A stretch of 64,000 nucleotides of DNA, taken from positions 62,001-126,000 of the forward strand of contig JAFUBT010000002.1 in assembly GCA_017460065.1 (NCBI GenBank). The letters run 5' to 3'. The notes under the pieces are model-generated. The model searched no databases. It was not told where the DNA came from and was given only the letters and a program-made list of their open reading frames with translations. The stretch comes from Candidatus Saccharimonadota bacterium (GTDB taxonomy: Bacteria > Patescibacteriota > Saccharimonadia > Saccharimonadales > Saccharimonadaceae). Position 1 is the stretch's first letter, and each line of letters starts with the position of its first letter. Below are positions 1 through 64,000 of the stretch, piece by piece. Position numbers and translations under genes: made by a program.

Positions 1-766
1 CGTCGTTCTGGCGCGTATTGCGACGATACTTAACTTCTGTAAAATAGAACACCCCAGCATTTTGCGACACGATGTCGATTTCGCAGAACTTTGTCCGCCA
101 ATTGCGCGCCACAATTGCATGACCTTGCGCGCGTAGGAACTCTGCTACTTTTTCTTCGGCAACGTCACCGCTGCGTAGCGGGGCACTACTGGTGTTTTGC
201 CGTGCTAGCATTTCGGCCATTGGCCGAAAACTTCGTCGATGTTCGGGGCATAGACCGTATTTTTCGATTGCCGCTCGATGCGTCGCCGTTCCGTAGCCGA
301 CATGTTTTTCGAAGCCGTAATATGGGTATTTTTCGGCAAGCTTTTTCATGTAATTGTCGCGGGCAACCTTCGCTACAATAGCCGCTGCAGATACTTCCGG
401 CACCAGCAAATCAGCTTTCTTCATGGTCTGTACGTAGGGCGCAAGCGGCGTCTCGCGCAAGAAGTTCACCGTCCCATCAATCACGATTTCGTGGAAGGAT
501 ACTTTAATCTGCTTAACAGCCATTTGGCAGGCTTTACGGAGTGCAGCGGCTAAACCAATTTCGTCTAATTCTTCAGCCTGCACCCAGCCTAAGCCATACT
601 CACACTGCTCGCAAATTTGTTGCGCTAAGGCTTCGCGCTTAGCGGCACTGAGCTTTTTGCTATCCGTCAGCCCTTCAATTCCTGCGCCATCCAGCACGCA
701 GGCGCCTACAACAAGAGGCCCCGCCCAGGGACCTCTGCCAACTTCATCAATTCCAAGAATCGCCAA
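1..766 (-). CDS. rnhB: Ribonuclease HII fused to a YraN-type (UPF0102) nuclease domain, 3' partial
   Basis: The frame is open from a TTG start at 766 to the window edge (about 255 residues). Residues 1-190 are RNase HII, which removes ribonucleotides and RNA primers from RNA:DNA hybrids. The N-terminal GIDEVGRGPWAGP motif supplies Asp7 and Glu8; further acidic residues are Asp97 (VIDGT) and Asp119 (KADLLVPEVSAAAI). From about residue 198 it continues without a stop into a YraN-like domain (RNWRTKFCEID, then FTEVKYRR), the E/D...EVK pattern of restriction-like nucleases. rnhB and yraN are usually separate neighbours near rplS in other bacteria, so this looks like a fusion of that pair. The start lies 4 bases after the rplS stop, so translation is probably coupled; TTG is the only good start before the GIDEVGRG motif. 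Confidence 0.88.
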   Translation of the reverse strand, partial: MAILGIDEVGRGPWAGPLVVGACVLDGAGIEGLTDSKKLSAAKREALAQQICEQCEYGLGWVQAEELDEIGLAAALRKACQMAVKQIKVSFHEIVIDGTVNFLRETPLAPYVQTMKKADLLVPEVSAAAIVAKVARDNYMKKLAEKYPYYGFEKHVGYGTATHRAAIEKYGLCPEHRRSFRPMAEMLARQNTSSAPLRSGDVAEEKVAEFLRAQGHAIVARNWRTKFCEIDIVSQNAGVFYFTEVKYRRNTRQND

Positions 767-770
767 ATTT

Positions 771-1271
771 TTAAGCTTCTGCCGGCTCGGCTTTAGCTTC
801 GTTGGTTGCGGTTTCGGCCGCTTCGGTCTTGGCTTCTGTGCTTGCGGTATCCGCGACTTCTTCAGCCGGTGCTTCGGCCTTGTCTTCTACGGTTGGTAGT
901 TCGTTTACGGCTTTGCGATCGAAATCTTTCTGTGCCAAGCGAGCGGACTTACCAGAACGTTCGCGCAAGTAACGGAGATTATTACGGCGGACTTTGCCAC
1001 GGCGGACAATTTCGACTTTCTCAACCAAGGGGCTGTGGAGCAAGAAGCTCTTCTCGACGCCAACGCCAGAAGTGACTTTACGCACGACGATGCGTTCGGT
1101 GTGAGATTGCTTGCGGTCGACGCGAATCACGGTGCCTTCAAAGACCTGAATGCGGAACTTGCCGCCTTCTTGAATCTTCTGAGATACCCGCACGGTGTCA
1201 CCAGAGCGTACGTCAATGACGGCAGCTTTTTTCTGGGCGTCTCCCACCATTTGTAACAATTCAAATGACAT
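771..1271 (-). CDS. rplS: 50S ribosomal protein L19 with acidic C-terminal tail
   Basis: L19 sits at the 30S-50S interface. Residues 1 to about 120 match the L19 core (SGDTVRVSQKI, FEGTVIRV, the basic RGKVRRNNLRYLRER). The usual length is about 115 residues; here residues 122-166 form an Ala/Glu/Thr-rich low-complexity tail absent from standard L19. An AAGG-type ribosome binding site lies 9-12 bases upstream of ATG. It is followed at once by rnhB on the same strand, an arrangement common in Gram-positive bacteria. The tail is probably a disordered lineage-specific extension. Confidence 0.95.
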   Translation of the reverse strand: MSFELLQMVGDAQKKAAVIDVRSGDTVRVSQKIQEGGKFRIQVFEGTVIRVDRKQSHTERIVVRKVTSGVGVEKSFLLHSPLVEKVEIVRRGKVRRNNLRYLRERSGKSARLAQKDFDRKAVNELPTVEDKAEAPAEEVADTASTEAKTEAAETATNEAKAEPAEA

Positions 1272-1350
1272 ATTCTTACCTTTTATTTATAATATTGAAA
1301 AACTTTTCTCATTTTAGCATATTTTTGCCAGTTTGAAAAGGGGTGATATA

Positions 1351-2961
1351 CTAAATCACTCTGGAGACTTCATCGAGCGTCGTGTCGCCCCGCAGGGCAG
1401 CCAAGACACCTTTCTGCTCGAGCGTCAGCAGACCATGCTTTCTGGCGGTTTCTTCGATTGCTTCGGTGTTGGTTTCGCGTACGTCGCCACGAATGTATTT
1501 CTGGATTTCTTCATTCACCACCATCTGCTCCATGATTGCTGTCCGGCCGTTAAAGCCAAAGGGGTGTTCTTCGCTGGCTTTCTCTTTGTATAGGGTGATG
1601 TTATCTAAATTGTAATCATGCGGCACGCCATCCAGCACGCGTTTAATATAGTCAGTCGTGGCGGCATCGGCTTGGTAGGCCTCTTTGTTATCGGCCAATT
1701 TGCGCACCAAGCGTTGGGCGATTAGCAGCCGAATCGACGACGAGAAAATTGGGTTTACGCCAATCATGTCGATCATCCGGGAAAAGGCTGCCGCAGTAGA
1801 GTTGGCGTGGAAGGACGAAAGCACCAAGTGCCCAGTAATCGAGGCCTGAATTGCGGTGCGTGCGGTATCATTATCGCGAATCTCGCCCACCATTACTACG
1901 TCTGGGTCTAGACGCAAGACTGAGCGTAATCCATCTGCGAACGATCCGCCCTGGGTAGTCTGAATCGGAATCTGCGAAATACCACCAATGCCGTACTCAA
2001 TCGGGTCTTCCAAAGTGATAATTTTGCGTTCGGTCGAGTTCAACGCATTCAAAATTGAATACAGGGTAGTAGACTTACCAGAACCCGTCGGACCCACCAT
2101 CAGCACCAAACCGCGCGGGTGTGAAATGACGTCATTAATTTGCGCGCGTTCGTCTTCCGTGATACCGAGCAAATCCAAATTCAGTAAACTCTCGTCAAAA
2201 TTGAACAAGCGCAACACGGCGTCTTGTCCATACATCGTTGGCACCATCTCGACACGTATATTGAGTAGATGTGTCGAGCCATCGCGCGTCACGTCCTTTT
2301 GCATATGGCCAGACTGCGGCCGCGTGCTAGCCGTCGAAATATTTGCCCGCGAGCTCAATTCGCCCATAAAAATCCGGTATTTATCACGACTAATCTCGGC
2401 AACGGGATGCAAAATCCCGTCCACCCGCATCCGGATGCGGATTGTGTGGCGGAGGTTTTCGATATGGATATCGCTCGCGCCCAACTTGTCGGCCTGGTCT
2501 AGTAGATAATCAAATACCTTTTCGGTCGAAACTTGATCCAGGGTTTGCGATACCGACTGTAGGGTAGTGCTATCGCCCTCCGCAGCAATCTTAATGTCGT
2601 CGTAATGAACTTCCTGGGGCGGGTCGTGACGGAGCATGAACACTTGGTAAGCGGAATTCGAAATCAGGTAAAACTCAATCTTTAAACCCTGATCGGAATA
2701 TTCACGACTCAAACGATCGATGACACTCTTGGGCGTCTGGCTCGTGACCATAAACTGATACGGCACCGCCTCAACCCCCTTCTGCAGAGGAATAATATAA
2801 TCGCGGTGCATCTGCTCTACGCCGAGCACGTCGCGCACGAGCGGAAAATCGTTTTCGAAATCCCGCGTATCGAGATAGGCTAAACCCAAAATCCCCGCTC
2901 TGCGGCTGGTGGCGTCTTCTTCATTCTGCCTACGCTTGCGCTGGACCTCTTCCTCGTTCAT
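1351..2961 (-). CDS. pilB: PilB/GspE-type type IV pilus assembly ATPase
   Basis: Hexameric secretion ATPase that powers pilin polymerisation at the cytoplasmic face of the membrane. Residues 1-130 form an N-terminal MshEN/GspE-N-like region. The ATPase core has Walker A GPTGSGKST (residues 290-298), an Asp box (TLEDPIEYGI), Walker B DPDVVMVGEIRD (about 352-363) and a His box SSFHANS (about 382-388). The four-cysteine zinc site usual after RLVR in PilB/GspE is missing (RLVRKLADNKEAY). No retraction ATPase PilT or platform protein PilC is nearby, but prepilins occur at 6.1-6.5 kb and 37-41 kb. The start follows a TACAAT -10 element by 6 bases, so the mRNA is probably leaderless. Confidence 0.9.
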   Translation of the reverse strand: MNEEEVQRKRRQNEEDATSRRAGILGLAYLDTRDFENDFPLVRDVLGVEQMHRDYIIPLQKGVEAVPYQFMVTSQTPKSVIDRLSREYSDQGLKIEFYLISNSAYQVFMLRHDPPQEVHYDDIKIAAEGDSTTLQSVSQTLDQVSTEKVFDYLLDQADKLGASDIHIENLRHTIRIRMRVDGILHPVAEISRDKYRIFMGELSSRANISTASTRPQSGHMQKDVTRDGSTHLLNIRVEMVPTMYGQDAVLRLFNFDESLLNLDLLGITEDERAQINDVISHPRGLVLMVGPTGSGKSTTLYSILNALNSTERKIITLEDPIEYGIGGISQIPIQTTQGGSFADGLRSVLRLDPDVVMVGEIRDNDTARTAIQASITGHLVLSSFHANSTAAAFSRMIDMIGVNPIFSSSIRLLIAQRLVRKLADNKEAYQADAATTDYIKRVLDGVPHDYNLDNITLYKEKASEEHPFGFNGRTAIMEQMVVNEEIQKYIRGDVRETNTEAIEETARKHGLLTLEQKGVLAALRGDTTLDEVSRVI

Positions 2962-2975
2962 AATCTCATTGTATC

Positions 2976-3500
2976 ATGAAAAAGCTTATCGTTATTTTGT
3001 ATAATATTCGCTCCAGCTACAATGTTGGCGCTATTTTGCGAACTTGCGATGCGCTTGGTGTCGACCGGGTGTATTTTACCGGTTATACGCCGTTTCTGGA
3101 TAAAGGTTTACCGCACGAGCAGGCCAAACTAGCCAAGCAAATTCACAAAACCGCCCTTGGCGCCGAGCAGACCGTCAACTGGCAGCGTACGGACGACATC
3201 ACCACGCTCATTTCGCAGCTTCAAGCAGACGGCGTCCGTGTCGTGGCGCTCGAGCAGGGCAGCCACTCTCATAATTTAGCCGCCGGATATCAGCCGGATT
3301 ACAACATGGCGCTCATTTTGGGTGAAGAGGTGCACGGCATTCCGCCGGCCATTTTGCGACAATGCGACGAACTGCTTGAGATCCCTATGTGTGGGCAAAA
3401 AGAGTCCTTCAACGTCTCGGTCGCTGCCGGTATTGCACTTTGGGAGTTGCGCAAAGCTAAACTGAACGATAAAAGAAAATATCTACGTAAGCCAGAATGA
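2976..3500 (+). CDS. SpoU/TrmH-family RNA 2'-O-methyltransferase
   Basis: A compact 174-residue SPOUT methyltransferase lacking an extra RNA-binding domain. All three SpoU motifs are visible: motif 1 NIRSSYNVGAILRTCDA at residues 9-25, motif 2 ALILGEEVHGIP, and motif 3 IPMCGQKESFNVSVAAGIAL near the C-terminus, which forms the trefoil-knot SAM site. The target RNA (tRNA or rRNA) cannot be told from sequence. It is divergent from the pilB-like gene with only 14 bases between the two start codons, so their promoters must overlap the opposite gene. Its 3' end overlaps the convergent membrane-protein gene by 44 bases. Confidence 0.88.
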   Translation: MKKLIVILYNIRSSYNVGAILRTCDALGVDRVYFTGYTPFLDKGLPHEQAKLAKQIHKTALGAEQTVNWQRTDDITTLISQLQADGVRVVALEQGSHSHNLAAGYQPDYNMALILGEEVHGIPPAILRQCDELLEIPMCGQKESFNVSVAAGIALWELRKAKLNDKRKYLRKPE

Positions 3501-3906
3501 CTCCCGCCACCATCATGTAGCCGTGTGCGCCGTCCAGCCACTGCGTGATTTCTGCCGCCAAAGTGTCGAAGCTAAAGTAATACACTAGTAAATCCGAGAG
3601 CAATACTGTTAGCGTTGCTGCAAAAACCACCGCTTCGGCGATACGCAGTAGTCCGAACAAGCCACTTTTGCCAGCGCGAAAATACAAAAGCAACGGGATA
3701 ACCGCCACAAACAAGGCGTAGAGTATTTGCTGTGTCAGTGTCACATCGACAGTCGGTACCCAGGTGTGAATCGTCTCTGCGAACAACGCACCAAAATGGT
3801 CATAAACCGCCAACCCCGCCACCATCGCCAAAAACGCAATACCAATATGGCGCTTAAAGAAAACAAAACAGAACAATAACGCTGCTAATACGACCGCTAA
3901 AACCAT
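3457..3906 (-). CDS. Small integral membrane protein, unknown function
   Basis: 149 residues with about four hydrophobic segments: 1-17, 22-45 (IGIAFLAMVAGLAVY), 62-80 (ILYALFVAVIPLLLYF) and 88-112, then a final amphipathic segment. There is no signal peptide beyond the first TM and no catalytic motif. A TGCTATAAT extended -10 lies 6 bases upstream of ATG, indicating a leaderless transcript. The last 44 bases are antisense to the SpoU gene. The helix pattern is loosely like CvpA-type proteins, but I cannot support that assignment. Confidence 0.7.
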   Translation of the reverse strand: MVLAVVLAALLFCFVFFKRHIGIAFLAMVAGLAVYDHFGALFAETIHTWVPTVDVTLTQQILYALFVAVIPLLLYFRAGKSGLFGLLRIAEAVVFAATLTVLLSDLLVYYFSFDTLAAEITQWLDGAHGYMMVAGVILAYVDIFFYRSV

Positions 3907-3933
3907 AAACAGATTATAGCACGTCTGTTTTTA

Positions 3934-4845
3934 CTAGGCGCCGATGCGGTCGCGATGCGGTGTGCGTTTAGCGTTGTGCTCGATATATTCGATAATCTTG
4001 CCGGCGACGTTGCGACCAGTGACTTTTTCAATGCCAAAACCAGGCGAGGCGTTTACTTCGAGCACCAATGGCCCTCGCTCCGAGCGCATAATGTCTACAC
4101 CGGCTACACTTAAGCCCATCGCTTTTGCCGAGCGCACGGCGACTTTTTCTTCTTGTGGCGTAAGCTTAATTGGCGTGCCGCTGCCACCTTTGTGCAGATT
4201 CGAACGAAAATCATCGTCCAGACTCTGTCGCTTCATGCTAGCGACGACCTTACTACCCACTACGAACGCACGAATATCAGTACCGGCAGATTCTTTCACG
4301 TATTCCTGCAGCAGGATGTTCGTGCCGCTGTCGTTGGCCAAATAGAAGGCCTGCAAGGTGGATTTAGCCGCCTTTTTCGTCTCCGCCAATACGACGCCGT
4401 TACCATGCGTGCCGCTTGCCAGCTTAATGATTACTGGCGCGCCGTCCAGCTGGTCTAGCAGCTGGTCAATATCCGCCGAGTCGCGCGACACGACTGTTTT
4501 TGGAATATCGATATCGTTTTTTGCTAGCAGCTGCATCGAGCGTAGCTTGTCGCGTGCTCGCGTAATCGCCAACGAGCGCGACAAAGTGTAGTTCCCTTGC
4601 ATCTCGAGCTGTCGTACGACCATGCAGCCATACTTAGTCATGTGCGAAGCGATGCGTGGGATGATCGCATCATAATGCCCCAGCGCCTCGCCTTTGTAAT
4701 AGACTAGGTTCTGTTTTGGTTCAATTGAAACGTAGCAGTCTTTATATTTGACGATATCTACTTCGTGCCCACGAAGCTCAGCTTCTTCTTTGAGGCGTTT
4801 TGTGGAGTAGTTCCCAGGGCCGTTCGACAAGATGGCGATTTTCAT
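3934..4845 (-). CDS. rimK: RimK-family ATP-grasp amino-acid ligase
   Basis: 303-residue ATP-grasp enzyme of the RimK family, which adds glutamates to the C-terminus of ribosomal protein S6 in Escherichia coli. The N-terminal Rossmann-like lobe starts MKIAILSNGPGNYSTKRL. The ATP-grasp core shows VIIKLASGTHGNGVVL, ILLQEYV, DIRAFVVG, and the Mg-binding GVDIMRSERGPLVLEVNASPG. The start overlaps the stop of the RimB-like protease gene by 4 bases (ATGA), so the two are co-translated. The substrate here is inferred only; S6 is not in the window. Confidence 0.92.
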   Translation of the reverse strand: MKIAILSNGPGNYSTKRLKEEAELRGHEVDIVKYKDCYVSIEPKQNLVYYKGEALGHYDAIIPRIASHMTKYGCMVVRQLEMQGNYTLSRSLAITRARDKLRSMQLLAKNDIDIPKTVVSRDSADIDQLLDQLDGAPVIIKLASGTHGNGVVLAETKKAAKSTLQAFYLANDSGTNILLQEYVKESAGTDIRAFVVGSKVVASMKRQSLDDDFRSNLHKGGSGTPIKLTPQEEKVAVRSAKAMGLSVAGVDIMRSERGPLVLEVNASPGFGIEKVTGRNVAGKIIEYIEHNAKRTPHRDRIGA

Positions 4846-5348
4846 TTTGCTGCCTCCTCGTTATTTTTACTGTGTTGTTTGTAAAAATCTTCCTTCATGG
4901 CGCGGGTTAGCTTCATCGCGGCATCTTTCGTTTCTGGCGTATAAATTCGTTCACGACTAACATCGACCACGAAATTATCTTTGAGCGTGCGGCGACCAAT
5001 CAAAATCGGATAAACATGCGTCGAGCGGTCACTCAGTCCCAATACGGTCTTCACCTCTCGTCCGTTGATTCTCAGGCGAAAAGGCGCCTTGAAGCGCATC
5101 GCAATATGACCGGAGGCGCTTTTGACTTTGCTCGCATCGTATTCGGCACAGACGACATCTTCGCCAGTGTAGAACTCCGAACCCTTGCCAAAGAGCTTAA
5201 AAACTAGTCGACCTTGTTCGTCGATGTGAATGTCGCTCGCCCAAATTGCCGAGCTATCCGCGCCAGTATCCACCTTGGCGGGCACCTTTTTGATGCTTTC
5301 GCTCAGGTCAACTAGGGCATCACGACCAATCGTTTCTAGTTTACTCAT
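4842..5348 (-). CDS. rimB: RimB-like retropepsin-type protease (DUF/PF05618 family)
   Basis: Member of the putative ATP-dependent zinc protease family PF05618, whose fold is aspartic-protease-like; RimB has been described as a glutamate-trimming partner of RimK. The key motif KVDTGADSSAIWA is at about residues 23-35 and is followed by YPILIGRRTLKDNFVVDVS. I chose ATG at 5348 (MSKLETIGRD) instead of the ATG 20 codons upstream, because a TATAAT element at 5355-5360 lies 6 bases before it; the upstream start would lie before that promoter. It is first in an operon with rimK. Confidence 0.85.
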   Translation of the reverse strand: MSKLETIGRDALVDLSESIKKVPAKVDTGADSSAIWASDIHIDEQGRLVFKLFGKGSEFYTGEDVVCAEYDASKVKSASGHIAMRFKAPFRLRINGREVKTVLGLSDRSTHVYPILIGRRTLKDNFVVDVSRERIYTPETKDAAMKLTRAMKEDFYKQHSKNNEEAAK

Positions 5349-5354
5349 TGCCTT

Positions 5355-5360
5355 ATTATA
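5355..5360 (-). promoter_or_regulatory. -10 element of rimB-rimK
   Basis: TATAAT ends 6 bases before the rimB ATG, so transcription should begin at or beside the start codon (leaderless). Confidence 0.65.
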
Positions 5361-5446
5361 ACACTTTCGCTTAAAAAAGTCAAAGGTTATCACCCTGAAA
5401 TCCCCCAAATATGCTAAAATATAGTTAACTTCACGGGAGTAGAGTT

Positions 5447-6031
5447 ATGAAAAAGGAGTTAGCAGCAATTAAGCACGCTCGCAGCGCCAAGGAATTTCCT
5501 GGTGTTGATCTGGCCGAAGATGAGTATGTTGTACTTAGTATCGAGCGCTCCAAACTGGGCGTTATTGCCATTTGGTTTGTTGCCGCCGTACTGGCTATTA
5601 TCTTGACCGCAGCGGTGATTCTGTTGTCCAACGCTAGCACTTTCGACAATTCGTATCTCACCATTAACGCCAATGCGCGCAAATACCTAACGTTGGGTAT
5701 TGTTACGCTGTATTTCTTGCTCCTTTTTGGCGCTCTTATCGGTCAGGCTATCTACAAATCCAACCATCTTTACATCACCAATTTACGCGCTATCCAGAAT
5801 ATCCGCACTTCCTTGTTCAATAATTCCACTAATATTATCGAACTCGGCAAGATCGAGGATGTTTCTTATCGCCAGCACAGCCTCTGGGATCACATTTTTC
5901 AAGTCGGGACTCTGCGCATGTCGACGATGGGCGACGAAACCACCTATACCTTTAATTTTCTTGACACGCCACATGATGAAATTGACCAAATCTCCAAGCT
6001 TGTCCAGAACGCTCGCCCCAGCAAAAAATAG
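5447..6031 (+). CDS. Membrane protein with bacterial PH-like (bPH2) domain
   Basis: 194 residues. Two TM segments, about 39-62 (VIAIWFVAAVLAIILTAAVI) and 85-106 (YLTLGIVTLYFLLLFGALIG), are followed by a cytoplasmic bPH2-like domain. That domain is recognised by HLYITNLRAI, then IIELGKIEDVSYRQ, then IFQVGTLRMSTMGDETTYTF, the usual order in YdbT/YdbS-type proteins. The function is unknown; such proteins are thought to act at the membrane surface. A TGCTAAAAT extended -10 at 5412-5424 and a GGGAG ribosome binding site precede ATG. It converges on the pilin gene at 6076. Confidence 0.75.
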   Translation: MKKELAAIKHARSAKEFPGVDLAEDEYVVLSIERSKLGVIAIWFVAAVLAIILTAAVILLSNASTFDNSYLTINANARKYLTLGIVTLYFLLLFGALIGQAIYKSNHLYITNLRAIQNIRTSLFNNSTNIIELGKIEDVSYRQHSLWDHIFQVGTLRMSTMGDETTYTFNFLDTPHDEIDQISKLVQNARPSKK

Positions 6032-6075
6032 CCCCGTCCGACGGAGCTATTGAGAAAGCGTGCCTCACTAATCGG

Positions 6076-6468
6076 CTAATGACGGCTGGTCTTGATGTAG
6101 TCGTCTTCTTTTTCGAGGTCGGCTCGTAGCGAATATTGTTTACACTTACCGTCCTTGCAATCACTTGCTTCGTAACTGTAATTACTGCCTTCGGCCCAGA
6201 GATTTGCGCCAGTTGGATCGGTAAACAGGTTTGGGTCTATCCACGGTAAAACCTCGGCCGAATCAATGTATTCTGGGTAATACTCGTGCTGCGCATAGTA
6301 TCCTTCCTCCAAGGCATAATACATCGCGTTGATTGCGGTTTTGCGTTGGTCGTCGCGATCCATTGCGTCAACGGTGTTTTTCTGCACGAAAAACAGCACC
6401 ACAGCAATCCCCACAAAAACAATACAAAGAATCAACTCCAGAACCGTAAAAGCTTTTCTCGTCTTCAT
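6076..6468 (-). CDS. Type IV prepilin-like protein
   Basis: 130 residues with a short class III signal: basic MKTRK, then the A|FTVLELILC junction, with Glu at +5 and a single hydrophobic helix to about residue 28. Position -1 is Ala instead of the usual Gly; prepilin peptidases can tolerate this, but it is uncommon. The body is short with a Cys pair (ASDCKDGKCKQ) near the C-terminus, like the D-loop disulfide of pilins. It could be the major pilin or a minor pseudopilin. A TGTGATAAAAT element ends 6 bases before ATG, and a terminator for the upstream tRNA-Met precedes it, so it is transcribed alone. Confidence 0.8.
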   Translation of the reverse strand: MKTRKAFTVLELILCIVFVGIAVVLFFVQKNTVDAMDRDDQRKTAINAMYYALEEGYYAQHEYYPEYIDSAEVLPWIDPNLFTDPTGANLWAEGSNYSYEASDCKDGKCKQYSLRADLEKEDDYIKTSRH

Positions 6469-6474
6469 GCTTAG

Positions 6475-6485
6475 ATTTTATCACA
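6475..6485 (-). promoter_or_regulatory. Extended -10 of the pilin gene
   Basis: TGTGATAAAAT ends 6 bases upstream of the pilin ATG; leaderless arrangement. Confidence 0.6.
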
Positions 6486-6511
6486 TTGATCCATGGCATG
6501 TGTGCCCAAAC

Positions 6512-6530
6512 AAAAAAGCCCCACTGGGCT
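6512..6530 (-). terminator. Intrinsic terminator after tRNA-Met
   Basis: On the minus strand AGCCC-AGTG-GGGCT is followed by a run of six T. It lies between the tRNA-Met 3' end and the pilin promoter. Confidence 0.75.
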
Positions 6531-6547
6531 CCGGATGCATTTAAATG

Positions 6548-6624
6548 TGGTAGCACCGACTGGGGTCGAACCAGTGACCTTAGGCTTATGAGTCCTACGC
6601 TCTAACCAGCTGAGTTACGGTGCC
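6548..6624 (-). tRNA. tRNA-Met (CAT), elongator type
   Basis: 77-nt cloverleaf with acceptor GGCACCG/CGGTGCT, D arm AGCTGGTTAGAGC, anticodon loop CTCATAA, T arm CTGGTTCGACCCCAG and an encoded CCA. The acceptor pairs at position 1 (G-T) and the anticodon stem resembles elongator tRNA-Met. A CAT anticodon can also be tRNA-Ile2 after lysidine modification, and tilS is in this window, so that alternative is not fully excluded. Confidence 0.93.
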
Positions 6625-6646
6625 ACGAAAAACTCCCCTCCCTGAT

Positions 6647-6655
6647 ATTATAGCA
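6647..6655 (-). promoter_or_regulatory. Extended -10 of tRNA-Met
   Basis: TGCTATAAT sits 22 bases upstream of the mature tRNA 5' end; no clear -35. Confidence 0.6.
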
Positions 6656-6666
6656 TAGAGCTACCG

Positions 6667-8682
6667 CTATCTCAACTTCTTGAATACTGCTGCCGTACGG
6701 CAGGGCAGATAGATTTCGAAGCCTTCGCCGCGTTCGGCGTTGTCGCGAGTCTCGTAAACATATCGCAAGTCAATTCGCGCCTGACCACCAAAGTCAACCT
6801 CGTCGCTCGAGAAAATAGCTCGGTATCGGCCAGCGCCCCTCGTCCCTACTGGTAAGAAAAAGCTGCGCGCCGAACGCGTCGGATGAAAATTGATAACAAA
6901 CAACAACCCCGCTCGCTCAAAAGCAATGATTTTGCGCCGGTTATCAATCCACAGATTGCGCGGTTCAGATTTTCGTAATATGCGATGCTTTTTTACGAGG
7001 TCGAGCAAAGCTTTATCGAAATCGTGCAGCCATTGGTATTTTAGGAAACCATTCTCTGCCAAGGACCATTGTCTGCGCGCGTATTTAAAACTCCAGCCAT
7101 TGCCTTCGCGCGGAAAATCAATCCATTCTGGGTGGCCGAATTCATTGCCCATAAAATTTAAGTAGCCGCCACTTGCCAGTGTCAGCGTCGCAAAGCGAAT
7201 CAACTTATGCATGTCGATGGCGCGGTCCATGCTGTCGCTATGATAGGCTTTGTCCATGCCATAATACATCTCGGCGTCCGCCATTCGAAAAATCAGCGTC
7301 TTGTCGCCCACTAGAGCCTGGTCGTGTGACTCGCAGTAGCAAATATTTTGCTCGCCCGGGCGCTGCGTGGTGAGTTCGTGCCATAGGCCGTGCATATTGC
7401 GGTTTTCGTCTTTCTCATTCTTCAGGCTTCGAATCCAGTAGTCCGGTATTCCCATCGCCAAGCGATAATCAAAGCCTACTCCGCCTGCGTCCACGGGCAA
7501 AGCCATGCCGGGCATGCCGCTCATTTCTTCCGCAATCGTCACGGCCTGTGGGTTAATCTCGTGGATTAGTTCGTTAGCTAACTGTAAATAGGCTACTGCG
7601 TCAGTGTCGGTCGCCATACTAAAATATTGGTCATAGCTGGCAAAATCGACGCCCAGGCCATGATGGTGATATATCATACTGGTCACCCCATCAAACCGAA
7701 AGCCATCAAAATGATATTCCTCCATCCAGTATTTCAGATTCGACAATAAAAAGTGCAGCACTTCTGGTTTAGCGTAGTTGAATAATTTTGTCCCCCAAGC
7801 TGGGTGATTGCCTTTGCCGCCAGCGTGGAAAAACTGTGTTTTGGTGCCGTCAAACATGTTGATACCTTCAGCGGTATTGCTAATCGCGTGCGAATGTACT
7901 ACGTCCAAAAACACCGCCAATCCTAGGCGATGCGCCTTATTAATTAGGTACTTCAAATCGTCCGGTTCGCCATACCAACTCGATGCTGCAAAGAAATTTG
8001 ATACCTGATAGCCGAACGAGGCGTAGTAGGGGTGCTCTTGAATCGCCATTAGCTGAACTGCCGTGTAGCCGTCTTCGACAATACGGGGCAGGATTTGGTC
8101 GGCAAATTCACGGTAGCTGCCGACACCTTCCTTCTCCTGTGCCATACCAATATGCGCCTCATAAATCAACGGCGCTGTAATTTTGCGTTTTCGAAAATCG
8201 CCATCCGTCCAACGAAATAGTTTTTCTGGCGCCCAGATTTCGCCTACGAAACTTTTCTTATCCGCATCTTGTACAACGCGATGTATATATAGCGGAATGC
8301 GGTCAAACTTGCGCCCTCGCCGCGTCACCTGCACTTTAATTTTTTGTCCGTGCTTCAGGGCTTGATGTCCCTTCAGGCGTATTTCCCAAACACCAGACTC
8401 CAGGCGATGCATTGGATGCGACCAACGATCCCAGCCATTAAAATCACCAATCAAATGCATTTCGTCAGCGCCCGGCGCCCATTCCCGGTATACCCAGCCA
8501 TCTTGACTGCGCGAGAGGCCAAAATACAGATGGCCATTTGCAAAACTCGATAAATTTCCGCCACCAACGAGTTGTTTGCGCAAAGTCAGATAATGCTCCC
8601 AGCGCGCCATTAAGTCTGCCTCGTAGGGTTTCAGCCAAGGGTCAATCTCTAAGATTTTCAGTTTGCGCTTTGTCGCACTCAT
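6667..8682 (-). CDS. glgB: 1,4-alpha-glucan branching enzyme (GH13, eukaryotic-like type)
   Basis: 671-residue enzyme that makes alpha-1,6 branches in glycogen-like glucan. It has an N-terminal CBM48 region (YFGLSRSQDGWVYREWAPGA, LIGDFNGWDRWSHP) and a GH13 barrel. The conserved regions are FLDVVHSHA, GFRFDGVTSM (nucleophile Asp), TIAEEMSGMP (acid Glu) and YCESHDQALVGDKT (stabiliser Asp), then a C-terminal beta domain. The order and the SHDQALVGDKT form resemble the GBE1/eukaryotic-like branching-enzyme group. No other glycogen gene is adjacent; galU at 58.5 kb is a distant possible link. A TAAAAT element ends 6 bases before ATG. Confidence 0.93.
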   Translation of the reverse strand: MSATKRKLKILEIDPWLKPYEADLMARWEHYLTLRKQLVGGGNLSSFANGHLYFGLSRSQDGWVYREWAPGADEMHLIGDFNGWDRWSHPMHRLESGVWEIRLKGHQALKHGQKIKVQVTRRGRKFDRIPLYIHRVVQDADKKSFVGEIWAPEKLFRWTDGDFRKRKITAPLIYEAHIGMAQEKEGVGSYREFADQILPRIVEDGYTAVQLMAIQEHPYYASFGYQVSNFFAASSWYGEPDDLKYLINKAHRLGLAVFLDVVHSHAISNTAEGINMFDGTKTQFFHAGGKGNHPAWGTKLFNYAKPEVLHFLLSNLKYWMEEYHFDGFRFDGVTSMIYHHHGLGVDFASYDQYFSMATDTDAVAYLQLANELIHEINPQAVTIAEEMSGMPGMALPVDAGGVGFDYRLAMGIPDYWIRSLKNEKDENRNMHGLWHELTTQRPGEQNICYCESHDQALVGDKTLIFRMADAEMYYGMDKAYHSDSMDRAIDMHKLIRFATLTLASGGYLNFMGNEFGHPEWIDFPREGNGWSFKYARRQWSLAENGFLKYQWLHDFDKALLDLVKKHRILRKSEPRNLWIDNRRKIIAFERAGLLFVINFHPTRSARSFFLPVGTRGAGRYRAIFSSDEVDFGGQARIDLRYVYETRDNAERGEGFEIYLPCRTAAVFKKLR

Positions 8683-8688
8683 CTTTTT

Positions 8689-8694
8689 ATTTTA
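8689..8694 (-). promoter_or_regulatory. -10 element of glgB
   Basis: TAAAAT 6 bases before the glgB ATG; leaderless arrangement. Confidence 0.5.
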
Positions 8695-8721
8695 ACGAAA
8701 AGCTTAGCGGAGCACAAAAAA

Positions 8722-8810
8722 TGGCGGAAGGAGTGAGATTCGAACTCACGGTGGCTATTAACCACGCCGGTTTTCAAGACCGGTACCATAAACCACTCGG
8801 TCATCCTTCC
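8722..8810 (-). tRNA. tRNA-Ser (TGA)
   Basis: 89-nt class II tRNA: acceptor GGAAGGA/TCCTTCC, anticodon loop CTTGAAA (TGA), a long variable arm, T loop GTTCGAATC and encoded CCA. Confidence 0.95.
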
Positions 8811-8819
8811 ACCACTGGC

Positions 8820-8830
8820 ATTATACCATA
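8820..8830 (-). promoter_or_regulatory. Extended -10 of tRNA-Ser
   Basis: TATGGTATAAT ends 9 bases before the mature tRNA 5' end, so the primary transcript has almost no 5' leader. Confidence 0.65.
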
Positions 8831-8837
8831 ACTGGGG

Positions 8838-9539
8838 CTACTCTGCGTTGGTGTGCACGGCCACGACATCATCAAGGTCGTCGACGGCATCTAGAATCTT
8901 CTCGACTTTTGGCGCCAGCTCTTCGCTAATGGGCACGGTGTTATTGGCGACGTATTGCAACTCCGCCGAATCTACTTCGTAGCCCTCGTCAATTAGGGCA
9001 GCGCGCACTTTCATTAAATCGGCTGCGGCGGTATAGATTGTCGTACCGTCGTCTTCGTCTAGGATGTCTTCGGCGCCAGCGTCCAGTGCCGCCATCATGA
9101 TTTCGTCGCCCTTGGCTTTGGTGAAAATCACACCTTTACGTGTAAATTGGAACATCACTGAGCCCGGATCCGCCATGCGGCCGCCATTTTTTTCGAGCGT
9201 GTGGCGCACTTCTGGCATTGTGCGGTTTTTGTTGTCGGTTGCAACTTCGATAATGATACCCACACCACCTGGCCCGTAGGCCTCATAAGTCTCTTCGATC
9301 AAAGCGGCGGCATTTTTGTCGGCCACGCGTGCGATGGCGCGTTCGATGTTGGCTTTGGGCATGTTAGCCAAGCGAGCCTTTTCCAGCACGACTGCCAAAG
9401 ACGGGTTCATGGCGGGGTCGGTACCACTCCGCGCCGCAATGGCGATTTGGTTGCCGATCTTCGTAAACAACGCACCACGCTTGGCGTCAACGACGGCCTT
9501 TTGGCGCTTGGTGGTTGCCCATTTGCTGTGTCCGCTCAT
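8838..9539 (-). CDS. yebC: YebC/PmpR-family protein (TACO1-like)
   Basis: 233 residues, near the family norm of about 240. The signature N-terminus MSGHSKWATTKRQKAVVDAKRG, here with TT where most have NI, leads to FTKIGNQIAIAARSG and NMPKANIERAI. The family is described as a transcriptional regulator or as an aid to translation of difficult polyproline-type stretches. That second role would suit this genome, which encodes several Pro-rich proteins, but the link is inference. An AAGGAAGGGT ribosome binding site precedes ATG. Confidence 0.95.
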   Translation of the reverse strand: MSGHSKWATTKRQKAVVDAKRGALFTKIGNQIAIAARSGTDPAMNPSLAVVLEKARLANMPKANIERAIARVADKNAAALIEETYEAYGPGGVGIIIEVATDNKNRTMPEVRHTLEKNGGRMADPGSVMFQFTRKGVIFTKAKGDEIMMAALDAGAEDILDEDDGTTIYTAAADLMKVRAALIDEGYEVDSAELQYVANNTVPISEELAPKVEKILDAVDDLDDVVAVHTNAE

Positions 9540-9702
9540 GTTTACCCTTCCTTGTATTTTTCGTTATTTATTATATTGTAACATTTTCTACCTGTTTTTG
9601 TCATCTTAACGCAAAAACATCGTACTCGTGCTTTTTTATATTTTTTCTGCCTGATATTCCTATTGCATAATATTAAATTTAACTGGAGGAAAAATATCTA
9701 CG

Positions 9703-10104
9703 ATGAGATACTTTCGAAAACTAAAATTTAACAAAAAAGAACTCGGCGAACTACTTAGCCGTCTCGACGGCTACATATGGGGCGTCGTCGATACGCGGCG
9801 AAATGTGCTCTCTGCCGGTGATGATTTCGTAGCAGACATGCGCGATGAGCTACTCGTCCATCGGAGCAAGTTAGAAGATATATTTGGCTTTGGTCTTGAC
9901 TTAAAGACCGGCGAAATAGATTTTTTGAACAGCTGCAACCGACGTAATCCTACCGTAGGTTGTGATGGACGTATCTCGGAAGAACGCCAACGCCGTATTG
10001 AATCTATGGTGCATTATTTTTTCGACGAACTTGCCCCTTACGCTGCCGAACGGCGTCGTCCACGCTACTCTCGCAAGCCAATCAACACTGGTGCTATAGG
10101 GTAG
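9703..10104 (+). CDS. DUF5674-like protein
   Basis: 133 residues, no signal or TM. The pattern VVDTRRNVLSAGDDFVADMRDELL, then FGFGLDLKTGEIDFLNSCNRRNP, then RIESMVHYF resembles DUF5674, a small protein common in CPR and other bacteria: a VVD strand, a G-D/H-D segment, a hydrophobic Gly-rich strand, an N-R-P segment and a C-terminal helix. Key His and Asn positions of the domain look altered, so the assignment is tentative. A CTGGAGG ribosome binding site lies 13 bases before ATG. It precedes recA on the same strand but is separated by 53 bases with recA's own signals. Confidence 0.6.
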   Translation: MRYFRKLKFNKKELGELLSRLDGYIWGVVDTRRNVLSAGDDFVADMRDELLVHRSKLEDIFGFGLDLKTGEIDFLNSCNRRNPTVGCDGRISEERQRRIESMVHYFFDELAPYAAERRRPRYSRKPINTGAIG

Positions 10105-10157
10105 ATTTTCGGGGCTGTATCATATAAAATATAAGGAGAAAACAAGGAGGTATTCCA

Positions 10158-11231
10158 GTGGCTAAAAAGAGTCAAGATGCGGTGGCGGCAGAATCTACAC
10201 AGAAAACAAAAAGTACGGCAAAAGACAAACAATCCGCCGAGGATGCGGGCAAGAAAGAAGCTCTCAACCTCGCTTTATCGCAAATTACTAAGCAATTTGG
10301 CACCGGCTCCATCATGAAGCTTGGTGAGCAGTCCAAGATTGACGTAGAGCTATTCTCATCAGGTTCCTTAGCGCTCGATCTCGCCTTGGGCGGCGGCTTC
10401 CCGAAGGGGCGCATTATCGAAATTTATGGTCCGGAATCATCCGGCAAAACCACTCTCGCCCTCCACGCCATCGCCGAGATTCAGAAACAAGGTGGACAGG
10501 CGGCTTTCATTGATGCTGAGCATGCGCTCGATCCAGCCTACGCACGCAAAATTGGTGTCGATACCGGCAACTTGCTGATTTCTCAGCCAGACAACGGCGA
10601 ACAAGCACTCGAAATCTGTGAGACTCTCGTCCGTTCTGGCGCAGTTGACCTCATTGTGGTTGACTCTGTCGCGGCGCTGGTGCCGCAGGCCGAAATTGAC
10701 GGCGACATGGGTGATGCGCAAATGGGCCTGCAGGCGCGCTTAATGTCTCAGGCGATGCGCAAGCTAACCGGTATTATTAGTAAGACCAAGGCGACAGTTA
10801 TCTTTATTAACCAAATCCGGATGAAGATTGGAGTGCTCTTCGGCAACCCCGAAACTACCACTGGCGGCAACGCCCTCAAGTTCTACGCTTCGGTACGCGT
10901 CGACATTCGTCGCATTGGCCAAATCAAGAGTGGTGACAATGTCGCTGGCAACCGCACCAAGATTAAAGTCGTCAAGAACAAAATCGCCGCGCCGTTCCGT
11001 ACTGCCGAATTCGACATCATGTACAACGAAGGCATTAGCAAAGTCGGCGACATTCTCGATCTTGGTGTGCAATATGGCATTATCGATAAAGCTGGCGCTT
11101 TCTTCAAATACAACGGCGAAACTATTGGCCAGGGGCGCGAGGCCGTCAAAACTCTCTTCAAAGAGAAGCCCGAACTCGCTGCCGACATCGAAGCCAAAGT
11201 CCGCCGCGCTGCGGAAGACGCTGACCTTTAA
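10158..11231 (+). CDS. recA: Recombinase A
   Basis: 357-residue RecA, the strand-exchange ATPase of homologous recombination. The Lys/Ala-rich N-terminal extension (first 35 residues) precedes the MAW motif [19 protein letters not shown]. Walker A is GPESSGKTT, Walker B is [12 protein letters not shown], loop L1 includes EIDGDMGD, and loop L2 is [26 protein letters not shown]. The start is GTG with a perfect AAGGAGGT ribosome binding site 6 bases upstream, which decides it. Its TAA overlaps the recX ATG by one base. Confidence 0.98.
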
Positions 11232-11965
11232 TGTTGCAAACAATCACCATTTACGATCAGGACGGGGCAGAGGAGGGGGCTGCCGCGCTCCATCGTATTA
11301 CCGACATCAAGGAGGCTGTACGCAGCCAAAATCGTGTCAATATTTTTGTTGACCAGAAATTCTTTTGTTCGCTCGACATCTCGCAAGTTGTCGGCTTGTC
11401 AATTAAAGTTGGCCGTCAACTTGACGACACCGAGCTGTCCGAACTCAAAAAAGCCTCTGATTTTGGCAAATTATATGGTCGTGCTTTAGAATATGTTTTT
11501 TCGCGCCCGCACTCGACCAAAGAAATCCGCGACTACCTCAAGCGCAAAACCTACAGCCGTAAAATCCGCGTCAAAAACCGCCAAACTGGCGAATATCAAA
11601 CCAAGACTAAAGAAGGTTTCGACCCGAGTTTGGTCCCCCTCGTGTTGGCGCGCCTCGAACAACACGGCTATTTGGACGACCAAAAATTTGCTAACTTCTG
11701 GCTCGAAAACCATCACGCCCGCAAGGGCAGTAGCCTCAAAAAACTCCGGCAAGAGCTCCAACAAAAGGGGCTTTCATCCGACGTCATTGAGCAGGCTTTT
11801 GCTGACAGTAGCCGCGACGAGCTAATTGAGCTACGTAAGATTATTGCCAAAAAGGCACATCGTTATTCCGACCAGCAAAAATTTATCCAGTATTTGCTAC
11901 GCCAAGGTTTTAATTATTCCGACGTCATGGACGAGCTTTCTTCTAGCTCATCCACCGATGAATAG
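11231..11965 (+). CDS. recX: Regulatory protein RecX
   Basis: RecX binds RecA filaments and limits their activity. 244 residues with the three-helix repeats: ALEYVFSRPHSTKEIRDYLKRK, then LARLEQHGYLDDQKFANFWLENH, then KLRQELQQKGLSSDVIEQAF and a last repeat. There is an insert of about 25 residues (RKIRVKNRQTGEYQTK) between the first two repeats and an N-terminal extension of about 70 residues. It overlaps recA by one base, so it is translationally coupled. Its 3' end overlaps the convergent PRC-barrel gene by 52 bases. Confidence 0.9.
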   Translation: MLQTITIYDQDGAEEGAAALHRITDIKEAVRSQNRVNIFVDQKFFCSLDISQVVGLSIKVGRQLDDTELSELKKASDFGKLYGRALEYVFSRPHSTKEIRDYLKRKTYSRKIRVKNRQTGEYQTKTKEGFDPSLVPLVLARLEQHGYLDDQKFANFWLENHHARKGSSLKKLRQELQQKGLSSDVIEQAFADSSRDELIELRKIIAKKAHRYSDQQKFIQYLLRQGFNYSDVMDELSSSSSTDE

Positions 11966-12546
11966 TCTGCTTTACGGAACGGATTTGTATAGTTTGGCAC
12001 GAATTCTTCTACGGCTTGCTGCTTTTTGCTCGGTAGTTTAACCTTTTGTTTTTCGTGCATAATTGTCACTTTGTAATCGTCGATTTCGGTAATTTGTGAG
12101 CGATTAATCGTTAACTGTGGGTCAATAAAAGATGACATGAATGGCCGTTGAGCAATCAACTGAAAGATAGATAGTGTAGTATCATCTACGGTGTAATCAA
12201 CTACCTTGCCGATTTTCTTCGTGCCCTTACCTTCTTTAGCTACAACCTTCAGGCCCACCAAGTCAAAGTTCAAATCAAGAATTTTTTGCAAGCGAATTAC
12301 GTCGGCTGGCTCGACGAACCGGTCCGCCGTGTCGACCACGATGCCTTGCGCGCTCGTTTCGCGGATATCTTCCGCCATCAAGAAACTACCAATCTCGGGA
12401 TCGCGTAGCAGTGCGCCATCCAGCTCAAATGCGATAATCGTCAAAGATTCAGGGTCGATAATTGCCCGTTTGACTCTGGCGATTTGGCCGCCCACGTGCA
12501 GGCTGAGTACCGGTATCTCCAGTAAACTAGAACCAACCATGAGCAT
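11914..12546 (-). CDS. PRC-barrel domain protein
   Basis: 210 residues with two PRC-barrel-like beta units: residues about 8-75 (SLHVGGQIARVKRAIIDPESLTIIAFELD) and about 95-150 (LNFDLVGLKVVAKEGKGTKKIGKVVDYTVD). The C-terminus is basic then Glu/Ser-rich. PRC barrels occur in photosynthetic reaction centres and RimM; free-standing ones in Gram-positives have no firm role. AAGGAGG lies 10 bases before ATG. It is divergent from tilS with only 37 bases between starts. Confidence 0.8.
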   Translation of the reverse strand: MLMVGSSLLEIPVLSLHVGGQIARVKRAIIDPESLTIIAFELDGALLRDPEIGSFLMAEDIRETSAQGIVVDTADRFVEPADVIRLQKILDLNFDLVGLKVVAKEGKGTKKIGKVVDYTVDDTTLSIFQLIAQRPFMSSFIDPQLTINRSQITEIDDYKVTIMHEKQKVKLPSKKQQAVEEFVPNYTNPFRKADYSSVDELEESSSMTSE

Positions 12547-12566
12547 TTTTATTTCGCCTCCTTATA

Positions 12567-12575
12567 TGGAATAAT
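12567..12575 (+). promoter_or_regulatory. Extended -10 of tilS
   Basis: TGGAATAAT ends 8 bases before the tilS ATG with no ribosome binding site between. Confidence 0.55.
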
Positions 12576-12583
12576 TGTAGCAC

Positions 12584-13411
12584 ATGGCTAACTATGTTTT
12601 AGCGGTTTCGGGCGGTATTGATTCAGTGGTACTGCTGGACATGTTCGATTGGCCCGCCGATACTATTGTGGCGCATTTTAATCATGGTATTCGTCCAAGC
12701 GCCGATGCTGATTGCGCCTTCGTGAAGCGACTGAGTCGTCGTTATGGTTTTGAATTTGCCTCCGAAAAAGCCGCACTCGGTCAAAACTGTTCCGAAAACC
12801 TAGCGCGTCAACGACGCTATGATTTTCTACGTCGTATCGCCAAAGCGCACCAGGCCGAAATTGTGACGGCGCATCATGCTGATGACTGCATTGAATCAAT
12901 TGCCATTAACTGCTTGCGCGGCACTGGCTGGCGCGGTCTGGCCCCACTCGATAACCCAGAAATTTTTCGCCCCATGCTTGCCCTCCATAAGGCGGATATT
13001 TATCGTTACGCGGCCGAACATCGGCTGAGTTTTCGACTTGATCAGACCAATAACGAAGAGCAGTATCTGCGCAATCGTCTGCGCCGCGTCTTGCAGGCAG
13101 TCTCTCCTTCCGATAAAGCACAATTACTGCGGTATTATCACCGGCAACTGGCGCTCAAGGCCGAGATTGACCAACTGATGCGAGAAATCTTAGGCACGCG
13201 TAATTACATTCCGCGCAAATTACTCCTAGAATCTGGCGATGCCGGCGCGGAACTGTTGCGCTTCTTCTTGCGCACTCATGGCTGTCTGCTCACGCGGCCG
13301 CAGGCCAATCGCTGCCTGCGTGAAATCAAAAATTTCACGCCGGGCAAGAAATATAGCCTCGACAAAACGCATTTTCTAGAAGCGCGCCGTCAGGCTTTTT
13401 ATCTCTGTTAA
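12584..13411 (+). CDS. tilS: tRNA(Ile)-lysidine synthase
   Basis: Converts C34 of the CAT-anticodon tRNA-Ile2 to lysidine, so that AUA is read as Ile. The PP-loop is AVSGGIDSVVLLDMF (residues 7-21), followed by IVAHFNHGIRP, the VTAHHADDCIES motif and LRGTGWRGLAPL. At 275 residues it is a short form without the C-terminal TilS domains of the E. coli enzyme (432 residues), as in many reduced genomes. The start codon lies directly behind the -10 element. Confidence 0.92.
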   Translation: MANYVLAVSGGIDSVVLLDMFDWPADTIVAHFNHGIRPSADADCAFVKRLSRRYGFEFASEKAALGQNCSENLARQRRYDFLRRIAKAHQAEIVTAHHADDCIESIAINCLRGTGWRGLAPLDNPEIFRPMLALHKADIYRYAAEHRLSFRLDQTNNEEQYLRNRLRRVLQAVSPSDKAQLLRYYHRQLALKAEIDQLMREILGTRNYIPRKLLLESGDAGAELLRFFLRTHGCLLTRPQANRCLREIKNFTPGKKYSLDKTHFLEARRQAFYLC

Positions 13412-13436
13412 AATTGCGAAAATGCTTACAATATGG

Positions 13437-13442
13437 TAAAAT
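13437..13442 (+). promoter_or_regulatory. -10 of the G5/Rpf-like gene
   Basis: TATGGTAAAAT (TAAAAT at 13437-13442) ends 8 bases before ATG 13451; this rules out the in-frame ATG at 13433, which overlaps it. Confidence 0.6.
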
Positions 13443-13450
13443 TACAGCGT

Positions 13451-14653
13451 ATGAAAATACATAAAACGAGAGCCAAACTCCCGTTATTTATGCTTTCTTT
13501 AGTCGCATTTGTCCTCTTTTTTGCTGTCTGCACCTATCAACAGGGAACCAACGCTAAAGCCTCAGCCGACGGCCCGGTCGATGCATCCACTGATGGCGAC
13601 TCGCATTTTGTCACTATCTATAACAACGGCGAGCGGACCATTGTGCGTAGTGATGCGTCGACGGTGCGTGAATTACTCGAGCGCGCCGAGATTAACTATA
13701 GCGATACCGACAAAATTGAGCCCGGCCTGGACGACACCATCGATGAAGACGATTACTACGTCAACATCTATCGTTCGCGCGAGCTGGTTGTGATTGACGG
13801 CCAAAAAGAGACTATCATCAATACCGCTTCGACTGATCCAGAAGCGATCGTCAAAGATGCCGGCGTCAAACTGCTGGCCGCTGACCAGGTTAAGCTCATC
13901 AGCTATGATAAATTCCTGGAGACCGGTATGCGCACCGCTTACCAAATCGTGCGCGCCAAGACCGTGAATCTCGATTTTAACGGCCAGCACGCCGCAATTC
14001 GTACGCAGGCTAAGACAGTTGCAGACTTCCTGACCGAGCAGAATATTGACACTAACCCAGAAGTTAATTGGGTATCCTTGTCGGGCGAAACCCGGATTAC
14101 GGACGGCTTGCAACTGTCGGTTTACTTCCAAGGCGAGCAAGTCGTTACTTACGAGGAAGATATTCCGTTCTCCGAAAAAATTACTCAGGATTTCTCGCTC
14201 GACTATGGCACGCGTAATGTCACGCAGGCTGGCGTTCCTGGCAAGAAGAGCGTCGTCTATAATATCGAAATGCACGATGGCCAAATCATTTCTAAGGAAT
14301 TTATTTCCGAAGTTATAACGGCCGAACCGGTCGAGCAGCTTGTAACTGTTGGTATGAAGTTGAACCTTCCTGCTGGCTCGCACGAAGATTGGATGGCGGC
14401 AGCTGGTATTGCGGCGTCAGATTATGGCTACGTCAACTTTATTATTTCGCACGAATCTGGCTGGCGCACAACTGCTTCAAACGGCCGTTATTATGGTCTT
14501 TATCAGACCAGCCTCGGCCGCTTGCAGAGCGACTGTCCCAACTGGCAAAACGACCCCGTTTGTCAGCTACGCTCGGCTACTTCCTACGCCAATGGTCGTT
14601 ATGGTGGCTGGGCGAGTGCCTATGCGGCATGGCAGCGGCAACATTGGTGGTAG
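13451..14653 (+). CDS. Secreted DUF348/G5 domain protein with lysozyme-like (Rpf-type) C-terminus
   Basis: 400 residues. Signal peptide or N-terminal TM at about 10-32 (LPLFMLSLVAFVLFFAVC). Two DUF348-type ubiquitin-like repeats follow (VTIYNNGERTIVRSDASTVRELL; VNLDFNGQHAAIRTQAKTVADFL), then a G5 domain (VVTYEEDIPFSEKI to KEFISEVITAEPV). The C-terminal domain has a presumed catalytic Glu in FIISHESGWR, then YYGLYQTSLGRL and a Cys pair. The same architecture occurs in YabE of Bacillus and in actinobacterial resuscitation-promoting factors, which cleave peptidoglycan. I chose ATG 13451 because it follows the -10 element. ksgA follows after 6 bases. Confidence 0.88.
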   Translation: MKIHKTRAKLPLFMLSLVAFVLFFAVCTYQQGTNAKASADGPVDASTDGDSHFVTIYNNGERTIVRSDASTVRELLERAEINYSDTDKIEPGLDDTIDEDDYYVNIYRSRELVVIDGQKETIINTASTDPEAIVKDAGVKLLAADQVKLISYDKFLETGMRTAYQIVRAKTVNLDFNGQHAAIRTQAKTVADFLTEQNIDTNPEVNWVSLSGETRITDGLQLSVYFQGEQVVTYEEDIPFSEKITQDFSLDYGTRNVTQAGVPGKKSVVYNIEMHDGQIISKEFISEVITAEPVEQLVTVGMKLNLPAGSHEDWMAAAGIAASDYGYVNFIISHESGWRTTASNGRYYGLYQTSLGRLQSDCPNWQNDPVCQLRSATSYANGRYGGWASAYAAWQRQHWW

Positions 14654-14659
14654 GGCGGT

Positions 14660-15430
14660 ATGAAAAACCGTAAATCACTCGGCCAGCACTGGCTCAAAAA
14701 TCGCGACATTCTGCTGGATATTGCCGATATGGCGAGTAGCCCAGATGCGGACACCGTGGTTGAAATTGGCCCTGGTCTTGGCACGTTGACTTCTGCTTTA
14801 TTCCAGTTTTTTGACCATGTGGTTGCGGTCGAGCTAGACGATCGTTTGGCGACAAATTTGCCAAAATCATTCCCCGGCAAAAATCTCACTGTCGTGAATC
14901 AGGACGTCCTGTCACTGGAGCTATCTGGTTTGGACTTGCCCGAACGTTACGTCGTTGCTGGCAATATCCCGTATTACATTACCTCGCCAATCATCCAAAA
15001 GTTCTTGCATGCGGAGCATCGGCCGCAAAAAATCGTTCTTCTCATGCAAAAAGAGGTAGCCGAGCGCCTTGCGGCTGGTCCAGGAGAATACTCTATTTTA
15101 GCCTTATCGGCACAAATCTACGCCGAGGTTACTTTGGGGCCAGTGGTCAAGCGTGAGTTTTTTACGCCGCCACCCAAAGTTGATAGCCAAGTGGTCATTT
15201 TCGAACCGCTCGCGCAAGCTTTAGCAAGCGAGCAAACCCTCTCCCTGATCAAGCTCGGCTTTTCTGCTCCTCGCAAAAAACTTCTCAAGAATCTTGCTGC
15301 CACCACACATCTACCAAAGGAGCAATTGGCTGAGGCGTTCGCAGATTTGGGGCTCTCTTTGGACGCTCGTCCAGCAGATTTGAGTATTACGGAATGGTGT
15401 AAACTTGAAAAATCTCTCCAAACTAGTTAA
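14660..15430 (+). CDS. ksgA: 16S rRNA (adenine 1518/1519-N6) dimethyltransferase
   Basis: 256 residues. The N-terminus KSLGQHWLKNRDILLDIADM is typical, with motif I EIGPGLGTLT, the acidic AVELDDRL, and catalytic motif IV GNIPYYITSPI, then the C-terminal helical domain. It dimethylates two adjacent adenosines in helix 45 of 16S rRNA during 30S maturation; its loss can give kasugamycin resistance. It follows the G5/Rpf-like gene by 6 bases, the common rpf-ksgA order of actinobacteria, which supports both calls. Confidence 0.96.
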   Translation: MKNRKSLGQHWLKNRDILLDIADMASSPDADTVVEIGPGLGTLTSALFQFFDHVVAVELDDRLATNLPKSFPGKNLTVVNQDVLSLELSGLDLPERYVVAGNIPYYITSPIIQKFLHAEHRPQKIVLLMQKEVAERLAAGPGEYSILALSAQIYAEVTLGPVVKREFFTPPPKVDSQVVIFEPLAQALASEQTLSLIKLGFSAPRKKLLKNLAATTHLPKEQLAEAFADLGLSLDARPADLSITEWCKLEKSLQTS

Positions 15431-15472
15431 AATAAGCATAACTGGTATTTATAATTTCAACTGGAGAAGAAA

Positions 15473-16075
15473 ATGGCGCCAAATGATCCAACTGTAAACC
15501 CTAACCAAGACCTGACTGGAGCAACCCCAGAACCCGTAACTACCCCAGAACCGGCCGTTACTAACGAAGCTCCCGCCGCAGATGCTTCCGCTGCTCCATC
15601 GCTCGATATGGATGCGATTAATGCCGCCGTTGATGCCGTCGAAAACGGCGCTGTCGACCTTGAGCCCGCCGCCGATACTACCGCTAGCACCGATGCTACT
15701 CCCGCAAGTGAGGCCCCAGTCTCCGAACCAGTTTCGGACGCACCGTCTGCCAGCACCCCAGAACCCGCCGAGGCCGAGCCGGAAGCTGCCGCACCAGCAG
15801 ACTATACGAATACCTCCGATCCTATCGATAACCCAGCCCCCGCCGCCGAGAGTAATGCGGCAGACTCCGAGGCCGGTTTTGTCGACGGCGACTTAACTAA
15901 CGAAGCTCCCGCCAGCGCAGACGCCGCTCCGACCGAAGAACCGGCCGTTGCTGCTAATGTCGTCACCGCGCCGGGCGCCAAGAAGAGCAACAAAGCTCTC
16001 TATTATGCCTTGGCTGGCGTTGGCATTCTCGCCATTATTGTCATCCTGATTATCCTCATCGTTCAGAATCTTTAG
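15473..16075 (+). CDS. Acidic Ala/Pro/Glu-rich tail-anchored protein, unknown function
   Basis: 200 residues. Residues 1-172 are low-complexity, rich in Ala, Pro, Glu and Thr with no predicted fold (repeated PEP, EAPA, ASAD). Residues about 174-200 are a single TM helix at the very C-terminus (ALYYALAGVGILAIIVILII), preceded by KKSNK. It therefore looks like a tail-anchored protein with a disordered cytoplasmic domain. An ACTGGAGAAG ribosome binding site precedes ATG. No family is recognised. Confidence 0.75.
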   Translation: MAPNDPTVNPNQDLTGATPEPVTTPEPAVTNEAPAADASAAPSLDMDAINAAVDAVENGAVDLEPAADTTASTDATPASEAPVSEPVSDAPSASTPEPAEAEPEAAAPADYTNTSDPIDNPAPAAESNAADSEAGFVDGDLTNEAPASADAAPTEEPAVAANVVTAPGAKKSNKALYYALAGVGILAIIVILIILIVQNL

Positions 16076-16114
16076 AATTTTAAATTCATAGATTACGCAG
16101 AATACTTTTACAGA

Positions 16115-16123
16115 TGATATAAT
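16115..16123 (+). promoter_or_regulatory. Extended -10 of metG
   Basis: TGATATAAT ends 7 bases before ATG 16131; the in-frame ATG at 16122 overlaps this element and is unlikely. Confidence 0.6.
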
Positions 16124-16130
16124 GTTTTTC

Positions 16131-17540
16131 ATGAAAGAAACATATATCACCACAGCTATTCCGTATGTCAATGGTAACCCACATCTTGGGCACGCCATGG
16201 ATTACCTACTTGCCGATGTGCTGCGGCGCTATATGTTGAAGCAAGGTGCGCGGGTACGTTTGCAGGCTGGCACCGACGAGCATGGCAGTAAAATTTTCAA
16301 AAAGGCCGCCGAGCAGGGCATGCCAGTACAAGAGTTCGTGGACCGTCATGCGCAGAATTTTCAAGATTTCATTCATTCGCTTGGCGTTGAATATACTGAT
16401 TTCGTGCGCACCACAGACCCAGACCACGAACGTCGCTGCCAGGCAATCTGGACTAAGCTATCCGACCACATTTACAAAGACAATTATGAGGGTTGGTACT
16501 GCGAGGGCTGCGAGAGTTTCGTCACCGACAAAGAATATGCGGACAATAATGGCATTTGCCCCGACCATCAAAAAGCCTACGTCAAACTGAGCGAAGAGAA
16601 CTATTATCTGCGCATCTCTGATTTCAAAGCGCAGATTCGCGCCGCTATCGAGTCTGACGAGTTAAAGATTACGCCGACTTTTCGCAAAAAAGAGTTCCTA
16701 AATCTGTTGGCTGATATGCCGGACGTTTCGATTTCGCGCCCTCGAGAGCAAGTTGAATGGGGGGTTACTGTCCCTGGGGACGAATCGCAGGTGATGTATG
16801 TTTGGATCGACGCTTTAGCCAACTATATTACGGTCCTTGGTTATCCGGATCAAGATATTTCTGATGCTTGGCCCGCCCACACTCAAATTGTCGGCAAGGA
16901 CATTTTGCGCTTCCATGCAGGTATTTGGCCCGCGATGTTGTTGGGGCTCGGCTTGCCACTCCCTAAGAATCTGCTCGCCCATGGTTTTATTACCGCCAAT
17001 GGCGAAAAAATGTCTAAATCCATCGGCAACGTAGTTGACCCCGCCGAAATATTGGCTAAACACGGTTTAGCACCCTTCCGTTATTATTTCTTACGCCACG
17101 CATCCACCACTGAAGATTCTGATTTTAGCTGGGATAAATACGAGGCCTCATATAATGAGCTTGCTAATGATTTGGGCAATCTCGTCCAGCGCCTCGCAAC
17201 ACTTTGTCGCAAAAACGCTCTTGGCGGCCTGCAACCTGCCAGCCTTGAGCTGCCAGAGTTTGACGAATATATGCAAAAATATGAATTCAACAAAGCTTTC
17301 GATTTGCTCTGGGTAGAAGTGCAGAGCCTCAACAAAGACATCGACGAGCAAAAACCTTGGGCTCTTGCCAAGAGTGAGCCTAGCCAAGCCAAACAAGTTC
17401 TCGCGTCACTCAGCCAACGCCTATTGAATCTTTGTGATTTACTTGCGATTTTCATTCCTGACACCGCCGCACAAATTCAGGACATTTTTACCGCTGCTGA
17501 GATTAGCGCTCCAGCTACGCCGTTATTCCCCAAGGCTTAA
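16131..17540 (+). CDS. metG: Methionyl-tRNA synthetase
   Basis: Class I synthetase charging tRNA-Met. It has ITTAIPYVNGNPHLGHAMDY (HIGH-type motif), the connective-peptide zinc-knuckle remnant YCEGCESFV...GICPDH, WIDALANY, and KMSKSIGN (KMSKS loop), then an anticodon-binding helical bundle. At 470 residues it lacks the C-terminal EMAP/Arc1p dimerisation domain. The chosen start (MKETYITTAIPY) fits the promoter position. Confidence 0.96.
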   Translation: MKETYITTAIPYVNGNPHLGHAMDYLLADVLRRYMLKQGARVRLQAGTDEHGSKIFKKAAEQGMPVQEFVDRHAQNFQDFIHSLGVEYTDFVRTTDPDHERRCQAIWTKLSDHIYKDNYEGWYCEGCESFVTDKEYADNNGICPDHQKAYVKLSEENYYLRISDFKAQIRAAIESDELKITPTFRKKEFLNLLADMPDVSISRPREQVEWGVTVPGDESQVMYVWIDALANYITVLGYPDQDISDAWPAHTQIVGKDILRFHAGIWPAMLLGLGLPLPKNLLAHGFITANGEKMSKSIGNVVDPAEILAKHGLAPFRYYFLRHASTTEDSDFSWDKYEASYNELANDLGNLVQRLATLCRKNALGGLQPASLELPEFDEYMQKYEFNKAFDLLWVEVQSLNKDIDEQKPWALAKSEPSQAKQVLASLSQRLLNLCDLLAIFIPDTAAQIQDIFTAAEISAPATPLFPKA

Positions 17541-17562
17541 TCTAGCCATAGTCACCAGCCAA

Positions 17563-19437
17563 TTAATTAGCCATCCAGTATTTTTTGCCGCTTAAGATGT
17601 CGTAAGTTATTAACTCGTAATCTTTGAGTACAGCGGCGTCTGACGTACCCCTGTCTTCGAGATAAGTTTCCGCCAAAATCGGCTCCTCCGTGCAGACCTC
17701 GTCAAGCAAATAGTATAGGGCAGACTTTTGGTAATTAAATTTGTTTAGCAAGGTATTAACCATGCAGTTTGGACTGGTAGTAGGGAGTTTGAGGCTGTCG
17801 AACTGATGGTCAAAATTAGCATAGATGAAATAAGGCGTCACGCGCGATAGGTCACGGACGGTTTTTTGCTCGCTCGAATTTGTTAAATCAAACACACCCG
17901 CTGAATGGTCGCCAAAAAACAACACGGCAACTTTTTTGTCCAATGCGTCGAGCTGCTCAATAAAGTCACCTAGGTATTTATCGGAGTTGTGCATGCTCTG
18001 GTAGTAGGTTGCGATTTGCGCCTTACGTTCTTCGTCTACGGTGTCGCTCGTAATCTTGAATTGTGGATTATCGTAAATCCATGAATGATAAGGCGTATGG
18101 TTTTGCATAGTGATCAACGCGAGCACCTGGTTCTTGTCGCTGGCTTTCAGGATATCAAGCGTTTCTGCATAAGCTGAGGCATCGTTGATATACTCCGATT
18201 GGCCATCTCGCTCTTGGTGCTTCATTTCGGTATCGCTAATAAAACTCTGGAAGCCTTCGTTTGCCAAGGCGATATTTCGCTTGTACATGCCATTGTTGTA
18301 TGGGTGAATCGCAGTCGATACATAATCCTTAGCGGTTAGCATCGAGGCGATCGACGGAATCTCGCCCGCCTTGGGTATCAGCGCGGTATAAGGCACAGTC
18401 TTGGCCCAATAATTCGTAAGACCAGTTAGTGTTTCGAACTCGATATTCGCCGTTCCACCACCATAATCGAGGCTGTACATTAGGCCGCTCGGATACTTCT
18501 TCTGCAGCTGGTGAAACACCGGCAGCACGTCCCCACCTTCATGTCGATAATAATCTGAGAACTTTAGCCCCTGGAATTCGACCGTCGGGTCAAAGAACGA
18601 TTCGTTCAAAATTATCACCAGACTCACATCTTCATCGGCGATATTTTTGCGTTCCTTGTTTTTCTCCGTAGCAATCGTTTCGTATTTACTACGTAAATTG
18701 CGGATGACTTCTTCGCTGTAACCTGCGGGCTCATCAAGCTGCAGTTTTTGCAAGTTATACAAAAAGCCTAGGATGAAGCCATTATCGCTGTAATTGCGGT
18801 TCTGATTCCAGGCCGTAAAAAAGGTCCCCAGGAAGGTCGGTGTATAGCGTTGACCATCCGTGTGTCTGGCAAAATCCGTCAACGCAAACAGCAGCAACGC
18901 ACAGAGCGCTAGGGTTGTCGTGCGTTTGCCAAGCTGTCGCCGCTTGTACCATTTGGTGCTTTGAGTATTGCTCCAAAATAACCACTTGGCTTTCTTCTGC
19001 AAGAGCAAATCCAGCAGATATACCAATAGCCAAAACAAAACTACTGCAGCCACCATGCGTAGGACAGAATCAATGCTGACGAATTTCGACAGCGATGAGG
19101 CTTGGCTGGCGAGCTGAAAATCTTCTGGCAATAGCGGCGTCCCGCGTGAACTATATTTATTGATGTGAACGTAGGTTAAAATCGTCACAAAAGTCCACAT
19201 CATACCGATTGCGATGGCTGGGCGCCGCACGATTGCCCAGAGCGCAACGACTGCTAAAGTCATCAAGAGGGCGTTGAAAAGAAACGCCAGCGGGCTACCA
19301 AAAACAAAACGCCAGGTATATTCCCAGTTGTGGATATAATAACGATACTCTAAAAAAATTGTCAGCAGCACCCCTGCTGCATAAAAGAAAAGAAACTGTG
19401 CCGCAGGGCGGCCAATGATGCGCTTTATCTTCTTCAC
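17563..19437 (-). CDS. LtaS/MdoB-type phosphoglycerol transferase (sulfatase superfamily)
   Basis: 624 residues. Five TM segments occupy residues about 12-165, then a linker and an extracellular sulfatase-fold domain. Motifs: VIILNESFFDP (metal site), DYGGGTANIEFETLTG with the presumed catalytic Thr, HPYNNGMYKRN, ITMQNHTPYHSW and VLFFGDHSAG (metal site). Enzymes of this family transfer glycerol phosphate from phosphatidylglycerol to lipoteichoic acid or related polymers, so a glycerolphosphate surface polymer is likely. The start is GTG, 8 bases behind TGATATAAT. No teichoic-acid partner gene is adjacent. Confidence 0.9.
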   Translation of the reverse strand: MKKIKRIIGRPAAQFLFFYAAGVLLTIFLEYRYYIHNWEYTWRFVFGSPLAFLFNALLMTLAVVALWAIVRRPAIAIGMMWTFVTILTYVHINKYSSRGTPLLPEDFQLASQASSLSKFVSIDSVLRMVAAVVLFWLLVYLLDLLLQKKAKWLFWSNTQSTKWYKRRQLGKRTTTLALCALLLFALTDFARHTDGQRYTPTFLGTFFTAWNQNRNYSDNGFILGFLYNLQKLQLDEPAGYSEEVIRNLRSKYETIATEKNKERKNIADEDVSLVIILNESFFDPTVEFQGLKFSDYYRHEGGDVLPVFHQLQKKYPSGLMYSLDYGGGTANIEFETLTGLTNYWAKTVPYTALIPKAGEIPSIASMLTAKDYVSTAIHPYNNGMYKRNIALANEGFQSFISDTEMKHQERDGQSEYINDASAYAETLDILKASDKNQVLALITMQNHTPYHSWIYDNPQFKITSDTVDEERKAQIATYYQSMHNSDKYLGDFIEQLDALDKKVAVLFFGDHSAGVFDLTNSSEQKTVRDLSRVTPYFIYANFDHQFDSLKLPTTSPNCMVNTLLNKFNYQKSALYYLLDEVCTEEPILAETYLEDRGTSDAAVLKDYELITYDILSGKKYWMAN

Positions 19438-19445
19438 TATTTCTT

Positions 19446-19454
19446 ATTATATCA
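19446..19454 (-). promoter_or_regulatory. Extended -10 of the LtaS-like gene
   Basis: TGATATAAT ends 8 bases before the GTG start at 19437. Confidence 0.6.
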
Positions 19455-19505
19455 TGGCAATAAAACCGCTTTATTCTTACGCTTGTCCTGCGAAGCGTTC
19501 CGATA

Positions 19506-19511
19506 GATAAT
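19506..19511 (+). promoter_or_regulatory. -10 of the comEC locus
   Basis: GATAAT ends 6 bases before ATG 19518; it marks the original comEC start, upstream of the first in-frame TGA. Confidence 0.45.
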
Positions 19512-20015
19512 CAGCGCATGATGAAACTACGTATTCATTCATCGGTGCTTAGTCTACTGCTTGCCTGAGCGGTGATTATCATGGCGCTATTAGCAAAATA
19601 TGCTCAGTTTGACCCACTCGGCTACCTATACCAGCAGAGAATAGCAACAGCTTATATTGGGCAAGACTTAACCATGACTGGTGTTGTGGCGAGCGACCCA
19701 AAGGTATCCACTAAAGAAACCGCCGTCACGCTGACGGACCTATCTCTTAATTATAGCACAAATAAGAATAAAAGTCAAGTTTATCTAAAACTGTCGGGAG
19801 TAGACTGACGACTCGAGCGCTCAGATTCCATCACTATCCAAGCCAAGGCCTTAGCTGGTTTTGGTGACTACGCGCTGTATTTCTGGCATCCTACAGTACT
19901 TGCGATTAATAAACCGGACCCACCCGATTTCGCACTGCGCATACGTAATCATTTTGCCGCAAATATTCGTCGGGTCGTCGACGATTCGGCCGCCGCATCA
20001 CTTGCACTTGGCTTT

Positions 20016-20864
20016 TTGCTGGGCGAAAAAGCTGCTATTTCAGACGAGCTCAATACGCAGTTGCGCCGTGCTGGGCTCGCGCACGTTGTGGTAGCATCAG
20101 GCTTTGCTTTGTCGACTATCATCAACCTTGCCAAACGCTACCTCCGCCGACTTTCGCGCTTTGCAATTCTTAGTGGCTCACTGATTCTGATCTTTGCCTT
20201 CATCGCCTTGGTTGGTTATAGTCCCAGCTTGCTCAGGGCGGGCCTAGCCAGCATCCTGTCTCTCTTGTTCTGGTATACTGGGCGTCGTTTACACCCCGTG
20301 CGGCTCCTTAGCTACGTGGCAGCCCTCAGCGCGCTAGCGTCGGCTGATAAATTTTTCAGCGTCGCATGGTGGCTGTCGTTTGCCTCTTATGCCGGTATTT
20401 TGCTTATCTATCCAGTGCTTGCACAATTTTTCTATGGCGTCCAAAAACCCGGTTTTGTACCCACTTTGCTCCTTGTTTCCGTGGCTGCGCAACTCGCCTG
20501 TTTGCCGCTGAGTCTGTACTATTTTGGCAGTTTTGCGGTACTTGGACTGCTCTCGAATTTGCTGGTAACACCCATAATTCCTGCCGTTATGTTATTAGCG
20601 TTTTTGGCTGGCCTAACGCCGCACCTCGTGCCTCTCAACTTTATATTGAACCGCATCCTGCAAGCTCAGCTGTTCGTCATTGAGCACATCAACGACGTTC
20701 CGTGGGCCACCGTCGAGGTCGCGCCGCAGCAGCCGCAGTTTTTAGCTTTATATCTCGTCGTCGTACTGTTAGTTAGTTCATTAAAAATCATCACCAAGTA
20801 CGACTATCGCCCCCGCTACGGACTAGAAAAATCCGCAGATTATGGTAAAATATTTTTATGTTAA
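20016..20864 (+). CDS. comEC: ComEC Competence domain remnant (intact downstream part of the interrupted locus)
   Basis: The longest uninterrupted piece of the comEC frame, 282 residues from ATG 20016. It carries the Competence family hallmarks LRRAGLAHVVVASGFALSTI and VGYSPSLLRAGLASIL and about seven TM segments, ending in a short cytoplasmic tail. The C-terminal beta-lactamase-like domain of full ComEC/Rec2 is absent, as in many reduced versions. No ribosome binding site is obvious before ATG 20016, so separate translation is doubtful. It overlaps tsaE by 7 bases. Confidence 0.7.
   Translation: MLGEKAAISDELNTQLRRAGLAHVVVASGFALSTIINLAKRYLRRLSRFAILSGSLILIFAFIALVGYSPSLLRAGLASILSLLFWYTGRRLHPVRLLSYVAALSALASADKFFSVAWWLSFASYAGILLIYPVLAQFFYGVQKPGFVPTLLLVSVAAQLACLPLSLYYFGSFAVLGLLSNLLVTPIIPAVMLLAFLAGLTPHLVPLNFILNRILQAQLFVIEHINDVPWATVEVAPQQPQFLALYLVVVLLVSSLKIITKYDYRPRYGLEKSADYGKIFLC
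20843..20851 (+). promoter_or_regulatory. Extended -10 of tsaE
   Basis: TGGTAAAAT ends 6 bases before the tsaE ATG, inside the 3' end of comEC. Confidence 0.55.
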
Positions 20865-21262
20865 TTCGCTCTGAGCAAGAAATGCTTCAGTTCGGCCGCC
20901 AGTTTGCAAAGAAACTTCAAGCCCCCACGGTAATCGAGTTGCTTGGCGATGTCGGCGCCGGTAAAACCACTTTCACACGCGGTCTCGCGGAAGGGCTGGG
21001 CGTGCAGGAGCCTCTTTCCTCGCCTTCTTTCACTATCTCGCGCCGCTATTCGGGTGAGGGGCGCCAGCTCGTGCATTACGACTTCTATCGTCTGGCGGAC
21101 CCTGGCATTATGAGCGCCGAACTGCAAGAAACCATCGCCGCACCAGATACAATCACCGTTGTAGAATGGGGCGAAAGTGTCCGTGGCTTGCTACCAAGGG
21201 AACGATACACTATCAAAATCAAGTATCTGAGCGAACATGAGCGCGAGGTAACCGTTCGATGA
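20858..21262 (+). CDS. tsaE: tRNA threonylcarbamoyladenosine biosynthesis ATPase TsaE
   Basis: 134 residues. Walker A GDVGAGKTTFTRGLAEGLG at about 29-47, then SSPSFTISRRY and LVHYDFYRL, then VVEWGE. TsaE works with TsaB and TsaD to place t6A at position 37 of ANN-decoding tRNAs. It overlaps the TsaB-like gene by 4 bases. Confidence 0.93.
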   Translation: MLIRSEQEMLQFGRQFAKKLQAPTVIELLGDVGAGKTTFTRGLAEGLGVQEPLSSPSFTISRRYSGEGRQLVHYDFYRLADPGIMSAELQETIAAPDTITVVEWGESVRGLLPRERYTIKIKYLSEHEREVTVR

Positions 21263-21591
21263 AACTTTATCTTGACTGTTCCACGCCAACGACTATCCTT
21301 GAACTCGACGACCAGCGCTATGAATGGGCGTCAGGGCGCGACTTGGCGCGCGATTTGCTTAAATTCATCCACGATAAACTCATCGAAAATCACGCCGATT
21401 GGCAAGATTTGACTGAGTTGCATTATTTTGTCGGTCCCGGCAGTTTTACTGGTTTGCGGATCGGCGCTAGCGTTATTAATACGCTCGGCGATCAACTCAA
21501 TATCCCAATCTATAATCAACGCGGCGAAATAATCACACTTGCTTTGCCAGAATATGGCCGCGAAGCCAACATTACGCCCCCGAAAAAATAA
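21259..21591 (+). CDS. tsaB: TsaB-like protein, short form
   Basis: 110 residues. It keeps the N-terminal half of TsaB: LYLDCSTPTTILELDD strand pair and the strongly conserved VGPGSFTGLRIG loop, then a helix and PIYNQ. Normal TsaB is about 220-240 residues with a second actin-like lobe; that lobe is missing here. No frameshift remnant is visible in the next 100 bases, so it may be a genuine minimal TsaB that still binds TsaD. ATGA overlap with tsaE. Confidence 0.8.
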   Translation: MKLYLDCSTPTTILELDDQRYEWASGRDLARDLLKFIHDKLIENHADWQDLTELHYFVGPGSFTGLRIGASVINTLGDQLNIPIYNQRGEIITLALPEYGREANITPPKK

Positions 21592-21695
21592 ATCATCTGT
21601 TATACTGTAGGCAGGGGAACTTAAGTTTTTACTGATTTTAATGTTTGATATGCACCTTCTCCTTTGAAAAATCTGTGCATAGGAAAGAGGAAAAT

Positions 21696-23213
21696 ATGGA
21701 GTTACTTCCAATCGCAATCGCCCTGGTGCTCGGCGCGGGTACTGGTATAGGTGGTTTTTATGCTTACAACAAGCGCAATGAAAAGGGTGGCAAAGACAAA
21801 GCCGATAGTATTATTCGCAAGGCCAAACACGAGGCTTCCGAAATCGTCTTAAATGCGAAGAAAGAAGCCGCTGAGACTAGCTCGCGTGCCCAGAAGGAAG
21901 AAAGCGACCGTCGCCGCGAATGGAAGAAAAACGAGGCACGCCTCATCGAGCGCGAAACAACTCTCGACAAAAAACTCGACCAACTCGACAAGCGCTCCGA
22001 AAACCTGCGCAAACAAGAAGCCGAAATCGAGGAGCTCAAAGACGAACTGCGTGCCGTCCGCGGCAAAGCACAAGAAAAGCTCGAAAAGATCGCTGGTCTG
22101 TCGAAGGCCGATGCCAAGACCAAGCTTATGCAGATGACCGAAAAAGACATCCGCAACGACCTTAAAGAGCTCATCGTCAAGGAGCAAAAAGCCTACAATG
22201 ACCACATCGACGAAACCGCCGAGGCCATGTTGCTGACTGCTATGGAGCGTATGTCGTCCGAGGTCACTGCCGACCGCACTGTCACGAGTCTCAAATTGCC
22301 AGACGACGACATGAAGGGCCGCATTATTGGTAAAGAGGGGCGCAATATCCAGGCCCTGCAACACGCCACGGGCGTTGATGTTTTGGTTGACGATACTCCA
22401 GGCATGGTTGTGCTGAGTAGCTTTGACCCCATCCGTCGCCAAGTAGCTCGTTATGCCTTGGAGCGCCTCATGAAGGACGGCCGCATTAATCCATCGAGCA
22501 TCGAAGACGCCGTCGCCAAAGCCGAACGAGAAATCGAAAAAGAAGTCGTTCGCGCCGGTGAGGACGCCGCACGCGAAGTCGGCGTTGTCGGTATTCCGAG
22601 CGAAATCCTTCACCTCTTGGGCGAGCTCAAGTTCCGCACTAGTTATGGCCAGAATGTGCTCTTGCATTCCGTCGAAATGGCGCATATTGCCGGTATGATT
22701 GCCGAAGAAATTGGCGCTGACGTCCGCACCGCTAAGACTGCCACTTTGCTGCACGATATGGGCAAGGCTGTCACGCATAAAATCGAAGGCAAACACGCCG
22801 ACATCGGCGCCGAACTCGCCAAGAAATACGGTATGGACGACGAGGTTGTGCACGCCATCGCAGCCCATCACAATGACGTCGAACCCACCACGCCAGAGGC
22901 CGTTATTGTCAAAATCGTCGACGCGATTTCCGCTGCTCGTCCAGGCGCCCGCAACGTTTCGGCCGAGAACTTTGCCGAGCGCATGCGTGCGCTCGAGAAC
23001 GTTGCTACCAGCTTCACCGGCATCGACAAGGCCTACGCCATTTCTGCTGGCCGCGAAATTCGTGTCATTGTCGAACCAAAACAAATCGACGACCTTTCCG
23101 CCCTCAAACTTGCGCGCGATATTGCCGACAAAATTGAGGCAACCATGCAATATCCGGGCGTGATTAAGGTGAACGTCATCCGCGAAACCCGCGCCATCGA
23201 ATACGCTAAATAG
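21696..23213 (+). CDS. rny: Ribonuclease Y
   Basis: 505-residue membrane-anchored endoribonuclease starting bulk mRNA decay. N-terminal TM (ELLPIAIALVLGAGTGIGGF), then a long charged coiled coil (residues about 30-190), KH domain with GRIIGKEGRNI, and HD domain with HSVEMAH and LLHDMGKAVTH. I chose ATG 21696 (MELLPIAIA), because AGGAAAGAGG lies 6-15 bases upstream and the TM should be at the N-terminus; the ATG at 21645 would add 17 unlike residues. Coding bias produces a long false open frame on the other strand. Confidence 0.95.
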   Translation: MELLPIAIALVLGAGTGIGGFYAYNKRNEKGGKDKADSIIRKAKHEASEIVLNAKKEAAETSSRAQKEESDRRREWKKNEARLIERETTLDKKLDQLDKRSENLRKQEAEIEELKDELRAVRGKAQEKLEKIAGLSKADAKTKLMQMTEKDIRNDLKELIVKEQKAYNDHIDETAEAMLLTAMERMSSEVTADRTVTSLKLPDDDMKGRIIGKEGRNIQALQHATGVDVLVDDTPGMVVLSSFDPIRRQVARYALERLMKDGRINPSSIEDAVAKAEREIEKEVVRAGEDAAREVGVVGIPSEILHLLGELKFRTSYGQNVLLHSVEMAHIAGMIAEEIGADVRTAKTATLLHDMGKAVTHKIEGKHADIGAELAKKYGMDDEVVHAIAAHHNDVEPTTPEAVIVKIVDAISAARPGARNVSAENFAERMRALENVATSFTGIDKAYAISAGREIRVIVEPKQIDDLSALKLARDIADKIEATMQYPGVIKVNVIRETRAIEYAK

Positions 23214-23255
23214 CCTTCAGGCGACCGCCTAATTTTTGGGTAGCCGTCCAATATA

Positions 23256-23264
23256 TGCTAGAAT
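23256..23264 (+). promoter_or_regulatory. Extended -10 of cassette 1
   Basis: TGCTAGAAT ends 6 bases before ATG 23271; leaderless. Matching elements precede cassettes 2 and 3. Confidence 0.6.
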
Positions 23265-23270
23265 ATAAGC

Positions 23271-24242
23271 ATGAGCGTGAATAACGCGGTACTTTCGGGC
23301 GGTGCAGATAACGGAGCGGCGAAACCCAAAATCACTTCGCCGAACATCAAGAGTGTTGCTGACGAGCGACTGGATAAAAGGCCCGATGCGGAGTCTCCGC
23401 GCAAAGCTAGTGAGACAGCTAAAATCGACGGTGTTCCCATTGCGGACGAGCACGTTAAATTCCGTGCACGGGATATTCGCCCCTTCAATTTAGGTAAGCT
23501 TTTTGTCAAGGTCGAAGGCTCCGAAGAGCGTCGTCGTGCCATCCAGCGCGAATTACATCAACAGCGCAAAGAGAGCATCAAAGTTCAAAAAGCCTCTGAG
23601 CGCAGCAAGAGGCAAAAAGCCCGCCGAGCTGCTCGCCAAAGTCGCCGCGACAAAATTGACGCCACTTTTTGGCGCGGCAAACGCAAATTTATCACCATCT
23701 CTATTCTCCTGCTCGTCATCATCATTGCTGTTACTGCCCCATTACTTATCGAACACGTCATCAAGCCGGCGCTTGACCGCTACCACTTTGACGCAACAGA
23801 GCAAGCCAAAACTCAAGCTACCAATCGCGCCGCAGACCATTACCAAACAGCACTTGATCATCTCGAAGAGCAGGAATACTCTGAGGAAGCGCTCGCCAAA
23901 GTATCGCAAGATTTTCGCAATCATCTGGCATCTGCCAGCGATATCGAAAAAGTTTATCTTGCTACGAGTTTCGCGCAAATTGTCTACGACGCCACAGGGA
24001 GCGCCAATCTTGCTATTGATATATTGTTAGAGTTTCCGCCTGCCGAATCTGTTTCGGACTGGGTGAAAATCGAATATTACGCTCCGCTCGGCGGTTATTA
24101 TGAGCGAATTGGGGATGAGGAAAAGGTCGCAGAATACAACAATGTAATCGATGGGCTCATGCCAAGGCTAGAGGCAAGACCCGTAGAGAGGAAAAGCGAC
24201 GATGGATCATCTGGCCAAGATTTTAGCGAAGAAGAGCAGTAA
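23271..24242 (+). CDS. Cassette 1 membrane protein: basic coiled coil, one TM, extracellular TPR-like domain
   Basis: 323 residues. Residues 1-75 are disordered. FVKVEGSEERRRAIQREL at about 79-96 is a motif shared with cassettes 2 and 3. Residues 95-140 form a basic helix, 144-166 a TM (FITISILLLVIIIAVTAPLL), and 185-300 paired helices of TPR type (AADHYQTALDHLEEQ; YERIGDEEKVAEYNN). With the basic side inside, the TPR-like part lies outside the cell. No known family is recognised. Its end overlaps the giant protein gene by 41 bases, so the two are co-translated and probably partners. Confidence 0.8.
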   Translation: MSVNNAVLSGGADNGAAKPKITSPNIKSVADERLDKRPDAESPRKASETAKIDGVPIADEHVKFRARDIRPFNLGKLFVKVEGSEERRRAIQRELHQQRKESIKVQKASERSKRQKARRAARQSRRDKIDATFWRGKRKFITISILLLVIIIAVTAPLLIEHVIKPALDRYHFDATEQAKTQATNRAADHYQTALDHLEEQEYSEEALAKVSQDFRNHLASASDIEKVYLATSFAQIVYDATGSANLAIDILLEFPPAESVSDWVKIEYYAPLGGYYERIGDEEKVAEYNNVIDGLMPRLEARPVERKSDDGSSGQDFSEEEQ

Positions 24243-27200
24243 GAGGTTCCTGGTTTTCTTGGTGCTGGCGGTCGCCGCCTTTTGTCTCTTTAACGCGACG
24301 CCAACTTATGCCGGTGGTTGGCAGGGTGGCGGCACCTTTGCGCCTGCTGTGGGTGGCGGTGGTGGGGGCTGCGATTCCTACAGTAACATGTACCGTATCG
24401 ACTGCGCCGGCTGGTCGTGGATTTATTACAAATACATCGGCAATCAATCCGCCAATGGAGAATCCGTGAAAGTCTATGACATTGCGGAACTGGATTGGGC
24501 CACTATGACGGAAGACTGGAACTCCAAATGGCACGTCACAATTGACAAGGAATGTGCCAAGGTAGGTGGTTTCTGGCATTTGGGCGGCAACGCGCAGGGT
24601 GACAGCAGTAACCACTTCGTCATTAACTCGCGATACGAATCGGTTTATTGGGTCAAAAAGGGTACATGGGGACACCGCGATACTTACAACTGGGGTTCAG
24701 TCAAGGGTATTCGTCAATACGAAAAAGTTCGTAGTGGCAATATCGACCATTACTTGCGTAACCGCAACCAAAGTACCTGGATTTATCGATCAACGCGTAC
24801 TGCCAAATACGAGACGGTATTGAACGAGTATCGCGAGTTCTACAAGTACTACCACAACACCACGACCAACGTTAGTGCCATTCCTGACAATATTTTCGCA
24901 TTTTGCTACAGCCCCGACATGGTAAAGAAGGAAGTTACTTATGCTGGCCAAAGCTCCATTGTGGATGGCAGCGATAATGGTGATGTTTCAAGCAAAGGCG
25001 GCCAATTCACTATCACTTTCCGTCACCAAATTCGCAAAGTCAGCTCGACTCCTTCCAATTACACCCCGGGCAGCAACTGGTTTACAAAGGTTTCTGGCGG
25101 TGGCAGTGTACGTTCTGGCACCTACAAGGGCACTTCCACTAGCTTTGTCAACGTGCTCGACCCAAACCAATATTTCAAAGTTACTGGCACCCTCGCTCCG
25201 GGTGAAAAGCGCAATGTTTGCCAGCAAATGACTTACAACAGTAAAGTCGTCAACGGTACTATCACCAGCTCTGATACCACCCGACAATGCCGTAACGTTT
25301 CGCGTGGCATCGCGACTTTCTCTGGCGATGTCGTGGGGCGCGTGGGCGATGTCGAGAACGACGCTTCGTCCGATGCGCCGGTTGAAATCAATACTCCAAC
25401 TGCCACGATTAGTTTTCGTCACCACATTACCCGTACCGGCGGTGACGATAAAGCTGGCGGCACGGCAGCTACGCCATGGTATACCGTGGTCAGCGGCAAG
25501 GATCAGTCGGGCGGTAACGTTTCGCCGATGGGGACCGCTCGTCCTCAATCTTCCGGACATAAAACTTCACTCCTAGCGCTCAACCAAGGCGAGGATGTCA
25601 TTAAATATGAAGACGAGACCTTTACGGTCAGCTTAGCTCCAGGCGAAACCATGACTTTCTGCCAAACTTTGCATTATGATTCTGTCGTTGACGCTACTGG
25701 CGGCAATCAGCATGCCTCGACCACGCGCTGTGTCCGCGTACATCGCGCAGGCCGAAAATGTGGTGACCTCGAATATGGCGTTGCGCAAGGCAAGAACTTC
25801 GGTCAACTCAGCGTGCGCAAACGCAACACCTGGCAGAGCACTGCGCCTTCCGCCCCAGAAGCTTTCAACATCAATCAGCGTGAAGCTAAGCTTGAAGTCT
25901 GGACTCGTCCGGGCGACTGGGTGGCCTTTCGGGCAGATATGTGTGAGGGAGCTGAACTGAGTAATCAGTATAATGAGATCAATCGGGACATCTCTTATAC
26001 GATTTCCGCATCCGAAGATCAATACAATGGCACCGCCAACCCCACTACTTGGGACAACGCTTCGTTGAAGGGACGCGCAAATATCGGCAAGGGTATTTTC
26101 CCCGGTAACACTTACGACTACGCTGCTCGCTCGCCTCAAGATGCATCGCAGAATTACGAAATTACGACCGACCACCTCGGCAAATCTTTCAGTCAACAAC
26201 TCAAGTGGACCGACCTTTGGATTAGTAACAGCCAAGTTGATGCCGTCCATCACCCCGGTGGCGCTACCTGGGAAAACACCGCCACCGCCACGGTCCACAC
26301 GCCATATAACTATGTCGCAACGCCCAGTGTGAGTATCGGTACTTCTCACGTCATGCCGGGCAGCTTTCTTGGTCGGCTAAGTACCGTCATTACTGCTGCG
26401 CCGCGGGTGAACCCGATTGTCAATGGCACAGAGGAATACGCTACTCGCACTAAGCGCAGTAAGTACCAAGTCATCAAATTCACGGTCAATAGGGAAGTTT
26501 CGCTAGAACAATTTAGTACCAACGTGTCTGGCGCCTATATCCATGATCCAACTGGCAATGCTCGTTTGACGACTGAATGGTGCATTAGTCGAATCCCCGC
26601 TGCGGCTGGGGTGTCTGGCTGCAACCAAGCCATTGAACCTAGCAATCTAGGCACGGCAGACGCTCGCCTCGAGGCGAACGGCTCAACCACTATTACTCGT
26701 CTTACGCCTTTCGTGTCCGACTCGGAACCGATTGGTAATAAAATTTGCTTCGTCGCTGCCGTCTGGCCAGCCGATAGTCACGATAGCCAAGGTGCAGAGC
26801 TTACTGACACTAGCGACCAATCTGTAGCTATGACCGAGAGTGGCAACTATTGGCGCATTTCTGAACCAAGCTGTGTGGTCGTAGCCAAAAAGCCAAATTT
26901 CCAGGTTCGCGCGTCCGGCGCCTTTGCCGAGCAAAACATCACTACGTCGATATCCAAGCGTGGTATACCAGGTTCACTGTTTGGCTCATGGGCGGACTAT
27001 GATTTAATGGCTGGCGGCTCGATTAACGGTATGGGTTCGGGCGCTTCACTTTGGGGCGCCAAGTCAGAGCCAATGAAGCGTGCGTGCTACTTCTCGGCAA
27101 TGAGTTTTACGAACGCTCAATGTAACACTAATAAGGTCGGTGAAATGCCGCTACATCCATATCTCGCCAGTAGCCCTAAGAGCACCTTTGATCGCATCAT

Positions 27201-27951
27201 GACGCGCTATACCTCAACCGATAATAGTAGCGCCTTAACTGGCGGCTCCAATGAAGCGTCCGCCGTAGAGCTCAAGCTTGAAGGCGCCTGCCAGTATGAT
27301 GCCGATAGCGGGGCATATACCGCACAAGGCGTGAGTGGCACGCCGAGCTTCCGCTGTCTAGAAAACGGCACTTACTACACCCGAGTGCTTGGCACGGCCA
27401 AAACCGCCAACGGCACGCGTACGGTCGTCGACGCCTCTGGACATCAAACTACAACCTACGTTGACCTTTGGACTTGGACAGACGGCCATCATCCAAGTAA
27501 TACTTATGTCATTTACGTTGATAGCACGCTTTATATCAAACAGAATTTCCGTTACGGTAGTCTAACCGATCGCGAAAATACGCAGTATCAAACTATCAAC
27601 GAGGTCCCGCAGACTATCTTCATCGCTGACGATATCAAAGTTGCAGCTAATGTCCAACATCTCGATGCCTGGCTAATCGCGAAGAACAGTATCGACACTT
27701 GCTATCCAGAAAATGGCGCCGGTGTCAGCGTCGCGAATTGTAACTCTCAATTAACGGTTACTGGTCCGGTTATTACCAAGAAACTATTCTTGAATCGTAC
27801 TTTTGGCGGCCAAGGCGGTACGCGAAATAACTCTCAACCAGGCGAAATCTTCAAACTCAGTCCGATGGTTTATCTCTGGAGCTATTCGCAATCACAGCGA
27901 TTCTCGCAGGCCATCACGACTTTCCAACGCGAAATCCCCACCCGCTACTAG
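24202..27951 (+). CDS. Giant secreted protein of cassette 1 (putative adhesin)
   Basis: 1,249 residues. Signal peptide 1-37 (FLVFLVLAVAAFCLF, cleavage near TYA). A Cys-containing N-terminal domain follows (Cys57, Cys68; GGFWHLGG; FAFCYSPD). Two beta-sandwich-like repeats each start FRHxI and end LAPGE...CQ..Y, then a segment with MCEGAELSNQY, a segment around KYQVIKFTV, the FGSWADYDLMAGGS domain, an extra Cys-bearing insert near 27250-27560, and a C-terminal beta-solenoid-like domain (HLDAWLIA, SIDTCYP, QLTVTGPVITK). It ends EIPTRY. No TM or sorting signal at the C-terminus, so retention must be through another component. An AGAGGAAAAG ribosome binding site precedes ATG. Function unknown; surface adhesin is inferred. 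Confidence 0.85.
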   Translation: MDHLAKILAKKSSKRFLVFLVLAVAAFCLFNATPTYAGGWQGGGTFAPAVGGGGGGCDSYSNMYRIDCAGWSWIYYKYIGNQSANGESVKVYDIAELDWATMTEDWNSKWHVTIDKECAKVGGFWHLGGNAQGDSSNHFVINSRYESVYWVKKGTWGHRDTYNWGSVKGIRQYEKVRSGNIDHYLRNRNQSTWIYRSTRTAKYETVLNEYREFYKYYHNTTTNVSAIPDNIFAFCYSPDMVKKEVTYAGQSSIVDGSDNGDVSSKGGQFTITFRHQIRKVSSTPSNYTPGSNWFTKVSGGGSVRSGTYKGTSTSFVNVLDPNQYFKVTGTLAPGEKRNVCQQMTYNSKVVNGTITSSDTTRQCRNVSRGIATFSGDVVGRVGDVENDASSDAPVEINTPTATISFRHHITRTGGDDKAGGTAATPWYTVVSGKDQSGGNVSPMGTARPQSSGHKTSLLALNQGEDVIKYEDETFTVSLAPGETMTFCQTLHYDSVVDATGGNQHASTTRCVRVHRAGRKCGDLEYGVAQGKNFGQLSVRKRNTWQSTAPSAPEAFNINQREAKLEVWTRPGDWVAFRADMCEGAELSNQYNEINRDISYTISASEDQYNGTANPTTWDNASLKGRANIGKGIFPGNTYDYAARSPQDASQNYEITTDHLGKSFSQQLKWTDLWISNSQVDAVHHPGGATWENTATATVHTPYNYVATPSVSIGTSHVMPGSFLGRLSTVITAAPRVNPIVNGTEEYATRTKRSKYQVIKFTVNREVSLEQFSTNVSGAYIHDPTGNARLTTEWCISRIPAAAGVSGCNQAIEPSNLGTADARLEANGSTTITRLTPFVSDSEPIGNKICFVAAVWPADSHDSQGAELTDTSDQSVAMTESGNYWRISEPSCVVVAKKPNFQVRASGAFAEQNITTSISKRGIPGSLFGSWADYDLMAGGSINGMGSGASLWGAKSEPMKRACYFSAMSFTNAQCNTNKVGEMPLHPYLASSPKSTFDRIMTRYTSTDNSSALTGGSNEASAVELKLEGACQYDADSGAYTAQGVSGTPSFRCLENGTYYTRVLGTAKTANGTRTVVDASGHQTTTYVDLWTWTDGHHPSNTYVIYVDSTLYIKQNFRYGSLTDRENTQYQTINEVPQTIFIADDIKVAANVQHLDAWLIAKNSIDTCYPENGAGVSVANCNSQLTVTGPVITKKLFLNRTFGGQGGTRNNSQPGEIFKLSPMVYLWSYSQSQRFSQAITTFQREIPTRY

Positions 27952-27991
27952 ACTAACCGCGTACGGTTTTACCAAAAAACATTTTTGCTTA

Positions 27992-28000
27992 TGCTAAAAT
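27992..28000 (+). promoter_or_regulatory. Extended -10 of cassette 2
   Basis: TGCTAAAAT ends 8 bases before ATG 28009. The region ttTGCTTATGCTAAAAT is nearly repeated before cassette 3. Confidence 0.65.
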
Positions 28001-28008
28001 GTTTTTAT

Positions 28009-28821
28009 ATGGGCAAAAACGATGTCGCTCCTGCCCGGTCCGCAGGAGAGCAAGAAGCTGGGTCGCAGCCAGGCAAAGAGCTGCATTTTGATTCCAAGAA
28101 AATCGACCAAAAACAAAAACCTGAATATTTCGTTAAGGTCGAAGGCGCCGAAGAGCGCAAAAAGGCCGTCGTCCGCAAACTCAAGGAGCAGAAGGAGCAA
28201 CTCGCCAAGCAGGCCAAGCAAAACAAACGCGACGCCAAACTCGAAGCCTTCAAGCAGGCTCACCGTAGTCGTTTTGCGAAGATTAAATCTGCTGTCGGCA
28301 ATTTCCTCAAAAAACACAAACTGCCACTACTAATTATTGCTGTTGCACTCCTAGTGGCCCTCGCCGGCTGGATGGTTTATCGGGCTCTAAACCCGCCGTT
28401 GACGGAAGATGAGCGGTCTGTCGTGGAGTCATTGGATCGCGTCTCTTCGCTGGACGCCGACTCGTTCCGTGAAGAATTAAGTTCTAGAGAAAAAGACGAG
28501 AACGGCTCTTTCCAGGCCGCACTTAGGTGGGGGGAGGAACAAGCTGAGTCGACGGACGATCAGCACACTAAATTTATCTATTATTATATTTTGACGAACC
28601 ATGTCTTAAGTGATGAAAACTATTACGATAAAGCACTCGAGTACGGGGGAAAGCTCGAGGCCCTCGCTCAGGATGACGGCGAAAAGTACCTGGCCTATAA
28701 CATGCTTGCGTCTACCTATAGGCAATTAAATAATCTTGATCAATATCGTCTATATCGCGATAAAGCAGCAGAATGCACGAGGAATGATGCATTTAAAATC
28801 GTCACTGAAGGAGTATTATGA
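28009..28821 (+). CDS. Cassette 2 membrane protein, TPR-like
   Basis: 270 residues, paralogue of the cassette 1 and 3 proteins. FVKVEGAEERKKAVVRKL at about 40-57, a Lys-rich coiled coil to about 95, TM at about 103-122 (LPLLIIAVALLVALAGWMVY) followed by RALNPPL, then an acidic helical-repeat domain (FQAALRWGEEQAES; YDKALEYGGKLEALAQDDGEKYLAY). I chose ATG 28009 over the in-frame ATG 27985, which lies before the -10. Its TGA overlaps the next ATG (ATGA). Confidence 0.82.
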   Translation: MGKNDVAPARSAGEQEAGSQPGKELHFDSKKIDQKQKPEYFVKVEGAEERKKAVVRKLKEQKEQLAKQAKQNKRDAKLEAFKQAHRSRFAKIKSAVGNFLKKHKLPLLIIAVALLVALAGWMVYRALNPPLTEDERSVVESLDRVSSLDADSFREELSSREKDENGSFQAALRWGEEQAESTDDQHTKFIYYYILTNHVLSDENYYDKALEYGGKLEALAQDDGEKYLAYNMLASTYRQLNNLDQYRLYRDKAAECTRNDAFKIVTEGVL

Positions 28822-31800
28822 CAATTAAGAAACGAACGGCACGACTCACCGTCCTTATTTTGATATTATCTTTAGGTCTGTTTGTACCTAGCGGAGTAAG
28901 CGCCGCCAGTGGCGGGCAGAGCACATCAGCGAACTCTGGCGCTTGTGGCACCTCATTCTATAGAGGCAAATTCCGCTATATGGTACCGCCCGAGTTTCCG
29001 CTGGGTACATGCGAGGACGCCGGTATATCGTTCGCTTATTTCGAGTACGACGTAGACTATGAAGTGGATATAAGCATGGGGCCAACAAACGACAAGGGGG
29101 GTGGCACTGTGATAATCAAGGGCTCCGAATGTCTTGAGACGGGAGGCTTTTATCACCTAGGGTATACGGATATCAAGGACGATCTTTGGTGGTATTCCGG
29201 AGACGGCACGGAAGTGCATATTAATAGCACGAGTAACAATTACCCATTAAGTATAGGCAACCCAAATATGCGAGGATCTATCACGTACTCCGGCAACTGG
29301 GATTCGGCCCTTGGTATGGGGCATGGAATTCAGGAGATATACGTAGATGGCAAGCTAGTGGCCCATCTTGTTGGTTTTGTAGATAAAAGCACGGCTTCTC
29401 AACATTATGAGCAGTGGCGGAAGTATTCTGGCTGGCCTGACGAGTGGGAAGGCGGGCTCAATTCCTTCTGTTGGGGAGAAGGTCTAAGCAATACGACTTT
29501 CTGGGGCAGTATAGACGGTTATGTTAATGGTTCTTACTTGAGCTCTGGCTCAACCAAGACGATACATGATAATTCCGCTCTCGTGAGATTCAACCATACA
29601 ATTCACCGAAACAACGATGGCGAGGACAAGAGTATAGGTACGAAATACTCTGTCGGGGGAGATCTTCGCACACGCTCGGAATCCAAAGTTTCATTATATA
29701 AAGGCAGTCAGGCTAGCCCTCACATGACTAGTAACGATGAAGTTTATGTATCGCCTGGACAAAGTAAAACATTGCAGCAGACCCTGTACTATGACGCTAC
29801 GGCCAACTCAAAAACTTCATGGGATAGCACGAGCGAAGGTCCCTACACCATGACTATCTACCGCCCGTCCACTGGAGATAATGCCATCAACGGTTGGACG
29901 AAGGCTCGAGTCAATAACAAAGACACCGCCAGTGGGGACAAAGTTACGGTCGGTAGTGACGGTAAGTATACTATTAGTTTTCAACACACCCTCCGCCGTG
30001 GCAGTGACGCCGCTGGTGGCACGGTAGACGCTAACTGGTCTACGTCCGTATATAGCAAAGATAGCGCTGGCCGCACCGTCAATCCAGGCGGCACTGCCCG
30101 CCGTGGCACCCAAACCCTCTCCCAAAACCAAGAAGCCAACGTTGTCTCGTACAACACCGAAACCTTCAGCGGCACACTCCTGCCAGGTGAAACCCGTACA
30201 TTCTGCCAAACCCTAACCTATGATCATAATATTTCTTACCCCAACAACAAGTCTCGTAGCGCTAGCGAGTATTGCGTGAATGTGTATCGGGAACCTGCTG
30301 AGTATGACAATAAATGTAAGATAGAAAAACAGCCAGCGACGTTTGGCGTCAACAGTGGCGAGAATATCGGCCGACTGACTCTGCGAAAACGCAACGATTC
30401 TCCGTTGGATACCCAACCGCAAAACACCGGCGATCATAGCGTCAAGGTTTACGCTAAGCCATCAGACTGGTTCTCCTTCTCCGAAACAATGTGCGAGGGC
30501 GCCGAGATGGCCAATCAATATCACGAAACGAACAAGCCGATTGAGTATCGTATTGAGGCGACCAGAAATAGCTCTCCCAGCAACGCAATTATGCGCGGCA
30601 GTATTGCTGCAACTACGCCAACCAGATGGACAAACGTAGGCATAAAAAGTCGCAACTTTGCTGGCGTCAAAGACATCTGGAACGGTAGCGATTATCAAGA
30701 AAGTAATACATCACCAGCAAGTGGTCGACATGACGTCGCAGAAGACGACGCTGGTAAAACCTTCAAGCAAATCCTCACGTGGACTGACCTCTGGATGACG
30801 AACGGCAAAGAGGTGGCGGCACATAATGGCAGCAGCAAAGCTACCGCAACCGGCATCGTCGAAGTGCCGTATAACTACATTAACATCCCACACGTTGACC
30901 GAGATAACGGCATCCCCGTTTCGCCGGGCAAGGACCTTGAAATTACGGTCACTATCGACACTGAACCGCGCAAAAATACACCCGTTAACGGCGATGAACC
31001 GTATAAAACTAAGACCAAGGAGTCAGCATGGCAGATTATTTCCTATACTGTCGATGACCGCAATAAGGCCAGCGACGAGGTGACGACGACAAATGAGTAT
31101 TATAATGGCGCCGGCGACCTAGATCTCAGCCAGAGCAGTGTCTGTGGTGCATGGATGCAGGGCGGCAACTCCAATACTTGCAAGCAAGCCAGCAAAGGCT
31201 CTGGCATTGTCGGCGAGAATCCGATTGGCCAAGATGGCCAACGCACCAACATCTATGTTCCAGATGGTACCCCTGTCGGTACGAAGGTCTGCGCTGTCGC
31301 CGCTGTCTGGCCGGCCGATAGCCACAACAGCAATGGCGCTACGGCAGACATCACTAGCGAAGAGATGGAACAGGCCGCACTCGACGAGGGGGAGGCCTCG
31401 TCCGGCACGCAGCGCGCTTGGAAGATTTCTCAGCCTACCTGCGTTACGGTCGCAAAACGCCCAACTATCCAAGTTAGGATGAGCGGCGCTTATGCCGAAA
31501 ACCGGATTGACACGAGTACGACAAGTCGCGGCCCATCCAGCGACACTACCGCAATGCGGCGCTACGGTTCGTGGGCAGACTATGATTTGGTCTCTGGCGA
31601 CGAAACGCTCGGCATGGCTTCCGGCGCAGCGTTTTGGGGTGGCTTGCCATTATCGGACATATCGCTGTCGGATATGACGGTCTGTAAGGTTTCGTCCCTG
31701 ACCTTTACGAATAACGAGTGTGCTAATCACAGCGGCAATCGTGTGGTCGGTAATTTTGGCAGTCAGAACAAGAGCCTCGCCTCTTACCCCGGCACCGCCT

Positions 31801-32375
31801 ACGAGCGTTTGCGTAGCCGCTACGCCATTGAAGCTAACGAATATACTGCCAATGACTTAGGCGGCTTCACGGTCGTTGCAAATAATCTCGCGTCAGAAGA
31901 TTCCTCTTATGGCGCAAAGGTCATTTACCATGAAGGCACACTTAACATCACTGGTGATATCCGTTACGAAGACAAAGCTTACGCTAACATTGACGAACTT
32001 CCCCAAGCAATCATCATTGCTGACACAATTCGAATCGCCCCCAACGTTACCCATCTTGACGCCTGGCTAGTGGCGGACAGTATTGACACTTGCTATGTCG
32101 CACCTGGCACGCGCGCAGTGGAATATCCGGGGCCTAGTGATAACGAAGTCAGCGTCCGCACTTGCCCCCATCAACTTACCGTTACCGGCCCAGTCATTAC
32201 TAAGCAACTGCAGCTCAACCGCACCTATGGCGGCGACGGTGGTCAGCAGAGTAATTCCGAGGCGGCCGAAATCTTCAAACTTAGCCCTATCACTTATCTC
32301 TGGAGCTATGCCGAAACCCAGCGCTATTCGCAGGCGGTGACTACGTACCAGCGCGAACTGCCGACGCGCTACTAA
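28818..32375 (+). CDS. Giant secreted protein of cassette 2 (putative adhesin)
   Basis: 1,185 residues, paralogue of the other two giants. Signal peptide 1-30 (LTVLILILSLGLFVPSGVSA). N-terminal Cys domain (ACGTSFYRGK; GGFYHLGYT; SFCWGEG), two beta repeats (RFNHTIHRNN; FQHTLRRGSDAAGGTV to LLPGETRTFCQTL), MCEGAEMANQY, the ESAWQIISYTV segment, YGSWADYDLVSGDE, and the C-terminal HLDAWLVADSIDTC/QLTVTGPVITK domain ending ELPTRY. It lacks the extra insert found in copies 1 and 3. GAAGGAG precedes ATG. The first 330 codons use ATA, GGG, AGA and CTA more freely than neighbouring genes. Confidence 0.85.
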   Translation: MTIKKRTARLTVLILILSLGLFVPSGVSAASGGQSTSANSGACGTSFYRGKFRYMVPPEFPLGTCEDAGISFAYFEYDVDYEVDISMGPTNDKGGGTVIIKGSECLETGGFYHLGYTDIKDDLWWYSGDGTEVHINSTSNNYPLSIGNPNMRGSITYSGNWDSALGMGHGIQEIYVDGKLVAHLVGFVDKSTASQHYEQWRKYSGWPDEWEGGLNSFCWGEGLSNTTFWGSIDGYVNGSYLSSGSTKTIHDNSALVRFNHTIHRNNDGEDKSIGTKYSVGGDLRTRSESKVSLYKGSQASPHMTSNDEVYVSPGQSKTLQQTLYYDATANSKTSWDSTSEGPYTMTIYRPSTGDNAINGWTKARVNNKDTASGDKVTVGSDGKYTISFQHTLRRGSDAAGGTVDANWSTSVYSKDSAGRTVNPGGTARRGTQTLSQNQEANVVSYNTETFSGTLLPGETRTFCQTLTYDHNISYPNNKSRSASEYCVNVYREPAEYDNKCKIEKQPATFGVNSGENIGRLTLRKRNDSPLDTQPQNTGDHSVKVYAKPSDWFSFSETMCEGAEMANQYHETNKPIEYRIEATRNSSPSNAIMRGSIAATTPTRWTNVGIKSRNFAGVKDIWNGSDYQESNTSPASGRHDVAEDDAGKTFKQILTWTDLWMTNGKEVAAHNGSSKATATGIVEVPYNYINIPHVDRDNGIPVSPGKDLEITVTIDTEPRKNTPVNGDEPYKTKTKESAWQIISYTVDDRNKASDEVTTTNEYYNGAGDLDLSQSSVCGAWMQGGNSNTCKQASKGSGIVGENPIGQDGQRTNIYVPDGTPVGTKVCAVAAVWPADSHNSNGATADITSEEMEQAALDEGEASSGTQRAWKISQPTCVTVAKRPTIQVRMSGAYAENRIDTSTTSRGPSSDTTAMRRYGSWADYDLVSGDETLGMASGAAFWGGLPLSDISLSDMTVCKVSSLTFTNNECANHSGNRVVGNFGSQNKSLASYPGTAYERLRSRYAIEANEYTANDLGGFTVVANNLASEDSSYGAKVIYHEGTLNITGDIRYEDKAYANIDELPQAIIIADTIRIAPNVTHLDAWLVADSIDTCYVAPGTRAVEYPGPSDNEVSVRTCPHQLTVTGPVITKQLQLNRTYGGDGGQQSNSEAAEIFKLSPITYLWSYAETQRYSQAVTTYQRELPTRY

Positions 32376-32423
32376 ACTACATCTCGCCCCACCAGCAAAA
32401 AATATAAAAACATTTTTAGCTTA

Positions 32424-32432
32424 TGCTAAAAT
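32424..32432 (+). promoter_or_regulatory. Extended -10 of cassette 3
   Basis: TGCTAAAAT ends 10 bases before ATG 32443. Confidence 0.65.
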
Positions 32433-32442
32433 AAAACCATAT

Positions 32443-33261
32443 ATGGGTACAAACGATGTCGACCCTGCTTGGTCCGCAGGGGAGAAAACAGCTAGGCCTG
32501 TGTCTGATAATAATGTAGTTTTTGACTCCAAAAATATCGACAGCCGGCCAAAGACCGAATTTTTCGTCAACGTTGAAGGCGCCGATGAACGCAAAAAAGA
32601 GGTCGTCCGTCGCCTCAAAGAGCAGAAACAGGAACTAGCCAAACAGGCCCGCCAAGACAAGCGCAACGCCAAGCTTGCCGCCTTCGAGCAAGCCCGCCAG
32701 ACCCGTCGCGCCAAAATCAAAAACACCCTCAAGCATTTCTTCAAAAAAGCCAAAATCCCACTCATCGCCCTTTGTGCGACCGTTTTTGTGGCCCTCGCCG
32801 GCTGGATAGTTTACCGGGCTTTGAACCCACCCATGTCAGAAGAGATAAAGATGGGCGTAGAGTCGATTAAGCGGCAACCCGAGCTAAATGCCGATTTTTC
32901 TGCGGAACTTGACGCTAGAGCCCATGCCGATGATGGCTCATTAGAAGACGCGATAAAATGGGGCGAAGAACAAATCGCAAACGCGGAAGATGACCATGTG
33001 AAGTTTATTTACTATAAGGAATTAGCTTATTTCATCGTCCATGAGGATGATTATAAAGATAAAGCAATCGAATACGCCCACAAATTAGAGGAGCTGGCGC
33101 AAGATGACGGCGAGAGGTATCTCGCGTATATGACTCTTTCGACAATTTATGGTTTCGCGGGAGACCATGAGAAATCTGACGAATATTACGATAAGCTCGA
33201 AGAGGTAAAAGCACCTATGGAGTACGCAATAGAGGAGGAGATAAAGAATGGCGCGCAGTAG
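32443..33261 (+). CDS. Cassette 3 membrane protein, TPR-like
   Basis: 272 residues, closest to the cassette 2 protein: FVNVEGADERKKEVVRRL, basic helix (KQELAKQARQDKRNAKL), TM at about 104-124 (IPLIALCATVFVALAGWIVY) then RALNPPM, and an acidic helical-repeat domain (LEDAIKWGEEQIANAEDD; AIEYAHKLEELAQDDGERYLAY). Predicted topology is N-in, C-out. It overlaps the giant gene by 14 bases. Specific role unknown; pairing with its own giant protein in each cassette suggests a dedicated chaperone or anchor. Confidence 0.82.
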   Translation: MGTNDVDPAWSAGEKTARPVSDNNVVFDSKNIDSRPKTEFFVNVEGADERKKEVVRRLKEQKQELAKQARQDKRNAKLAAFEQARQTRRAKIKNTLKHFFKKAKIPLIALCATVFVALAGWIVYRALNPPMSEEIKMGVESIKRQPELNADFSAELDARAHADDGSLEDAIKWGEEQIANAEDDHVKFIYYKELAYFIVHEDDYKDKAIEYAHKLEELAQDDGERYLAYMTLSTIYGFAGDHEKSDEYYDKLEEVKAPMEYAIEEEIKNGAQ

Positions 33262-36200
33262 AGTAAATGCAGCAACGGTGTTTGCGGTCTTATTTTTGGC
33301 AACTACTGCATGTTTGTTCATATTTGGTAATAACGTTAGCGCCGAATCTGGGAATAATAATACGGTTACTCATGGTTGTGGCTTGCCGAACTATTACCGC
33401 GGCAAATTACCCGACAGTTTAGTGACGTGCATGGCGGTCGGTGCGTCGTTCGCATATTTTCAGTACGACACGGATCAGGATTATACCATTGACATGGGGC
33501 CGGTAACTCCTGCGACTGATTTGGGGAAGGATTTGATTAAAGGATGCGCAAAATATGGTGGCTTTATGCACCTTGGCGTTGTTGATGGCAAGCGGGGTAC
33601 ATGGCGGAAAGGCAACATCCGCGTCGATTATGACGGCAATATTAGTTTGGGCAATTTTGACGTAAGTTCAATCGAAGTTTACGATAGCAGCGCAACTCCT
33701 GGGGCGCAAAACGTGTATGTGAGTGGTGTCAGCAATCCTATTGCTCATCTAGTGGACTTTGTTGACAAGGACGAAGCAAGGCGACGCTATGATCAATGGT
33801 TGCAAGTTGCTGACGATAAAACTGATTATTGGGCGAGAGGCTCGCTAGGATGGTTTTGTTGGAGCCCTACCATAGACAAACCACCCGAAGGTACTCTCTA
33901 TAGCAAAACAGAAGGATTCGTCAACGGTCAAAAGAAGAGTAACAACTCTACTACGACCATTAACGCCAATAGTGCAAACATTAAGTTTGAACATACAATC
34001 TACCGCAACAACGACGGCATTGATGGCTATGTTTCGGAATGGCACGTGGTCGTCGGAAGTGATTGGAAAAAAGACGAAAGCTATGTAACTATAGAAAAAG
34101 GTGGCTCGCGCATGGTCCATATGGACTCGCCGCGTACAGTCGATATCTTACCAGGCCAAACTCGCTCGTTCTACCAGCAACTCGGCTATGATACTAAAGC
34201 CAGTGGCGACGATTCCAACACGCCGGCTGCTGCGCCAAAGTTCACTCTCGATATTGTGCGCCCTAAGGCCGACTCCATCAGCGGCCGCGTGCGCGCAAAA
34301 GTCAATAACGGCGAAGTAGGTAACAACTCGACGACGGTCATCAACTCAAGTGACGGTAGCTTTACGATTAGCTTCCAGCACGAACTGCAACGTGGCAACG
34401 ATGCTGCTGGTGGCACGGTCGATGTGCCATGGTCGACTTCTGTATCCAGTAATGATAGCGCTGGCAGAAAAGTCAACCCGGGTGGTACTGCGAGAAGTGG
34501 CACAAAAACTCTTGGCAATAATAGCGGTTGGCAAAGCGCCGTCTCCTTCAACACGGAAACTTTTAGCGGCACCTTATTGCCAGGTGAGACCAAGACCTTT
34601 TGCCAAAACCTCACTTATGCAAGCGTCATAGACTACGCTGGCGGCAATAGAAATTCCAGCACCGGGAACTATTGCGTGAGTGTGCGCCGCGCAGACGGAG
34701 CGCTGGAGGCTTGCGGAGAAAATAAGAAGTATGGCGTCAATGAAGGGCACAACTGGGGCGAGATGGCTGTATCTACTAATAGCAACATAACCCTATTCAC
34801 TCGAGATACCGAGGCTTTTGATACTGGCGAAAGAATAGCCGAAGTCTGGTCGAAGCCAGGCAATGACTTCACTTTCGAAGAAACGATGTGTGAGGGCGCT
34901 GAACTCCCCAACCAGTACCGCGACTATGGCAAAAGTATCACCTACAAAATTGAGGCTAACCGACCCGGCAGCGAAATCATGAAAGGTAACCTCGCTTATT
35001 CGACGCCAATGTCATGGAACAACGCCAACGTCAGATACTGGTCTAGTGCGGGTAGAGATATCTGGGGTGGTACAAGCTATACCGCCAATAACAATTCGCC
35101 TCGCTCCGGCACCCACAAAGTCACGAATGATTATCTTGGTAAAACCCTAGAGCAAAAACTCACCTGGACCGATCTCTGGATTGGGAATGGGGGAGTGATT
35201 GACTCGGCGCATAGCGGCAGCAATAACGCCACGGCCATTGGTCGCATCCATGTACCGTATAACTATAAAACCACTACTAGAACCGAAAACCCTCTAAATG
35301 ACCCATACTCGCCCGGTACCCCAAGCCGCACAGTTAAAACTTTTATTTCCATTGAGGAGCGCGTCAATAAACCAGCCAATGGTGTTACACCATATGCAAC
35401 CAAGAGCAAAGAAACCAAGTGGCAAGTTGTGTCGTTCCGAATCGACGGGAATACAGACGCCGATAGAGTCCAGCTCAAAAACGATGGCTATTACGGCGGT
35501 GGCATCATTAACGGAGACACGGATTTAGCTGGCGTTTGTACTGGTTGGATGGGTGGCTCGCCATTTGCATGTCAGAAAATTGATAGCGGTACAGATATTT
35601 TTGATCCTGGTGAGATTGAATTAGAATCTAGTATGTCAATCCCAGATAATGTTCCTATCGGCACTAAAATCTGTACTGTTGCCGCTGTCTGGCCGTCTGA
35701 TAGCCATAATTATGATGGGGATATTATTGATGAAAGCCAAGAAAAGAATGGCATGTCGGACGAAGAAGATTTATCAAGTCGTCGCTGGAAGATTTCCCAG
35801 CCCACTTGCGCTAGCGTTGCAAAACGGCCAACTATCCAAGTACGGATGAGCGGTGCTTATGCTCAGAACTCTATCAATACCAGCACCTCCGACCGCATTT
35901 TGTTTGGCACGAACGAGCGGCATCGCTATGGCTCATGGGCTGATTATGATTTAGTCTCTGGCAAAGAAGAGACGCTCGGTATGGCTTCCGGCGCAATGCT
36001 CTGGGGCGGTATCTACCCAATCCCGAATGAAAACCTAAAATATTGCCGCGTTTCGCCAATGACTTTCACTAATGATAGGTGCTACGCTTCCGAAGGGCGC
36101 ATGGTCGGCAAGTTCGGTGTCGATAAGTCTCTCGGCTCAAGCCCAGAGCGCCTTTACCAGCAAATTATTGACCGGTATACGGGAGGGGGGCCGACGGTCA

Positions 36201-36910
36201 GCGTTCGTTCAGGAGAAGTGCACGTAATCAAGAACACTGGCGCCTGTAGATATAATGAAACCACAGGAAAGTATACGGCAGTGGATGGGTATGGGCGCAC
36301 AGGGAATACCAGTTTCGTCTGTTTAGATAATGGCACATATTATACGGAAATAAATGGAGATGCAAAAACTGATGGCGGCGGAACGACATGGGGGAGCACG
36401 GATGGGGTGAACGCTAATACAACCTATTCGACCCTAGTATCTGGTACGCTGTATATCGACAAGAATTTTCGCACCGGAGATGTTAGCTTGTCTGACCCCA
36501 CGAAAGCAAAATATTCTTCTATCGCTGAAATACCCCAACGCATCTTCATCGCCAAAAACATCAAGATTGCCCCTAATGTTACGCATCTCGACGCCTGGTT
36601 AATCGCCGATTCCATCGATACCTGTTATCCAGGCAGCGGCGCCAAGGTCAGCGTCAGCAACTGTAACGCACAGTTGACTGTTACTGGTCCGGTCATTGCG
36701 AAAAATATTGCTCTGAACCGCACTTATGGCGGCGGGCGCACATCTTATACGGGCAGCCAGCTCAATCGAGCCTTCTTCCAGAACGAGAATTCCGAGGCGG
36801 CTGAAGTATTCAAGTTGAGCCCAACTGTCTATCTCTGGAGCTACGCGCAAATGCAGCGCTATTCGCAGGCAGTCATCACCTATCAACGAGAACTCCCCGC
36901 CCGCTACTAA
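33248..36910 (+). CDS. Giant secreted protein of cassette 3 (putative adhesin)
   Basis: 1,220 residues. Signal peptide 1-31 (VFAVLFLATTACLFIFG, then NNVSAES). N-terminal Cys domain (HGCGLPNYYRGK; YGGFMHLGV; GWFCWSPT), two beta repeats (FEHTIYRNNDGIDG; FQHELQRGNDAAGGTV to LLPGETKTFCQNL), MCEGAELPNQYRD, ETKWQVVSFRI, YGSWADYDLVSGKE, the Cys-bearing insert (TGACRYNETTGKYTA; FVCLDNGTYYT) and the HLDAWLIADSIDTC/QLTVTGPVIAK C-terminal domain ending ELPARY. GAGGAGGAG precedes ATG. It is followed after 50 bases by the prepilin operon, the strongest contextual hint that these proteins are pilus-linked. Confidence 0.85.
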   Translation: MARSRVNAATVFAVLFLATTACLFIFGNNVSAESGNNNTVTHGCGLPNYYRGKLPDSLVTCMAVGASFAYFQYDTDQDYTIDMGPVTPATDLGKDLIKGCAKYGGFMHLGVVDGKRGTWRKGNIRVDYDGNISLGNFDVSSIEVYDSSATPGAQNVYVSGVSNPIAHLVDFVDKDEARRRYDQWLQVADDKTDYWARGSLGWFCWSPTIDKPPEGTLYSKTEGFVNGQKKSNNSTTTINANSANIKFEHTIYRNNDGIDGYVSEWHVVVGSDWKKDESYVTIEKGGSRMVHMDSPRTVDILPGQTRSFYQQLGYDTKASGDDSNTPAAAPKFTLDIVRPKADSISGRVRAKVNNGEVGNNSTTVINSSDGSFTISFQHELQRGNDAAGGTVDVPWSTSVSSNDSAGRKVNPGGTARSGTKTLGNNSGWQSAVSFNTETFSGTLLPGETKTFCQNLTYASVIDYAGGNRNSSTGNYCVSVRRADGALEACGENKKYGVNEGHNWGEMAVSTNSNITLFTRDTEAFDTGERIAEVWSKPGNDFTFEETMCEGAELPNQYRDYGKSITYKIEANRPGSEIMKGNLAYSTPMSWNNANVRYWSSAGRDIWGGTSYTANNNSPRSGTHKVTNDYLGKTLEQKLTWTDLWIGNGGVIDSAHSGSNNATAIGRIHVPYNYKTTTRTENPLNDPYSPGTPSRTVKTFISIEERVNKPANGVTPYATKSKETKWQVVSFRIDGNTDADRVQLKNDGYYGGGIINGDTDLAGVCTGWMGGSPFACQKIDSGTDIFDPGEIELESSMSIPDNVPIGTKICTVAAVWPSDSHNYDGDIIDESQEKNGMSDEEDLSSRRWKISQPTCASVAKRPTIQVRMSGAYAQNSINTSTSDRILFGTNERHRYGSWADYDLVSGKEETLGMASGAMLWGGIYPIPNENLKYCRVSPMTFTNDRCYASEGRMVGKFGVDKSLGSSPERLYQQIIDRYTGGGPTVSVRSGEVHVIKNTGACRYNETTGKYTAVDGYGRTGNTSFVCLDNGTYYTEINGDAKTDGGGTTWGSTDGVNANTTYSTLVSGTLYIDKNFRTGDVSLSDPTKAKYSSIAEIPQRIFIAKNIKIAPNVTHLDAWLIADSIDTCYPGSGAKVSVSNCNAQLTVTGPVIAKNIALNRTYGGGRTSYTGSQLNRAFFQNENSEAAEVFKLSPTVYLWSYAQMQRYSQAVITYQRELPARY

Positions 36911-36948
36911 AAGCGTTAGTAAAATAGACAAAAACCAAAAAGCTCATG

Positions 36949-36954
36949 TATAAT
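36949..36954 (+). promoter_or_regulatory. -10 of the minor-pilin operon
   Basis: TATAAT ends 6 bases before ATG 36961; it also excludes the in-frame ATG at 36946. Confidence 0.6.
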
Positions 36955-36960
36955 ATACGT

Positions 36961-37869
36961 ATGGTTAAAAGAGGTGGTGCAAAGAGCACTTCTGGCTTCA
37001 CGATTATTGAGGTCATGCTTTCGCTGGCCATTAGTGGTATGGTTTTGGTTGGGGCACTAATCGGAGTAAGCTCGACCATTTCGCGTCAACGCTACCGCGA
37101 TGTTGTCGAAAACACCGCTTCGCTTCTTCGTACGCAGTACGATTTGGTTAGCCGTATTCAGATCGAGAAGCGCAACGATGATGACGATTGTGACAAGATT
37201 ATGCAAAACATCTCTTTCGAGCCTAACGGCAAACTTGGTCGTGGCCGTAGTAACTGCAGTGTTTACGGCGTAGTTGTCACGCTAGGGCTCAATGGCGGTA
37301 CGCGTATGCAGGTCAACAATCTAATCGGCATGGACTATGATGCGTATCGTAAAACCCTGGAGGACCCCGACGAAGTAATTAAGGACATGAGTGAGTTAGA
37401 CCTGTTCAAGGCACTAAGCGTAACTAATGTCTTGAATGACGGCAGCGTCTGCCGCGTCACTAACCTTCTGTACGACGAGACCTACAAATGGGATGCCACC
37501 CTAGAGACCACAGTCAATAACCAATCGGCTGAATATATTATTATGATTGCGCGTTCGCCACGTAGTGGTGCGATTCATACATATACGTATAATTATTCTG
37601 CGGAAGTTGGGCTAGATTCGTTTGATTATACTGATATTGCCGGCGGCCCATGTTCGTCAACTCAAGGCGGCGTCAGGAAGGCTACGCTCAAGGACGCCTT
37701 TGACAATAACAAATTTGTTATGAACGAAGACGTCAAGCTCTGTATCAATTCCGCCGACATGTTGGCTACTTACGGCAAGCGCCGCATGATTAAAATCACC
37801 GCTAATGGCTACAATTCTTCGGCCGTCGCATTAATGAATATGGATGATAGCGGGAACGAATGTCAATGA
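36961..37869 (+). CDS. Minor prepilin, PulG/PilE-like, first gene of the operon
   Basis: 302 residues. Class III signal with basic MVKRGGAKSTSG, cleavage SG|FTIIEV (Glu +5) and a hydrophobic helix to about residue 36 (SLAISGMVLVGALIGV). The body of about 260 residues is long for a pilin and has several Cys (DDCDK, SNCS, VCRV, PCSS, LCINS, ECQ), so it is probably disulfide-stabilised and extracellular. Its stop overlaps the next gene. Confidence 0.85.
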   Translation: MVKRGGAKSTSGFTIIEVMLSLAISGMVLVGALIGVSSTISRQRYRDVVENTASLLRTQYDLVSRIQIEKRNDDDDCDKIMQNISFEPNGKLGRGRSNCSVYGVVVTLGLNGGTRMQVNNLIGMDYDAYRKTLEDPDEVIKDMSELDLFKALSVTNVLNDGSVCRVTNLLYDETYKWDATLETTVNNQSAEYIIMIARSPRSGAIHTYTYNYSAEVGLDSFDYTDIAGGPCSSTQGGVRKATLKDAFDNNKFVMNEDVKLCINSADMLATYGKRRMIKITANGYNSSAVALMNMDDSGNECQ

Positions 37870-38744
37870 GTAAGGTCGAGAAGCAACATTTCAAGCATGG
37901 CGACACCTTGGTAGAGGTGATGTTGGCGCTGACTATTTTTGCTTCGCTCGCCGTGATGGCCATTCATACTATGAATTCTGGCATGTATCAAGCTGAGCGC
38001 GCTATCGAGATCACTATGGCGCGAAATGAGATTGACTCTCAAGCCGAAGCACTCCGTTTTATTCAGAATAATTATGTCGCCGAACGTGAGCACCAGTCAG
38101 ACCGCCAGCAATATTCTGCACTCTGGAACGCAATCATCAAGAACTATGTTATCGAAGCTAGTGATTTTCGCAGCGCCGACTATGATATTAACGCCAGTAA
38201 TATTCGCACCTGTGACGACGCCTACAACGCCCAAATGGGCGGCGTCAGTCGTGACAATACCACCAAAAAAGCTCTCGCCATCAATACTCGCTTGCTCGAA
38301 CCGAGCAGCGGATTATATGACCCAAATACTGTTAAGCCAGATCCGAGTAACCCCTATAGCAACCTTCTGAGCGAAATCCTCATCGATAAAAAAGCCGTTA
38401 ATAGTAACGATTCTCAATATATTCTCCGACCAGCCCCACTGTACCCACGCGGCGTCTACTCTTTGTTAAGCCTGGGGCACATTAACGACGCGGTCGGCTC
38501 CGCGACTGATGCGACGAATTCTGACAACACCTTAGCCGAGGATTATATCTACCGTAAGGCGGAATCTATTGAAGGCATCTGGATAATTGCCGTCAAGGGC
38601 GATAACTCCAATATTGTCCGCTCTGACCGCAATGCCGAATACTATGATTTCTATATCCGCAGTTGTTGGCAAGCCGTCGGCCTTAGCGCTCCTTCGACTT
38701 TGACCACCATCGTGCGTCTATATAACCCGGAGGTAATCGACTAA
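37860..38744 (+). CDS. Minor prepilin, PilV-like, second gene
   Basis: 294 residues with signal KHG|DTLVEVMLALTIF (Gly -1, Glu +5, Asp instead of the usual aromatic at +1) and a helix into ASLAVMAIHTM. ATG 37866 (MSKVEK) is an equally good start. The remainder is a globular extracellular domain with two Cys (RTCDDA; RSCWQAV). It overlaps genes on both sides by 1-10 bases. Confidence 0.83.
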   Translation: MSMSKVEKQHFKHGDTLVEVMLALTIFASLAVMAIHTMNSGMYQAERAIEITMARNEIDSQAEALRFIQNNYVAEREHQSDRQQYSALWNAIIKNYVIEASDFRSADYDINASNIRTCDDAYNAQMGGVSRDNTTKKALAINTRLLEPSSGLYDPNTVKPDPSNPYSNLLSEILIDKKAVNSNDSQYILRPAPLYPRGVYSLLSLGHINDAVGSATDATNSDNTLAEDYIYRKAESIEGIWIIAVKGDNSNIVRSDRNAEYYDFYIRSCWQAVGLSAPSTLTTIVRLYNPEVID

Positions 38745-39598
38745 TGGCGACAAAGAACCACAAAAAAGGCTTCACGATTATCGAGACGACGCTTGCGACC
38801 ATGTTTTTGGGCATCATCGTGTTGGCGGTTGCCAACCTTATTATCCAGATGACGCAAATTTACCAAAAGGGTCTTGCTATGCGCTCAGTCAACGCAGTTG
38901 GGCAACAAATTGTCGAGGATATGGAGAGAAAAATCAACTCCGCCACCTTCCTATTTGATATAGATACTAATCGTGATGGCTATCTTGTCAATCGTGAGAT
39001 TATTGAAAATATGCCTAAATACTTCCGCGAATGGAACGTTTCCGCCAGTGATGCGCGTCAGAAAGCTGGCGCATTTTGCATTAGTGATTATAGCTATGTC
39101 TGGAACACTCCGCTCGTGCTTAATGATGCTGACGATAAAGGTATTCTTCTCGGTACAGACACAACTCCTGCACGCCAATACAAATTAGCTAGAGTCTATG
39201 ACCCTGGCCACCTCGTATGTGAGCAGCAGTGGTTGGTGTCATCTGGCGAAACTCCAGACCCGAATCGCAAGACCTGGAACGGCGATAACTATGAAATCAT
39301 GCTTGGTGTCAAAGAATCGCCCGTCGAAATGATCAATAATGACGAGACAAACCTTGCAATTTATGATTTTACAGTTTTGCCGATTACCCAGAGCACTATC
39401 ACGAAACAAAGTTTTGTATCGGCCACGTTCATCCTGGCTACTGCCCGTGGTGGCGTCAATATTATGAGTAGCGGCGACTATTGCCAAGGCGAGGGGATGA
39501 CTGGTACAGATTTCAGTATGGCAGACTTTGCTTATTGCGCAGTAAATAAGTTTAATTTTTCAATGCGAACCGGCGGCGATGCGAGTAAAAATGGCTAA
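38744..39598 (+). CDS. Minor prepilin, PilW-like, third gene
   Basis: 284 residues with basic MATKNHKK and cleavage G|FTIIETTLAT (Glu +5), helix through FLGIIVLAVANLII. The globular part contains FCISDYSYVW, LVCEQQWLVSSGE and DYCQGEG. The TAATG overlap couples it to the second pilin. The set of three prepilins followed by a PilX-like gene resembles a fimU/pilV/pilW/pilX priming module. Confidence 0.83.
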   Translation: MATKNHKKGFTIIETTLATMFLGIIVLAVANLIIQMTQIYQKGLAMRSVNAVGQQIVEDMERKINSATFLFDIDTNRDGYLVNREIIENMPKYFREWNVSASDARQKAGAFCISDYSYVWNTPLVLNDADDKGILLGTDTTPARQYKLARVYDPGHLVCEQQWLVSSGETPDPNRKTWNGDNYEIMLGVKESPVEMINNDETNLAIYDFTVLPITQSTITKQSFVSATFILATARGGVNIMSSGDYCQGEGMTGTDFSMADFAYCAVNKFNFSMRTGGDASKNG

Positions 39599-39614
39599 AA
39601 CTAAAGGAGATAAC

Positions 39615-41078
39615 ATGCAACAGACAACAAAAACCAAAAAGGGCGCTGCCGCCATTTACACAGTGGTGTTCTTCTGCTTGCTGATTGGTATTGTTACGCT
39701 CGGCTTTATTAGCATTATGCTGCAGGATATTCTCGGTTCAACTAATTACGACCTATCGCAGTCCGCTTACGATTCAGCCCTTGCGGGCGTTGAGGACGCT
39801 AAAGTTCTTCTCCTCAAATACAATGCATGTCTTAGCAACAGCGAACGACTCGGCAGCGGCGGTAGCGCTGGCGACTGTAATGACATAATCTCTGCCGTAA
39901 ACACCTCTGGTTCCAGCGACGATTGCGACCTCGTACGTGATTCGCTTGGTCGTGCCCATGGCGAAGATGGCGCCAATGAAACGCTTATTCAAAGTCAGAA
40001 TTCCAACCTGAACAATAATTCCAAGGAGCTAACCGATAGCATTGACATGGCCTACACTTGCGTCAAGATGTCTCTCGCTTCGGACGATTATTTAGGCACC
40101 TTGACCAAGACTTCTGACGTTAAGCTTATTCCGTTACGTACTGGTATTGGCAGCGCCTATAACGACGCAGGTGGGGACGGTAATTTTAATCGTATTCGTG
40201 TTGAATGGTACAGCAACGACGATAACCGCGTGCTCGTCGATGGGTTGGGGAGTAATCTTGATGACGCGTATGCCACCACTCTGCCTTCTGCCAAAGTCTA
40301 TACTACGTCAAAGACTGCCATGGGCGGTACTGATGATAATTGGCATAATTTCCGCACCAAAGCTACTTTGGCGCCACCAATCCGTGTTAGCCTAATCCAA
40401 GCAGATCAGACTTTCTATATCGGCGATTTTGATGGACATAACGGCAATAACACTGATCGCGGCACTCTAATTCTCCGCCCAGTCCGCAGCGAAGCTGCAA
40501 GCCTCTATAACCATATCCCGAGTAATGCCGGTACTGGTTTTACTGGTTCAACTATCTCGAGCTCAACTAATTATACTGATGGTAGCAATGCCACCAATAG
40601 CCCAATCGACATAGACTGCCGTGACAGTGCCTACATGTCTACCCACGACGAACTGTATGCGTGCTCGGCCGAACTTGACGTCCCTCCGACTATTCGTGGT
40701 ACTGCCAATAATGGCGCACGTTTCTTAATGCTATCGTCGCTTTATGCCGAACCAGATACTTCGTTTAGCGTCAAACTCTTGAATTGCACAAGCGACGATG
40801 AATGCAAAACGGTTAAGTTCGTCGGCGTCCAGACTAAAGTCGATGCTACTGGTCGCGCCAATGACCTCTTCCGACGCGTCGAGGCGCGGGTTGAGCTGCA
40901 GGATGTTAGCTTCCCACTGGCTAAATACGGCCTCAACGTCTACGGCGATGGCAGCGACGAAGGTAGTATCTTCAAGAACTACTGGGCTACCTACAACTGT
41001 TGGTACAAGGAAAACGGCACCGATCACACCTGCGACGACTATACGCGCATTAGTGGGCAAGGTAGCTTTGGCGACTAG
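39615..41078 (+). CDS. PilX-like membrane/pilus protein, fourth gene
   Basis: 487 residues. The N-terminus QQTTKTKKGAAAIYTVVFFC continues into a hydrophobic helix (LLIGIVTLGFISIMLQDI), like PilX N-terminal segments, which lack the canonical Glu +5. The large Ser/Asn/Asp-rich extracellular domain has paired Cys. I chose ATG 39615 because AAAGGAG lies 5-12 bases before it; ATG 39579 inside the upstream gene is the alternative. Size suggests a tip or adhesive role, similar to PilY1 partners in other systems, but this is inference. Confidence 0.8.
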   Translation: MQQTTKTKKGAAAIYTVVFFCLLIGIVTLGFISIMLQDILGSTNYDLSQSAYDSALAGVEDAKVLLLKYNACLSNSERLGSGGSAGDCNDIISAVNTSGSSDDCDLVRDSLGRAHGEDGANETLIQSQNSNLNNNSKELTDSIDMAYTCVKMSLASDDYLGTLTKTSDVKLIPLRTGIGSAYNDAGGDGNFNRIRVEWYSNDDNRVLVDGLGSNLDDAYATTLPSAKVYTTSKTAMGGTDDNWHNFRTKATLAPPIRVSLIQADQTFYIGDFDGHNGNNTDRGTLILRPVRSEAASLYNHIPSNAGTGFTGSTISSSTNYTDGSNATNSPIDIDCRDSAYMSTHDELYACSAELDVPPTIRGTANNGARFLMLSSLYAEPDTSFSVKLLNCTSDDECKTVKFVGVQTKVDATGRANDLFRRVEARVELQDVSFPLAKYGLNVYGDGSDEGSIFKNYWATYNCWYKENGTDHTCDDYTRISGQGSFGD

Positions 41079-41118
41079 CTAAACGCATCGGCGCGGCTAG
41101 CCGCAATCTGCAGACAAC

Positions 41119-41139
41119 AAAAAAACAGGCCACAGCCTG
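41119..41139 (-). terminator. Intrinsic terminator after tRNA-Leu
   Basis: Minus strand CAGGC-TGTG-GCCTG followed by seven T, directly past the tRNA-Leu CCA end. Confidence 0.8.
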
Positions 41140-41144
41140 CCGCT

Positions 41145-41230
41145 TGGTGCCCGCGGCTGGACTCGAACCAGTACGTACTAGGTACACTAGCACCTGAAGC
41201 TAGCGCGTCTACCAATTCCGCCACGCGGGC
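41145..41230 (-). tRNA. tRNA-Leu (CAG)
   Basis: 86-nt class II tRNA: acceptor GCCCGCG/CGCGGGC, D loop AATTGGTAGACGC, anticodon loop TTCAGGT (CAG), long variable arm, T loop GTTCGAGTC and encoded CCA. Confidence 0.95.
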
Positions 41231-41238
41231 ATGCCCCT

Positions 41239-41247
41239 ATTTTAGCA
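41239..41247 (-). promoter_or_regulatory. Extended -10 of tRNA-Leu
   Basis: TGCTAAAAT ends 8 bases before the tRNA 5' end. Confidence 0.6.
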
Positions 41248-41271
41248 CACTCTGTCGGAGTTCTCATCTTA

Positions 41272-41280
41272 TGCTATACT
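41272..41280 (+). promoter_or_regulatory. Extended -10 of rnhA
   Basis: TGCTATACT ends 9 bases before ATG 41290. Confidence 0.55.
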
Positions 41281-41289
41281 GTTTTACAT

Positions 41290-41706
41290 ATGGCGATATT
41301 CTACACCGATGGCAGCGCAAACCCCAACCCCGGCCCTGGCGGTTTTGCCGTGATCCGCGATGGTCAGCCGGTCGCCCTTGGGCGTGAGGCCGATTCTACC
41401 AATATCCGCATGGAGGCGCAGGCCCTCATCGCTGCCTATGATTTGGCAGAGGAGGGCGACGAAATCCTCACCGACAGCGAGTTCTGGATTAATGTTGTCA
41501 CCAAATGGGCCCCCACCTGGCAGAGTAATGGCTGGCAGAAGAAGGGCGGCCCCATTAAGAATCTCGACCTCGTTCAGGTGCTTTTTGCCGCCTATCAGGC
41601 TAAGCCGGCCGTCAACCTTCGTTGGACGCGCGGACACGTTGGCACCGAAGGCAACGAACTAGCAGATGAGTGGGCCAATAAAGCACGAAAAGGAGCACAG
41701 CTATGA
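41290..41706 (+). CDS. rnhA: Ribonuclease HI family protein
   Basis: 138 residues. RNase H fold with the acidic residues Asp7 (FYTDGSANPNPGPGG), Glu42 (NIRMEAQAL), Asp62 (LTDSEFWINVV) and the C-terminal GHVGTEGNELADEWA with His and Asp. It cleaves RNA in RNA:DNA hybrids, so with the RNase HII fusion at the left edge the organism has both types. It overlaps the CYTH-like gene by 4 bases. Confidence 0.92.
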   Translation: MAIFYTDGSANPNPGPGGFAVIRDGQPVALGREADSTNIRMEAQALIAAYDLAEEGDEILTDSEFWINVVTKWAPTWQSNGWQKKGGPIKNLDLVQVLFAAYQAKPAVNLRWTRGHVGTEGNELADEWANKARKGAQL

Positions 41707-42269
41707 AGCGCAGTATTGTCAAAATGAAACTGAATAGCCGCACAGACTTTGTCGCTACGCTCGGCGAAATCAATCTCGAATTTAGTGAGGCCTACTGGCA
41801 GCACGACCGGATTTTCGTTCCCAAGAACTATAACCGCGATAAATCTCAGCCGCGCTTGTCTCTCCGCACCATTGTCAAAGATCCCGAAAAAGACGCCAAG
41901 TATTCCCTGGTTCTGCGCCGCCACTTTGACGCCGACAAAGTCGACCTTGTCAATATTACTCAGGTCAAAGATTACACTGAAGCTGCCCATATTCTTTTCC
42001 AACTCGGTTACGAGCTGAAGTACGAAGTTAGCCGCCGCCGCCAAGAACTCAACATGGGCAAGACCATCCGCATCTACATCGACAAAATCGATAACCTACC
42101 AGGCTATTATGCCAAAATCGAGTCCGACCTCAGCGACGAAGACGATACTTTGGCGGCCTATAACGACCTGATTGAAACTTTCCGCGTTCTCAAAGTCCGC
42201 GGTAATCCAGTTGCCAAAACCTATGGCGAACTGGTCGAATCATCCAACCACGATACTGCTACCAACTAA
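41703..42269 (+). CDS. CYTH-domain-like protein
   Basis: 188 residues, soluble. The charge pattern fits a CYTH/triphosphate-tunnel fold: SIVKMKLNS near the N-terminus, RLSLRTIVKDP, YSLVLRRHF, then YELKYEVSRRRQELNMGKTIRIYIDKIDNLPGYYAKIE split over strands, the last part resembling the LG-x-F-x-EIE end of class IV adenylate-cyclase/thiamine-triphosphatase proteins. The substrate is unknown and the first ExExK motif is poorly preserved. Co-translated with rnhA through an ATGA overlap. Confidence 0.6.
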   Translation: MKRSIVKMKLNSRTDFVATLGEINLEFSEAYWQHDRIFVPKNYNRDKSQPRLSLRTIVKDPEKDAKYSLVLRRHFDADKVDLVNITQVKDYTEAAHILFQLGYELKYEVSRRRQELNMGKTIRIYIDKIDNLPGYYAKIESDLSDEDDTLAAYNDLIETFRVLKVRGNPVAKTYGELVESSNHDTATN

Positions 42270-42274
42270 ACAAA

Positions 42275-42302
42275 AAATCTCCCCCGCTGCTGGGGGAGAT
42301 TT
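42275..42302. terminator. Bidirectional terminator between the CYTH-like gene and rpsT
   Basis: AAATCTCCCCC-gctgct-GGGGGAGATTT with six A on the left arm side (a T run for rpsT on the minus strand) between convergent genes. Confidence 0.85.
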
Positions 42303-42316
42303 AGTACAGTTACTGT

Positions 42317-42787
42317 TTATTTTTCGGCGGCTTTTTTAGCGGGCGCCTTCTTGGCGGCTGGTTTTTTGGCGGCCGTCGCCTTGGTGGTACTGGCTTTCTT
42401 TGCCGCTGGCTTCTTTGCGGTGGTGGCTTTCTTTGCCGTGGTTGCCTTAGCAGCTGGTTTCTTAGCTGGTGCGGCCTTAGCGGCGGCGCTGGCCTTTTTA
42501 GCTGGAGCTGCCTTCTTGGCAGGCGCCTTCTTCGTGGCCATCTTCATATTCGCAGCTTTGGCAATCTTTACCAGCTTTGCCTTGCGGCGGCTGGCCGTGT
42601 TTTTCTTAATCAGGCCCTTCTTGGCGGCCTTGTCGTACTCGCTCTGGACAATCGCCATTTTTTCTGGTGTTGGATTCTTGCGGAAATCCTTCAGAGCATT
42701 GCGAATGGTCTTCTTGATTGCTTCGTTCTTGCTTTTGCGCTTCACGGCTTGGCGTGCAGCCTTCTTCGCAGATTTAATAATCGGCAT
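42317..42787 (-). CDS. rpsT: 30S ribosomal protein S20 with histone-H1-like tail
   Basis: 156 residues against the usual 85-90. Residues 1-85 are S20 (MPIIKSAKKAARQAVKRKSK; KNEAIKKTIRNALKDFRK; KGLIKKNTASRRKAKLVK). Residues about 88-156 are a Lys/Ala/Pro tail of repeated KKAPAKK, AAKKP and TAKKA units, resembling histone H1 and other bacterial Lys-rich tails. S20 binds 16S rRNA helices early in assembly; the tail may give extra nucleic-acid binding. An AAGGAAATTAGAGAG ribosome binding site precedes ATG. Confidence 0.93.
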   Translation of the reverse strand: MPIIKSAKKAARQAVKRKSKNEAIKKTIRNALKDFRKNPTPEKMAIVQSEYDKAAKKGLIKKNTASRRKAKLVKIAKAANMKMATKKAPAKKAAPAKKASAAAKAAPAKKPAAKATTAKKATTAKKPAAKKASTTKATAAKKPAAKKAPAKKAAEK

Positions 42788-42953
42788 TATTTCTCTCTAA
42801 TTTCCTTAAAAATTATTATTTCAATTAGTTGTAGATTATACAGTAAAACTTGCCATATGTAAAGGGTAGAGATGACTTAATACTTGCCAGTTCGAAAAAC
42901 TTATGCTAATCTAATAACAAAATAAGGTCAAAAATAAACAGAACAAAAAAACT

Positions 42954-44756
42954 ATGCCAGAAAGCAAAAACCCCCAGGTGAGTACAGACGTGATTTCGCA
43001 GGTCGCCGAACGTGTCGACTCTTGCGACAATGTTCTGGTTGCTCTCTCTAAAGACCCGAGCGTCGACGAGTTATCCGCGGCCCTTGGCTTAACCTTTGCC
43101 TTGGACAAGCTCGGCAAACATGCTACCGCCATTTTCTCTGGCGCGGTGCCAAACGCCATCGAGTTTCTTGAGCCAGAGAAAACTTTCGAAACCAATACCA
43201 ACAGCCTGCAAGATTTTATTATCGCGCTGGATAAGGAAAAGGCCGACCACCTGCGTTATAAAATCGACGGTGATTACGTCAAGGTCTTCATCACGCCTTA
43301 CAAGACCACCATTGACGAAAAAGATCTAGAGTTTAGCCATGGCGATTACAATGTTGATCTCGTGATTGCCTTGAACGTCGAAAGTGCCGCTGACCTTGAT
43401 GGTGCTCTCAGCGAATATGGCCGCATTATGCACGATGCTACTTCCGTGAATATCCACGCGGGCGAACCAGGCCGCTTCAGCGAGCTAGAATGGGGCGATC
43501 CCAAGGCGTCTTCCGTCTCGGAAATGGTCTGCAATCTCATCGACCGCCTGACTATCCCTAAGGACAAATCCGCCTACGACAAATCTGTCGCTACGGCCTT
43601 GTTGGCAGGTATCGTTGCGGCAACGAATCGCTTCTCGAACGAACACACTAGCGCTGACACCATGGCTGTTGCCAGCCGTTTGATGGCTGCCGGCGCTGAC
43701 CAACAACTGATTTCGTCCAGCATCCCAGTCGACATCCTCACCAGCGGTGTAGTCGATGCTAATCCCGAGGCGACCGCTGCCGACGAATCCGCCGAAGCAT
43801 CCGCCGCGGATGCGCCGGAAGCTGCCGAAGAACCGGCCGAATCGGCCGACCCAACCACGCTCGCTATCCAGCATGGCGCTATAGATTTTGAGCCGCCTGC
43901 CTCTGCGTCAACCAGCGAAGCTTCTACCGAAGCTGCGCCTGCCCCCGAGACCGCCGAGGCCACACCCGAAACTACCGCTTCCACTTCAGACCAAGAGCGC
44001 GCCGATGCCATGTCGCAACTCGATGCGATTGTTTCCGCGCCGTCACCAGAGAGTGCCGGCCCACTGATGGACGAGCTTAAGAATGCCGTCATCAACGAGG
44101 GCAAGAAAAACCTCGTCCCACCGAGCGAAGCCGGAACCGCCGCGCAGCCACCCAAAGATTACGCCGCCATGATGAGCGCAGAATTGGCTGCCCCTGAGCC
44201 GCCAGTGGCTGCTCCGCAGATGCCGGCCGCCATGCCGCAAGCACCTATCGCCGCCCCGCAACCGCCTGAGTCCGCGCCACTTCCAGATAACAATGTGCCG
44301 ACTAATTTACAACCCGTTAATTTTGCACCCGAGGCCGAGGCCACTCCGCAGCAGGCCGTCGTTTCGGCTCCTGCTCCAGAAGTTCCCGCTCCTGCTCCAG
44401 CTGAAGCTGTGCCCGCTGGCGTGCCAACGCCTGAGTCAATGATGACCAGCGCCGAGCTGGCCGATAACCCCCTGCCAATGCCAGATCCCAATACGGTCTT
44501 GCCGCCGCCACCGATGCCATTTGATCCCGCCGCTGGCCAAGCTCCTGCGCCAATGCCCGCCCCTGCAGTGCAGGGCACCGCACCTGCGGCCCCCGCTCCA
44601 GTCGGCGTCGACGCCGTGATGCCGGGAGTCATCCAGCCCGCTGGCGAAATTTCCGCCGCTAATTCTGAGGCCAATTCCAGCTATCTCGGCTCTAACCCTG
44701 CCATGCAGGACCAGCTCTATCCGGACCCCAATAGTTTCCATATCCCTGGCATGTAA
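42954..44756 (+). CDS. Degenerate DHH-family phosphoesterase-like protein with long Pro/Ala-rich tail
   Basis: 600 residues. Residues about 1-260 follow the DHH/DHHA1 nanoRNase layout: VLVALSKDPSVDELSAALGLTFAL in place of the first metal motif, VDLVIALNVESAADL, a region where DHH(x)N would be reads VNIHAGE, then ASSVSEMVCNLI, and LLAGIVAATNRFSNEHTSADTM with MAAGADQQLI. The metal-binding Asp/His residues are mostly lost, so it is probably inactive. Residues about 260-600 are disordered, rich in Pro, Ala, Glu. No TM or signal. Possibly a nucleotide-sensing or scaffold protein; function unknown. Confidence 0.65.
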   Translation: MPESKNPQVSTDVISQVAERVDSCDNVLVALSKDPSVDELSAALGLTFALDKLGKHATAIFSGAVPNAIEFLEPEKTFETNTNSLQDFIIALDKEKADHLRYKIDGDYVKVFITPYKTTIDEKDLEFSHGDYNVDLVIALNVESAADLDGALSEYGRIMHDATSVNIHAGEPGRFSELEWGDPKASSVSEMVCNLIDRLTIPKDKSAYDKSVATALLAGIVAATNRFSNEHTSADTMAVASRLMAAGADQQLISSSIPVDILTSGVVDANPEATAADESAEASAADAPEAAEEPAESADPTTLAIQHGAIDFEPPASASTSEASTEAAPAPETAEATPETTASTSDQERADAMSQLDAIVSAPSPESAGPLMDELKNAVINEGKKNLVPPSEAGTAAQPPKDYAAMMSAELAAPEPPVAAPQMPAAMPQAPIAAPQPPESAPLPDNNVPTNLQPVNFAPEAEATPQQAVVSAPAPEVPAPAPAEAVPAGVPTPESMMTSAELADNPLPMPDPNTVLPPPPMPFDPAAGQAPAPMPAPAVQGTAPAAPAPVGVDAVMPGVIQPAGEISAANSEANSSYLGSNPAMQDQLYPDPNSFHIPGM

Positions 44757-44766
44757 GGCTCTCCTA

Positions 44767-44795
44767 TTGACATTAGCGGTTTTTTGTGCTACAGT
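44767..44795 (+). promoter_or_regulatory. -35/-10 promoter of the beta-helix gene
   Basis: TTGACA (44767-44772), 17-base spacer, TACAGT (44790-44795) preceded by TGTGC. It is one of few promoters here with a clear -35. Confidence 0.65.
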
Positions 44796-44871
44796 ACGGG
44801 CATGCTCCCCTTGGAGCTGTACATTTTGAACGCTACGAACCCCCAATTTGCAGCACCAAGGAGGTGTTCCA

Positions 44872-45372
44872 ATGCAAAAGAAGTACGAGCTTGTCAAAGA
44901 GTCCGAAATCCAACGTGGCGGTTTTACGCTGTATCGAATTCGCGCACTCATTGACATTCCGACCGCACACGTCAAAGCCGGCGACCTCGGCGGCTGGATT
45001 CACTGTGAGGAGAACCTCACACACGACGGTACCTGCTGGGTAGCTAACGCCGCCATCGTCACTGACGAAGCGCGCGTTAAAGATGACGCACAGGTGGCCG
45101 ACCATGCCGTAGTAAAAGACGAAGCCATCGTCGATTCTAGCGCTCGCGTTTATGGTAGTGCTATCATCCGTGGCAAGGCTGTCGTTACTGGCTATGCTCG
45201 CGTCTATGGCAATGCCGTAGTCGAACGTTTTGCCTTGGTAGCTGGTCGCGCCTGGATTTATGGCAAACTCCGTATTACGGATCGAGCCGAAATCACCGGT
45301 TCTGCCGACCTCAGTGGCGAGGGCGTCATCGGCGGCTACATTCAGCTGTCGGCCTTCAACCACGGCTTCTAG
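44872..45372 (+). CDS. YdcK-like left-handed beta-helix repeat protein
   Basis: 166 residues, soluble. After a small N-terminal unit (YRIRALIDIPTAHVKAGDLGGWI; NLTHDGTCWVANAA) come hexapeptide-like repeats (AIVTDEARVKDDAQVADHAV; ARVYGSAIIRGKAVV), typical of left-handed beta helices such as YdcK and phage-associated homologues. No acyltransferase catalytic His context is visible. The paralogue at 53678 shares the GDLGGW and DGxCWI segments. The start is ATG 44872, with AAGGAGGTG 5-13 bases upstream. Confidence 0.8.
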   Translation: MQKKYELVKESEIQRGGFTLYRIRALIDIPTAHVKAGDLGGWIHCEENLTHDGTCWVANAAIVTDEARVKDDAQVADHAVVKDEAIVDSSARVYGSAIIRGKAVVTGYARVYGNAVVERFALVAGRAWIYGKLRITDRAEITGSADLSGEGVIGGYIQLSAFNHGF

Positions 45373-45484
45373 GTTTGTAGAAACTATCAGATGGGTCAGG
45401 CCCTTTCTTCATGTCATTCTCCATGATTGACCATCCATATAATTCACCGAGTTACAACAGCCCGGTCTGGCTCCATCTGTAGTT

Positions 45485-45510
45485 AGTCCCCGTTTCGGCG
45501 GGGGCTTTTT
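45485..45510 (+). terminator. Intrinsic terminator after the beta-helix gene
   Basis: AGTCCCCG-tttcgg-CGGGGGCT followed by TTTT. Confidence 0.85.
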
Positions 45511-45523
45511 CATGGCAAATGCG

Positions 45524-45552
45524 TTGACGTCTCAAAATGTATATGCTAAAAA
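45524..45552 (+). promoter_or_regulatory. -35/-10 promoter of the Cna-B surface protein
   Basis: TTGACG (45524-45529), 17-base spacer, TGCTAAAAAT. About 55 bases of leader precede the GTG start. Confidence 0.6.
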
Positions 45553-45611
45553 TTAATAGAAGGAGTGTGGTCTGAACAACTTATAGTCGCATAAAGTTAG
45601 AGGGCCAACAG

Positions 45612-48600
45612 GTGAAAACAAACACACGTAGGCGTGCACCAAGAGCACGTAAAAAACTTGGAATTTTTGTCATTTTTGCCTCGCTACTAATCGCAGTAGG
45701 AGGATTGATATTTGGTATTCATAATGCGCAGGCCGCTTTGGCCGAGCTGAATCCAGATGATTGGTATCTGGAATTGGTGTTTTTTGACTCCACTATCAAC
45801 AAGGGCAAGGATCCAGTGACTAACGAGCAGTGGGTTATCGACACGTCTGGTGTTTCCAATAGCTACAGTCGCAATATTGTCATGCAGGTCTCGTACCGCA
45901 ATTACGAGCTCGACCGCGACTATGCTCCGGGCGAGCTACAAATTCGCGTGCCCAACCCATTCGCATCTGGCGTCCTTTCAGCGGCGCAACTCAGCGTGCA
46001 GATGGCCGTTAGCGCCAACAATAGTTCCCAGCATTCCTACGACTGGAACTACAACTCCGGCTCCTACAATAGCGAAGGATTCATCTTCACCAATAACAAG
46101 ACTTTCGAAGCTGGTACGAACCTAGACGGTAGCATCCAGGTTGCTTACGCAGTCACCTCTAATACCGAAACGCGTGAAAAATACGAAGACAGCTGCACGC
46201 ATACGCTCGACTACGATAGTCTCCAGGCCACTATGAACGGTGCCATCACCAGCAACGTTGCGCAGTTGCATTATTCGCGGACTTATTCGCACCCTTGGAC
46301 GCGCGCCACTTACAACATCACCAAGACCGCCATCAAACTGAACTCTTATGACAACCTCGGCGAGGGCGCCGACCAGTACACCTGGGTGCGTTATCGCATC
46401 GGCGGCCGCAGCAACGAGTCGTACTACATGTCCTACGCTACTAGTAGCTACGACAACTACATTGGCTTGTCGAATTATGAGATGCGCGATACTTTCCCCG
46501 ACGACGTTAAGGTGCTCGATATGACCGGCAAAGCCATCGAGCCAGAGGAAGACGGCACCTATGACATCAGGCGCAAGGGCACTTCCAATAGTAGCACCTC
46601 GCCTTGTGGCTCGTACTACTATTGCCGCGAAATCATCGTCGGTTATCCAAAGGACGTCTACAACGCCGAAAATGACACGCTCAATATTTCTAACACCGTC
46701 GAGCTGCGCGGTACCTATTCCGATCGCACCGAAGAAGAAACTCTGGCCACTTCGACTATTTCGCTTGATTTATCACAGTTCTCGTTCAACTACAGCGGTA
46801 GCACCATTGGCATTAACAAGAAGTTCAACGGCAATGCCGGCTCTGGCAGCACCGGCAGTAATTACAAATACTATTACCAAGAAATCGTCGATGGCGGCTC
46901 GACTGGACGCTGGAATAACACTATTAGCACCAAATACATCGGCTACAACTATGACGTCCAAGTCGGTGATGATCTGGTCTATTTCATGAGCGAGGACGGT
47001 CAACTCGAGCGTTTCAACGAAAACGAATATTTCTTTAAGTCGGTCTATATCCCTGACTTCAAGAACGCCAACGGTAGCACGGTATCGTCATCCAAGTACC
47101 AACCCGCAGTTTATGTGCGCAAACGTGGCCAGAGCAACTACGAATTGTATCAAAATTACACCAGCACTGGCCGTACCGTAAACTTCACTGAAAATGACCA
47201 AATTGTCGCTTGGTATGTTGAGGTCAAGGGGCTGACTGAGAGTATTACGTCTGGCAACTTTAGTACTCAGCTGACCATTAAATCCGACGACATTGCCGAG
47301 AACGGCACGATTTATAATTTCAACTACATCAAGTATCTGCGCGACGGCGTCCTAATGAACCCAATTGACGAGTCCAATTATGGTAACCAAATGACACTCG
47401 ATACGGTCGGCGCTTACGACCAGGAAACCTACGGCGTTTATCTACAGCGTTCTTACGACAGTGCCGAGTGGGAGAATCACCAGATCGGTACTATCACGCG
47501 CTACTTTAGCGCCTACAAAGACGTCAATAGCTCATCGCCAAGCTACAATCCGGACACCGAATCATTCAACGGCACGTATACGCTCTATGGCTATTTCTAT
47601 GAGTATAGCTATTACGCTTTCCAGGATATCAACCGTAACATAGAGCAACTCAAGGACGAGGACTGGATTCGTGGCATTAATTACTACGACCTCTTGCCGA
47701 TGGGCATGGAGCTAACTAGTACACCAGCAGATATCATGGCTTCTGCCGGTAATTCATATTGCAACAATTATAGTGGCTATTATAATCAAAATGGCGAAAA
47801 TCTCTTTACCTCATCCAACGCTTGTAAGGAATTCGCCAAGACTCACACGAGCGTCGAAATCACCAAAAACTGGCACGAAACTGGCCGCACCCTACTAAAA
47901 GTCAAAATCGATTTCAGCGAGTCGCCATTTACCTCCATCACTAGTAATTCTTATAGCATCTACATGCCGTCGATTTCATTTAACTACAGTATCCCATATG
48001 ACGCTTACGTCGAAATTGGTCCGTCGTACCGCAATTACGTATATATGGATATAGATGGCCCGAGCCTGACAAGCGGCATTAAGGATACCGGACGCTATGA
48101 CGCTGCCGCTAGTGACATTAACGAAAATGGCGTCACCGACGAATACATTGCCTACAACTCGCGCGACGTCAACCTTCTCATGGCTACTTCTACGTCGCAG
48201 GATTTGCAGACTTCGAGCCTCACCGAACATAGCGGCAAATACGACATCGAGGAAACTCGCAGCGGTTTTAGCGAAGATTATTCTTACAAGCTCAGGATGC
48301 GTACGGGCGCTAGCAAGGTTACCGATGCCGTAATTTATGATTCTATCGAGACCGCCACTACTGACGGCGCGGAATCAGGCTGGCAGGGTAGCTTCGCCGG
48401 CGTCGACACCAGCTACGCCGAGCAGCAGTTGGATTATTATGATCATAACGTCAAAGTAAAAGTCTGGTACTCGACGAACCCCAATGCCGGTAAACTGGGC
48501 ACTGATTCGTCCTGGCAGGCGTACGACGAAGCCACGACCGACAAAAGCAGTGTGAAGGCTTTGGCTTTTGAATATCTCAATCAAGAGGGTAATCCTGCTA

Positions 48601-49232
48601 TCTTGACGCAGGGTAGTTACTCCTACGTCGTTGTTAAAATGACAGCGCCTGCGCGTATCCACGATGATGCTTTGACGCACAATGATTCGCACAGTGAGTG
48701 GACGGTCATCGACAACCTCAGTGGCCAGAAACTTGATATTCCTACGGTAATTGATTCCAATGTCACATCTATCTTCCTGGCCGGCGCCTTCGACTTTGTG
48801 GTCGAGAAAGAGTGGTCAGACTATGATGATTATTATGAACTCCGACCCGAAAGCGTCGAATTCAATCTTTACAAAGACAATGAACTCATCGACACCAAAA
48901 CCCTGGACGTATTGAACGGCGAAACTTCAATTATGTTCGAAGGTCTGCCGACTGCCGAAGCCGATTCCTATACGATCGAGGAGGCCGAGGTCGAAGACTA
49001 TACGAGCAGCTTCGTTCGCGACAACGATGCATTGAGCTACCAATTTACCAATACTGTCAACCGCGATGCACCAGTCACTGAAGTGCCAGAGGAGCCTGCG
49101 CCAGAAGAGGAGCCCGAACCATTGCCGGATACCTCGGATCAGTTAATCCGCTGGACTATCGCTTTGGTGTTCTTGGGCTTAACCACGGTTTTATCGGTGC
49201 GCTACATAAAAAATCTTACCGCCAAGCGGTAA
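45612..49232 (+). CDS. Large LPxTS-anchored surface protein with Cna-B domain
   Basis: 1,206 residues. Basic N-terminus and signal peptide (LGIFVIFASLLIAVGGLIFG, cleavage near AQA at about residue 42). A long Tyr/Asn/Ser/Thr-rich extracellular region of beta type follows. Near the C-terminus is a Cna-B domain (VEKEWSDYDDYYELRPESVEFNLY to YTIEEAEVEDYTSSF, split by loops), then a Pro/Glu spacer, the sorting motif LPDTS, a TM (LIRWTIALVFLGLTTVLSV) and a basic tail. Sortases normally take LPxTG, so Ser at position 5 is notable. The start is GTG. A sortase is not in the window. Confidence 0.87.
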   Translation: MKTNTRRRAPRARKKLGIFVIFASLLIAVGGLIFGIHNAQAALAELNPDDWYLELVFFDSTINKGKDPVTNEQWVIDTSGVSNSYSRNIVMQVSYRNYELDRDYAPGELQIRVPNPFASGVLSAAQLSVQMAVSANNSSQHSYDWNYNSGSYNSEGFIFTNNKTFEAGTNLDGSIQVAYAVTSNTETREKYEDSCTHTLDYDSLQATMNGAITSNVAQLHYSRTYSHPWTRATYNITKTAIKLNSYDNLGEGADQYTWVRYRIGGRSNESYYMSYATSSYDNYIGLSNYEMRDTFPDDVKVLDMTGKAIEPEEDGTYDIRRKGTSNSSTSPCGSYYYCREIIVGYPKDVYNAENDTLNISNTVELRGTYSDRTEEETLATSTISLDLSQFSFNYSGSTIGINKKFNGNAGSGSTGSNYKYYYQEIVDGGSTGRWNNTISTKYIGYNYDVQVGDDLVYFMSEDGQLERFNENEYFFKSVYIPDFKNANGSTVSSSKYQPAVYVRKRGQSNYELYQNYTSTGRTVNFTENDQIVAWYVEVKGLTESITSGNFSTQLTIKSDDIAENGTIYNFNYIKYLRDGVLMNPIDESNYGNQMTLDTVGAYDQETYGVYLQRSYDSAEWENHQIGTITRYFSAYKDVNSSSPSYNPDTESFNGTYTLYGYFYEYSYYAFQDINRNIEQLKDEDWIRGINYYDLLPMGMELTSTPADIMASAGNSYCNNYSGYYNQNGENLFTSSNACKEFAKTHTSVEITKNWHETGRTLLKVKIDFSESPFTSITSNSYSIYMPSISFNYSIPYDAYVEIGPSYRNYVYMDIDGPSLTSGIKDTGRYDAAASDINENGVTDEYIAYNSRDVNLLMATSTSQDLQTSSLTEHSGKYDIEETRSGFSEDYSYKLRMRTGASKVTDAVIYDSIETATTDGAESGWQGSFAGVDTSYAEQQLDYYDHNVKVKVWYSTNPNAGKLGTDSSWQAYDEATTDKSSVKALAFEYLNQEGNPAILTQGSYSYVVVKMTAPARIHDDALTHNDSHSEWTVIDNLSGQKLDIPTVIDSNVTSIFLAGAFDFVVEKEWSDYDDYYELRPESVEFNLYKDNELIDTKTLDVLNGETSIMFEGLPTAEADSYTIEEAEVEDYTSSFVRDNDALSYQFTNTVNRDAPVTEVPEEPAPEEEPEPLPDTSDQLIRWTIALVFLGLTTVLSVRYIKNLTAKR

Positions 49233-49249
49233 GTGAAATATCAATTTGA

Positions 49250-49325
49250 TGGTCGGGGTTAGCAGACTCGAACTGCTGACCTCGCGCTCCCAAAGCGCGC
49301 GCGCTACCAACTGCGCCAAACCCCG
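49250..49325 (-). tRNA. tRNA-Pro (TGG)
   Basis: 76 nt: acceptor CGGGGTT/AACCCCG, anticodon loop TTTGGGA (TGG), T loop GTTCGAGTC, encoded CCA. Confidence 0.95.
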
Positions 49326-49335
49326 GCACCGCATT

Positions 49336-49344
49336 ATTATACCA
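49336..49344 (-). promoter_or_regulatory. Extended -10 of tRNA-Pro(TGG)
   Basis: TGGTATAAT lies 10 bases before the tRNA 5' end. Confidence 0.6.
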
Positions 49345-49371
49345 CAGTTTCGGCCACTGCGCCAGATGGTA

Positions 49372-49377
49372 TATAAT
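49372..49377 (+). promoter_or_regulatory. -10 of the GT39 gene
   Basis: TATAAT ends 6 bases before ATG 49384; leaderless. Confidence 0.6.
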
Positions 49378-49383
49378 TAGCTT

Positions 49384-50931
49384 ATGAGTGAATTTCTTCG
49401 CAGTCGCAAACGTCTCATCAGTATATTAGCGCCGACCCTGTTCGGCATTTTTTACATGTTTTTGGTCATGTTCAATTTGCAGCAGTCGGTCTGGCAGGGG
49501 GAATCTTACGGCGCCTATTTAACGCGCTATGACGCTGGTCAAATCTGGCAGTTCGCCAGTGACAGCAATCAGCCGCCGCTGTATTTCTGGGCGCTCAAAC
49601 TTTGGGCACATTGTTTTGGCCGGACGGACTTTGCCATGCGCTTTATGTCGGCCTTTTGTGGAGCCATTGCACTCATGTTTGCCTATATGTGGACCAAGTA
49701 TAAATATGGTAGCAAGGCGGCAATTTTAGGCTCGCTGCTACTCAGTTTTTCGCCCATCCTGGTACGTTACGGCCGCGAGATGCAGCCATTCATGATGGCC
49801 TTGATGTTTGTGTTTGCGGCGATGTATTTTCTGCAACTTGCTATCGATAACGGTCAGAAACGCTGGTGGCTAGTATATGCCCTCATGGTCGCGCTGGGCC
49901 TTTGGACAAGTTACTATACCGTATTTGCTTTTCTGGCGCAGGGTGTGTATCTCTGTCTAGTGTATGGCCGCACGTTATTCCGCCGCAAAACTTTCTGGCT
50001 CAGCTTCGCTGCAGCCTTACTTCTGTTCGTGCCTTGGCTGCCTAGCTTACTGGGACAACTCGCGCAGCGTCCAACCGCTAGTGCCGGTATCAGCCTGGCC
50101 ACGCTCACGGATTTTTGGAGCCAGAGCCTCATCTACCAAAATTCCGTCAATCTCACGGCCGGGGCTTTGCTTTTGACGCTGGCTGCTTCCGTGGTTTTAG
50201 TGGTGCTAGCCGTGCGTTATCGCCTGGGTCTGCGGTTGTTGCTGTGCAACATTCTCGTGCCGCTTGCGGTGTTGTTGCTACTGTCGCTGACGCCATGGGG
50301 CCTAAGTCTACTGCCGCAACGCATTATCTATAGCTCAGCCAGTATTGCCTTGCTCGGCGGTATCGCTACAGTTATTGCTACCAATGAGCTTAGCCTACGT
50401 CTAGCTAAGCGTCGACGCAAAACGCCGCCAGCTTTATGGCGTCGGCCACGCTTCGTGTTTGCGAGCTGTGCGGTGGTCTTGGTGGCGACCTCGCTGTGCG
50501 GTCTCTGCATTTTGCAGGATTACGGTAATTACAACTTTGATACCGGCAAACGTTACAGCGCTAAGCTGCTAGCACAAAGCATTGCGAGCGCCGAGGGCAC
50601 CGACCGCGCCCCAATTATCGTCGAATCACCCTGGCTATACTACGATTTATCCTTCTATGACACGCCAGAGCAGCAGAGTTTCTTCCTCGGCCAAAACCTT
50701 GACGCTAAGGACGGTTTGTTGAGCCCACTGCGGCAGGCGTATTTCGGCCGCATCGATCATTTGGACAAGTTCCTCGCTCAGCACGAAGCAGTTTGGTATG
50801 TCGGCGCTATCCCAGCCAAGGGTGGCGACATTAGTTTTCCGCTGGCTGGCTATACGGCCTCGCAGGTTTTGACGCTCAGCTACGAGCACGACGGCCACCA
50901 ATATGAGGCAATTCGTTTCGTCCCAGAGTAA
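49384..50931 (+). CDS. GT39/ArnT-like membrane glycosyltransferase
   Basis: 515 residues with about 10-12 TM segments. The first extracytoplasmic loop holds SVWQGESYGAYLTRY, where the family usually has an acidic D/E pair, and DSNQPPLYFWALKLW, the conserved PPLYF motif of PMT/ArnT-type polyprenyl-phosphate glycosyltransferases. The C-terminal 130 residues form a soluble extracytoplasmic domain. The substrate is unknown; it could glycosylate the large surface proteins encoded next to it, which is inference. It stands between two tRNA-Pro genes. Confidence 0.82.
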   Translation: MSEFLRSRKRLISILAPTLFGIFYMFLVMFNLQQSVWQGESYGAYLTRYDAGQIWQFASDSNQPPLYFWALKLWAHCFGRTDFAMRFMSAFCGAIALMFAYMWTKYKYGSKAAILGSLLLSFSPILVRYGREMQPFMMALMFVFAAMYFLQLAIDNGQKRWWLVYALMVALGLWTSYYTVFAFLAQGVYLCLVYGRTLFRRKTFWLSFAAALLLFVPWLPSLLGQLAQRPTASAGISLATLTDFWSQSLIYQNSVNLTAGALLLTLAASVVLVVLAVRYRLGLRLLLCNILVPLAVLLLLSLTPWGLSLLPQRIIYSSASIALLGGIATVIATNELSLRLAKRRRKTPPALWRRPRFVFASCAVVLVATSLCGLCILQDYGNYNFDTGKRYSAKLLAQSIASAEGTDRAPIIVESPWLYYDLSFYDTPEQQSFFLGQNLDAKDGLLSPLRQAYFGRIDHLDKFLAQHEAVWYVGAIPAKGGDISFPLAGYTASQVLTLSYEHDGHQYEAIRFVPE

Positions 50932-50951
50932 TTTCTCCCCATGGTCAAGAG

Positions 50952-50960
50952 GTGGTATAA
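50952..50960 (+). promoter_or_regulatory. Extended -10 of tRNA-Pro(CGG)
   Basis: TGGTATAAT ends 12 bases before the tRNA 5' end. Confidence 0.6.
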
Positions 50961-50972
50961 TAGAGCACAAGT

Positions 50973-51048
50973 CGGGGCGTGGCGCAGTTGGTAGCGCGCA
51001 GCGTTCGGGACGCTGAGGTCGCCCGTTCAAGTCGGGTCGCCCCGACCA
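50973..51048 (+). tRNA. tRNA-Pro (CGG)
   Basis: 76 nt: acceptor CGGGGCG/CGCCCCG, anticodon loop TTCGGGA (CGG), T loop GTTCAAGTC, encoded CCA. Confidence 0.95.
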
Positions 51049-51308
51049 TGTTTTGAGCCTTTGCAGACTCTTTTTGTCGATATTGTGAGAATCTATACAA
51101 AAAAGAAGCCCCTGCGGTAGGAGCATGACGCCCCGTGCAAGAACTTCGTTAATCATATACTGGGAGATTATTGGGGTATTCGTTCATGGGACAGCTCCGT
51201 TTGGTAGTTGAGGGTTTATACTGGTTGGTGAAATTAGAAGAATACTATTTCTATTGTTATTTCTGCTCGATGCAGAAAACCAACCGGTTTCTTAAAGCTC
51301 CGTTCTCT

Positions 51309-51360
51309 CCCACCCCTGACAAGTGTAAGCCCTATCTTTATTATACCTGTCAGGGGTGGG
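51309..51360. repeat. 13-bp inverted repeat around a minus-strand -10-like element
   Basis: CCCACCCCTGACA at 51309-51321 and TGTCAGGGGTGGG at 51348-51360, a perfect inverted repeat with a 26-bp spacer. On the minus strand TATAAT follows the first arm by 2 bases. It could be an operator or an RNA hairpin. Confidence 0.65.
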
Positions 51361-51372
51361 GCTGTCAGCAGG

Positions 51373-51400
51373 AAAAAGCCCCGACATTAGTCGGGGCTTT
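51373..51400 (-). terminator. Terminator of the three-gene accessory operon
   Basis: AAAGCCCCGAC-taat-GTCGGGGCTTTTT on the minus strand, 36 bases past the 51436 gene. Confidence 0.85.
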
Positions 51401-51414
51401 CGTGATGGTTATTA
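51401..51414 (+). repeat. CGTGATGGTTATTA motif, copy 1
   Basis: Identical to 52904-52917. Both copies abut the transcript-end hairpin of a minus-strand unit; the core ATGGTTATTA recurs inverted in the unit leaders. Confidence 0.75.
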
Positions 51415-51435
51415 AAGGCCTTATTGTCCAGTGAG

Positions 51436-51879
51436 TCACCCAATGAGGTAGTGGCCGTAGTCAACAGAAGTGCGCACTCGCCTCTTTGCTGCCTTTGCTT
51501 CGCCCTCGTCGGTTGTATCAGCACGGTCGTGAGCCGATTGGTCGGCTATGCCGGCTTCATGTTCAAACAATTCACGCAATCGAAGCGTTATTAGTATTAT
51601 GGCAGACAATACAGCGAACATTATTAATGCAATAAGAATCCCGGAGATCTTCTCCTCCGAAAAACACTCTGACAGAAACGACGTTGCGCTAATCACCAGA
51701 ATTGCCGTCGTGGCTAAGGAGGTAGCTACAACAATGCACGTTGCCAGAAAGCTTAAGCTACCATTTGAGATGCGTACGGCGATCTCTCTGCATATTGCAA
51801 TAATAACCACCAGCTTAACCACAATAGCGACGACGAAAGACCAAATAACGCCCATCCCTAACAAAATATTCGTTGTCAT
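51436..51879 (-). CDS. Small membrane protein, paralogue of the next gene
   Basis: 147 residues with about three TM segments (LLGMGVIWSFVVAIVVKLVVII; LATCIVVATSLATTAILVIS; GILIALIMFAVLSAIILITL) and a charged cytoplasmic tail. The first 80 residues align with the upstream gene product, including the end of the second helix (ILVISATSFLSECFSEE against ILWISAMSFVSERFPEE). It is the last gene of a three-gene unit; the gap to the upstream gene is 11 bases. Function unknown. Confidence 0.7.
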   Translation of the reverse strand: MTTNILLGMGVIWSFVVAIVVKLVVIIAICREIAVRISNGSLSFLATCIVVATSLATTAILVISATSFLSECFSEEKISGILIALIMFAVLSAIILITLRLRELFEHEAGIADQSAHDRADTTDEGEAKAAKRRVRTSVDYGHYLIG

Positions 51880-51890
51880 GACTTATCACC

Positions 51891-52232
51891 TCACATTTCT
51901 AGCACTATCATTATTCCGGACATCAAGACTGACTCCGTGTCAGCAGACTCGGTGTCCTCGGCAGCGGCAAATTCGCTTGAGGCAGTGGCCTTTGCGGGAG
52001 CATTTTCCTCCGGAAAGCGTTCCGATACGAACGACATTGCGCTAATCCACAGAATTGCTATCATTGCTAAGGCGGTAAGTGCAGTGGCCATGGCCGCCAG
52101 ACAGCTCAACCAGTAGTCCTTAACGTGCTTGAGGATATATCCGATTACCTTAGCCGTAACCACCGCCTCAGCCACAGTGGCGATACCCAAAACCCAAAAG
52201 ACACCTATCGCTAACAGGATATCCATTGTCAT
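51891..52232 (-). CDS. Small membrane protein, tandem paralogue
   Basis: 113 residues, two TM segments (ILLAIGVFWVLGIATVAEAV; LAAMATALTALAMIAILWIS), then an acidic Ala/Glu/Ser tail and a short hydrophobic C-terminus. It lacks the third TM of its paralogue. GAGGTGAG precedes ATG; the same sequence precedes the paralogue. Function unknown. Confidence 0.7.
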   Translation of the reverse strand: MTMDILLAIGVFWVLGIATVAEAVVTAKVIGYILKHVKDYWLSCLAAMATALTALAMIAILWISAMSFVSERFPEENAPAKATASSEFAAAEDTESADTESVLMSGIMIVLEM

Positions 52233-52243
52233 GACTTCTCACC

Positions 52244-52654
52244 TCACAGATTATAGAGGTAATTACTATCAATAACGCATCCGCCAACGGAGATAGTCTC
52301 CGGCAGCTTCTGGCCATCAAGTTGAGAGTCCAGAATATCCAGATTGCCTCCGACCGACAGGTCTTCCGGAAGCGTCCTGACAAAGAGAGTCCGGCTGAGG
52401 TAGAGATTACCGCAGACTGTGAGCCCCCTCGGCAGTGCCTGAATGCTACTTCCGAAAAGTTCCAGATTGCCCTCAATAAAGAGACCTTCCGGCAACTTGA
52501 GGTCAAACCCCCTGTCTATGTAGAGGTTACCTTTGACGCGCCGGTACTTCTCGAGAATAAATTGAACAATCCCATCTGGGAATCCTCTCAGGTCGAGGTC
52601 ATAAGGGAACACTTCGGTTTCAGTCCGATTAGAGTTTTCTTTAGAATTAGCCAC
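52244..52654 (-). CDS. LPxGLxVxGNLxL repeat protein
   Basis: 136 residues, soluble. Repeats of about 22 residues of the form LPEGLFIEGNLELFGSSIQA, LPRGLTVCGNLYLSRT, LPEDLSVGGNLDILDSQ, LPETISVGGCV build a leucine-rich, solenoid-like domain. Such repeats are frequent in phage and gut-bacterial accessory genes, usually as protein-binding surfaces. The start is GTG with GAGGAGG 7 bases upstream. It is first in the unit with the two membrane proteins, after a long structured leader. Confidence 0.75.
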   Translation of the reverse strand: MANSKENSNRTETEVFPYDLDLRGFPDGIVQFILEKYRRVKGNLYIDRGFDLKLPEGLFIEGNLELFGSSIQALPRGLTVCGNLYLSRTLFVRTLPEDLSVGGNLDILDSQLDGQKLPETISVGGCVIDSNYLYNL

Positions 52655-52857
52655 AATTATTCCTCCTCAGATAATTTTTCCAAAAATGTTTTTCATGCGA
52701 ATATATCTGCGGAGAAACAATAACTGCCACAGATAGGTAGAAGCCTGAAAAATCAGACGCCTGCCTATCTGCAGCAGTGCAATAACCATATTAAGGGACC
52801 ATTCCCATTCCTACGTGAATCACCTTTTATTATAGCACAAGTAATATAAAAAGTCAA
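52655..52857 (-). promoter_or_regulatory. Promoter and structured leader of the repeat-protein operon
   Basis: On the minus strand TTGACT (52852-52857), a 17-base spacer and TATAAT (52829-52834, preceded by TGTGC) start a leader of about 165 bases. It can form a long hairpin (CTGCAGATAGG pairing with CCTATCTG plus flanks) with an inner CTGA-tttt-TCAG stem. No known riboswitch is recognised. Confidence 0.6.
52781..52828 (-). repeat. Shared leader element, copy 1
   Basis: On the minus strand GATTCACGTAGGAATGGG, a few bases, then GGTCCCTTAATATGGTTATT. It matches the leader at 53461-53501 in position and most of its sequence. Confidence 0.75.
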
Positions 52858-52873
52858 TAGGCGCATCTGCCAC

Positions 52874-52901
52874 AAAATAACCCCGGCTATCCAGCCGGGG
52901 C
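52874..52901 (-). terminator. Terminator of the 52947 gene
   Basis: Minus strand CCCCGGCT-ggat-AGCCGGGG then TTATTTT. Confidence 0.85.
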
Positions 52902-52903
52902 AT

Positions 52904-52917
52904 CGTGATGGTTATTA
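52904..52917 (+). repeat. CGTGATGGTTATTA motif, copy 2
   Basis: Identical to 51401-51414 and again next to the 3' hairpin of a unit. CGTAATAACCAT read on the minus strand is complementary to the leader of the same gene. Confidence 0.75.
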
Positions 52918-52946
52918 CGGCTGCGAATCTATGTTTTATGTGTGAA

Positions 52947-53414
52947 CTAGCTAAATGCGACTTCGTCAATCCAAACGGTCTGCTCGTGGCAATCAATGGT
53001 ATGCACCTTGCCGTCCCGCGTGACGAATACTAAGTTACCGTCGGCGTAGTATCGCACCTCTGGACAGTTGCGGTACTCTTCGATGACGCTGCCTTTTTGG
53101 TTCTGCGCCACGATACGCTTGGCGCCGTCGCCGCCACTGATTGTAAGATATGTGCCAGTCGCTACGGTATTCTTGCCGATGTAGTTGTCATTCAGCTTAG
53201 TGATAGCGAAGCCCCCGCCAGCCAGTGGCGCCGCAACTATCGCGATGGCGCAGAGCAGTGCGCCGACCTTCAGCGCAAGCCCTACTTGTTTGCTCCGTTT
53301 GCCGCCCTCAATCCAATTAAAGGCCGTGCCGGCAAATAAAACTGCCAAGGTTGCTGCCGCCCCAGCTATCAAAATCAGCAACAGCATTGCGGCTATCGTG
53401 AAAAGATAATACAT
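52947..53414 (-). CDS. Two-TM membrane protein with C-terminal beta domain
   Basis: 155 residues. TM segments at about 3-29 (LFTIAAMLLLILIAGAAATLAVL) and 46-70 (LALKVGALLCAIAIVAAPLA), then about 80 residues of beta character outside the membrane (GTYLTISGGDGAKRIVAQ; VRYYADGNLVFVTRDGKVHTI; Cys in NCPE and DCHEQ). I chose ATG 53414 because AAGGAGG lies 11 bases upstream; the GTG at 53426 is part of that site. Function unknown. Confidence 0.7.
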   Translation of the reverse strand: MYYLFTIAAMLLLILIAGAAATLAVLFAGTAFNWIEGGKRSKQVGLALKVGALLCAIAIVAAPLAGGGFAITKLNDNYIGKNTVATGTYLTISGGDGAKRIVAQNQKGSVIEEYRNCPEVRYYADGNLVFVTRDGKVHTIDCHEQTVWIDEVAFS

Positions 53415-53460
53415 AGTCCAATCCACCTCCTTGCAAATTGTCCATCCTCGCGGATGGCGT

Positions 53461-53510
53461 AATAACCATTTTAAGGACCCATTCCTACATGAATCCCTTT
53501 AATTATGGCA
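53461..53510 (-). promoter_or_regulatory. Promoter and shared leader element, copy 2
   Basis: On the minus strand TGCCATAAT (53502-53510) is followed by GATTCATGTAGGAATGGG and TCCTTAAAATGGTTATTACG, then the CCATCC-gcga-GGATGG hairpin before the ribosome binding site. Confidence 0.7.
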
Positions 53511-53583
53511 CGAAAACCCCTTTCGGGGCAATTTGCCTACCAAATTACCGAAAAACTTGCTTGCCAAAACCATTTCACCCAGA

Positions 53584-53611
53584 GAAAAAGCCCCCGTCCA
53601 CAGACGGGGGC
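53584..53611 (-). terminator. Terminator after the beta-helix gene at 53678
   Basis: Minus strand GCCCCCGTC-tgtg-GACGGGGGC then TTTTTC. Confidence 0.85.
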
Positions 53612-53677
53612 AAAGAAAAGGAGCGAGAGCCGCTTCAACCGAAAAAAGCAGCTCGGACCCCGAGGAGGCTAAATAAA

Positions 53678-54130
53678 TTACGCCTTACAGTCGCTAAGGC
53701 CACTACTAGCTTTAACGGCGACCGGTTTGCCAGTCCTGCGCTTGTCCGAGATTGACTCAAAGTGGTGGTACCACTCATCACCGCTCAGCCGGGCATGACC
53801 ATAGACTATGACGTGGCCGCCCACATGCGACCGTTCAGTCATCAGCGTATTGCCAAAGACTGCCGACTGACCATCGGCCAGAGCAGTGCCGCGCAACTCG
53901 GCGTTGCCAAACACGCGCGCGTCTTCATCGACGTATGCGCGCTCGTATACGCGCGCATCGCGGCCAATCCAACAGCGACCGTCTTGGGATAAATTATGAG
54001 ATCCTTCGACCCAGCCGCCCAGATCGCCAACCTTGACGCCATATTCTGGTATATCCTTCATGGCGCGTATGCGATGCAAGACATGCCCGTGGTAGTGCAT
54101 AGTGACGTCGTTAACGACACGATATTTCAT
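53678..54130 (-). CDS. YdcK-like left-handed beta-helix protein, second paralogue
   Basis: 150 residues, paralogue of the 44872 protein. It shares HRIRAMKDIPEYGVKVGDLGGW and NLSQDGRCWIGRDARVY, then hexapeptide-like repeats (ARVFGNAELRGTALADGQ; HVGGHVIVYGHARLSG) and a different basic C-terminus. No TM or signal. A GTAGGGGGA ribosome binding site lies 7-15 bases before ATG, with a GGCTATAAA -10-like element upstream. Function unknown; the family is often found in phage and mobile regions. Confidence 0.78.
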   Translation of the reverse strand: MKYRVVNDVTMHYHGHVLHRIRAMKDIPEYGVKVGDLGGWVEGSHNLSQDGRCWIGRDARVYERAYVDEDARVFGNAELRGTALADGQSAVFGNTLMTERSHVGGHVIVYGHARLSGDEWYHHFESISDKRRTGKPVAVKASSGLSDCKA

Positions 54131-54227
54131 GAAAAATTCCCCCTACTATTTTTCTTTTTATAGCCTCAAAACGTACAGCTCAAACCGAGCATAGCTACCA
54201 TTCTACCATAAATAACAAATAATGTCA

Positions 54228-54238
54228 AGTATGATATA
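54228..54238 (+). promoter_or_regulatory. Extended -10 upstream of ftsH
   Basis: TATGATATAAT about 50 bases before the ftsH start; a second -10-like GCATAATA at 54268-54275 lies nearer. Confidence 0.5.
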
Positions 54239-54290
54239 ATTACAGATGAAACGCGTGCATTTGCCGCATGCATAATATTTGAGGAGTTAT

Positions 54291-56183
54291 ATGCCAGAAT
54301 ACAAACATAGCAAAGGTGCCAAACAGCCCAAAAAATCCCACAAAGTCCTAAATTTTCTACGACTTTTCCTGTTTTGGGTAATTATTATGTTGTTTGTCTC
54401 GGCCTTTGTCGGTGGCGACGCCGTCCTTAACCGCACTAGTGCGGACGAAAAAAGCCTTTCCGAAGTCTTGACTTATGCCAAAGAAGATAAGCTCGACAAA
54501 ATCGTTGTCCGTGGCGACAGCCTCATTGTCACCCCAAAGGAGGAATCCGGCCTTAACGCCATCACTTCGCGCAAGGATTCTCGTAGTTCGCTCTACGAGC
54601 AAGGCTTCGCTGAAGTTATCGACCAGAACAAAGTCGCCATCGAAGTTGTCGAAGACGTCGACGTCCTCGGCATTATGCTCAATATTGGCAGCATCGTCTT
54701 ACCTATTCTGCTGCTCGTCGGTTTCTTGGTCTACATGATGCGTCAAGCTCAAACCATGAACAACCAGAACATCGGTTTCGGCAAAGCCAAGGCCCGCCTT
54801 TACGGCAACGAAAAGCACAAGGTCCTCTTCGGCGACGTTGCCGGCAACGAGGCCGCCAAGCAAGACCTCGCCGAAATCGTTGACTTCCTCAAAAATCCCA
54901 AAAAATACCAAAAGCTCGGCGCTAAGATTCCTCGTGGCGTGTTGTTGGCGGGCGAACCAGGCACCGGTAAGACTCTGATGGCACGCGCTGTGGCGGGCGA
55001 GGCCAATGTCCCATTCTTTTCCATCTCTGGCTCCGAGTTTGCCGAAATGTTCGTCGGCGTGGGCGCCTCGCGCGTCCGCGACCTCTTCGAGAAGGCCAAG
55101 AAAAACGCCCCCAGCATTATCTTTATTGACGAAATCGACGCCGTCGCCCACAAGCGCGACGCTCGTGGTGGTGCTGGTCGCGAAGACGAGCAGACCCTCA
55201 ACCAAATCCTGGTCGAGATGGATGGCTTCGATAACGAAACCGGCGTCATCGTGATGGCTGCCACCAACCGTGTCGACATGCTCGACAAGGCCTTGCTGCG
55301 CCCTGGGCGCTTCGACCGCCATGTCAACGTCACTTTGCCAGAGCGCAAAGACCGCATCGAAATCCTCAAGGTCCACTTCAAGAATAAGCCCGTCACTGAC
55401 GACGTCGACCTCGACGCTCTCGCCGCCAAAACCGCTGGTAGCAGCGGCGCCGACTTAGCCAACATCGCCAACGAGGCTGCCATCGCTGCCGCCCGTCAAA
55501 ATCACAGCAAAATCAGCAACAAAGACCTCGACGAAGCCTTCGAACGCATTGCCATCGGCCCCGAGCGCAAGTCAAAAGTCATGAACGACAAAGAACGCCG
55601 CATCACCGCCTACCACGAAGCCGGCCATGCCGTGGTTGGCCATGTTTTGCCAGATTCTGACCCCGTTCACAAAGTCACCATTATCCCACGTGGTCACACT
55701 GGTGGCGTCACTTGGTTCCTGCCGCCCGAAGACCGCAGCTACAAGAGCATCTACGAGCTCAAGGATGTACTCGCTCGCGCCATGGGTGGCCGGGTTGCCG
55801 AACGGATGATTCTCGGTGCCGACGGCATTACCACTGGCGCCAGCTCCGACCTGCAGCATGTTGCCGAACTCACTCGCGAGATGGTTACTGCCGAGGGTAT
55901 GGGCAATAAGTTGCGCGACCAGGTTTTCAATACCAACGAAGTCAACTTCTTTGGCGACCGTGCCAAAATTTATTCCGAAAAGACCTCAGAGATTATCGAC
56001 GCCGAAATCGAAGCTCTCAGCAAAGAAGCTGCTCGTCGTGCCGAAGCCGTCCTCAAGGCTAACCGCAAAAGCCTCGACGCCCTTGCCACTGCTTTGCTTG
56101 AGCAAGAAACGCTCGACGAAGCCGCCGTCGCCAAGATTCTCAAAGGCACTAGCCTGCCAGAATCCGCCAAGCTTCACGACTAA
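54291..56183 (+). CDS. ftsH: ATP-dependent zinc metalloprotease FtsH
   Basis: 630-residue membrane AAA protease for quality control. TM1 about 20-42 ([20 protein letters not shown]), a short extracytoplasmic domain of about 80 residues, TM2 about 126-148, then AAA with Walker A GEPGTGKT (221-228), Walker B IIFIDEID (276-283) and the second-region-of-homology RPGRFDRHV. The protease domain has the zinc motif HEAGH (in [16 protein letters not shown]) and a downstream Asp ([10 protein letters not shown]). I chose ATG 54291 (MPEYKHSKG), with GAGGAG 5-10 bases upstream, over ATG 54279. Confidence 0.96.
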
Positions 56184-56189
56184 AGCTGC

Positions 56190-56195
56190 TATAAT
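56190..56195 (+). promoter_or_regulatory. -10 of murJ
   Basis: TATAAT ends 9 bases before ATG 56205. Confidence 0.5.
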
Positions 56196-56204
56196 TTAAT
56201 GAGT

Positions 56205-57839
56205 ATGAGCAAGCGCCGCCGCAACAATTTTCGTTCGGTTGTTTCAATGGTCAACGCCAAGTTATCCATTAAAGCTTCCGCCGCCATCTTGGCCAGTTCG
56301 ACCCTCGTGTCGGCTCTGTTGGGCATCTTCCGCGACCGCTGGCTCAATTCGATGTATTACGACACTTATCCAGCTGGCCTCGATGCCTACACGGCCGCCT
56401 TTACTGTGCCAGACTTTCTCTTCTTCCTTATTACATCCGGCGCTCTGGCCGTCACTTTCATTCCCATTTTTAGTCAGCGCCTCGTCAGCGGCAACAAAAA
56501 GTCCGCCTGGGAGCTTAGCGCTAGCCTCATTAACTTGTTGGCTTTAATTAGTCTCATTGCCTCAATTTTTATCATGGTGTTTGCCGATCCGCTGGTGCGC
56601 TACGTTGTCGCCCCTGGTTTGAACGAATCCTCCATGGCTCTCGCCATCAACATGATGCGCGTCATTGCCATCAACCCCTTCCTGTTCTCAATTTCAACGG
56701 TGCTTTCTAGCATGCAGCAGGCGGTCGGGCGTTTTGTCTTTTACGCTATCGCCCCCGCCCTTTACAACGTTGGTATTATCATCGGTATTCTCGGTTTTAC
56801 TAACGGCATCAATCTATTTGGTTGGCAGATCTTCGAAGGCGGCATCATGGGTGTAGCGCTTGGTGTGGTCTTTGGCGCTATCTTGCAGCTCATTACAAGT
56901 ATCATCGGTCTGATTGGTATCGGCTTCGAATACGAATTCAAATTCTACTGGAAAAACCTCGGCTTCCGCAAAGTGCTCAAAACTCTCCCCATTCGCTCGG
57001 TCGACCAAGGTATTGATTATATTACCAGCATCATGAACACCAACCTCGCCTCGCATATGGGCGAACAGTCCATTCGCGCCTTCCAGCAGGCTTCCTCGCT
57101 CCATTCAATGCCGATTAACCTCATCGGCGTGGCGATTTCCACGGCCTATTTCCCCAAGCTCAGCGAAGAAGCCAGCCGTGCCGACGAGGATAAATTCCGC
57201 GACACCCTTCGTTCGGCCATTCGGATGATTGTTTGGATCGCCTTGCCGATTTCGATTGTCGCTTTCTTCTTGCGCGGCTACGTCGTAAACTTTATCAAAA
57301 ACGGTGGCGACCCCAAAATTGCCAGCGTCTTAGCCTGTTTTGTGGTGGCGATTTTCACGCAGGCGCTTTATCACATCGTTGCTCGTGGCTACTATGCCAA
57401 GCAAAACACTCGTACGCCATTAATCGTCTCAGTTGTGGCCTTCCTCGTGCAAGTTGTGGCTGCCGTCGGCTTGAGTCTGGCTGGCTTTGGGCCCGAAGGC
57501 CTAGCACACGCAGTGTCAATTAGTGCCATTTTCGAGGTTGCTGTCTTGCTGTGGCTTGAAAACCGCGACATGCAACATCGCTTGCTGACTAAAACCTTCT
57601 GGCGTGCCATGTTCAAGATGCTGATTGCTTCCACCATCACGGGACTTGTGTCATATATTATGACCAAGATTCTCCCGCTGCGCGCTTCCGATAACTCATT
57701 CTTCGAAACTTTCCCGAAGTTCTGCGTTATTACGCTAGTGTCGCTCCTGGCCTATTTGGGCTGCTGTCTAGTCCTGCGCATCGACGAGGCCCGACCTGTT
57801 ATCGACCGCATCAAGCGTGTGCTCTTCAAAAACCTATAG
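56205..57839 (+). CDS. murJ: Lipid II flippase MurJ
   Basis: 544 residues, MOP-superfamily membrane protein with about 14 TM helices, moving lipid II across the membrane. Conserved start SSTLVSALLGIFRDRWLN, then AFTVPDFLFFLITSGALAVTFIPIF (split over helix 2), and GVAISTAYFPKLSEEASRAD, the family motif in the middle loop. The start could also be ATG 56199, but that is only 3 bases after the -10. It ends just before a strong terminator. Together with MurA at the right edge it shows that peptidoglycan is made. Confidence 0.93.
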   Translation: MSKRRRNNFRSVVSMVNAKLSIKASAAILASSTLVSALLGIFRDRWLNSMYYDTYPAGLDAYTAAFTVPDFLFFLITSGALAVTFIPIFSQRLVSGNKKSAWELSASLINLLALISLIASIFIMVFADPLVRYVVAPGLNESSMALAINMMRVIAINPFLFSISTVLSSMQQAVGRFVFYAIAPALYNVGIIIGILGFTNGINLFGWQIFEGGIMGVALGVVFGAILQLITSIIGLIGIGFEYEFKFYWKNLGFRKVLKTLPIRSVDQGIDYITSIMNTNLASHMGEQSIRAFQQASSLHSMPINLIGVAISTAYFPKLSEEASRADEDKFRDTLRSAIRMIVWIALPISIVAFFLRGYVVNFIKNGGDPKIASVLACFVVAIFTQALYHIVARGYYAKQNTRTPLIVSVVAFLVQVVAAVGLSLAGFGPEGLAHAVSISAIFEVAVLLWLENRDMQHRLLTKTFWRAMFKMLIASTITGLVSYIMTKILPLRASDNSFFETFPKFCVITLVSLLAYLGCCLVLRIDEARPVIDRIKRVLFKNL

Positions 57840-57846
57840 ACTACAA

Positions 57847-57877
57847 AATACCGCCCCGTAGCAGGGGCGGTATTTTT
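57847..57877. terminator. Bidirectional terminator between murJ and the YtxH-like gene
   Basis: ATACCGCCCC-gtagca-GGGGCGGTAT followed by TTTT, between convergent genes. Confidence 0.88.
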
Positions 57878-57888
57878 ATGCGTCGTGT

Positions 57889-58224
57889 TTATTTCTTTTT
57901 AACGTTTTTCTTGACTTCTTTTACCTGTTTTTCGACCTTATCGGCGACTTCTTTGGCGGTCTTTTCGGCGGCCTTCTTCTTGGCTTCAACTGTCGAACGA
58001 GTCTCAGCTTCAAGCTTTTTTACTTCTTTCTTACCGCGCTTGAACCATTTGCGACTTTTTTGCTTGGTTTCTTTGACTAGTTTGTCGCTTGTATCTTTGA
58101 TGTCCTTACGGGTTTCCTCGCCAGATTTTGGCGCCATCACAATGCCTGCCACCGCACCAGCTACTGCGCCGAGCAGCGCACCCAGTACAAATTTGCCGCC
58201 CTTGGAGTCTTGCTTTTCGCTCAT
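57889..58224 (-). CDS. YtxH-domain protein
   Basis: 111 residues. A Gly/Ala-rich helix near the N-terminus (KFVLGALLGAVAGAVAGIVM) followed by APKSGEETRKDIKD, the YtxH (gas-vesicle-like) signature, and a long Lys/Glu coiled coil. It overlaps the DUF948-like gene by 4 bases; the same pair occurs in Firmicutes, where the proteins are stress-linked but poorly defined. It is last in the minus-strand run. Confidence 0.82.
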   Translation of the reverse strand: MSEKQDSKGGKFVLGALLGAVAGAVAGIVMAPKSGEETRKDIKDTSDKLVKETKQKSRKWFKRGKKEVKKLEAETRSTVEAKKKAAEKTAKEVADKVEKQVKEVKKNVKKK

Positions 58225-58514
58225 GACTTCTTTTTTCCTTTCTTGCTTGTTTTGGCCGTCTTGGCTTCTTTTTCGACTTCAGTTTCAGTATAAGCGTTGA
58301 CGAAGTGTTTGACCAGCCCACCAACGGTCGTCATGTCGCGTACATTACCAACGATGTCATCTGCCTTTTCTGCGATATCCTGACCCTGGATGATGACGCG
58401 TTTTGCCTCCTTTGTGAAACCAATCAATTTCACCAGTAGGACTATTCCTACTACGATGAAGATGAATAAAGCCGTTGATAAAAAGATGATTAATACCCAA
58501 GCTGCGGTTTCCAT
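58221..58514 (-). CDS. DUF948-like single-TM protein
   Basis: 97 residues: N-terminal TM (WVLIIFLSTALFIFIVVGIV), a helical segment (EAKRVIIQGQDIAEKADDIV) and a Lys-rich tail. Its layout and its YtxH neighbour suggest DUF948-type; sequence support is modest. It starts 3 bases after the galU stop. Confidence 0.65.
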   Translation of the reverse strand: METAAWVLIIFLSTALFIFIVVGIVLLVKLIGFTKEAKRVIIQGQDIAEKADDIVGNVRDMTTVGGLVKHFVNAYTETEVEKEAKTAKTSKKGKKKS

Positions 58515-58517
58515 AAG

Positions 58518-59360
58518 TTAGAGCTCCATTTTATTAAATTCTTCGTAAGCCTGGAAGTAGTTGACCGGATCGCCCGTCGTCAGCCATTTGCCTTGGCTTT
58601 TCACGACAAACACATCGCCAGACTTGGCTAGTTTCGTAATCGCATCAACGGTCCAGAGTTCGTTGTCGAGGCCAGTATTGACTGGCACTAGATGCGCGAA
58701 TACCTCTGGCGTCAACAGGTAGCGGCCATAAGACGTCAAATTTGATGGCGACAATTCTGGTTTAGCCGGCTTCTCAACGATGTGGCTGAGAGTTTGTTTT
58801 TCTTTGTCTTTCATGGCAATCATGCCGTATTTATTCCAGACTTCTTCTGGCATCTCTTGTGCCGCGATAATTGCCTTGGCTTCTGGGTGCTCAGCATAAG
58901 CTTCGACCAATGTCTGCACGTCGCCTGTGCCAAAAATTAAATCGTCACTGTAGAGCGCCAAGAACGCCTCGTCGTCGTTCAAATATGGCTTGGCACTAGC
59001 AATCGGCGATCCGTTGCCGTAGGGTAGACCTGGATCCTGCTCAATCACCGTGATATTCGCCAACGATAGCACATTGCGCACACATTCAAAACGGTCTAAC
59101 TTACCCTGCGACTCGAGCTGACGATAGATTTTCTCGCTCGGGTTGGTGAAATAATTTTCGTAAATTGGTTTGCCTTCGGGCGTAGCTACGATGATAATAT
59201 CGCGGATGCCACCTGCTACGCATTCCTCGACCACGTGCTGCATGATTGGTTTGGCGCCGAGTGGCAACATAGCCTTCGGAATGGTTTTGGTGATTGGCAA
59301 GAATCGACTTGCGAAACCGGCATCGGTAATGACGGCTTTAGTTGGTGCTTTGTAGGACAT
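58518..59360 (-). CDS. galU: UTP-glucose-1-phosphate uridylyltransferase
   Basis: 280 residues. Nucleotidyltransferase motif DAGFASRFLPITKTIPKAMLPL (GxGxRxxPxTKxxPKxMLP form, with A-F in place of G-L), VEECVAGGIRDIIIVA, LALYSDDLI and IVEKPAKPE. It makes UDP-glucose for polysaccharides and glycolipids. It lies 20 bases downstream of gatB and is probably in the same transcript. Confidence 0.93.
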   Translation of the reverse strand: MSYKAPTKAVITDAGFASRFLPITKTIPKAMLPLGAKPIMQHVVEECVAGGIRDIIIVATPEGKPIYENYFTNPSEKIYRQLESQGKLDRFECVRNVLSLANITVIEQDPGLPYGNGSPIASAKPYLNDDEAFLALYSDDLIFGTGDVQTLVEAYAEHPEAKAIIAAQEMPEEVWNKYGMIAMKDKEKQTLSHIVEKPAKPELSPSNLTSYGRYLLTPEVFAHLVPVNTGLDNELWTVDAITKLAKSGDVFVVKSQGKWLTTGDPVNYFQAYEEFNKMEL

Positions 59361-59380
59361 ATTTTGCTCCTCCTTAATTT

Positions 59381-60799
59381 TTACTGCAGTTTCTGCTTAA
59401 TTAACTCATTTAAGCTGGCTGGGTTGGCCTTGCCTTGTGACTTCTTCATCACTTGCCCCACCAAGAAACCAATTGCCTTCAACTCGCCGTTGCGCACGTC
59501 CGCCGCCGCTTTGGCGCACTCTGGCATCGCCAATACTTCATCGATAATCGCGTTCAGCGCATCGGCATCGTTCTCTTGCAATAAATTCATCTCTTTCGCC
59601 AAGACCTGCGGTTTCTTTGCGGTGTTCTTTTTGTCGTACATCTCGATAAACACCGCTTTGGCCCCAGTCGAGGAAAGCTCTTTCTTTTCGACCATCTCGG
59701 ACAATTCTAGCAGCTCGTCTGCCGTCGCTAGTCCAAAATCTTTGTCGAGATTTTCTTCGGCCAGCAAGACACCCGAGAACCAGTGCGCAATCCTAGCAGA
59801 CAACGCAGCGTTTTTCTGGCAAGCTTCTGCTAGGCCACGCGCCAAGACCGGATGATTCAAAATCGCTTCGCGTTCGCTCTCGTCAAGATTCAGGATGTCG
59901 AATAACTCGCGGTAAGCCATCGGCATCATTGGCAGCTTCGCAGCTACCTGGTCGACATAATCTTGTTCCAAGACAATCGGCGGCACGTCTGGCTCTGGCA
60001 TATAGCGGTAATCTTGCGCCTCTTCTTTGCTGCGCTGTGGCGTGGTTTTGCCAGTAGCGTCATTCCAGCCGCGCGTCTCTTGTTTGACGCGCTCGCCTTT
60101 CTCTAGCAGGGCCTTTTGACGCTTAAATTCGTATTCGACCGCTCGTTCTACGCTGCGGAAGGAGTTCAGGTTTTTGATTTCTGCGCGCGTCCCCAATTCG
60201 TCGGTTTTCGAAATCGAGATATTTACGTCAAAACGCATATTTCCTTGGTACAAGTCACCATTCGTCACGCCAGCATAAATCATCAGGCGATGCAGCTCTT
60301 CACAGTAGCAACGTGCTTGCGCGGCCGAATGGATATCCGGCATTGACACAATTTCGATTAGCGGCGTCCCCGCCCGATTCAAGTCAACCAGTGAATAATT
60401 CCCGTTGTGCGTCAGTTTGCCGGCGTCTTCTTCCATATGTGCATGCTCAATCTTCACATCCGAGCCATCCGGCAAATGAATCACGCCCGCCCCAATAATC
60501 GGCTGGTACATCTGTGAAATCTGGTAGCCTTTTGGCAAATCTGGGTAATAGTAATGCTTACGATCGAAGCGGCTAACTAGGTTAATTTTGCAGTTCATTG
60601 CCAGGCCGGCCTGGATGGCTTTCTCGACCGCCGCCTTGTTGAGCACTGGCAGCATGCCAGGCAGCGCGTAATCAATCGGGCTAACGCAGGCGTTCGGTTC
60701 TTTGTCGACGGCGTCGTTGTCTACGCCGCTAAACAACTTGGTTTTGGTGTTGAGCTGGACGTGACACTCAATGCCGATGGTTATTTTGTAATCTTCCAT
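59381..60799 (-). CDS. gatB: Aspartyl/glutamyl-tRNA amidotransferase subunit B
   Basis: 472 residues. IGIECHVQLNTKTKLFSG at the N-terminus, LPGMLPVLN, KHYYYPDLPKGYQISQMYQPI, DLNRAGTPLIEIVS, and a C-terminal YqeY-like domain (GELKAIGFLVGQVMKKSQGKANP). It modifies Glu-tRNA-Gln and/or Asp-tRNA-Asn with ammonia delivered by GatA. The HEPN-like gene lies between gatA and gatB; its TAA overlaps the gatB ATG. Confidence 0.97.
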   Translation of the reverse strand: MEDYKITIGIECHVQLNTKTKLFSGVDNDAVDKEPNACVSPIDYALPGMLPVLNKAAVEKAIQAGLAMNCKINLVSRFDRKHYYYPDLPKGYQISQMYQPIIGAGVIHLPDGSDVKIEHAHMEEDAGKLTHNGNYSLVDLNRAGTPLIEIVSMPDIHSAAQARCYCEELHRLMIYAGVTNGDLYQGNMRFDVNISISKTDELGTRAEIKNLNSFRSVERAVEYEFKRQKALLEKGERVKQETRGWNDATGKTTPQRSKEEAQDYRYMPEPDVPPIVLEQDYVDQVAAKLPMMPMAYRELFDILNLDESEREAILNHPVLARGLAEACQKNAALSARIAHWFSGVLLAEENLDKDFGLATADELLELSEMVEKKELSSTGAKAVFIEMYDKKNTAKKPQVLAKEMNLLQENDADALNAIIDEVLAMPECAKAAADVRNGELKAIGFLVGQVMKKSQGKANPASLNELIKQKLQ

Positions 60800-61221
60800 T
60801 AAATCGCTCCTAAATCTTTCAATGCTTGTTTGTAAGTCGCTAGAGCGTTGCGGGCTTGGCGGTAATCTGGCTGGAAGTCGCTCTCGTGCGCAATGCGATT
60901 GCGCAACTTGTGGGCATTCCAGACCTTATTGAGCTCGGTGAATTTTTCCTTGCCAATTTTTTTCAGACGGTCACCCATCGTTCGTCCAGCCACGCCCATC
61001 TCGCAGAGGGCCTTATCGAGTAGCTTATCGCCTTGGATAATCACCATCGCATACGACGCTTCGTTGCCTTGCTGCAAAGAATTTTCAATGTGCAGAAAGT
61101 CAATTTGGTAGTTTTCTTTGTCAAAGATTGCGCCGTGTTTTTTGGTTAGACTAATCGTTACTAAAATCAGCGCGCCCACTACCAAAATCGCAATCAAGAA
61201 GAAGAGTAGTGAAAGATCCAT
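60799..61221 (-). CDS. Membrane-anchored HEPN-like protein between gatA and gatB
   Basis: 140 residues. N-terminal TM (LLFFLIAILVVGALILVTIS), then helices with VIIQGDKLLDKALCEMG and the motif LRNRIAHESDF, an R-N-x(3)-H pattern seen in HEPN-fold proteins, many of which are RNases or RNA-binding. The HEPN call is tentative. I chose ATG 61221, which overlaps the gatA stop (TAATG) and puts the TM at the N-terminus. It is translationally coupled on both sides, so its level is tied to GatA and GatB. Confidence 0.7.
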   Translation of the reverse strand: MDLSLLFFLIAILVVGALILVTISLTKKHGAIFDKENYQIDFLHIENSLQQGNEASYAMVIIQGDKLLDKALCEMGVAGRTMGDRLKKIGKEKFTELNKVWNAHKLRNRIAHESDFQPDYRQARNALATYKQALKDLGAI

Positions 61222-62603
61222 TAGCTTAACTCCTCGACGGCTTTGGCAATACTCAGCAACATTTGATCGTTGCCGCGCCAAGCACTTAATTGCGCGCCAA
61301 TCGGCAAACCATTCTTGGTGGTCCCGGCCGGTACGGAAATTGATGGTAAGCCAGCCAAACTTTGCGGCACGCTCATCACGTCTTCCATGTACATCGTCAG
61401 GGGGTCTTCGGTTTTTTCACCAAACTTAAATGCCGGTGCCGGCGCTACGGGGCAGAGTAAAGCGTCGAACTTTTCGAAGGTTTTGCGGTAAGCGTCAATC
61501 AGTAGGGTGCGCGCCTTCTGGGCCTTGAGGTAATAAGCGTCAAAGTAGCCCGAGCTCAGCACGTAGTTACCAATTAAGATACGACGTTTATTTTCTGGCA
61601 TGAAGCCCTCGTTGCGCGTCTCTTGATATAAGCTATCCAGATCTTGCGCCTTCTCTGAACGCAGACCGTAGCGCACGCCGTCGTAGCGACTCAGATTTGA
61701 AGCAACCTCGGCTGGCTGCACGATGTAGTAAATCGCCAAGCCGTATTTTAACATCGGAATACTAACTTCTTCGACCTCGTAGCCAGCTTTTTGCAGCTTT
61801 GCAGCATAATCCTTGACGCCTTGGGCAACTTCGGCGTCAACCCCGTCGCCCATGAAATCACTAATTAGGCCAATTTTCTTGCCTTTGGTCTCGGGTAAGT
61901 TTGGTTGCCAGAATTTCTCGAGCGTAGTGGAATCTTTTGCGTCCTTACCTGCCATCACGTCCATGACTAAGTTTACGTCATCGGCGTTTTGCGCGAAGCA
62001 GCCCATTGTATCGGTCGATGACGCCATGGCCACTACACCATAACGGCTAACCGTGCCATAAGTCGGCTTGATACCATACACGCCGTTGTAGCTTGCTGGT
62101 TGGCGAATCGAACCACCTGTATCGCTCCCCAGCGCAAATTCCACAATACCCAGCGCTACCGCTACGGCCGAACCACCGCTTGAGCCACCTGCCACTCGCG
62201 TTGGATCGACGGCATTCTTGGTGGGGCCAAAGTAGGAGTTTTCGGTGCTCGAACCGTGCGCGTAGGCGTCCAAATTACTTCGCCCAATCATAATTGCGCC
62301 CTCGGCCTCGATGCGCTTGACCGCCGTAGCGGTGATGGGCGCTGGGAAATTATCCAGCATCTTGGCTGCAGCCGTCGTCACACCATCTGGGCTCAGGTAA
62401 TTGTCTTTGAGCGCATAAGGCACGCCCGCCAAGCGGCCGACTTCTTCGCCTCGGGCGATCTTCTCGTCGATTTCGCGGGCCTTTTCGAGTGCTCGCGCCT
62501 CATTCATCGAAATAAAACAGTGATAATCTTCGAATTTCTTGGCTTTGTCGAGGGCTTCGCGCACCAAATCGACGGCCTTGGTTGTTTGATTTGCTATCCT
62601 CAT
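61221..62603 (-). CDS. gatA: Aspartyl/glutamyl-tRNA amidotransferase subunit A
   Basis: 460-residue amidase-signature enzyme that releases ammonia from glutamine or asparagine. Catalytic Lys in VPYALKDN, GRSNLDAYAHGSSTENS, and the Ser-cis-Ser region AGGSSGGSAVAVA with GSDTGGSIRQPASY. I chose ATG 62603 (MRIANQTTKA), overlapping the gatC stop by 3-4 bases (ATGA); the ATG at 62639 lies inside gatC. Confidence 0.97.
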   Translation of the reverse strand: MRIANQTTKAVDLVREALDKAKKFEDYHCFISMNEARALEKAREIDEKIARGEEVGRLAGVPYALKDNYLSPDGVTTAAAKMLDNFPAPITATAVKRIEAEGAIMIGRSNLDAYAHGSSTENSYFGPTKNAVDPTRVAGGSSGGSAVAVALGIVEFALGSDTGGSIRQPASYNGVYGIKPTYGTVSRYGVVAMASSTDTMGCFAQNADDVNLVMDVMAGKDAKDSTTLEKFWQPNLPETKGKKIGLISDFMGDGVDAEVAQGVKDYAAKLQKAGYEVEEVSIPMLKYGLAIYYIVQPAEVASNLSRYDGVRYGLRSEKAQDLDSLYQETRNEGFMPENKRRILIGNYVLSSGYFDAYYLKAQKARTLLIDAYRKTFEKFDALLCPVAPAPAFKFGEKTEDPLTMYMEDVMSVPQSLAGLPSISVPAGTTKNGLPIGAQLSAWRGNDQMLLSIAKAVEELS

Positions 62604-62887
62604 AATACTTTTGGCACCTTTATTTGATGGTCTTCGCATTCTTTGGTCAGAGCCAACAAATCCTCACGCTTGGCCTCGAAATCTTCGATTTCGTCCTCGC
62701 GCCAGACATTCTTCATATCAAAACATTGGTAAGTTGGTTCGACGCCCTCTGTATCGAGCTCATCCAATTGGGAGATATAGCCCACGATGTCGCCGAGCTT
62801 CTGTTTGAGCGGCTCGATTTCATCTTCCGCGATTGAAATATTCGATAATGTAGCTAAATGCAAAACATCTTCGCGTGTAATAGACAT
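62600..62887 (-). CDS. gatC: Aspartyl/glutamyl-tRNA amidotransferase subunit C
   Basis: 95 residues, normal length. ITREDVLHLATLSNISIAEDE and LGDIVGYISQLDELDTEGVEPTY are the family signatures. GatC is a stabilising arm between GatA and GatB. First gene of the gat operon; TGCTATAAT lies 10 bases before ATG. Confidence 0.95.
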   Translation of the reverse strand: MSITREDVLHLATLSNISIAEDEIEPLKQKLGDIVGYISQLDELDTEGVEPTYQCFDMKNVWREDEIEDFEAKREDLLALTKECEDHQIKVPKVL

Positions 62888-62897
62888 AATAACCTTA

Positions 62898-62906
62898 ATT
62901 ATAGCA
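62898..62906 (-). promoter_or_regulatory. Extended -10 of the gatC operon
   Basis: TGCTATAAT in the 26-bp gap between murA and gatC, ending 10 bases before the gatC ATG. Confidence 0.6.
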
Positions 62907-62913
62907 TCAAAGC

Positions 62914-64000
62914 TTAGAAGTCGGATAGGGGTTGAATATCGGCGCCCAGCTTGCCAAGTCGTTGTGCAAAATCCTCATAGCCGCGTGCAATCGAATAGAC
63001 GTTACGCAGAATTGACTGCCCTGGGGCGCATAGCATCGCTAGCATCACCACAACGGCTGGTCGCAGTGCTGGCGGCGCCATCATCTCGGCGGGACGCCAA
63101 TTCGTTGGGCCGGTGACGAAGATTCGGTGCGCATCCAGCAGCTCAATGTTAGCGTTCAGTCGGTTCAACTCGGTGCTGTAAATCGCCCGATTCTCAAATA
63201 CCCAGTCGTGAATCATCGTCCGACCTTCGGCACTGGCTGCAATCAACGAGAAGAAAGGCAAACAGTCAATATTCAGACCGGGGAAGGGCATCGGGTGAAT
63301 CTTGTCGACGGGCGCCACTAGCTTGGATTTGCGAATTTTAACATCCACCAGTTTTGTGCGGCCGTTATCCGAGAGATATTCTGTGCTAATGGTGAACTTT
63401 TGCCCCATCGTGCGTAGAATTTCCAGTTCAATTTCGAGAAAATCAATCGGCAGCCGCTTGATGGTAATCTCCGAATGTGTCGCAATGCCGGCCGCCATAA
63501 AGCTCATCGCTTCAATCGGGTCCTCACTCGGTGTGTACTCAATTTCTTTAGCAATCCGCTTGAGGCCATGCACGGTAATCGTGGTCGTCCCCAGGCCCTC
63601 AAACTTCACGCCCAGCTTTTCGAGGTAAAAACAGACGTCCTGTACCATATAGTTCGGGCTAGCCCCCACGATCTTGGTTTTGCCAGGGTAGAGCGCTGCT
63701 GCCATAATCACGTTTTCGGTCACGGTGTCGCCCCGTTCGGTTAGCACAATCTTCTTGTCCCCGGCATTAGTCGACGTCACCTCGGCCATATAGAAACCGG
63801 GGTTTGACACTGCATCGACTTTTAGCCCAAAGCTTGCCAGGCCGTGCATATGTGGCTCCACTGTCCGTGAGCCCAGCGAGCATCCTCCCGCATAGGGTAG
63901 CTGAAAGTTCTTGAATTTGTGCAGCAATGGCCCCAAAAACATGATAATCGTACGTGTACGGCGCGCCGCTGTTAAATCGAGCGTATCGAGGTTTAGCTTC
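62914..64000 (-). CDS. murA: UDP-N-acetylglucosamine 1-carboxyvinyltransferase, 5' partial
   Basis: The frame is open past the internal ATG at 63942 to the window edge (TAARRTRTIMFLGPLLH), so about 360 C-terminal residues are seen. The catalytic Cys loop GGCSLGSRTVEPHMHGL is present; the second-half EPSP-synthase signature continues with VTENVIMAAALYPGKT and DAHRIFVTGPTNWRPAE. MurA starts peptidoglycan synthesis and is the fosfomycin target; the Cys suggests sensitivity. The N-terminal about 60 residues lie outside the window. Confidence 0.93.
   Translation of the reverse strand, partial: KLNLDTLDLTAARRTRTIIMFLGPLLHKFKNFQLPYAGGCSLGSRTVEPHMHGLASFGLKVDAVSNPGFYMAEVTSTNAGDKKIVLTERGDTVTENVIMAAALYPGKTKIVGASPNYMVQDVCFYLEKLGVKFEGLGTTTITVHGLKRIAKEIEYTPSEDPIEAMSFMAAGIATHSEITIKRLPIDFLEIELEILRTMGQKFTISTEYLSDNGRTKLVDVKIRKSKLVAPVDKIHPMPFPGLNIDCLPFFSLIAASAEGRTMIHDWVFENRAIYSTELNRLNANIELLDAHRIFVTGPTNWRPAEMMAPPALRPAVVVMLAMLCAPGQSILRNVYSIARGYEDFAQRLGKLGADIQPLSDF

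Follow-up and report, generated by a model that had tools for sequence, protein, structure and literature searches.

Three tandem gene pairs of a saccharibacterial genome encode candidate type IV pilus tip adhesins and their putative membrane partners

The closest described counterparts of the proteins reported here belong to type IV pili. PilY1 has a Sec signal, its N-terminus is variable and its C-terminus conserved, and together with four minor pilins it forms a tip complex with a priming function; the same source describes three alternative PilY1 clusters served by one pilus machine in Myxococcus xanthus (PMC7541494). The Tad (Kil) pili of M. xanthus are described with paralogous KilLMN tip complexes on one pilus, their efficiency differing by prey (PMC12075869). 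Within the Saccharibacteria, type IV pilins are reported to mediate host binding in Nanosynbacter lyticus (PMC12206443) and most type IV pilus genes are reported as essential in S. epibionticum (PMC10633639), and a tip-adhesin role is therefore relevant in this group. PilX2 of N. lyticus TM7x is described as needed for host binding and proposed to be PilY1-like, with PilX2 and PilX1 (T4P-2 and T4P-1) presented as pilin-like lollipops bearing jelly-roll or RCC1 propeller domains (PMC12206443). Saccharibacterial type IV pili are reported as essential or host-binding (PMC10633639, PMC12206443), yet no PilY1 homologue was detected here: the PilY1 family (PF05567) gave no match over cut-off in 61 genomes, a search whose sensitivity is uncalibrated since the control genomes likewise had no match.

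The window, by which we mean the whole stretch of 64,000 nucleotides analysed, comes from a gut Candidatus Saccharimonadota genome of 652,520 bases in 9 contigs, about 89% complete. Three consecutive pairs of a small and a giant gene were observed in the ORF listing at 23271-36910, bounded by the RNase Y gene (end 23213) and a run of pilin genes (from 36946). The earlier note had described three units in series with overlapping gene pairs, and the ORF coordinates bear this out, with reading frames overlapping by 41 nt in cassette 1, 4 nt in cassette 2 and 14 nt in cassette 3. We read the giants as alternative type IV pilus tip adhesins in the job of PilY1, each with a membrane partner that assists its assembly, and give this reading a probability of about 0.6; that the giants belong to the type IV pilus system is very probable. 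The features are as follows.

21645-23213, forward strand: RNase Y gene, at the upstream edge of the main locus, a position conserved in the genus
23254-23264, forward strand: extended -10 promoter-like element of cassette 1, TATGCTAGAAT, 6 nt ahead of the start codon
23271-24242, forward strand: small1, 323 aa; basic cytoplasmic tail with VEGSEERR, one transmembrane (TM) segment at about 23691-23747, extracytoplasmic TPR-like helical domain
24202-27951, forward strand: giant1, 1249 aa; signal peptide, then a variable head at the N-terminus, an Ig-like middle and the conserved C-terminal module
27229-27948, forward strand: conserved C-terminal module of giant1, its last 240 aa
27990-28000, forward strand: extended -10 element of cassette 2, TATGCTAAAAT
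28009-28821, forward strand: small2; VEGAEERK, one TM segment; the ATG at 28009 is favoured by homologues, the ORF listing beginning at the TTG at 27985
28818-32375, forward strand: giant2, 1185 aa
31653-32372, forward strand: conserved C-terminal module of giant2
32422-32432, forward strand: extended -10 element of cassette 3, TATGCTAAAAT
32443-33261, forward strand: small3, 272 aa; VEGADERK, one TM segment, a TPR_8 match below cut-off
33248-36910, forward strand: giant3, 1220 aa
36188-36907, forward strand: conserved C-terminal module of giant3
36946-37869, forward strand: minor pilin 1, with the prepilin motif GFTIIEVMLSLAI and a PF07963 match over cut-off
37860-38744, forward strand: minor pilin 2; GDTLVEVMLALTI, PF07963 below cut-off in one search and over it in another
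38744-39598, forward strand: minor pilin 3; GFTIIETTLATMF recognised by inspection, Pfam giving no pilin match
39579-41078, forward strand: PilX-like protein; its hydrophobic N-terminal helix lacks Glu5, the conserved 'SALAGVEDAK' helix is present, and neither Pfam nor NCBIfam gave a match

The minor-pilin genes (36946-41078), overlooked in the earlier note, lie directly downstream of giant3 in the same orientation. One complete type IVa pilus set was observed in this genome, on contig 8, with pilT, pilC, the major pilin and pilD at 47-51 kb and pilB, pilO, pilN and pilM at 71-77 kb; the pil genes other than the ATPases and the pilin were assigned by sequence and gene order. A second PilB-like ATPase (T2SSE, 310 bits) is encoded within the window at 1351-2961 on the reverse strand, apart from the contig 8 machinery.

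Cleavable Sec-type signal peptides were identified by inspection in all three giants. The noted absence of a C-terminal anchor from the giants was confirmed by the hydropathy profile and the LPxTG scan: outside the signal the maximum 19-residue hydropathy was 0.9-1.0, with no further hydrophobic segment, and no LPxTG motif of the kind expected in sortase-anchored surface proteins was observed. They likewise carry Sec-type signals in place of the N_methyl domain (PF07963) of type IV pilins, for which no match was found. Their relation as paralogues of 1,185-1,249 residues was also confirmed, as giant2 aligns to residues 13-978 of giant3 at 47% and giant1 to residues 345-1220 of giant3 at 45%, with the heads divergent between paralogues. 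The common PTRY/PARY end was recovered as well and belongs to a longer conserved C-terminus, 'RAEIFxLxxxxYLWSYxQMxRYSQAxTTYxRELPxRY'.

An AlphaFold2 model of giant2, built from mature residues (28905-32372), had a mean pLDDT of 65.6 and included a confident chain of Ig-like domains at mature residues of about 190-550, a poorly predicted head (mostly below 50) and a C-terminal beta module with a helix at its end. Searches of the giants against Pfam and NCBIfam yielded no family over cut-off, including the PilY1 beta-propeller domain PF05567, and nothing significant was found in PDB sequence profile searches or by sequence comparison with known adhesin families. One PF05567 match within giant1 lay far below the cut-off of 28.1 bits (E 0.009, 13 bits) and was discounted, and family assignment from Foldseek/VIA-align was rejected on the grounds that the matches were only generic Ig or beta-sandwich folds (PrgB, RbmA, transglutaminase, antigen I/II).

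All three small proteins have the VEG motif, the single TM segment and the acidic outer domain that had been noted for them. The motifs (general form VEG-x-[ED]ER[RK]) lie in the cytoplasmic tail, which is basic before the TM segment (net +11 to +18), and the outer domain that follows carries a net charge of -13 to -22. The predicted model of small1 contains high-confidence helical hairpins in the outer domain, and its structural matches were mostly TPR domains, with Z of about 10-11 over 100-120 residues, values that helical repeats may also attain through their common arrangement or by chance. Pfam TPR matches in the window were all below cut-off, none was observed across our alignment of small proteins, and no Pfam or NCBIfam family passed cut-off in the three small proteins; one distant homologue, an upstream gene among the loci outside the genus, had a TPR_2 match of 29.6 bits against a cut-off of 27. 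Some aligned small proteins (e.g. L076, L078:269-1135, L091, L094 and L096) share the cytoplasmic tail and have an outer domain apparently unrelated to the TPR-like type.

The giants resemble PilY1 in several respects: they are large, with a type I signal peptide, a variable N-terminal and a conserved C-terminal part; their gene neighbours include three minor pilins with Glu5 and one PilX-like protein that lacks it; their genes are linked to minor pilins or pil machinery; and several alternative copies are present per machine, as described for M. xanthus (PMC7541494). Unlike PilY1, they gave no PF05567 beta-propeller match; their middle is Ig-like, their C-terminal module is of another kind and finishes with a helix, and they are coupled to a small TM partner, with three giants to one minor-pilin set. 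By this analogy the giants would resemble PilY1 in role and not by family, and the statement of the earlier note that no described system has this architecture was too strong, since minor pilins with a large Sec-secreted PilY1 are a known arrangement.

As described, PilX2 and PilX1 of TM7x resemble the giants as pilus proteins of Saccharibacteria that carry additional C-terminal domains and lack a predicted PilD signal (PMC12206443); the giants differ in having Sec signals and in lying beside a separate PilX-like gene. The Kil tips likewise come as paralogues on one pilus, but belong to a Tad system and are described as minor pilins with added domains, with no separate TPR membrane partner in that account (PMC12075869). 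The small-giant unit was not found described in the literature searched, in the accessible portions of those sources, although the TM7x and S. epibionticum authors may have named it otherwise. New here would be the tip-protein family unrelated to PilY1, its membrane partner and the modular exchange of heads.

Homologues of the giants were observed in most of the 37 genus genomes searched (the window's own included), and the named relatives are Candidatus Saccharibacteria from sheep, buffalo or yak gut or rumen and from horse faeces. The order comEC-tsaE-tsaB-rny-[small-giant]1-3-pil1-pil2-pil3-pilX is recurrent, with the part from rny to pilX observed in about 20 genus loci. Also kept across the genus within the main locus is a 600-aa protein without a Pfam match (42954-44756, forward strand), which follows the RNase H and CYTH genes, and a large ORF of 1206 aa with a GTG start and a Cna_B domain (45612-49232, forward strand) is probably a further surface protein.

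We found a small gene adjoining each of the 45 complete genus giants tested, 43 upstream and two downstream. Forty of the 43 were recovered by automatic calling and three had been masked by over-extension of a start site; giants that seemed to lack a small gene were explained by such gene-calling overlaps (three) or by a small gene directly downstream (two). The search for the two-gene unit in other Saccharibacteria, which the earlier note had called for, thus found the small and giant genes never apart in these 45, and the unit is conserved. The two reversed cassettes, with the giant followed by its matching small gene, are at 15127-19860 of locus L079 and 10773-15479 of locus L080.

Outside the genus, the giant lies immediately before pilM of a pilMNOBTC-pilA-pilD cluster in 16 inspected loci, about 13 of which have a single-TM gene just upstream of the giant, and in other families of the order a single-copy unit usually heads this operon. 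A profile of the giant C-terminal module matched 199 of 247 genomes of the order (165 of the 191 good genomes), and the small-protein profile found genes at the expected position in several order genomes, in a noisy search. No relatives were found in a scan of viral contigs with the giant C-terminal profile, or in a first scan of genome contigs with giant3 alone as query.

These distributions bear on a different explanation, under which the giants are free-standing surface adhesins held at the cell by the small protein, and the pilus genes are mere neighbours with a common role in host attachment. The TM segment of the small protein could serve as such a tether, the Ig-like chains resemble PrgB and antigen I/II, and in many genomes (several at the least) additional cassettes lie elsewhere, far from the minor pilins, so some giants may act apart from a tip. 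Nevertheless, in other families the single-copy unit usually heads the pil operon, and the C-terminal module is conserved far beyond what would be expected of a mere surface stalk; both argue against this explanation, which we consider unlikely. The earlier suggestion of triplicated host-attachment factors for an epibiont therefore stands in altered form, the giants being very probably parts of the pilus, given the minor pilins here and the head of the pil operon elsewhere, and not free-standing.

The pairing of each small protein with its own giant was examined by dividing each unit into four segments (cytoplasmic tail and outer domain of the small protein, head and C-terminus of the giant) and comparing pairwise local-alignment similarities. 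The outer domain tracked the giant head most closely (Pearson 0.88-0.93 across windows within roughly the first 400 residues), followed by the giant middle (0.77-0.81), its own cytoplasmic tail (0.60) and the giant C-terminus (0.41-0.53); clustering agreed with the tracking of head by outer domain, with the caveat that the segments differ in conservation. Nearest-neighbour and quartet tests of co-inheritance did not separate head from C-terminus, and conflict-triplet and partial-correlation tests were therefore adopted. With C-terminus, tail and middle controlled for, outer domain and head had a partial correlation of 0.84; the value for outer domain with C-terminus was 0.08 and with tail 0.10. 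Where head and C-terminus conflicted, the outer domain sided with the head in 341 triplets and with the C-terminus in 12, whereas the tail sided with the C-terminus in 249 and with the head in 63, the triplets in both counts not being independent. The covarying segment of the giant comprises its N-terminal 300-400 residues, approximately.

These results suggest, as far as sequence covariation can, that the small protein is a dedicated partner of its own giant, as had been proposed, the specific link being between its outer domain and the giant N-terminal region; we regard cognate pairing as probable. Outer domain and head are adjacent in the DNA, and common recombination tracts could yield part of the covariation. 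Taken further, this becomes an explanation with no cognate recognition at all, in which one tract across the gene junction swaps both segments passively; it would fit the contiguity of the two segments in 43 of 45 units and the quartet and nearest-neighbour tests that did not discriminate. It is rather improbable, as the small protein's own tail, which adjoins the outer domain just as closely, is decoupled from it (the partial correlation of 0.10 above). Moreover, in the reversed L079 and L080 cassettes the giant heads are of one class and the small gene immediately downstream, beside the giant C-terminus, still has the matching outer domain, which indicates that head and outer domain are held matched beyond mere linkage, although the two loci probably represent one evolutionary event.

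A working scheme for partner-assisted tip adhesins would begin with Sec export of the giant, the N-terminal head emerging first. The membrane-held small protein, its outer domain (TPR-like or of another type) outside, would then bind the head of its own giant and either retain it at the membrane or fold it. The giant C-terminal module and helix (RAEIF...YLWSY...TTYxRELPxRY) would dock on the common minor pilins (pil1-3 and the PilX-like protein), and the resulting tip complex would prime the polymerisation in which the one PilB/C/M/N/O machine assembles the one major pilin; the extended pilus would then display the Ig-like stalk and the variable head to host cells. In such a scheme the conserved giant C-terminus and small-protein tail, which share one history, would face the common pilus machinery, and the variable head and outer domain, which share another, would face each other, with the head also facing the host. 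The tip location, adhesion, host specificity, direct contacts and exact role of the partner are what we infer here. Use of the pilus machine as a type II secretion-like pump, with the giants as released exoproteins and the small proteins as secretion adaptors, would suit the Sec signals, the lack of an anchor and the pseudopilin-like neighbouring genes, but is very improbable given the retraction ATPase, the pilus-type major pilin and the appearance of the giants as modular binding proteins, in which no enzyme domain was detected.

More tentatively, and at slightly less than even odds, the giants may form an undescribed class of tip adhesin that replaces PilY1, with partner-assembled heads, in which head and partner domain pass between genomes together as a single module, a replaceable cartridge for host recognition. 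A giant that is widely conserved at the head of the pil operon, has a variable head and has been amplified in species of the gut and rumen offers a concrete tip-receptor candidate, and for host-bacterium recognition by Saccharibacteria and other Patescibacteria the covariation names two segments as candidates for binding.

The three cassettes were also said to share the same type of promoter. The element TATGCTARAAT was observed with zero mismatches at 23254, 27990 and 32422, 6-10 nt ahead of each small-gene ATG, and identity to the consensus at all three cassettes supports that part of the claim. It is not peculiar to them, since 14 sites with at most one mismatch were found in the window against 2.3 expected; these include 1311-1321 (reverse strand), 5410-5420 (forward strand), the three cassette sites and nine one-mismatch sites. 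We consider the element a general promoter element here, and a cassette-specific promoter was ruled out. The spacing of 6-10 nt to the ATG at the cassettes suggests leaderless or nearly leaderless mRNAs in this genome.

Follow-up and report, generated by a model that had tools for sequence, protein, structure and literature searches.

Giant proteins linked to the type IV pilus genes of Saccharibacteria are probably interchangeable pilus-tip heads

The window, i.e. the whole stretch of DNA analysed here, comprises 64,000 nucleotides from an ultrasmall parasitic bacterium, Candidatus Saccharimonadota, with a genome of 652,520 bases in 9 contigs (G000:C7:62001-126000). Behind the gene rny (21645-23213) lie three pairs, each made of a membrane-protein gene, t, and a gene for a very large protein, here called a giant. 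These are followed by four minor-pilin genes, p1 to p4, and by a tRNA-Leu gene on the opposite strand. The features are listed below in window positions.

23271-24242, + strand: t1, partner of giant 1, with a basic cytosolic N-terminus, a single transmembrane (TM) segment and an extracytosolic part
24202-27951, + strand: giant 1, 1249 aa, with a Sec-type signal and a C-terminal gC domain (241 bits)
27985-28821, + strand: t2, partner of giant 2
28818-32375, + strand: giant 2, 1185 aa (gC domain 203 bits)
32443-33261, + strand: t3, partner of giant 3, which it overlaps by 14 nt
33248-36910, + strand: giant 3, an uninterrupted 1220-aa open reading frame (ORF) with a Sec-type signal, without a prepilin motif and without a C-terminal TM segment
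35852-36907, + strand: solenoid region of giant 3, which starts just upstream of the GSWADY motif and runs to the gC end
36242-36907, + strand: gC domain of giant 3, which defines the family, delimited by alignment
36925-36954, + strand: promoter-like site 5′ of p1 (11 of 12), a pattern match only
36946-37869, + strand: p1, minor prepilin in the FimU/GspH position, likely start 36961
37860-38744, + strand: p2, minor prepilin in the PilV/GspI position
38744-39598, + strand: p3, minor prepilin in the PilW/GspJ position
39579-41078, + strand: p4, protein in the PilX/GspK position, without Glu5

An earlier note on this DNA had described giant genes abutting a minor-pilin set on the same strand. 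The ORF coordinates bear this out for giant 3 and p1-p4, with two more t-giant pairs upstream. The 50-base gap given there between giant 3 and p1 is correct when counted to the ATG at 36961, and is 35 nt when counted to the first ATG. Each ORF of p1-p4 overlaps or touches its neighbour. The promoter-like site at 36925-36954 is the strongest such match in an 18-kb stretch and overlaps the first p1 ATG; its position before p1 argues against strict co-transcription. As the -10 element of this site ends 7 nt 5′ of the ATG at 36961, the p1 transcript could be leaderless. Elsewhere in the window, positions 45612-49232 (+ strand) encode a fourth large surface protein of 1206 aa, which was unmatched by the giant searches and carries a single Cna_B domain and, at its C-terminus, an LPDTS-plus-TM tail resembling a sortase anchor. 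A second PilB-like ATPase (1351-2961, - strand; PF00437, 310 bits) and a lone prepilin-like protein with the motif KAFTVLEL (6076-6468, - strand) are possibly part of a second, thin-pilus system.

The four small proteins were described in the earlier note as three prepilins and a PilX-like protein, and the motifs agree. Prepilin motifs with Glu5 are present in p1 (TSG/FTIIEV), p2 (KHG/DTLVEV) and p3 (KKG/FTIIET), while p4 starts with KKG/AAAIYTVVFF and lacks Glu5. GspK and PilX likewise lack Glu5. The Pfam model N_methyl matched p1 at 24.5 bits, above its cut-off of 21.2, and p2 at 19.2 bits, just under it; p3 and p4 had no meaningful Pfam match. The NCBIfam matches were far under cut-off (gspI 24.3 bits against 44.35, pilV 17.9 against 52.2), p4 had none, and ortholog names from this source were dropped. 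The proposed likeness to FimU-PilV-PilW-PilX or GspHIJK holds for the pattern of signal peptides and Glu5; the named-family scores all fall under their cut-offs. Since p3 and p4 are each kept in 42 of the 45 genomes of the window's genus (g1), the set is not a chance assembly; across the order, 228 of 246 genomes have p4. The p4 protein is probably of the PilX1 kind known from TM7x. Some p4-like matches lie in unusually long open frames of 855-970 aa (genomes G170, G192, G106, G148 and G151), which perhaps bear grafted modules of their own.

Giants 1-3 are paralogues of 1185-1249 aa with Sec-type N-termini devoid of a prepilin motif, and giants 2 and 3 are 47% identical. None of the three matched a Pfam or NCBIfam family above cut-off. 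The C-terminal domain that the earlier note saw in all giants, ending near ELPxRY, is real: in each of the 51 ORFs scored, this domain, gC, comes last. We used a simple hydropathy scan, standing in for a signal-peptide predictor, on the 108 gC proteins whose genes are intact at the 5′ end and found a hydrophobic stretch near the N-terminus in 106 and near the C-terminus in none. A gC sequence search against the PDB gave nothing useful, a scan of viral contigs found no relative, and named database records with relatives of the family are mostly Saccharibacteria metagenome-assembled genomes. The PilY1 family PF05567 was absent by hmmscan from giants 1-3 (E up to 1) and from 60 relatives (E up to 0.01), and a genome-wide search that matched it in 0 of 148 genomes carries no weight, as its control matched nowhere either. 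As they have no PilY1 propeller, the giants were not filed as PilY1. DUF7305 was rejected as the family of gC, as it touched just one protein in a set of 60 (E 4.7e-4) and one in a set of 15 (E 0.13). A von Willebrand A (vWA) domain was found in three of 60 relatives, two of them just under the Pfam cut-off, and directly follows the signal in two of these three; the Pfam scan found none in giants 1-3. At L130:8839-12455 (- strand) a second ORF contains a vWA domain together with the second half of the solenoid region, whose first half ends the preceding gene.

The t genes accompany the giants closely. A t gene lies 5′ of 42 of the 44 giants of the genus that are away from contig ends, and the two exceptions look like broken giants; across the order, a single-TM gene lies 5′ of 50 of 64 gC genes. 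In the window, t3 has a weak TPR_8 match (15.2 bits, under cut-off). Two giants are split into overlapping or short ORFs (L041:3146-6545 and L068:1651-6061), by frameshift, decay, assembly error or phase variation. The gC proteins at L150:8709-12011 (- strand) and L163:8524-12057 (- strand) have an additional TM and helical region at the N-terminus, with no separate t seen beside them, and are perhaps t-gC fusions. A likeness of the t-position parts of L162, L163 and L150 to SurA/PrsA was dropped after a Pfam scan of all three gave no such domain; among 60 gC proteins, SurA_N_3 matched one.

The earlier note had guessed that the shared C-terminal domain is a beta-solenoid. The structure model of giant 3 residues 601-1220 agrees with this as far as a weak model can (mean pLDDT 58), and lends moderate support to the core idea of giants that belong to the pilus and share a C-terminal solenoid. 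Within model residues 461-560 the blocks reach pLDDT 62-88, with one at 47. A plain Foldseek search with this model gave no match at E ≤ 1e-3, and VIA-align was run on the Foldseek candidates. With the same pLDDT-58 model, VIA-align placed model residues 267-592 on two ice-binding proteins, 8x0z (FfIBP; Z 12.3, 185 aligned residues, 3.8 Å) and 6a8k (Z 11.7, 190 aligned, 4.0 Å), and residues 267-601 on ComZ (6qvi_B; Z 8.5, 187 aligned, 4.0 Å). The other VIA-align matches were mostly to Ig-like folds, on a different stretch. A full-length model of giant 3 was poor (pLDDT 36.6), the usable parts being Ig-like stretches at about model residues 190-450.

In the window's genus, a search of the 45 genomes with the gC profile gave 65 matches in 37 genomes. 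By distances taken by hand from the match listings, many of the genomes being drafts, 35 of these lie at most 16 kb from p3, in 25 genomes. A 36th (G017, locus L093) is parted from p1 solely by a contig end. The remaining 30 matches, or 29 allowing for G017, are not within 16 kb of p3. The p1 gene stands directly behind a giant in 26 of 42 cases and directly behind rny, with no giant, in 12; the others are at contig ends (3) or behind another gene (1). The earlier note had named giants commonly far from pilin genes as a refutation of its pilus-tip adhesin system, and within this genus the 30 distant matches and the 12 p1 genes behind rny partly speak against it. They also indicate a constant place for p1-p4 behind rny, with t-giant cassettes that either intervene there or stand elsewhere. 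The stand-alone t-giant pairs adjoin, for instance, glyS-like, uvrB-like and gltX-like genes, as named from their sequences. In six of the 45 genomes p4 is present and a gC match absent; all six are drafts, and two hold giant fragments. The genome to which the window belongs has pilM and ychF as immediate neighbours, without an intervening t-gC pair, and its p1-p4 do not follow pilD. Both ends of the type IV pilus (T4P) operon have moved in this genus and, in many genomes, stand together at a new site.

Across the order, iterated profiles that include their own members detect gC in 213 of 246 genomes and in 118 of 128 genera. We examined 63 loci: 60 that we picked from the listed matches, in most cases a single locus for each genus, and three more. 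Their 67 gC genes include 52 with pilM as the next gene, on the same strand and at most 400 nt away (median gap 53 nt); for the rest the next gene is p4 (2), p1 (1), t (2), gC (1), another gene (4) or none (5). The usual order is t, gC, pilM, pilN, pilO, pilB, pilT, pilC, pilA, pilD, and at locus L096 pilD is followed by p1, another prepilin, p3 and p4. The distance from gC to p4, again taken by hand and partly in drafts, was compared in the 86 genomes outside g1 with both genes listed. Leaving aside genus g27, the two genes lie within 17 kb of each other in 57 of 62 genomes, near opposite ends of the T4P operon: 55 at 5-17 kb (median 11.5 kb) and two at less than 5 kb. In the other five the genes are on different contigs, and no genome has them on a single contig at a greater distance. 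The 24 genomes of g27 have them at less than 5 kb (8), at more than 17 kb (6) or on different contigs (10). Genome G118 has two loci with gC and p4 and without p1-p3, which indicates p4 as the partner of gC. The synteny of giants and prepilins, which the earlier note wanted checked across Saccharibacteria, is thus, outside g1 and g27, a link to the T4P machinery operon: the true neighbour is this whole operon and not the minor pilins alone. A phylum-wide draw gave gC matches in 78 of 286 genomes, 58 of them outside the order by our count and mostly weak. In 20 chosen loci outside the order, gC is directly followed by pilM in seven and by pilN in one, and in one more it faces pilM and pilins; in the other 11 the Saccharibacterial profiles recognised no pil gene beside gC.

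The view that the giants belong to the T4P is well supported by gene order, both within the order and in part outside it. They might instead be ordinary surface adhesins that are secreted, do not become part of the pilus and have pilin genes as neighbours for historical reasons only, as the many t-giant pairs standing alone near unrelated genes in g1, and the loose linkage of gC and p4 in g27 as well, could suggest. Elsewhere in the order, however, the giants are fixed in the T4P operon, in some other classes too they lie 5′ of pilM, and they have no C-terminal TM anchor, all of which makes this explanation improbable. The missing anchor would also suit a cargo of the pilus machine, acting as a type II secretion system, that is released after export, and one assembly machine could carry out both pilus assembly and secretion. 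A C-terminal domain that is conserved in most genomes and a constant place in the assembly operon are more in keeping with a structural part than with cargo, and we regard release as cargo as very improbable.

We next compared six pairs of closely related giants, which come from four pairs of genomes. In these genomes p1-p4 are 92-99% identical, whereas the giants contain patches at only 54-85%. The divergent patches have dS values of mostly 0.7-1.2, against 0.1-0.3 elsewhere in the same genes, and such local jumps in silent change indicate exchange of segments rather than fast selection alone. In five of the six pairs the C-terminal 350 aa are 93-99% identical and the most divergent segment lies further out; the exception is giant B of G034/G035, in which the C-terminal part is the most divergent (83%).

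This variation also bears on an explanation that makes the giants part of the pilus machine in the envelope, namely an exit sleeve or an anchor that passes through peptidoglycan and S-layer in place of the diderm secretin, with t as its membrane tether. Such a part could well be coupled to a membrane protein like t, be nearly universal and adjoin the alignment genes pilM-N-O, and the extra N-terminal TM regions in the L150 and L163 proteins are in line with it. A fixed pore part, however, should be more uniform than proteins of 364 to about 1900 aa, and the swapping of distal segments between close strains, the several copies in some genomes and the vWA domains of the three relatives speak against it as well. 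We therefore consider it unlikely, though less so than the two explanations above.

On balance, the giants are probably interchangeable pilus-tip heads that grip other cells. We think it likely that they are non-pilin tip subunits, with a solenoid carrier docked on the minor pilins, distal parts that grip the host, t as tether and exchangeable tips. Gene order, conservation, the place of gC at the C-terminus, the missing prepilin motif and the exchange of segments are observed, whereas the tip position, docking on p4, adhesion and the role of t are what we infer. The pilus would be the main, retractile, PilT-bearing T4P of Saccharibacteria. Each giant would be exported by the Sec pathway and held by t, a putative dedicated membrane tether or chaperone, until it joins the minor-pilin complex. 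Its conserved C-terminal beta-solenoid, the gC region, would serve as carrier and dock on the complex of p1-p4, with the PilX-like p4 as the most likely site, so that the giant would be pushed outward ahead of all other parts as the pilus grows. Host cells would be gripped distally by the variable N-terminal and middle parts, which are Ig-like where they could be modelled. Within the window's genus the t-giant pair has left the machinery operon and multiplied to as many as three copies, which would allow exchange of tips.

Host recognition by Saccharibacteria is described as largely unknown in a study of Nanosynbacter lyticus TM7x, which reports that its locus one holds pilT and five pilins, that pilins of this locus are essential and that the targeted ones could not be deleted (PMC12206443). 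The pilT-bearing operon analysed here seems to correspond to that locus. The open-access literature searched names no adhesin for the pilus of the pilT locus and describes no such tip protein. A near-universal, secreted and variable protein tied to the pilT operon is a concrete and testable candidate for host recognition.

Among known systems, the closest parallel is PilY1/PilC (PF05567, IPR008707). Like the giants, PilY1 is a large Sec-exported non-pilin with a conserved C-terminal carrier, a variable N-terminal part and four minor pilins encoded alongside, and vWA domains occur in some gC relatives as in some PilY1 proteins. In Myxococcus, PilY1 and minor pilins are reported to form a priming and tip complex (PMC7541494). 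The giants differ in lacking the PF05567 propeller, in a carrier that models as a beta-solenoid and in the accompanying membrane protein t. The competence tip pilin ComZ of Thermus thermophilus (6qvi) shares the ice-binding-protein-like beta-solenoid, modelled in the giants, and the T4P context; its solenoid is reported to have FfIBP as closest relative, and its tip position has been argued (PMC6561018). In ComZ, however, the solenoid sits within a pilin and DNA binding has been shown, whereas the giants are no pilins and have Sec-type N-termini. PilX1 and PilX2 of TM7x are described as pilus parts with extra C-terminal domains, PilX2 being a proposed adhesin (PMC12206443), but PilX2 belongs to the thin pilus as a minor pilin and bears an RCC1 propeller, unlike the giants, which are non-pilins linked to the pilT-bearing operon. 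PilB of Streptococcus sanguinis is presented as a modular pilin with a carrier and effectors, vWA among them (PMC8179133); the giants share this design, although the PilB carrier is a pilin module. The carrier-plus-effector idea itself has been published for modular pilins and PilY1 (PMC8179133). With a conserved C-terminal carrier, variable distal parts, vWA domains in three of 60 relatives and four minor pilins, the giants fit this published pattern. Chances seem about even that Patescibacteria use a third kind of T4P tip carrier, a non-pilin beta-solenoid beside the propeller of PilY1 and the pilin module, which was already present when the phylum divided into its classes, has been kept since then and turned in some Saccharibacterial genera into a multi-copy, recombining set of host-recognition heads; these could decide which bacteria each episymbiont is able to seize. 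The best reading of the comparison is that the giants work like PilY1 on a solenoid carrier, yet are not PilY1 homologues.
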